From Treponema sp. (GTDB lineage Bacteria > Spirochaetota > Spirochaetia > Treponematales > Breznakiellaceae), in assembly GCA_020216655.1 (NCBI GenBank), contig JAIWNU010000120.1, forward strand, positions 1-18,670: 18,670 nt of DNA. Direction: 5' to 3'. Positions within the stretch are counted from its first letter, which is position 1, and each line of letters starts with the position of its first letter. Below, piece after piece: positions 1 to 18,670 of the stretch. The position numbers and the translations under genes were made by a program. Below the pieces are notes generated by a model. That model saw nothing but the letters and a program-made list of their open reading frames with translations, made no database searches and was not told the origin of the DNA.

Positions 1-1923
1 AATTGCAAAAGAATCAAAGACTCGGTGGGAAAAAGCTGGTATCCCGTCGGCATATACGATGGACCCTTCGGTACTAAAAGTACCTCCATATCCTGGTTCT
101 GTACCGTCCCGATTGTCCCGGTACCAGAATTGCGTGCCCCAATCGATGAGAGCTCCCGTCCTTTTAAGGTTTGCATTTATACTTCTAGGACTAGTACCTG
201 CTTCGACAGGATTAGTAACCGAAACAGAACCATTATAGTCTCTCGTCTTATTTCCGCTGTTCCATGCAACTTCGATTCCGGTCTCACCATTTATAAGTGA
301 TTGATACACATGGCTAGTAGTTTTTCCAGTCCCTGGAATCACCAATAAGGAAAGACTTGCCTGCGGTAACCAGTATCCCAAACGGTTATCAATAGCAAAG
401 GATGCCGAGAAGGTAGTTTCTTTCCCGAAGGGCATTGAAAGTCCGATGGCTGTACTAAAAGAGCCGGCATTGCCACTATTCGAACTATAGTCCCCCAGAA
501 GTGCTAAAGAAATACCAACCGGTGTAGCTTGAGCAATCTGAGCCGCCACTTTCCAGGAAGGAATTAAAGATGTAGTTGTGTTTATAATCTGGGGAGGCGA
601 AAAGCCAGAACTCATATACTGAAATGACAATCCGAATCGGGGGATGTAGGGCTGGTATGGCAAATTAAGGCGGTATTGTAAACTGCTATTATATGCGGGA
701 GTATAAATGAGTCCTCCATCATTATAACTAACTTTGATCGCCCCATCACCATAAAAATAACCGAGAAAAGTAGCCAATTTTAGGGATATGCCACCAAGTA
801 AAACTCCAAAGCCTCCCTGTATATTTACTCCCGCTTCAAGGGTATCCGTAATACCATATCTAAAGAACGCACTCCCGATTGGTGCTATCATATCATCAGT
901 TGTCATTCCCATTCCAAAGGCGAATCGGAAATCCTGTTGTGAGAGAAGTGCCTCCTCATAAGGAATACCTATATGCTGTTCTATAGGTGGTTTACCCTCT
1001 TCTTCTATTTTGATAACCACATTATTTAGCCCCGACGCTAGTGGTAAGTCTCCAATCCTATATCTTCCTGGCCCTACGGTTGTGTTTCTTATGGTAATTC
1101 CATTAACCGAAACAAGGATTTTAGCTGTATTATTTACCACTATAAAATCTGAATCTTTTAAAATTGAAGGTTTTCGCCTTTCTGTTATAGATGACTGATC
1201 TGGCAATAGTAATGACTCTTGGTTGGAACCGATTGCGATTCCGGCAACATTGAAACGTGATTGGAAACCTGTCTGAGGGAGATCTACGGTCCCGACGGAC
1301 AACCTTACGCCAATGTTGCGGAAATCATGAATGAGCCGTAGATTCCGCAATTCCGTTTTGACAGATTGGTCTAGAATAAAAGCTGTTTCTGCTTCACTTA
1401 CCCATCCGTAAATGTTTAGAGCCCCATCAATATTAAGAGAACCTATCATATAGGGTGGAAGTTCCGAGTTTTTTTTAATACCAAATACCACATTCCCATT
1501 CAGGAAAGCCGATACTTGTGCAGGTTTTAGAATCTGCGTCATTTTTAATTGTGGTTTCTCTTCAGACCCTAAAGATTTCTCTGTCATAAATTGTGGAGGT
1601 ATTTGAATGTGAACAGTCAATGATGCAGCATCAAATTGCGTGGGAAGTCCTAAAAAACTTAAATTCTCAAGTGTTAAGTAATCTGTTTTTATTTCTCCAA
1701 TGATGGCAAAATAGTGAGACGACAAATAAGGTCGAATAATATTCAAGACCTGCTTTGTCGGTAATGTAATTTCATTGCCTTCAAGCTGGCATTCTATATC
1801 TCCCTTTGGTATGCCATTAACCACAAGTGAGATAATAGCCCAATCGGATTGGGCAAAAACAGAACCATAACAGAGTATGAGATATATTGATAAAATATAA
1901 TAAAAACTTTTACCGCTCCGCAT
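1..1923 (-). CDS. Fimbrial outer-membrane usher, archaic/sigma type (3' end beyond window)
   Basis: The minus-strand frame is open from the ATG at 1923 to the window edge (641 codons, no stop), so the C-terminal part is missing. A signal peptide (MRSGKSF, then a hydrophobic stretch ending VFAQ) is followed by an N-terminal usher domain (IISLVVNGIP). The plug region carries the usher hallmark SVNGITIRNTTVGPGRYRIG plus DL, around residues 270-297. Beta-barrel-like sequence follows, and at 620-641 the segment GSIVYADG...VFDSFAI resembles the archaic/sigma usher signature preceding the C-terminal domains. Ushers form the outer-membrane pore that receives chaperone-subunit complexes and assembles the pilus. 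The start overlaps the chaperone stop by 14 nt (1910-1923), so the two are probably translationally coupled. A tip-subunit gene would be expected further left. The assignment to the usher family is firm; the archaic/sigma subtype is less certain. Confidence 0.87.
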   Translation of the reverse strand, partial: MRSGKSFYYILSIYLILCYGSVFAQSDWAIISLVVNGIPKGDIECQLEGNEITLPTKQVLNIIRPYLSSHYFAIIGEIKTDYLTLENLSFLGLPTQFDAASLTVHIQIPPQFMTEKSLGSEEKPQLKMTQILKPAQVSAFLNGNVVFGIKKNSELPPYMIGSLNIDGALNIYGWVSEAETAFILDQSVKTELRNLRLIHDFRNIGVRLSVGTVDLPQTGFQSRFNVAGIAIGSNQESLLLPDQSSITERRKPSILKDSDFIVVNNTAKILVSVNGITIRNTTVGPGRYRIGDLPLASGLNNVVIKIEEEGKPPIEQHIGIPYEEALLSQQDFRFAFGMGMTTDDMIAPIGSAFFRYGITDTLEAGVNIQGGFGVLLGGISLKLATFLGYFYGDGAIKVSYNDGGLIYTPAYNSSLQYRLNLPYQPYIPRFGLSFQYMSSGFSPPQIINTTTSLIPSWKVAAQIAQATPVGISLALLGDYSSNSGNAGSFSTAIGLSMPFGKETTFSASFAIDNRLGYWLPQASLSLLVIPGTGKTTSHVYQSLINGETGIEVAWNSGNKTRDYNGSVSVTNPVEAGTSPRSINANLKRTGALIDWGTQFWYRDNRDGTEPGYGGTFSTEGSIVYADGIPAFSHRVFDSFAI

Positions 1924-2668
1924 TGTATGTTACACGGCCTTCGTATTGTACCCCATTTTTAGCTTCAGGATAAGGAATAAAAAACTGCCGAGTCATCCCC
2001 GCAAGGATATTTTGGCCCTCTATAGCCGCAAGGTCTGCCGTATTCAAAACAAATTTCTTTTGCCCCTCTGAATAGATATCCAGACGTGTATCAACCAAAA
2101 TTTCATGGCAACCTCCGCTATTCTGTATTCGTACTATAAAACCTGGCATACCCTTTTCAGATGCCCCCACAACAGATTGAACAGCAATAGCTGCCGGTGA
2201 AGCTTTGGGAGGAACCACATACAGTGCCCCAACATATTTAAATAGCAGTGTCAGCGCAGAGCCTTGAGATTTCTCAAAATTTACTGGAACCTGTTCTGCT
2301 ATGATACGAAAAGCCTGTTCTTTTTCCCCTACAGTGCCACCACGCCATTGAACTTTAATTGACTGCTGGCTTTCAGGTTCTACCACGAATCGAGAGGGAT
2401 ATATAAGAAAAGTTGATTCTGGAATATCCTTGTTTGTCTCCTTTCCGTCCTCTGTCATTTCCCGGGTGGTAATACGAATTCTTATCGCTATTCTTTCTTT
2501 GCTTTCGTTTACCACCTTAAAAGTTGTAATGGTTCCTGTCCCAAAATCAGAAATGGCAACACTCATTGGTTCAAAAGAGAATGTATAACCAAGTAGAACA
2601 CTAGAAAAGAAGAGAACAAAGAAAAGCATCCCCCGTAGAGGGGGGATGCTTCGATGAAGGTATAGCAT
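1910..2668 (-). CDS. Periplasmic pilus-assembly chaperone (PapD/CsuC-like)
   Basis: A 252-residue protein with an N-terminal export signal (hydrophobic core at about 14-29) and a PapD-like two-immunoglobulin-domain pattern. The mature part begins FEPMSVAISDFG, and FKVVNES is the first-strand motif. Residues 90-130 hold the archaic-chaperone signatures FLIYPSRFVVEPES and AFRIIAEQVPV, followed by YVGALYVVPP. Such chaperones bind pilins in the periplasm by donor-strand complementation and deliver them to the usher. It sits between pilin and usher and overlaps the usher start by 14 nt. The ATG at 2668 has AGGGGG 8 nt upstream. An inner ATG at 2629 (residue 14, signal MLFFVLFFSS) is possible but would lie in a hairpin arm. 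The longer start supplies the basic signal-peptide n-region and is preferred. Confidence 0.88.
   Translation of the reverse strand: MLYLHRSIPPLRGMLFFVLFFSSVLLGYTFSFEPMSVAISDFGTGTITTFKVVNESKERIAIRIRITTREMTEDGKETNKDIPESTFLIYPSRFVVEPESQQSIKVQWRGGTVGEKEQAFRIIAEQVPVNFEKSQGSALTLLFKYVGALYVVPPKASPAAIAVQSVVGASEKGMPGFIVRIQNSGGCHEILVDTRLDIYSEGQKKFVLNTADLAAIEGQNILAGMTRQFFIPYPEAKNGVQYEGRVTYNAER
2624..2651 (-). terminator. Terminator-like hairpin over the chaperone start (candidate attenuator)
   Basis: On the minus strand, AAGCATCCCCC and GGGGGATGCTT form a perfect 11-bp stem around a 6-nt loop, followed by the T-rich run TTCTTTGTTCT. This has the form of an intrinsic terminator, placed 45 nt past the pilin stop and inside codons 6-15 of the chaperone. 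Partial termination here would yield more pilin mRNA than chaperone/usher mRNA. The C-run of the stem could alternatively pair with the AGGGGG ribosome-binding site at 2677-2682. The function is inferred; the stem is seen. Confidence 0.6.
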
Positions 2669-2695
2669 CAGGCGAACCCCCTGATTAAGTTTCGG

Positions 2696-3202
2696 TTAGT
2701 TTGCGGTAATGGTAAAGGTTAATGTGTCTGAATAGGTATCTTCGTTGGGGAACAAACTTGAACCGTTAAAATTTAATACCACATCTTTTACTGTACCAGT
2801 GGCACTCGTTTTTACGGCTGAAGTGGACACTGTCGCTACTCCGCTGCTAAATGCTGCTGTAGTCCCGCCATATGAAATTGAATACGGTAGGGTATCCGTA
2901 TTGTCCGAAGCAGCTCCCTTAAAGAAAGGTGCATCAGTACCAGCTGTTTGAGCATTAGCAGAACTTACGGTAACTGTATAACCTGCCCGTTTATTACTGA
3001 TTTCTACCGCGGTGGCAATCTTCATGGATAGATTCTGAGTAAGATCTAGACTGTTAATGCCAGCTTCAGGAGTAACAATAATCTTTAAAATTGCAGGAAT
3101 AGTTCCCTGTAAAGTGATAGACGCAGTCGTCTGTGCTGCTGCCCCCATAGCAAGCCCCACGGTTAGAATAACAATAGCTGAAAGTACCTTTAATTGTTTC
3201 AT
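2696..3202 (-). CDS. Pilin / major fimbrial subunit (chaperone-usher type)
   Basis: A 168-residue exported protein: signal peptide MKQLKVLSAIVILTVGLAMG ending AAA|Q, then a Thr/Ser/Ala-rich all-beta protein ending in the alternating strand DTYSDTLTFTITAN, typical of chaperone-usher subunits. The early strand TTASITLQGTIPAI fits a donor-strand N-terminus. It has no cysteines, so it lacks the disulfide common in classical pilins. It is the first gene of the operon, 27 nt before the chaperone, which is where a major subunit usually lies. The ATG at 3202 is chosen because GGAGG sits 6 nt upstream; an in-frame TTG at 3214 would place that ribosome site inside the gene. I do not recognise a specific named family; the pilin role rests on export signal, fold pattern and operon position. 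Confidence 0.77.
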   Translation of the reverse strand: MKQLKVLSAIVILTVGLAMGAAAQTTASITLQGTIPAILKIIVTPEAGINSLDLTQNLSMKIATAVEISNKRAGYTVTVSSANAQTAGTDAPFFKGAASDNTDTLPYSISYGGTTAAFSSGVATVSTSAVKTSATGTVKDVVLNFNGSSLFPNEDTYSDTLTFTITAN

Positions 3203-3238
3203 AACAACCTCCAATAATGTATTGACTTGTATTTATTT

Positions 3239-3253
3239 GCATAAAGTGTGCCA
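3239..3253 (-). promoter_or_regulatory. Candidate sigma54 (-24/-12) promoter of the pilus operon
   Basis: The minus strand reads TGGCAC-ACTTT-ATGC. The GG and GC doublets have exactly the -24/-12 spacing of the RpoN consensus (TGGCAC-N5-TTGC), with one mismatch in the -12 box. The expected start near 3227 gives a leader of about 25 nt ending in the GGAGG of the pilin gene. No comparably good sigma70 pair was found in the same position. Confidence 0.5.
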
Positions 3254-3397
3254 TCTTATAAATATTATAGAGAAAATAGAGTAATTTATTATTTTTTAAT
3301 TTATTATATGATAAAAAGATGAATTCCGTTTTGTATGACTGTTCACTTTTTAAGTAAGTAGGTTAGACAATTATTCGACAAATATTGATAATGTTCG

Positions 3398-3416
3398 CCT
3401 AAATGGTCGATTTAGG
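3398..3416. promoter_or_regulatory. Inverted repeat between divergent operons (possible activator or operator site)
   Basis: CCTAAAT and ATTTAGG form a perfect 7-bp inverted repeat around GGTCG. It lies about 175 bp upstream of the predicted pilin start, a usual distance for a sigma54 enhancer site, and about 30 bp upstream of the -35 box of the exporter operon. Which operon it serves is not determinable from sequence. Confidence 0.35.
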
Positions 3417-3445
3417 GCCATGGAAAGAAATAAATTACTTTTGTA

Positions 3446-3472
3446 TTGACAAACTGTGCAATGAAGTTTAAT
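3446..3472 (+). promoter_or_regulatory. Probable sigma70-type promoter of the ABC exporter leader
   Basis: A perfect TTGACA at 3446-3451 is followed after 15 nt by TTTAAT at 3467-3472 (5 of 6 to TATAAT). The short spacer suggests a weak or regulated promoter. A start near 3480 would give a leader of about 275 nt before the exporter gene, containing the small ORF and terminator listed below. The 552 bp between pilin and exporter (3203-3754) hold only these control elements and the leader ORF. Confidence 0.5.
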
Positions 3473-3528
3473 GTGGATTTTATCAATCAATTCGGGAAAC
3501 CGAAAATCTAAGCAAAGGAGACCGGTGA

Positions 3529-3627
3529 ATGCGAATGTTTGCAGTTGTTGTACGCCTGTACATCGAAGCCCGGGGCATTTTTGCCTCTGTAACGCCCGGC
3601 AGCTGGCTATTCCGGTCTTTCCAATAA
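3529..3627 (+). CDS. Leader peptide of 32 residues before the ABC exporter
   Basis: A short ORF, MRMFAVVVRLYIEARG...WLFRSFQ, has a strong ribosome-binding site (AAAGGAG, 8 nt before the ATG) and ends in TAA 27 nt before an intrinsic terminator (3654-3686). Its codons 25-26 (AGC TGG, 3601-3606) are exactly complementary to CCAGCT at 3657-3662, which includes part of the 5' arm of the terminator. This geometry suggests a regulatory leader whose translation controls read-through into the exporter, as for bmrB before bmrCD in Bacillus subtilis. The peptide itself resembles nothing I recognise. It could be a chance ORF, but the ribosome site and placement argue against that. Confidence 0.55.
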   Translation: MRMFAVVVRLYIEARGIFASVTPGSWLFRSFQ

Positions 3628-3653
3628 CATATTGTTGGATTAACAAACGAATA

Positions 3654-3686
3654 GGACCAGCTCCATGGGAAGCCTGGTCCTTTTTT
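3654..3686 (+). terminator. Intrinsic terminator / attenuator in the exporter leader
   Basis: GGACCAG (3654-3660) and CTGGTCC (3674-3680) form a 7-bp GC-rich stem around a 13-nt loop, immediately followed by TTTTTT (3681-3686). It lies between the promoter and the exporter start at 3755, so it must be read through for exporter expression. A hairpin CCAATAA/TTGTTGG with a CATA loop (3621-3638, one G-T pair) precedes it and starts at the leader ORF stop codon. Confidence 0.7.
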
Positions 3687-3754
3687 ATTGTTCTATATAA
3701 ACAAAGACACGGATTAGGCTTCATCGCGCAAAACCATCTTCCGGGAGGAAGACC

Positions 3755-5605
3755 GTGTCGCAAACAAAAAAAGAAATTTACAGCATCCAGAAAAACTCGT
3801 GGCCGCCCTATGGCCGTATCGGCCTCTTGTGGAACGCATTAGGCAAACACCGGTTCCTGTACTTGGCGGGACTCTTGGCCCTGCTGTTTGAAGTGTTTTT
3901 TACTTTTATTTCCCCCATGATCGTAAAGATCACCATAGACAGCATTATCGGAACGGCGCCCCTTGTGTTACGGCTTCCATTGAACATCCTTATAGACTTA
4001 AGCGCCTATGACTCATGGAGACCCTGGCTCAGATCCCATCTGTGGGTTTCGGGGCTTGCGTTTGCGTCCATGATACTGATGCAGGCCCTGTTTAGTTTTA
4101 TCGCCTCACTTTGTATCAACATTTCTGCTGAAGAAAGTGCAAAGCGGCTTCGGGACAGGCTCTATCGGCATATCCAGTACCTACCCTATGAAACGCTGCT
4201 TAGAGCCCAGACCGGTGATTGGCTCCAGCGATGCACCTCCGATGTGGATACGGTGCGCCGGTTTTTAGCCTTTGAATTTGTGGAGCTTTTCAGGACCCTG
4301 GCCCTGGTCAGCTTTGCCTTTCCCATCATGCTTTCCTTGAGCCCCCATCTTACACTCTGGGGAAGCCTCGTGATGCCGGTCATTATTCTCTTTTCGTTTT
4401 TCTTTCAGAGAATAGTGGAACGCTTATTTCTCGTGGCCGATGAACGGGAGGGTATCCTTTCGGGCATTGTTCAGGAAAATGTAACCGGTATCCGGGTTGT
4501 TCGGGCCTTCGCCCGGCAGCAGTATGAGATTGAACGCTTTGCAAGGGCCAACAGCAGCCTGCGGGACCAGGTGTACAAATTGATATCCTGGCTCGCCTTT
4601 TACTGGGGTTTTTCAAGTTTCCTTGGGCTGCTCCAAATCGCCTTCCTGCTGGGCGCCAGTTTGCACCTCTTTGCGGGTGGAACCATTACCTTGGGCCTTT
4701 TAGTGCTGTTTTTAACCTATGAACAGCAGGTTCTTTGGCCGGTCAGGCAGTTCGGGCGGATTCTTGCGGATACGGGTAAAACAAAAGTGGCCCTTGGCCG
4801 TATTGCCGAATTGCTCGTCCTGGCAAAAGAAGAGGACCTGGTAAAGGATAATGTTCATCATAAAATTGACTGGGGCAAGGCTTCCATTGAGTTCCGGAAT
4901 GTATCCTTTACCTATCCGGATGGGACTGAGGTCCTTAAGGACGTTTCCTTTACGGTAAATCCCGGCGAGCGGCTCGCCATAGTCGGCCCTACGGGGAGCG
5001 GAAAATCTACGCTGGTCCATTTGCTTCTCCGGTTCTACGAACCAAGTGCGGGGGAAATCTTAATCGGCGGCCGCGATCTGCGGAGCATTCCGAAGGAAGA
5101 ACTCAGGAGAAATGTTTCTATCGTACTCCAGGACAGTTTCCTGTTTGGGAAAACTGTCAAGGAAAATATTGTAATAGGCCAGGATGCAATCGATGAAAAG
5201 CAGCTCGTAAAGGCTGCTGAAGTGGCGGCCTTTCATCAGGTTGCCCTCGGTTTTCAGGATGGCTATGAAACAATGGTCGGAGAACGGGGGGTAACCCTCT
5301 CAGGAGGCCAGCGCCAGCGGCTTGCCCTTGCCCGGGCTTTGCTGCGGGATGCTCCCATCCTTGTTCTGGATGACAGCCTGAGCGCGGTAGACACTGAGAC
5401 AGACCGGCTTATCCGGGAATCTATCGGAGAAGGAAATTCGACATCAATCATCATTGCCCACCGGCTTACCACCCTTGCCGAAGCGGACCAGATACTTGTT
5501 TTGGAAGCGGGCCGGGTGACCGGTCTGGGCAATCATGAAACACTGGCCGCGCAGCCGGGCTTTTACCGGCGGCTCGCAGAATTGCAGAGCGCTTTTTCGC
5601 TTTAA
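3755..5605 (+). CDS. ABC exporter half-transporter, degenerate-site subunit
   Basis: A 616-residue fusion of a six-helix exporter transmembrane domain (about 30-340) and an ABC ATPase domain (about 375-610). Visible motifs: Walker A GPTGSGKST at 411-419, Q-loop Gln459, canonical signature LSGGQ at 515-519, Walker B ILVLDD at 535-540 and H-loop His569. The catalytic glutamate after Walker B is replaced by Asp540, as in TM287-type and BmrC-type subunits, so this subunit supplies the weak nucleotide site of a heterodimer. The partner is the next gene, 23 nt downstream. The GTG start at 3755 is supported by GGGAGG upstream. Heterodimeric exporters of this family usually extrude drugs or lipophilic compounds; the substrate here is unknown. 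Confidence 0.9.
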   Translation: MSQTKKEIYSIQKNSWPPYGRIGLLWNALGKHRFLYLAGLLALLFEVFFTFISPMIVKITIDSIIGTAPLVLRLPLNILIDLSAYDSWRPWLRSHLWVSGLAFASMILMQALFSFIASLCINISAEESAKRLRDRLYRHIQYLPYETLLRAQTGDWLQRCTSDVDTVRRFLAFEFVELFRTLALVSFAFPIMLSLSPHLTLWGSLVMPVIILFSFFFQRIVERLFLVADEREGILSGIVQENVTGIRVVRAFARQQYEIERFARANSSLRDQVYKLISWLAFYWGFSSFLGLLQIAFLLGASLHLFAGGTITLGLLVLFLTYEQQVLWPVRQFGRILADTGKTKVALGRIAELLVLAKEEDLVKDNVHHKIDWGKASIEFRNVSFTYPDGTEVLKDVSFTVNPGERLAIVGPTGSGKSTLVHLLLRFYEPSAGEILIGGRDLRSIPKEELRRNVSIVLQDSFLFGKTVKENIVIGQDAIDEKQLVKAAEVAAFHQVALGFQDGYETMVGERGVTLSGGQRQRLALARALLRDAPILVLDDSLSAVDTETDRLIRESIGEGNSTSIIIAHRLTTLAEADQILVLEAGRVTGLGNHETLAAQPGFYRRLAELQSAFSL

Positions 5606-5628
5606 ATTCGCTCTAATAAGGATTACCT

Positions 5629-7446
5629 ATGTCAGAACATAATAAATTTGAAGAAAAAGAATATAGCTCCCGCTTTGATGTGGATGTGTGGAAAAAGATC
5701 TTCCGTTTCGGAAAATTCTTGTATCCCGTCATCGGGGTCCTTGTGGTCATTATGATCGGTGTGGCCATACTGGATGGAATATTTCCCCAGATGACCCGCT
5801 ATGCCATCGATACCCTTATTCCTGATCTTGGAAAACCGGGATCGGAAGGACGCATCGCAAACTTTGTAGTTCGCTACGGCTTATTAGCCCTTTTACAGGG
5901 CTTTAATGTGTGGGCCCTCATCATGGTGGCCGGTATTATCGAAGTCCGGCTCTGCCATACCCTGCGAGACAAGGCATTCCGCCGGCTTCAAGAGTTGAGT
6001 TTTTCCTACTATGACCGAACCCCGGCGGGGTGGATTATAGCCCGGATGACATCGGATGCCCAGAAACTAGGGGATACCATAGCCTGGGGTATTGTGGACC
6101 TCGTGTGGGGAACAACCATGATGATAACCATTGTCATCTTCATGATTGTCATGAACCCCCTGCTGGCCGCAATCACCCTTGTGTTTGTGCCTCCGCTTTT
6201 GCTGGTAACCTTCTGGTTCCAAAAGAGAATTCTTGCGACCCAGCGGAAATCCCGGAAGGCCAATTCAATCGTTACCGGGTTCTTTAATGAAGGGCTCCAG
6301 GGGGCCCGTACTTCCAAGGCCCTTGGTATAGAAGAACATAATTGCAGAGACTTTGCGCACAAGAGTACTACCCTGCGAGACTATGCAATCCGGGCGGCAC
6401 GACTGTCCGCCTTGTATCTTCCGATGGTTATATTCCTTGCAGCGACAGGTGCGGCCCTCGCACTGGGGGCCGGCGGCAGTTTTCTCCTTAAGGGAAGCAT
6501 CAGTGTAGGAACCCTCGTGGCTTTTGTGAATTATGCCATGATGTTTTTTGACCCCGCCCGGGAAGTTGCGCGGGTTCTTTCCGAATTCCAAGCGGCCCAG
6601 GCCAGCGCTGAGCGGCTTGTGGGGCTTATCGAGACAGAGCCTGAAATCATCGATCGTCCTGGCGCTGCGGCTTCATCTGCGGTAGTCGGCAACCTGGTTC
6701 TGGACCGTGTATCCTTCCGGTATGGGAAAGAGGGGCCCTGGATTTTTAAGGATTTCTCTTTGACAATCCCTGCAGGACAAACCCTTGCGGTGGTCGGTGA
6801 GACGGGCTGCGGAAAATCTACCCTGGTAAACCTCATGTGCCGGTTTTATGAACCAGAAGAAGGATTCATTTTGATAGACGGCCAGGACTATCGGGAACGG
6901 ACCCAGCACTGGCTCCACAGTCAGCTGGGCTATGTGCTACAGACTCCGCTCCTCTTTTCCGGTACCGTAAAGGACAATATCCGTTACGGCAGACTGGACG
7001 CGACGGATGAAGAAATATACCGGGCTGCCCGGGATGCTAATGCCCTTGGCTTTATAGAACGGCTTGAAAAGGGCTTTGATACTCCGGTCGGAGAAGGGGG
7101 CGCGCTCCTCTCGGTGGGGCAGAAACAGCTTATCAGCCTTGCCCGGGCTCTTGTAGCGGACCCCCGTATCATTGTTCTGGATGAAGCTACCAGTTCGGTG
7201 GATACCGAGACGGAGGTGCTCATACAGCACGCCATAGAACGGCTGCTTGCGGGGCGGACCAGTATCGTCATTGCCCACCGGCTTTCTACCATTCGGTCTG
7301 CGGACCGCATTATTTTGCTGGACAAGGGCAGGATTGTAGAAGATGGGAGCCATGAGGAACTCATGGCCCGCCGTGGGGCCTACTGGAAGCTCTATACCCA
7401 GCAATTCCTGGAAGAAGAAGCCTTTCTTGAGGTTTCAGGAGCCTGA
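5629..7446 (+). CDS. ABC exporter half-transporter, catalytically complete subunit
   Basis: A 605-residue inner-membrane exporter subunit with an N-terminal transmembrane domain (about 30-320) and a C-terminal ATPase domain. Walker A is GETGCGKST at 390-398, Q-loop Gln438, Walker B IIVLDE at 514-519 with the catalytic Glu519, and H-loop His550. Its signature is LSVGQ (494-498) instead of LSGGQ. Since the preceding protein lacks the Walker B glutamate but has LSGGQ, the two defects fall in the same composite ATP site. This is the standard asymmetric arrangement of TM287/288 and BmrCD-like exporters. It follows the partner gene after 23 nt with its own ribosome site (AAGGA), and a TetR-family gene follows 40 nt later. 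Confidence 0.9.
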   Translation: MSEHNKFEEKEYSSRFDVDVWKKIFRFGKFLYPVIGVLVVIMIGVAILDGIFPQMTRYAIDTLIPDLGKPGSEGRIANFVVRYGLLALLQGFNVWALIMVAGIIEVRLCHTLRDKAFRRLQELSFSYYDRTPAGWIIARMTSDAQKLGDTIAWGIVDLVWGTTMMITIVIFMIVMNPLLAAITLVFVPPLLLVTFWFQKRILATQRKSRKANSIVTGFFNEGLQGARTSKALGIEEHNCRDFAHKSTTLRDYAIRAARLSALYLPMVIFLAATGAALALGAGGSFLLKGSISVGTLVAFVNYAMMFFDPAREVARVLSEFQAAQASAERLVGLIETEPEIIDRPGAAASSAVVGNLVLDRVSFRYGKEGPWIFKDFSLTIPAGQTLAVVGETGCGKSTLVNLMCRFYEPEEGFILIDGQDYRERTQHWLHSQLGYVLQTPLLFSGTVKDNIRYGRLDATDEEIYRAARDANALGFIERLEKGFDTPVGEGGALLSVGQKQLISLARALVADPRIIVLDEATSSVDTETEVLIQHAIERLLAGRTSIVIAHRLSTIRSADRIILLDKGRIVEDGSHEELMARRGAYWKLYTQQFLEEEAFLEVSGA

Positions 7447-7451
7447 GGCCC

Positions 7452-7485
7452 TTGATATTTACTGTTAACATCGTTAACTTTAACG
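7452..7485 (+). promoter_or_regulatory. tetR promoter with nested palindromic operator
   Basis: TTGATA (7452-7457) and TAACTT (7475-7480) are spaced by 17 nt. Overlapping them are two palindromes: GTTAAC-ATC-GTTAAC (7464-7478) and CGTTAA-CT-TTAACG (7472-7485). Palindromes across -35/-10 are typical of autorepressing TetR-family operators. The predicted transcript would start about at the ATG at 7487, which has no Shine-Dalgarno sequence, so the mRNA may be leaderless. Confidence 0.5.
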
Positions 7486-7486
7486 C

Positions 7487-8092
7487 ATGGAAAATGAAGA
7501 AAAAAATACGAAACAATTGATACTGGAAAAGGGAGCCCTCTTGTTGGCCCAGCAGGGCATAGAGGGCCTTTCCATGCGGAAGCTGGGCGCCCTGGTCGGC
7601 GTGAGCCAGGCTGCGATTTACCGGCATTTTGCAAACAAGGAGGAACTCCTCAGGGCAATCATACAGAATGGATATGGGCGCCTCGTTTCGACACTGCGCG
7701 CCGTTTTAGAAAACGAGTATCAGAGCCCTGCACAAAAGGTGCGTGAAGCGGTTTATGCCTATATCAATTTTGTGCTTGAGTCTCCTGACTTGTTCAAGGC
7801 GGTCCTCTTGCAGGACTCTGGTCCTGCCCGGCAGCAGGTCCATTCTGTCCAGAAGGATATTGGCAAAAACAGGGAAACCTTTGCCATGTTTATTAAGGTA
7901 CTCTCTGAAGGCATGGCAAAGGGAGACTTTGCCCCCGCAGATCCAGAGCTCAGCTCTTTGGCAATCTGGGCTAGCCTGACGGGACTTGCATCCCGCATTG
8001 CGGTGGAAAGGTCCATTGCACCGGACCTGCGGAATCAGCTTATTGAGCGATTCTGCGCCATTATCCTCGGCGGCTTACAGTACAAATACTGA
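7487..8092 (+). CDS. TetR-family transcriptional regulator
   Basis: A 201-residue protein with the N-terminal TetR helix-turn-helix: MRKLGALVGVSQAAIYRHF and NKEELLRAI at about 30-57. The C-terminal part is helical (about 75-200) and should bind a ligand and dimerise. It lies 40 nt downstream of the exporter pair on the same strand, so it may be co-transcribed and also be expressed from its own promoter. The likely role is repression of itself and possibly of the exporter in response to a transported compound. No clear copy of its palindrome lies at the exporter promoter; only a weak TTGTT/AACAA repeat is present at 3632-3646. The start at ATG 7487 lacks a ribosome site, consistent with a leaderless transcript. 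The ligand is unknown. Confidence 0.85.
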   Translation: MENEEKNTKQLILEKGALLLAQQGIEGLSMRKLGALVGVSQAAIYRHFANKEELLRAIIQNGYGRLVSTLRAVLENEYQSPAQKVREAVYAYINFVLESPDLFKAVLLQDSGPARQQVHSVQKDIGKNRETFAMFIKVLSEGMAKGDFAPADPELSSLAIWASLTGLASRIAVERSIAPDLRNQLIERFCAIILGGLQYKY

Positions 8093-8100
8093 AAAGCCGC
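8070..8100. terminator. Hairpin between convergent tetR and purD
   Basis: GCGGCTT (8070-8076) pairs with AAGCCGC (8094-8100), and inside it CAGTA (8078-8082) pairs with TACTG (8087-8091). The structure spans the tetR stop codon and lies 14 nt beyond the purD stop. It has no clear T-run on either side, so it is a possible rather than classical bidirectional terminator. Confidence 0.45.
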
Positions 8101-8114
8101 ATTTGCCAGAAGCT

Positions 8115-9440
8115 CTAGCAGGCTCCGATATCCCGCCTGTAGCCCATGCCGTCAAAACGGACCGCATCCATGGCGCTGTAAGCCCGGCTGCGGGCTTCTT
8201 CCAAGCTGGAGCCCGGGGCGGATACCGCGAGGACCCGGCCGCCGCTTGTTTTTAAGCTGCCCTGGTCTAAAGCTGCGCCGGCAATAAATACCTGAGCGCC
8301 GGAAGCGGCGATTTTTTCTTTTCCAAGGCTGATGAGATCCCCTTTCCGGTAAGGGCCCGGGTAGCCCTCCGCTACCGCCACGGGGGCGCAGACAAAGCCG
8401 CCCTTCCAATTCAGTTTATATTGATGAAGTTTTCCCTCCGCAATGCTTTGGCAGAGTTCTGCCATATCGCTTGCCATAAGGGGCAGTACAGCCTGGGTTT
8501 CCGGGTCCCCGAGGCGGACATTGTATTCCAAGAGATAGCAGCGGTTGTCCTGAACCATGAGACCAAAGAAAATAAAGCCCCGGTAATGGAGTCCTTCAGC
8601 CTGGAGGCCCCGGAGGGTCGGTTCTAAAATATGCTCCCGGAAATCCTTTTGGGCTGCTTCGGTAAAATCCGGCACGGGAGCAATGGCTCCCATACCGCCG
8701 GTGTTGGGGCCCTCGCCGCCGTCGTAGCGGCGTTTGTGGTCCCGGGCCGGAATAAAGGGAACGATTCGAGCCGTTTCCGGCACCAGGTCAGGCCCTGCCT
8801 GCACGGCGGCAAGAACCGAAACTTCCTTTCCGTCAAGGTATTCTTCTATAACAAGGGTGGCCCCCGCATCTCCCAGGGCCTTCCCCTGCATAAAGTCCCG
8901 AACCGTAGCTTCCGCTTCGTCGGCCCGGCTGGTAATAACCACCCCCTTGCCCGCGGCGAGGCCGTCGGCCTTAATAACCAGGGGCCGCCCACGGTCCGGG
9001 CCTGCATAGTGGCTCCGGACCAGATCCATGGCAGCTTCGTAATCTGTGAATGTGTTGCTCCGGGCCGTCCGGACCCCGTGGGCGGCCATAAAGGTTTTTG
9101 CAAAGGCCTTGCTTGATTCAAGCCGGGCGGCGGCGACCCGGGGGCCAACCACCGCAAGACCCGCTTGGCCAAAAAGGTCAGCGATACCAGATGCGAGGGG
9201 GGCTTCTGGTCCCACCACGGTAAGGTCAATATGTTCGGTGCGGGCAAAGTCAACGAGGAATTGCTGGGCCGCCAGAGCCCCCGGGTCGCCGCCTGGAACG
9301 GCCACATTGCGGCACTTTGCCTCCAGGGCGGTGCCGCCGTTTCCCGGCGCCACATAGATTTGTTCTACCCGCCCTGACTGGGCAAGTTTCCATGCAATGG
9401 CGTGTTCCCGTCCGCCAGAACCAATAACCAAAACCTTCAT
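8115..9440 (-). CDS. purD: Phosphoribosylamine-glycine ligase (GAR synthetase)
   Basis: A 441-residue ATP-grasp enzyme of usual family length (about 420-440). It catalyses ATP-dependent joining of glycine to phosphoribosylamine, the second step of purine synthesis. The N-terminus MKVLVIGSGGREHAIAWKL and the motifs VAPGNGGT, VIKADGLAAGKGVV (ATP-grasp) and NVRLGDPETQAVLPLM (metal/ATP site) are diagnostic. It is the last gene of the purine operon, 38 nt behind purH, with ribosome site AAAGGA 6 nt before the ATG. It ends convergently with tetR, 22 nt away. Confidence 0.97.
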   Translation of the reverse strand: MKVLVIGSGGREHAIAWKLAQSGRVEQIYVAPGNGGTALEAKCRNVAVPGGDPGALAAQQFLVDFARTEHIDLTVVGPEAPLASGIADLFGQAGLAVVGPRVAAARLESSKAFAKTFMAAHGVRTARSNTFTDYEAAMDLVRSHYAGPDRGRPLVIKADGLAAGKGVVITSRADEAEATVRDFMQGKALGDAGATLVIEEYLDGKEVSVLAAVQAGPDLVPETARIVPFIPARDHKRRYDGGEGPNTGGMGAIAPVPDFTEAAQKDFREHILEPTLRGLQAEGLHYRGFIFFGLMVQDNRCYLLEYNVRLGDPETQAVLPLMASDMAELCQSIAEGKLHQYKLNWKGGFVCAPVAVAEGYPGPYRKGDLISLGKEKIAASGAQVFIAGAALDQGSLKTSGGRVLAVSAPGSSLEEARSRAYSAMDAVRFDGMGYRRDIGAC

Positions 9441-9478
9441 AGACTATCCTTTGTAGGACCAGATTATATCGCGGCCAA

Positions 9479-11113
9479 TTAATGTTTAAAGTGCCGGCTT
9501 CCGGTAAAGACCATGGCGATGCCGAGCCGGTCTGCTGCTTCTATGGATTCCTTGTCCCGTATGGAGCCGCCGGGCTGAATTATGGTAGTGATGCCTGCGG
9601 CGGCGGCGGCTTCCACGACATCGGCGAAGGGGAAGAAGGCGTCGGAGGCAAGAACTCGAGCCCGCGGCCCCGTACCGGTTGCCGCCGCCGCCCGATCCAA
9701 GGCCTGCTGGGCGGCCCAAATACGGTTGGTTTGACCGCCGCCGATACCGAGGGCGGAGCCATCCTTCACGACCACAATGGCGTTGGATTTAACGAAGGTA
9801 ACCACCCGCATGCCAAAGAGCATATCATCAAGATCCGCTGGGTCCGGGGCTTTTTTGGTAACCACTTCCCATTTTTCAATGAGCCGCATATCCCGGGACT
9901 GGACTAGGAGACCCCCATCAACAGAAATGCATTCCACCCTATCCTGGGGGGCCAGCGGGGCCTTCATGACCCGGAGGTTCTTTTTAGCTTTGAAGATTTC
10001 CAGGGCTTCCGCGGTAAAGTCCGGGGCCACAACGATTTCAAGGAAAAGTTCTGCGAGCTTTTCGGCGGTGGCCCCGTCTACCGGAGCGGTACAGGCGACG
10101 ATGCCGCCGAAAATGGAGACCGGGTCACAGGCATAGGCCTTTTCGTAGGCTTCGAGGATGGTGGAGCCGTAGGCGACGCCGCAGGGGGTGTTATGCTTGA
10201 CCGCCACACAGGCGGCGGGGAAGGCCCCAGCTGCTTGGCCTGTCCCTGTAGCTGCACCTGAGGCTGTGCCGCGGCCTAGGAGGTGTTCATCAACCTGACC
10301 CAGGGGAGGCACTACGGTCCCGTTGGGGAAGCGGACTCCCAGGGCACAGGCGGCCTTCCATGCCAAATCCAGGTCCCGGATGTTGTTGTAGCTCAGTTCC
10401 TTGCCCTGAATCTGTTCCATCGCAGCCAGAGCGCCGGTACTGTCCGTATTTACATAGAGGGCTGCGCTCTGGTGGGCATTTTCGCCGTACCGGAGGCTTT
10501 GTTTTTTCTCAAGGCTCATGGGCCAATAACGGGGATAGTCTTCTTCCAGCAAATAGCGGGAAATCGCTCCGTCATAGGCGGAGGTGAGATTAAAGACCTT
10601 GCCGGCAAGGCGCTTGCGGAACTCCAGGGGAACCGAGCCCTGGCTCAGATACTGCCGGACTTCTGCATAGTCCGCCGGGTCGGTGAGTACGAGTACATGG
10701 GCAAAATTTTTGGCCGCCGAGCGGAGCATGGTGGGGCCGCCAATATCGATAAACTCAACGGTGTCTTCCAAAGAAAGCCCCGCCTGGACTTTTTCGAAAA
10801 AGGGATAGAGGTTTACGCACACCAGGTCGATGGTCCCCAGACCAAGCTTTTCCATGGTCTCCATGTGTTCTGCCACATCCCGGCGGGCCAGGAGCCCCGC
10901 ATGAATGGCGGGGTGCAGGGTTTTTACCCGGCCGTCCAGGCATTCGGGAAAACCGGTCACCGCTGAAACATCCGTAACGGGGAGGCCCTGTTCCTTAAGG
11001 TACTTGGCGGTGCCGCCGGTGGAAAGGAGTTCCCAGCCTTCCTGGACAAGAAAGCTGGCCAGGTCGAGTATGCCTGTTTTGTCAAATACACTGATTAACG
11101 CACGCTTTTTCAT
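9479..11113 (-). CDS. purH: Bifunctional AICAR transformylase / IMP cyclohydrolase
   Basis: This 544-residue enzyme carries out the last two steps to IMP. The N-terminal cyclohydrolase domain shows [26 protein letters not shown] and [19 protein letters not shown]. The transformylase domain has the catalytic Lys-His in [12 protein letters not shown] and ends with [12 protein letters not shown] and the [10 protein letters not shown] segment. It is slightly longer than usual (about 510-530) because an Ala/Gly/Thr-rich insertion of roughly 30-35 residues (containing [18 protein letters not shown]) precedes the KHNTPCG motif. The ATG at 11113 has AAGGG upstream. It lies 29 nt after purN and 38 nt before purD in one transcription unit. 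Confidence 0.96.
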
Positions 11114-11142
11114 TGCACGTCCCTTGTTATTGTATTGGGCTC

Positions 11143-11802
11143 TCAGGAGAATGCCCTTCTATTGTCCATATTACCCAGACGGGAAATGAGTTCCAAAACG
11201 CCATCGACGATGGCGATGTGTTCTTCATGATGAATCCGTTCAGCCAGGCTTTCTGTCGTATCCTTGGGCAGGACCGGCACGGTTCGCTGCAAAAGGATGG
11301 GCCCCGTGTCGGTGCCCTGATCTACGATATGGACCGTGCAGCCCGAGACGGTTTCTCCCGCTGCGAGCACTGCCTGATGCACCCGTTCGCCGTACATGCC
11401 CGGGCCGCCAAATTTTGGAAGGAGGGAAGGGTGTATATTGATGATCCGCTCTCGGTAGGTGTCGAGGATTGAGCCCTGTAATATAGAAAGAAAACCTGCG
11501 AGGACGATGAATTCTGCTTGTGCTTCCCGGACCGCAGCCTGTATCCGGTCTGACAGGTCCCGGCGCCGCGCCTCCTTGGGCAGGTTTTGGTCTGGTTCAA
11601 TGAGCAGGGCCTTTTTTCCCGCAAGCCGGGCCCGTTCAAGGGCATAGGCGCCGCGCCGGTCCGAAATTACCAGGGCTACCTGGCCCCGGCCGAGGCGGCC
11701 AGAACGTTCGGCGTCCAGCAGGGCCTGCAGGTTCGTGCCGTTTCCCGACACAAGCACGGCGAAGGGCACCACGGCGCCACTGCCGGCTATAGCCCTATTC
11801 AA
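11143..11802 (-). CDS. purN: Phosphoribosylglycinamide formyltransferase (GART)
   Basis: PurN transfers a formyl group from 10-formyl-THF to GAR. Motifs: FAVLVSGNGTNLQALL at the N-terminus, VISDRRGAYALERA, the catalytic INIHPSLLPKF (Asn122, His124 in this numbering) and the Asp165 of DQGTDTGPIL. The proposed start is the TTG at 11802, overlapping the purM stop by 8 nt with GAGG 6 nt upstream, giving 219 residues against about 210 for the family. A GTG at 11772 (209 residues) is a close alternative. The open frame extends further upstream to 11910, but that part is encoded inside purM and has no family similarity. It is translationally coupled to purM. Confidence 0.93.
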   Translation of the reverse strand: MNRAIAGSGAVVPFAVLVSGNGTNLQALLDAERSGRLGRGQVALVISDRRGAYALERARLAGKKALLIEPDQNLPKEARRRDLSDRIQAAVREAQAEFIVLAGFLSILQGSILDTYRERIINIHPSLLPKFGGPGMYGERVHQAVLAAGETVSGCTVHIVDQGTDTGPILLQRTVPVLPKDTTESLAERIHHEEHIAIVDGVLELISRLGNMDNRRAFS

Positions 11803-12940
11803 AGCGGACCTCGCCGAGGCCGGGATTTTTACCGCTCTGAACCTGGTTGCCCGCCGCTTGGTAGGGCCCGACCCGGCCGATTTCCCAGGCCGGGTAGCCC
11901 TGACTGTCAAGGAATTCTATGGCAGTCTGGGCATCTTCCTTTTTCAGGGCCAGCACAAAGCCGATGCCCATGTTGTAGGTATTGAACATGCTGCGCCGGA
12001 GCTCCGGGGCTTCCCGGAGAAGCCGTTCTCCTTCCTGCTGGGCAGAGGCACCCTTGAGGGGGCCCTTGCCGTCTGTCGCAGCGCCGTAGGCAATGCGGGC
12101 AAAAATGGGCGGTATGGGCCAGGCGCCGTTTTTAATGATGGCAGTACAGGGTTCAGCGAACATTCGGGGGATGTTTTCATAAAAACCGCCGCCGGTGATA
12201 TGGGCCATGCCGCGGACTTCGACCCGTTCCATGAGGGCCAGGACGGGCTTAACATAGAGCCGGGTCGGCTCAAGCAGGGCATGGCCGATAGGCATGCCGC
12301 CAAAATCTTCAGCCAAATCAGTAATGACCCTGCGGATAAGACTGTAGCCGTTAGAATGGGGGCCTGACGACGCGATACCCACGAGGACATCATCAATCTG
12401 TATCTTTTGGCCGTTTACAATGTTTTTCCGGTCCACAATGCCAACGGAAAAACCGGCGATGTCGTATTTTCCTTCATCATAAAAACCGGGCATTTCCGCG
12501 GTCTCTCCGCCCAGGAGCACCGATCCGGTTTCCCGGCAGCCCGTGGCAACGCCCTTAACGAGGCTGGCGGCGATTCCTGCATCCAGTTTTCCGCAGGCAA
12601 GGTAGTCGAGGAAAAAGAGGGGCCGCGCGCCGTGGCAGAGTACGTCGTTGACGCACATGGCTACACAGTCGATGCCGACGGTGTCGTATTTTTTCATACG
12701 GAAGGCAATGTCGAGCTTGGTGCCCACCCCGTCAGTTCCGGAGACGAGTACCGGGTCTTCCATGCCCGCTCCTGCCTGAATCAGTTCCTTGAGGGACATC
12801 ATCCCGGCAAAGCTGCCGATTTCATTGATGACCGAACGGGCCACGATGCCGTCTGCCATGGTTGCGGCGGCCAGGTCCTTGTAGCGTTCTACCGCCCGGT
12901 AGCCCTCGGTAATATCCACTCCTGCCTGCTTGTAATCCAT
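11795..12940 (-). CDS. purM: Phosphoribosylformylglycinamidine cyclo-ligase (AIR synthetase)
   Basis: PurM closes the imidazole ring of AIR using ATP. Diagnostic segments: YKQAGVDITEGYRAVER, the loop VSGTDGVGTKLDIAF, DCVAMCVNDVLCHGARPLFFLDY, LLGGETAEMPGFY, SSGPHSNGYSLIRRV and HITGGGFYENIPR. At 381 residues it exceeds the usual 345. Most of the excess is an insertion of about 20-25 residues (around ATDGKGPLKGASAQQEGERL) just before the conserved FNTYNMGIGFVL. The ATG at 12940 has AAGGA 7 nt upstream and lies 13 nt after purF. Its 3' end overlaps the proposed purN start. Confidence 0.97.
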   Translation of the reverse strand: MDYKQAGVDITEGYRAVERYKDLAAATMADGIVARSVINEIGSFAGMMSLKELIQAGAGMEDPVLVSGTDGVGTKLDIAFRMKKYDTVGIDCVAMCVNDVLCHGARPLFFLDYLACGKLDAGIAASLVKGVATGCRETGSVLLGGETAEMPGFYDEGKYDIAGFSVGIVDRKNIVNGQKIQIDDVLVGIASSGPHSNGYSLIRRVITDLAEDFGGMPIGHALLEPTRLYVKPVLALMERVEVRGMAHITGGGFYENIPRMFAEPCTAIIKNGAWPIPPIFARIAYGAATDGKGPLKGASAQQEGERLLREAPELRRSMFNTYNMGIGFVLALKKEDAQTAIEFLDSQGYPAWEIGRVGPYQAAGNQVQSGKNPGLGEVRFE

Positions 12941-12953
12941 TTTTCTTCCTTAA

Positions 12954-14333
12954 TTAGTCTTCTCCCGGTGTAGGAACCGGGTATTCTCCGGTAAAACAGC
13001 CAAGGCAATAGCCCGCTTCGCCGTCCAGGGCTTCCAGGAGCCCCTCGGTGGAAATAAAGGCGAGGCTGTCGGCCCCGATGGCCTGGCAGATTTCTTCCAC
13101 GCTGCTTGCATTGCCAATGAGGTCCTTTCGGTGTGGGGTGTCGATGCCGAAATAGCAGGGGAAACGGACTGGCGGCGAGCAGACCCGGAAATGTACTTCC
13201 TTGGCTCCGGCCCGTCTTAAGAGGGTCACGAGGCGGCGGCTCGTGGTTCCCCGTACAATGGAGTCATCGATAATGACGACCCGTTTCCCCGACACTTCGC
13301 TCTTTAGGACGTTGAGCTTTACCGAAACCGCCCGTTCCCGTTCGTCCTGGTTCGGGGCGATAAAGGTGCGGCCCACGTATTTGCTTTTAACAATGCCGAA
13401 GCCAAAGGGTGTTCCTGTAGCCCGACCGTAGCCGATGGCGGCGGGAACTCCCGAATCGGGGACGCCGATAACTAAGTCTGCCACGACCGCCGATTCCCTG
13501 CCGAGGATTTCCCCCGCCCGGATACGGGCCTGGTATACATCAACCTTATCGATGGTGCTGTCGGGCCGGGCAAAATAAATGTACTCAAAGGCGCAGACCG
13601 CTTTGCGGGTCCGCTCGCCGAAGCGGAACGAAAGAACGCCGTTCTGATCGATGACGACGATTTCCCCCGGATCGATGTCCCGGACAAATTCGCCGCCCAC
13701 CGCATCGATGGCGCAGGATTCGCTGGCCAGCACCCAGCCATTTTCTATTTTGCCAAGGCAGAGGGGGCGGATGCCGTGGGGGTCCCGGGCGCCGACAAGG
13801 CTTGTCTCGGTCATGACTACCAGGGCATAGCTTCCCTTGATAAATTGGATGGTATCGGTCAGGGCTTTTTCGAGCCCCTTTTTATAATTTTTAGCAATCA
13901 GATTGATGATTACTTCGCTGTCGCTGGAGGATACAAAGCCGACGCCGGCATCTTCAAGCAGTTCCCGTACCACCGTTGCATTGGTCAGGTTCCCGTTGTG
14001 GGCCACGGCAATGGAACCAAGCTTAAAGCGGCTTACGAAGGGCTGGGCATTTTCTATGGTGCTGGAGCCTGCGGTAGAGTAGCGGACGTGTCCGATGGCG
14101 AGGGGGCCCGAAAGCTGGGCGAGTGTAGCGGGATCAAAAACTTCGCCTACCAGGCCCATGCCTTTCCGGCTCTCTATGGTGCCGTCCCGAGCCACGGCGA
14201 TACCGGCGCTCTCCTGGCCCCGGTGCTGGAGCGAGAAAAGGCCATAGTAGACCAGGGGCACCACGTTCTGGTCCGCCTTGTTTGAATAGACCCCGAAAAC
14301 GCCGCATTCTTCGTGGAGTTTGTCATCCATCAT
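12954..14333 (-). CDS. purF: Amidophosphoribosyltransferase, iron-sulfur (Bacillus) type
   Basis: PurF makes phosphoribosylamine from PRPP and glutamine, the committed step. Of 459 residues, a 9-residue propeptide (MMDDKLHEE) precedes the nucleophile Cys10 in CGVFGVY, so it must be processed like the B. subtilis enzyme. The glutaminase domain shows LQHRGQESAGIAV and AHNGNLTNA; the PRPP loop is VVIIDDSIVRGTTS (352-365). Likely 4Fe-4S ligands are Cys247, Cys393, Cys443 and Cys446 (the last pair in GYCLGCFTGEYPV). The cluster suggests oxygen sensitivity. The ATG at 14333 has AGGAG 7 nt upstream; purC ends 57 nt before it and purM starts 13 nt after its stop. Confidence 0.97.
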   Translation of the reverse strand: MMDDKLHEECGVFGVYSNKADQNVVPLVYYGLFSLQHRGQESAGIAVARDGTIESRKGMGLVGEVFDPATLAQLSGPLAIGHVRYSTAGSSTIENAQPFVSRFKLGSIAVAHNGNLTNATVVRELLEDAGVGFVSSSDSEVIINLIAKNYKKGLEKALTDTIQFIKGSYALVVMTETSLVGARDPHGIRPLCLGKIENGWVLASESCAIDAVGGEFVRDIDPGEIVVIDQNGVLSFRFGERTRKAVCAFEYIYFARPDSTIDKVDVYQARIRAGEILGRESAVVADLVIGVPDSGVPAAIGYGRATGTPFGFGIVKSKYVGRTFIAPNQDERERAVSVKLNVLKSEVSGKRVVIIDDSIVRGTTSRRLVTLLRRAGAKEVHFRVCSPPVRFPCYFGIDTPHRKDLIGNASSVEEICQAIGADSLAFISTEGLLEALDGEAGYCLGCFTGEYPVPTPGED

Positions 14334-14390
14334 GGCTCTGCTCCTCTCTCTGTTAAAACCGTCCCCGGTCCATTCGCGCCTGATTGGCCC

Positions 14391-15101
14391 TTAGCGGCTG
14401 ATCCTGGACAGGATTTCCACATAGGCTTCTTTTACATTTCCCAGGTCCCGCCGGAACCGGTCCTTGTCGAGTTTTTCGTTGGTTTTAGCGTCCCAGAACC
14501 GGCAGGTATCGGGGGAGATTTCGTCCGCCAGGACGAGTTCACCTTGAGAAGTCTTTCCGAATTCGAGTTTAAAATCGATGAGCCTAATGCCCCGTTCCAG
14601 GAAAAAGGCCTTGAGTGTTTCGTTGATGCGTCCGGCGAGGCGGTAGATTTCCTCAAGCTCCGCAAAGGTAGCCAGTCCAATGGCAACCGCGTGGTAATCG
14701 TTGATGAGGGGGTCCCCCAACGCGTCGTTTTTATAGGAGATTTCGAATACCGTGGTTTTAAGTTCCGTGCCTTCCGGAACGCCGAGCCGCTTGGACATGG
14801 AACCCGCGGCGACGTTGCGGACTATCACTTCCAGGGGAATAATGGTTACCTTTTTGCACAGCACGTCCCGGTCATTAAGCTGTTCCACAAAATGGGTAGG
14901 GATGCCAGCCTTTGCAAGGAGGGAAAAAAGGATTGATGTGATTTTGTTGTTCATGACGCCCTTGTCTTCTATCTGGCCTTTTTTTTCGCCGTTAAAAGCC
15001 GTAGCGTCGTCCTTGTAATGGATGATTACGAGGTCTGGGTCGGTGGTGGCAAAGACCTTTTTAGCCTTGCCTTCGTATAATTGCTGTGCCTTGGTATACA
15101 T
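14391..15101 (-). CDS. purC: SAICAR synthetase
   Basis: PurC couples aspartate to CAIR. The 236-residue length matches the family. The N-terminus [19 protein letters not shown], the run [20 protein letters not shown], the conserved VEVIVRN-like segment ([18 protein letters not shown]) and LIDFKLEFG near the C-terminus are diagnostic. The ATG at 15101 is chosen because it begins the conserved domain and has GGGGAGG 8 nt upstream. The frame is open up to 15260, but that stretch encodes the purine riboswitch and is not protein. It is the first gene of the purine operon. Confidence 0.97.
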
Positions 15102-15198
15102 GGGCGGAGCCTCCCCGTCGTGAATTGACGTATGCCCCTCGGCCCCTGCAGGTATAGCTGGCCTGGGAAACAGGTCCCCCTGCCACATTATGTCTCTC

Positions 15199-15269
15199 AG
15201 CCCATAGTCAGGATGTTTGCGGCTTCCTGGTAGAGACACCCCGACCGTATTACGGGGCATATATGGACC
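15199..15269 (-). ncRNA. Purine (guanine-class) riboswitch aptamer before purC
   Basis: Minus-strand RNA folds into the three-way junction of the purine riboswitch. P1 is GGUCCAU (15269-15263) with AUGGGCU (15205-15199). P2 is CCCCG/CGGGG with loop UAAUACGGU. J2/3 is GUCUCUACC. P3 is CAGGAAG/CAUCCUG (one A-A mismatch) with loop CCGCAAA, and J3/1 is GACUAU. The GG of L2 and CC of L3 fit the loop-loop contact. The specificity base in J3/1 is C (position 15207), as in guanine/hypoxanthine sensors rather than adenine ones. Between aptamer and purC (about 97 nt) no hairpin with a U-run is evident. The purC ribosome site is within GGGGAGGCUCCGCCC, which can fold back on itself, so control may act on translation. 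Confidence 0.88.
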
Positions 15270-15277
15270 GATGGCGT

Positions 15278-15298
15278 ACTGTCTGGCCGCAGACTACC
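15278..15298. promoter_or_regulatory. Inverted repeat just upstream of the purine riboswitch
   Basis: On the plus strand, GTCTG and CAGAC flank GCCG, with further partial symmetry outside (GTACT...CTAC). It lies 10-30 bp upstream of the aptamer 5' end, where the operon promoter or transcription start should be. It may be an operator or a 5' hairpin. I found no convincing -35/-10 pair for the purine operon. Confidence 0.3.
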
Positions 15299-15329
15299 AC
15301 AAAGGGGCCCTGCTGGACAAGGGGGGGAT

Positions 15330-16163
15330 TTAATGGGACTGCTTAGGCTTAATTATGTAAAAATACCGCACTGAAATGCCAAGTCTTTCTAATGGGTTTG
15401 CCATATCATGGCCCAGTTCAATACCGAAGCTGTGATTGCCTTCGGTGTACCAGAGTCCGCCGCTCAGTAGGGCACGATAAAGCAATGTATCGGATGCCCA
15501 CTGATTTCCCGAGCGAGGGGGTAGCGTAATGGACTGGGATAGGCTTATTTGAAGAGCGAGCCAGCGGTTCATTAACATAGTAGTTCCGCTTGTGATACCA
15601 ACTGACAAGGGCTCCCAATAGAAATCCTCATGAAGGCTGCCGGGGATGCTGGTGCCAAGCCGGATGCCTAAGTCCAGGCTCACCGGGTCTGTGTAGCGGG
15701 TGTACTGCCAAGCTAGATCAAGCTGATGCAGTATCCCACCGGTTTGGATGGTGTTATGCTGGGTTGATTCCATAACGGATATACCTGAGGGAGCGGTCCA
15801 GTTTATGCCGATGCGCTGCTGCCCCCGGTTGCTATGGCTTATCCACGAAACGGCGAAATTAAAGTCTCCTTGAGCAAGGATGACAGGTGTGCTATCGGCG
15901 ACAGTGAGGGGCAGTCTCAGGTAAATCGGGAATGATAGAGCAGCGTACCACCTGTTGTGAATGAGAATATCCGCCGAGGCTTGTAAAGAAAGCAGGGCTT
16001 CCCGGTCTCCCTGAAGCAACGGAAGGAGCGAAAACTCAGTTCCCAAGCTTGTCTGCCAGGGCTTTTTATCCTGCACTGCAAGCCGGTTATGCTCAGATTC
16101 CTGGGCAAGAAGTACGTTGTTGATGAGCAGTACACAAAGTAAAATCCTTAAGCTTCTGTGCAT
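15330..16163 (-). CDS. Predicted outer-membrane beta-barrel protein
   Basis: A 277-residue exported protein with signal peptide (MHRSLRILLCVLLINNVLLAQ). The rest consists of alternating hydrophobic/polar strands with many Tyr/Trp and short turns, for example WYAALSFPIYLRLPL, QLDLAWQYTRYTD and LGISVRYFYIIKP near the end, as in transporter-like outer-membrane barrels. I do not recognise a named family. Its start overlaps the stop of the C39 peptidase gene (TAATG), and its ribosome site GGAGG lies within the peptidase's last codons, so production is coupled. A barrel paired with an exported C39 protease recalls FapF with FapD of the Pseudomonas Fap system. The inferred role is export of a peptide or protein across the outer membrane. 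It ends 61 nt upstream of the purine riboswitch. Confidence 0.65.
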   Translation of the reverse strand: MHRSLRILLCVLLINNVLLAQESEHNRLAVQDKKPWQTSLGTEFSLLPLLQGDREALLSLQASADILIHNRWYAALSFPIYLRLPLTVADSTPVILAQGDFNFAVSWISHSNRGQQRIGINWTAPSGISVMESTQHNTIQTGGILHQLDLAWQYTRYTDPVSLDLGIRLGTSIPGSLHEDFYWEPLSVGITSGTTMLMNRWLALQISLSQSITLPPRSGNQWASDTLLYRALLSGGLWYTEGNHSFGIELGHDMANPLERLGISVRYFYIIKPKQSH

Positions 16164-16753
16164 TAGCGACCTCCATATTGTATCAGAGACAGCCTTTGTA
16201 AGGTTTCTCGCTTTTCCAGGGTGTCCTGTACGATACCAGTGAGTGTTGTTGCATTTTTCTGTTGATTCGACCGTTGTACTAAAAGGGCATAGCCCTGCCA
16301 GCGAGAAAGAAGATCATCCCGAGAAAGCCAATATATTCCTTCCGCAGGATCGGCGATAACAAGATATGTATCCTCCGCGGTAAGACACAAAACAAAGTGT
16401 CCTGCCTGGTCTGCGAAATGGAGAATAATTGGTGCATATGTCTTTGTAGCTTTTACGAGCTGTTCATAGGTAAAACGGAAGGCCTTAGAGACAAAACCAT
16501 GCTGGGCAAGAAGGTTCTGCATATCCTTAAAGGAGATTGTGTAGTTCTTTCCCTGTGTTCGTTGAAGGGAGATCCATTCAGTAACCAAAACCTCTTCTGA
16601 CACAGGATAGTCCCAATACCGTGTTAGTAGGTCTGAAAGGACCGAAAGCCCGCAGGATGTATCATAGCCCTGTTCTGCAACCTGTGCAAAGCGAAGGGCT
16701 TCTGCGCTTTGCATTGTTTGTACTAGTAATAGGAACGAAAGGATTTCCGCCAT
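16163..16753 (-). CDS. Exported C39-family cysteine peptidase
   Basis: A 196-residue protein with an N-terminal hydrophobic segment (about 3-18), weakly basic and therefore an atypical signal or anchor. It then carries the C39 fold: oxyanion Gln28 and Cys34 in EQGYDTSCGLSVLSDLL, His119 in AGHFVLCL and Asp135 in IADPAEG. C39 peptidases cut after double-glycine leader motifs. Here the domain stands alone instead of being fused to an ABC transporter, and should act in or facing the periplasm. The divergent neighbour at 16869 encodes a secreted protein with such a motif. The ATG at 16753 is set by GGAGG 4 nt upstream; an in-frame GTG at 16801 would run through the ribosome site. It overlaps the barrel gene by one base. 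Confidence 0.8.
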   Translation of the reverse strand: MAEILSFLLLVQTMQSAEALRFAQVAEQGYDTSCGLSVLSDLLTRYWDYPVSEEVLVTEWISLQRTQGKNYTISFKDMQNLLAQHGFVSKAFRFTYEQLVKATKTYAPIILHFADQAGHFVLCLTAEDTYLVIADPAEGIYWLSRDDLLSRWQGYALLVQRSNQQKNATTLTGIVQDTLEKRETLQRLSLIQYGGR

Positions 16754-16859
16754 AACACCTCCAGAATGACAAAAAAATAATTTTTGACTTGACAGTAACA
16801 CGGGGGGGGTATAATCAAGCCATCCTCTGGCCAGAAGTACAAAATGTATGTTATGGCGG
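16747..16859. repeat. 11-bp inverted repeat framing the divergent control region
   Basis: CCGCCATAACA (16747-16757) is the exact reverse complement of TGTTATGGCGG (16849-16859). The arms are 91 bp apart and enclose the promoter region of both divergent genes. The left arm contains the peptidase start codon; the right arm lies 9 nt upstream of the precursor start. Each of the two mRNAs therefore carries the same 11-nt motif in its translation-initiation zone. A palindrome TCTGGCCAGA sits between the arms at 16826-16835. Confidence 0.7.
16789..16815 (+). promoter_or_regulatory. Consensus promoter with poly-G8 spacer (probable phase-variable promoter)
   Basis: TTGACA (16789-16794) and TATAAT (16810-16815) both match the sigma70 consensus perfectly, but are only 15 nt apart. 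The last eight spacer bases are all G (16802-16809). Slippage by two bases would give the optimal 17-nt spacer. Homopolymers placed this way switch promoters in Neisseria, and poly-G tracts upstream of tpr genes modulate their transcription in Treponema pallidum. The predicted start near 16822 gives a leader of about 47 nt before the precursor gene. Confidence 0.75.
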
Positions 16860-16868
16860 TATTAAGAA

Positions 16869-17303
16869 ATGAAAAAGCTCATTGCATCTTTACTGGTCCT
16901 GTTTTTAGGTGCTAGTATGGTGATGGCAGAGGTGTCGGCGTCTGGAGCGGAATCCCAACAGGCTGTGGCGGTTTCTACTGCGGATTTTGCTGATGTAGAA
17001 GGGGTTGAGATCGGGGAACTAGAAAGTGGTGAGGTGAGAGGGGGAAAACTGCCGGACAGGGAAGGTTCTGTGATGTATGGTTCAGGTGTAAAAAAAGAGG
17101 TTATGAACGCTGATTATGTTCCTACCAAATCCCAAGTTAAAGAATCTATCAATGAGATAAAAAAAATAACACCTGCTGCTACAGATGTTGCAGTCGCTGC
17201 AATTGGCTTGTATTCTATTAGTCATCCAGTACCTAGAGTAATACTATATACAGCGGGTGCTTATTCGTTGGGTAGAGCATTACAACAATGTAGTACTTAT
17301 TAA
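16869..17303 (+). CDS. Secreted precursor protein with a double-glycine motif
   Basis: A 144-residue protein of no recognised family. Residues 1-20 are a clear Sec signal peptide ending VMA. An acidic segment (about 39-56) leads to EVRGG at 55-59. Counting back from Gly59, Ile48, Glu52 and Val56 occupy the -12, -8 and -4 positions of the double-glycine leader consensus; the usual Leu at -7 is Ser. The C-terminal 85 residues begin KLPDREG, contain a basic amphipathic stretch (KSQVKESINEIKKI) and a hydrophobic Ala/Ile/Tyr-rich tail, and end QQCSTY with a single cysteine. The adjacent C39 peptidase is the obvious processing enzyme. The mature product could be a toxin, signal or matrix protein; nothing decides between them. 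It is expressed from the poly-G promoter at 16789. Confidence 0.7.
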   Translation: MKKLIASLLVLFLGASMVMAEVSASGAESQQAVAVSTADFADVEGVEIGELESGEVRGGKLPDREGSVMYGSGVKKEVMNADYVPTKSQVKESINEIKKITPAATDVAVAAIGLYSISHPVPRVILYTAGAYSLGRALQQCSTY

Positions 17304-17309
17304 AAGAAA

Positions 17310-17345
17310 AAGCATCTCAAAATTAAATCTAATTTTGAGATGCTT
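17310..17345. terminator. 16-bp hairpin terminator after the precursor gene
   Basis: AAGCATCTCAAAATTA (17310-17325) pairs perfectly with TAATTTTGAGATGCTT (17330-17345) around the loop AATC, 6 nt past the stop codon. On the plus strand it is followed by only TGTTGGTTTG-type sequence. The T-rich tail (TTTTCTTTT) is on the minus-strand side, although no minus-strand gene is seen upstream. It should separate the precursor from the downstream membrane genes. Confidence 0.7.
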
Positions 17346-17390
17346 GTTGGTTTGTAAATTGTTATCATATTGAAGGAATTGGTTACTAAA

Positions 17391-18164
17391 ATGAATGAAA
17401 AACTACATCTTCTTTTCCCTAGAGAACTATTATGGCTCGTGTTTATACCTTTCATTATTATTTTTTTCATACAGAAATATAACCCCATACAGGTTATTAA
17501 TGAAGCAATCTTTGCTTTTCTTTCAGCTTATACTATTATTATTATATATCAGACAACGAAGTTGATAAAAAAAACAATATTTAAGAAACTAAACATTGTT
17601 TTTACATGGCTAATTAGTGGCATTGACGCTATTCTTAATTATAAAATTATTCAGAGTGGTTCTGTTAATGAAAACAGTAATTTTTTATTTGTTCAAATCA
17701 TTAATGATCAAAGTTTATTTTGGAATATTCTACTTGTTTTCTTGTTTAAGGTGTCCGTTATGACTATTGTGTTTATTTGTCTTGAACGGGCCATATATAA
17801 TAATGCACGATTTTGTCAAGGTGATACTTTTGGGGAATTATGTGCATATCCGAAAATAATAGATAAGAATATTGCATTATATCATTATGCACGCTCTCTA
17901 TTTTTTGTAAAGGATGAAAAGAGGTTTTTCATTGCAGAACCAAATATATTACAAGTTTATTACTATGTATTTTATAAGCCATTGTTTATAGTGATAGTTA
18001 TGATGATCTTTGTTTTTTTTAACAACCTGTATTTCTTTTTTAGTAAGATGAAAGTTGCAACTTCTGTATCTTTGTATATTTTTGCTGCACTGTTGATGAG
18101 TGTTGTAATTCTGCCTGTGATTTATTTTTTACAATTAAGTCGTCGTAGTAAAAACATTGGTTAG
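17391..18164 (+). CDS. AT-rich multi-pass membrane protein of unknown function
   Basis: A 257-residue hydrophobic protein with about six predicted membrane spans: near 14-28, 40-56, 68-86, 110-135, 195-215 and 223-245. The middle part (an Asp in GIDAILNY, then ENSNFLF, then a span with an internal Lys in VFLFKVSVMTIVF) loosely resembles the small DUF5658-type membrane domain. That is a pattern impression, not a match. Base composition is much richer in A/T than the purine operon and exporter genes. The ATG at 17391 is the first ATG of the frame, with AAGGA 14 nt upstream (long spacing); TTG codons at 17370 and 17379 are alternatives. It lies downstream of the secreted precursor and could serve its export or self-protection, which is inference from position only. 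Confidence 0.65.
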   Translation: MNEKLHLLFPRELLWLVFIPFIIIFFIQKYNPIQVINEAIFAFLSAYTIIIIYQTTKLIKKTIFKKLNIVFTWLISGIDAILNYKIIQSGSVNENSNFLFVQIINDQSLFWNILLVFLFKVSVMTIVFICLERAIYNNARFCQGDTFGELCAYPKIIDKNIALYHYARSLFFVKDEKRFFIAEPNILQVYYYVFYKPLFIVIVMMIFVFFNNLYFFFSKMKVATSVSLYIFAALLMSVVILPVIYFLQLSRRSKNIG

Positions 18165-18241
18165 TTTATTCTATTAAATTGACTGGATTATGAAAGTTGT
18201 TAAATATCATAGTGATGTGATCTTTAAATTATGGGGTTGGT

Positions 18242-18538
18242 ATGCGAATAGTATTTATTATTTTAATATATTTAATAACATACTTTGTTTATGTATTGAT
18301 AAAGATTATTTTTGAATATAAAAATGTGGAAATAGTGGTTGTTTTAAAAAGGTATTTAGTCAATTTAATAAAAAATATTCCAATAATTATTGGATGTGCG
18401 ATAGGTGGTGCGGCCGCTATATTTTTTTGTTCGCTGGTAAAATGGGAATGTAGTATAGAAACAATTTATCCTCTCTATTTTACGACATTGTTTGGGAATC
18501 TTTTTCTTTCAATTATAAACTCGAAATCTAAGGAATGA
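18242..18538 (+). CDS. Small AT-rich membrane protein, about three spans
   Basis: A 98-residue protein with hydrophobic segments at about 3-25, 44-64 (IPIIIGCAIGGAAAIFFCSL, Gly/Ala-rich and able to pack tightly) and 72-92. It ends in a polar tail NSKSKE. No family is recognised. The ATG at 18242 has GGGG about 5 nt upstream. It lies 77 nt after the larger membrane protein and 2 nt before the next ORF, so the last two are co-transcribed. Small membrane proteins beside a secreted peptide gene are often immunity proteins, but nothing in the sequence proves this. Confidence 0.6.
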   Translation: MRIVFIILIYLITYFVYVLIKIIFEYKNVEIVVVLKRYLVNLIKNIPIIIGCAIGGAAAIFFCSLVKWECSIETIYPLYFTTLFGNLFLSIINSKSKE

Positions 18539-18540
18539 AT

Positions 18541-18670
18541 ATGAAATATATATTGCCATTTATCCTTTTGTTTATTCATAACTCTTGGTTATTATTTTCG
18601 TATTTTTTTAAAATAAAATTACTTGTTAATTATATCAGTGAAATTATTTTAAATATAGTAATTCTTTTAC
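18541..18670 (+). CDS. Start of another hydrophobic protein (3' end beyond window)
   Basis: The ATG at 18541 follows the previous stop by 2 nt and has AAGGA 6 nt upstream. The frame stays open to the window end (43 codons): MKYILPFILLFIHNSWLLF and on, then KIKLLVNYISEIILN. It encodes a hydrophobic N-terminus (signal or first membrane span). It continues the AT-rich membrane-protein cluster. Confidence 0.55.
   Translation, partial: MKYILPFILLFIHNSWLLFSYFFKIKLLVNYISEIILNIVILL

Follow-up and report, generated by a model that had tools for sequence, protein, structure and literature searches.

The closest described counterparts of the locus reported here pair a C39 protease with an outer-membrane barrel. 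In the Pseudomonas Fap system a stand-alone periplasmic C39 protease, FapD, works with a 12-stranded outer-membrane barrel, FapF; the available part of PMC5557850 describes periplasmic FapD as needed for Fap secretion, reports that the Fap proteins have no canonical C39 sequences and calls the target of FapD unclear. The Neisseria nap island (NapP, NapF, NapA/B/C and NapI) combines, in the available text of PMC11798529, a C39 protease, a FapF homologue, double-glycine (GG) peptides, an immunity-like gene and a poly-G tract, the last lying within the regulator gene napR. Its short cationic peptides, 16–36 aa when mature, are described there as promoting autolysis and as not killing competitors, and a holin-like protein is proposed for their inner-membrane passage; the terms 'signal peptide' and 'Sec' do not occur in the main text.

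Class II bacteriocins and microcins resemble our locus in their [LI]-x3-E-x3-[VI]-x-GG leaders, partly glycine-rich cargo and immunity-type neighbours, but in class II systems with a PCAT the C39 domain is fused to an ABC exporter, which is not so here, and here a Sec signal precedes the GG leader. Polymorphic toxin systems share a constant trafficking part, an exchangeable end and then a candidate immunity gene; in our locus, however, the constant part is a putatively cleavable 59-residue double leader, and the available part of PMC3482391 lists secretion routes without naming this one. Treponema denticola TepA/TepB have been tentatively assigned to ABC exporters (accessible portions of PMC4947327 and PMC11879956). 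A literature search returned this work together with that on Fap and Nap, and a spirochaete C39-barrel system was not among the matches listed, which were available in part.

Layout of the cassette

The window, that is, the whole stretch of 18,670 nucleotides that we analysed from a spirochaete related to Treponema, contains at 15330–17303 the genes for a predicted 12-stranded barrel, a stand-alone C39 protease and a divergently encoded precursor with a Sec signal. All elements that a preliminary description had placed here are present. It had overlooked that there is a second locus, that the cargo is swappable, that immunity genes probably follow and that the promoter holds a poly-G tract. 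The features are as follows.

15330–16163, minus strand: predicted outer-membrane beta-barrel, 277 aa, 12 predicted strands, FapF-like fold
16163–16753, minus strand: stand-alone C39 double-glycine peptidase, 196 aa, ATG start at 16753; Pfam Peptidase_C39, E 8.7e-18
16789–16815, plus strand: promoter-like site of the precursor, TTGACA (16789–16794), 15-nt spacer, TATAAT (16810–16815)
16802–16809, plus strand: poly-G tract of 8 G within the promoter spacer
16869–17045, plus strand: precursor leader, residues 1–59, Sec signal peptide and C39-type leader, GC 50.8%
17046–17303, plus strand: cargo, residues 60–144, 85 aa, bacteriocin-like, GC 38.4%
17310–17345, strand not applicable: stem-loop of 16 pairs between the cargo gene and tm1
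17370–18164, plus strand: tm1, membrane protein and candidate immunity gene, 264 aa, 5 hydrophobic segments by hydropathy, GC 27.5%
18242–18538, plus strand: tm2, small membrane protein and possible second immunity gene, 98 aa, 2 hydrophobic segments by hydropathy, GC 25.6%

The host genome holds, besides this cassette, a second complete copy (L004) and a third, broken one. Two ABC half-transporter genes (3755–7446) were considered as an exporter for the cargo and rejected, as they sit 7.9 kb from the cassette; the genes in between were read by eye as purine synthesis.

We propose, with a probability of about 60%, that the cassette is a C39-barrel pair of the Fap/Nap type which exports an exchangeable bacteriocin-like cargo encoded with its immunity genes. 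The precursor would cross the inner membrane through Sec, its signal peptide being cut near A20; the stand-alone C39 protease would then recognise the second leader (residues 21–59) in the periplasm and cut after G58-G59, and the freed 85-aa cargo would exit by way of the FapF-like barrel. In this view the genes for C39 and the barrel would be the constant machinery and the leader the constant portion of the cargo gene that serves for docking. The cargo and the membrane-protein gene that follows it would make up a toxin-immunity module that can be swapped and whose base composition is foreign. The sequence of Sec export, GG trimming and barrel exit had already been put forward in the preliminary description. 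It is compatible with all our findings, except that it presupposes export of the protease and that a strict GG is not universal.

The same description regarded the arrangement as distinct. This agrees with an inspection by eye, in which no FapA/B/C/E-like genes were recognised either in the window or in the relatives' loci, and the cassette further differs from Fap in having Sec and GG-type leaders, cargo that can be swapped, membrane-protein genes alongside and a poly-G tract in the promoter; the nap island, however, already unites C39 with GG peptides and a homologue of FapF. The likeness to nap is one of kind of part. Whereas the mature Nap peptides are short, the window cargo follows a Sec-type signal and has 85 aa; its poly-G tract lies in the cargo promoter and not in a regulator gene, and the available text of PMC11798529 describes no module swapping.

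The C39 protease and the barrel

The stop codon of the C39 gene overlaps the start of the barrel gene by one base (TAATG, 16165–16161), confirming the reported coupling. Residues Q28, C34, H119 and D135 are intact, and their numbering fits the 196-aa protein with the ATG start, three bases upstream of which stands GGAGGT, and not the longer GTG-start reading frame that extends to 16801. The four residues are invariant across an 11-sequence alignment; among the 107 homologue clusters of at least 160 aa, out of 117 in total, C, H and D occur in every one and Q in 106. A PCAT was ruled out, the window protein being a stand-alone one. The NCBIfam FapD equivalog (NF058616) scores 46.9 bits (E 2e-12), below its cut-off of 330 bits, and the FilB profile matches weakly at 38.6 bits, far under the family cut-off of 475. 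FilB, presumably of Acinetobacter, is by its NCBIfam family name likewise a C39-family peptidase, in that case of a putative pilus system. In the C39 proteins of the window's group the N-terminus offers a weak export signal, no more than a short run of hydrophobic residues without K or R; we infer that the window protease reaches the periplasm.

Pfam and NCBIfam searches with the barrel gave no match. Its AlphaFold2 model (pLDDT 88) has 12 strands, and the 14 best Foldseek matches in the PDB are all FapF, so that the predicted fold agrees with the beta-barrel proposed earlier. FapF also came top in a VIA comparison, tied with the COG4313 channel among the families listed, and was the sole PDB match of a sequence profile, not significantly (E 0.37–0.51). 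As judged from the model, the nearest solved structures are those of FapF, with the COG4313 channel tying in one of two comparisons. Unlike FapF, the modelled barrel lacks an N-terminal coiled coil or plug helix: its signal helix spans residues 2–19, the first strand begins at 36 and no helix lies between.

The pair recurs in relatives from several families of the class, often with precursors of the Sec and GG type alongside. Stand-alone C39 loci all fall within the window's class, except for one decayed match outside it (L087 in genome G185). A homologous barrel adjoins C39 in 17 of 22 loci (nine by phmmer, seven by profile and L028 by position and alignment); an exported-looking reading frame without HMM match occupies the barrel position in L031, L084 and L092, and no barrel was found beside C39 in L086 and L089. 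Of 47 barrel clusters, 24 share the size of their longest contig with one of the 117 C39 clusters. A phylum-wide search gave 27 genomes with a C39 match, of which 13 had none stronger than about 50 bits; in 11 of these the match lies in an open frame of at least 700 aa, the length of an ABC exporter, and in G385 and G492 in frames of 477 and 262 aa.

These counts bear on the possibility that the parts are adjacent without sharing one export route, with C39 acting in the cytoplasm or at some other place, the barrel serving as a porin and the cargo staying in the periplasm or membrane. We regard this as unlikely. The C39 and barrel genes overlap, their pairing is kept in the 17 loci and matched in the 24 barrel clusters by longest contig, and, with the leader site placed after the Sec signal, cleavage in the cytoplasm would leave the cargo stranded.

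Leader, cargo and neighbouring genes

The reported precursor motif, I48-x3-E52-x3-V56-x-G58-G59, is present, and a Sec-plus-leader precursor lies near C39 in 14 of 22 loci (12 by regular expression, L025 and L086 by eye). No intact leader-bearing precursor was seen at the remaining 8: L031, L085, L090, L091 and L092 have none visible. Among the others, L022 has a truncated precursor, L089 is cut by the contig end and the sequence of L088 stops 0.75 kb beyond the barrel. Full-length leader matches also occur in draft genomes in which C39 was undetected (G001, G117, G528 and G568) and on a second contig of G065 (L129), apart from its C39.

In an alignment of nine leaders M1, K2, A20, F40, V43, V56 and G58 are invariant. 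The strict GG is missing in 6 of 9 leaders in one alignment and in 4 of 11 in another that shares five rows with it, being replaced by G-[E/K/T/A], mostly followed by G; a strict double-glycine leader with E or D is found in the window, L021, L023, L082 and L083, and G-x-G variants occur in others. Since many leaders are thus not strictly GG, the earlier interpretation is only partly supported: homologues keep the leader and most adjoin C39 genes, but they do not all keep a strict GG. We scored a strict motif, [LIVMF]x3[ED]x3[VI]xG[GA], and a looser version in 117 signal-like reading frames within 3.5 kb of the 22 stand-alone C39 loci, which are related to each other so that the counts, 5 strict and 12 loose, are not independent. 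Both counts exceed chance: shuffling the same segments 1000 times gave means of 0.27 (maximum 3) and 2.2 (maximum 9), respectively; farther from C39 in the same loci 0 of 54 frames had the strict and 1 of 54 the loose motif (one-sided Fisher p 0.044 for the latter).

The boundary between leader and cargo modules falls at G58-G59. Precursors with common leaders (up to 84% identical) carry unrelated sequence after V-x-G-x: the window and L004 have leaders 69% identical and unrelated cargo (z -0.9), as do L023 and P0167 (84%) and L021 and P0169 (77%). In the reverse case the cargo is common and the leaders have diverged further, the window and P0170 being 48% identical in the leader and 56% in the cargo (z 51), and L004 and L024 53% and 80% (z 41). 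Judged from these alignments, the cargo is a swappable module, since pairs alike in leader differ in cargo and pairs alike in cargo differ in leader. GC content falls from 51% in the leader to 38% in the window cargo and 27.5% in tm1, against 52% in bases 1–15000 of the contig, and is 27–30% in the neighbour genes at four other loci. A constant N-terminal trafficking part followed by an exchangeable C-terminal part and a downstream gene, the mark of polymorphic toxin-immunity loci, is thus apparent at the sequence level.

The L004 precursor has a glycine-zipper cargo with a sub-threshold Bacteriocin_IIc match (17.5 bits against a cut-off of 27.1); the window precursor has no Pfam match. In the distant group some of the cargo measures only about 30 aa (L026, L086). 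In L082, L083 and L084, where Pfam found nothing above cut-off in the cargo domains, it is larger, about 140–155 aa, with enzyme-like motifs read by eye.

A homologue of tm1 adjoins the cassette of G027. The homologue in L024 stands beside cargo of the L004 type, so tm1 is not bound to one cargo type, and another (L133) stands without cargo; no leader remnant was found near it. Assignment of tm1 to a known protease family was rejected, Pfam giving only DUF5652 below cut-off (E 0.043), and its structure model was unusable (pLDDT 42). No homologue of tm2 was found among the relative loci compared. Neighbour genes elsewhere encode CPBP/Rce1 (1.3e-22, 1e-10), SPase II-like (3e-10 to 1e-15), YhfC (1e-46) and aspartyl protease (7e-6) proteins. 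The available part of PMC8692603 discusses a CPBP-type protein as possibly conferring bacteriocin self-immunity. We infer that tm1 is a candidate immunity gene and tm2 possibly a second one.

Fap-like export of a structural or surface protein (fibre, adhesin or matrix subunit), with C39 activating the pore or trimming the subunit, would account for the resemblance of barrel fold and protease to FapF and FapD and for the dependence of Fap secretion on the latter (PMC5557850, available part). We consider it improbable and do not prefer an amyloid reading, because no amyloid-type repeats or FapA/B/C/E-like genes were seen by eye at the loci and because the cargo is diverse and exchanged as a unit with an AT-rich gene for a membrane protein, a pattern commoner in toxin-immunity cassettes than among fibre subunits. 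That the cargo instead acts on the producer population, as in programmed lysis or signalling, with tm1 and tm2 as modulators, is suggested by the matching parts, poly-G tract and autolytic peptides of the nap island (available text of PMC11798529) and by the short distant-group cargo, yet seems hardly probable given the 85-aa window cargo and a diversity and exchange across species that point to conflict between strains more than to a conserved function within the producer.

If the exported cargo is antibacterial, as proposed above, spirochaetes would have a compact release route for bacteriocins with one protease and one pore, and new antibacterial proteins could be sought with the leader profile. 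Even for Fap itself it is unclear what FapD cuts (PMC5557850, as available). Here a target appears to be written in the sequence as a C39-type leader behind a Sec signal, with cargo exchange at the expected cut site, which makes the question of the C39 target directly testable. A wider version can be put forward tentatively, at somewhat less than even odds: a secretion system for polymorphic bacteriocins and small toxins in several families of the spirochaete class, with a Sec plus C39 double ticket, periplasmic processing without an ABC exporter, a plug-less FapF-type pore, exchange of cargo-immunity modules between strains at the GG codons and a poly-G switch in the window's group, the larger enzyme-like cargo of L082–L084 included. 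The system would then serve small protein toxins in general instead of being a route for peptides.

The poly-G promoter

A poly-G tract lies downstream of the precursor -35 box at all six close loci, and the promoter pattern occurs six times in five genomes, each time at one of these cassettes; it is absent from G097, which has no C39 match. These observations, the pattern being present at 6/6 close loci and nowhere else in the five genomes, suggest from sequence that the promoter is phase-variable, and slippage between the -35 and -10 boxes probably switches transcription of the cargo gene on and off. Poly-G in this position is the layout of phase-variable promoters of the tp0126/porA type, with tp0126 as the precedent (PMC7864442, in its available part). 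A simple promoter scan, confined to spacers of 16–18 nt, did not list the window promoter; the spacer is 15 nt in the window and 20–23 nt in the relatives, none being at the optimal 17. Both boxes are present at five of the six loci, the exception being the second copy, L004, with 9 G and a lost -10 box. Compared between loci, with one assembled sequence for each, the tract has 13 G in L022, L023 and L024 and is interrupted in L021.

Organization and relatives of the cassette

The genes for the C39 peptidase and the barrel lie on the minus strand at the right end of the window with a one-base overlap (TAATG). Divergent from them are a gene for a 144-aa precursor and two AT-rich membrane-protein genes (tm1 and tm2). 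The host genome is a draft (2.66 Mb, 251 contigs, 89.6% complete), the window being its contig 132. The preliminary description's observation of a C39 peptidase, a barrel and a divergent double-glycine precursor was confirmed at the window, and the C39 residues that it listed all agree, numbered from the ATG start at 16753. Its interpretation, Sec export followed by periplasmic cleavage after GG59 and exit through the barrel, is supported in part by the comparative evidence, the mechanism being a proposal. The window also holds two ORFs at 1910-3214 (minus strand): by eye, one of 252 aa resembles a pilus-type periplasmic chaperone, and one of 172 aa a small pilin-like protein that is exported.

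Pfam Peptidase_C39 matches the window protein (E 8.7e-18), and the FapD and FilB profiles gave weak matches far under the family cut-offs. Compared to solved structures, the C39 profile matched ten sequences, nine of them being ABC exporters of the bacteriocin type or peptidase domains of such exporters. The C39 homologues with an organism name, a minority of the 117 clusters, and seven named loci are from Treponema, Termitinemataceae and other Spirochaetota, which places the host genome in that phylum. In the 107 clusters of at least 160 aa, C34, H119 and D135 are kept throughout and Q28 in 106. Export of the window C39 is likely rather than proven, because its hydrophobic N-terminus, MAEILSFLLLVQTMQSAEALRF, is short and has no K/R ahead of the hydrophobic part, and by eye the signal sequences of relatives at loci L083, L031 and L092 are clearer. 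If C39 cut in the cytoplasm, behind the Sec signal, the cargo would be left stranded, which argues for a periplasmic C39.

The same genome encodes a second full cassette, L004, whose C39 is 82% identical to that of the window, and a third copy (L005, 7375-8244), a broken C39-barrel that adjoins a transposase-like fragment and at which no precursor was seen. A single C39 sequence as query matched 9 of 145 family genomes; the C39 profile matched 12 of 195 family genomes (two weakly) and 27 of 392 phylum genomes. Judged from ORF length, C39 is stand-alone in 14 of these 27, 13 of them within the window's class and the remaining one (G185, locus L087) decayed.

Twenty-two C39-ORF loci were studied in detail, excluding the decayed L005, L029, L032 and L087 and the ABC-type L030. 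A homologous barrel adjoins C39 in 17 loci, and a Sec-plus-leader precursor is within 3.5 kb of C39 in 14 (12 by regular expression, L025 and L086 by eye); in the other eight, no intact precursor was seen. The neighbour of C39 is an exported-looking ORF without a barrel match at L031, L084 and L092, and neither kind adjoins C39 at L086 and L089. Nine of the 12 regular-expression matches are loci whose leaders were previously aligned as related, L082, L083 and L084 being more independent, and the expression in some cases first matches an earlier site inside the same leader (window, L004).

Leader and cargo as separate modules

With the window leader as query eight proteins were matched, two of them from the window's own genome. 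M1, K2, A20, F40, V43, V56 and G58 are invariant in the nine aligned leaders, and leader and cargo identities are uncoupled over the 36 pairs, with the module boundary at V-x-G-x.

Leader and cargo identities of selected pairs (P, precursor proteins)
Window/L004: leader 69%, cargo unrelated
Window/P0170: leader 48%, cargo 56%
L004/L024: leader 53%, cargo 80%
L023/P0167: leader 84%, cargo unrelated
L021/P0169: leader 77%, cargo unrelated

The GG motif expected of precursor homologues is present in seven, with G at -1 (window, L021, L023, P0167, P0169, P0170, L029). Eight others have at -1 E, K, T or A followed by G (L004, L024, L025, L026, L027, L028, P0171) or E followed by A (L093).

At five loci GC content steps down across leader, cargo and neighbour gene, L004 dropping at the neighbour gene only. 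Because of this fall, cargo and neighbour gene seem to have been imported behind a resident leader; at L004 the neighbour gene alone stands out.

A protease-pore pair is shared with Pseudomonas Fap (PMC5557850), and the Neisseria nap island (PMC11798529) has in addition GG peptides and an immunity-like gene; bacteriocin-type genes of T. denticola were tentatively assigned to ABC exporters (PMC4947327, PMC11879956). Since Sec-plus-GG double leaders with swappable cargo are not described for Fap, nap or T. denticola in the available parts of these texts, the cassette may be set apart as a variant of a kind already known from Fap and nap, the double leader with swappable cargo being what would be new.

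By eye, larger cargo proteins with Cys/His enzyme-like motifs, extending about 140-155 aa past a Sec-plus-leader region, are encoded at L082 (7236-7823), L083 (7937-8518) and L084 (5262-5879); they had no Pfam match above cut-off. Further leader-bearing cargo genes were seen at L123-L129, in genomes G001, G117, G528, G568 and G065. C39 was not detected at E 1e-8 in the first four (drafts, 66-94% complete); a barrel is present at L128 in G568.

Promoter and neighbour genes

Between C39 and precursor sits TTGACA, 7 nt, poly(G) and TATAAT. Five genomes contain the pattern TTGACNNNANCAC-G7 at six sites in all, exactly those of the six cassettes. In T. pallidum tp0126 the available text describes a spacer set by poly-G at the equivalent place, 17 nt being best (PMC7864442).

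Promoters and GC content (%, leader/cargo/neighbour gene); poly-G lengths from drafts may contain assembly errors, L024 being from a single-contig genome
Window: 8 G, 15-nt spacer; 51/38/27.5
L024: 13 G, 20-nt spacer; 49/42/29
L023: 13 G, 20-nt spacer; 56/37/30
L022: 13 G, 21-nt spacer, -10 TACAAT
L021: interrupted poly-G, 23-nt spacer; 52/48/27
L004: 9 G, -10 box lost; 47/47/28

The neighbour genes encode membrane proteins or lipoproteins that vary by locus: CPBP/Rce1 (L022, L092), SPase II-like (L026, and twice at L028), YhfC (L031), an aspartyl protease (L023), a small TM protein (L004, L021, L123) and, by eye, a lipoprotein (L083). Among the loci compared, the L004 TM protein has a weak match in L024 (E 9e-5; 39% over 36 aa), where the matching stretch follows the same cargo type by about 100 bases, as would be expected of a toxin-immunity pair. 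Homologues of tm1 are confined to G027 among 195 family genomes, one beside L004-type cargo and one without cargo, which argues against a strict cargo-tm1 pair. No cassette was seen beside the second of these, an orphan at L133 (6226-7023, minus strand), which is a candidate stand-alone immunity gene.

Variant loci

L092 (3032-8311) and L031 (4256-8750) are variant operons in which an ABC transporter gene precedes C39 and a barrel-like ORF, L092 also encoding a PqqD-like protein (E 1.2e-7). A small lipoprotein-like ORF with C-(5 or 6 residues)-WYP adjoins C39/barrel in distant groups, and is perhaps an extra export part; it was not seen in the window-group loci.

Small lipoprotein-like ORFs
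L025, 1263-1646
L026, 4985-5347
L027, 6818-7177
L028, 9271-9657
L082, 5278-5703
L085, 5632-6006

L030 (3055-9529, in G027) is of the C39-ABC type. It contains a transposase-like ORF and encodes two proteins whose leaders end in VNGG, one of which has, by eye, an N-D-C-D-[IV]-W-A stretch in common with the L082 cargo.
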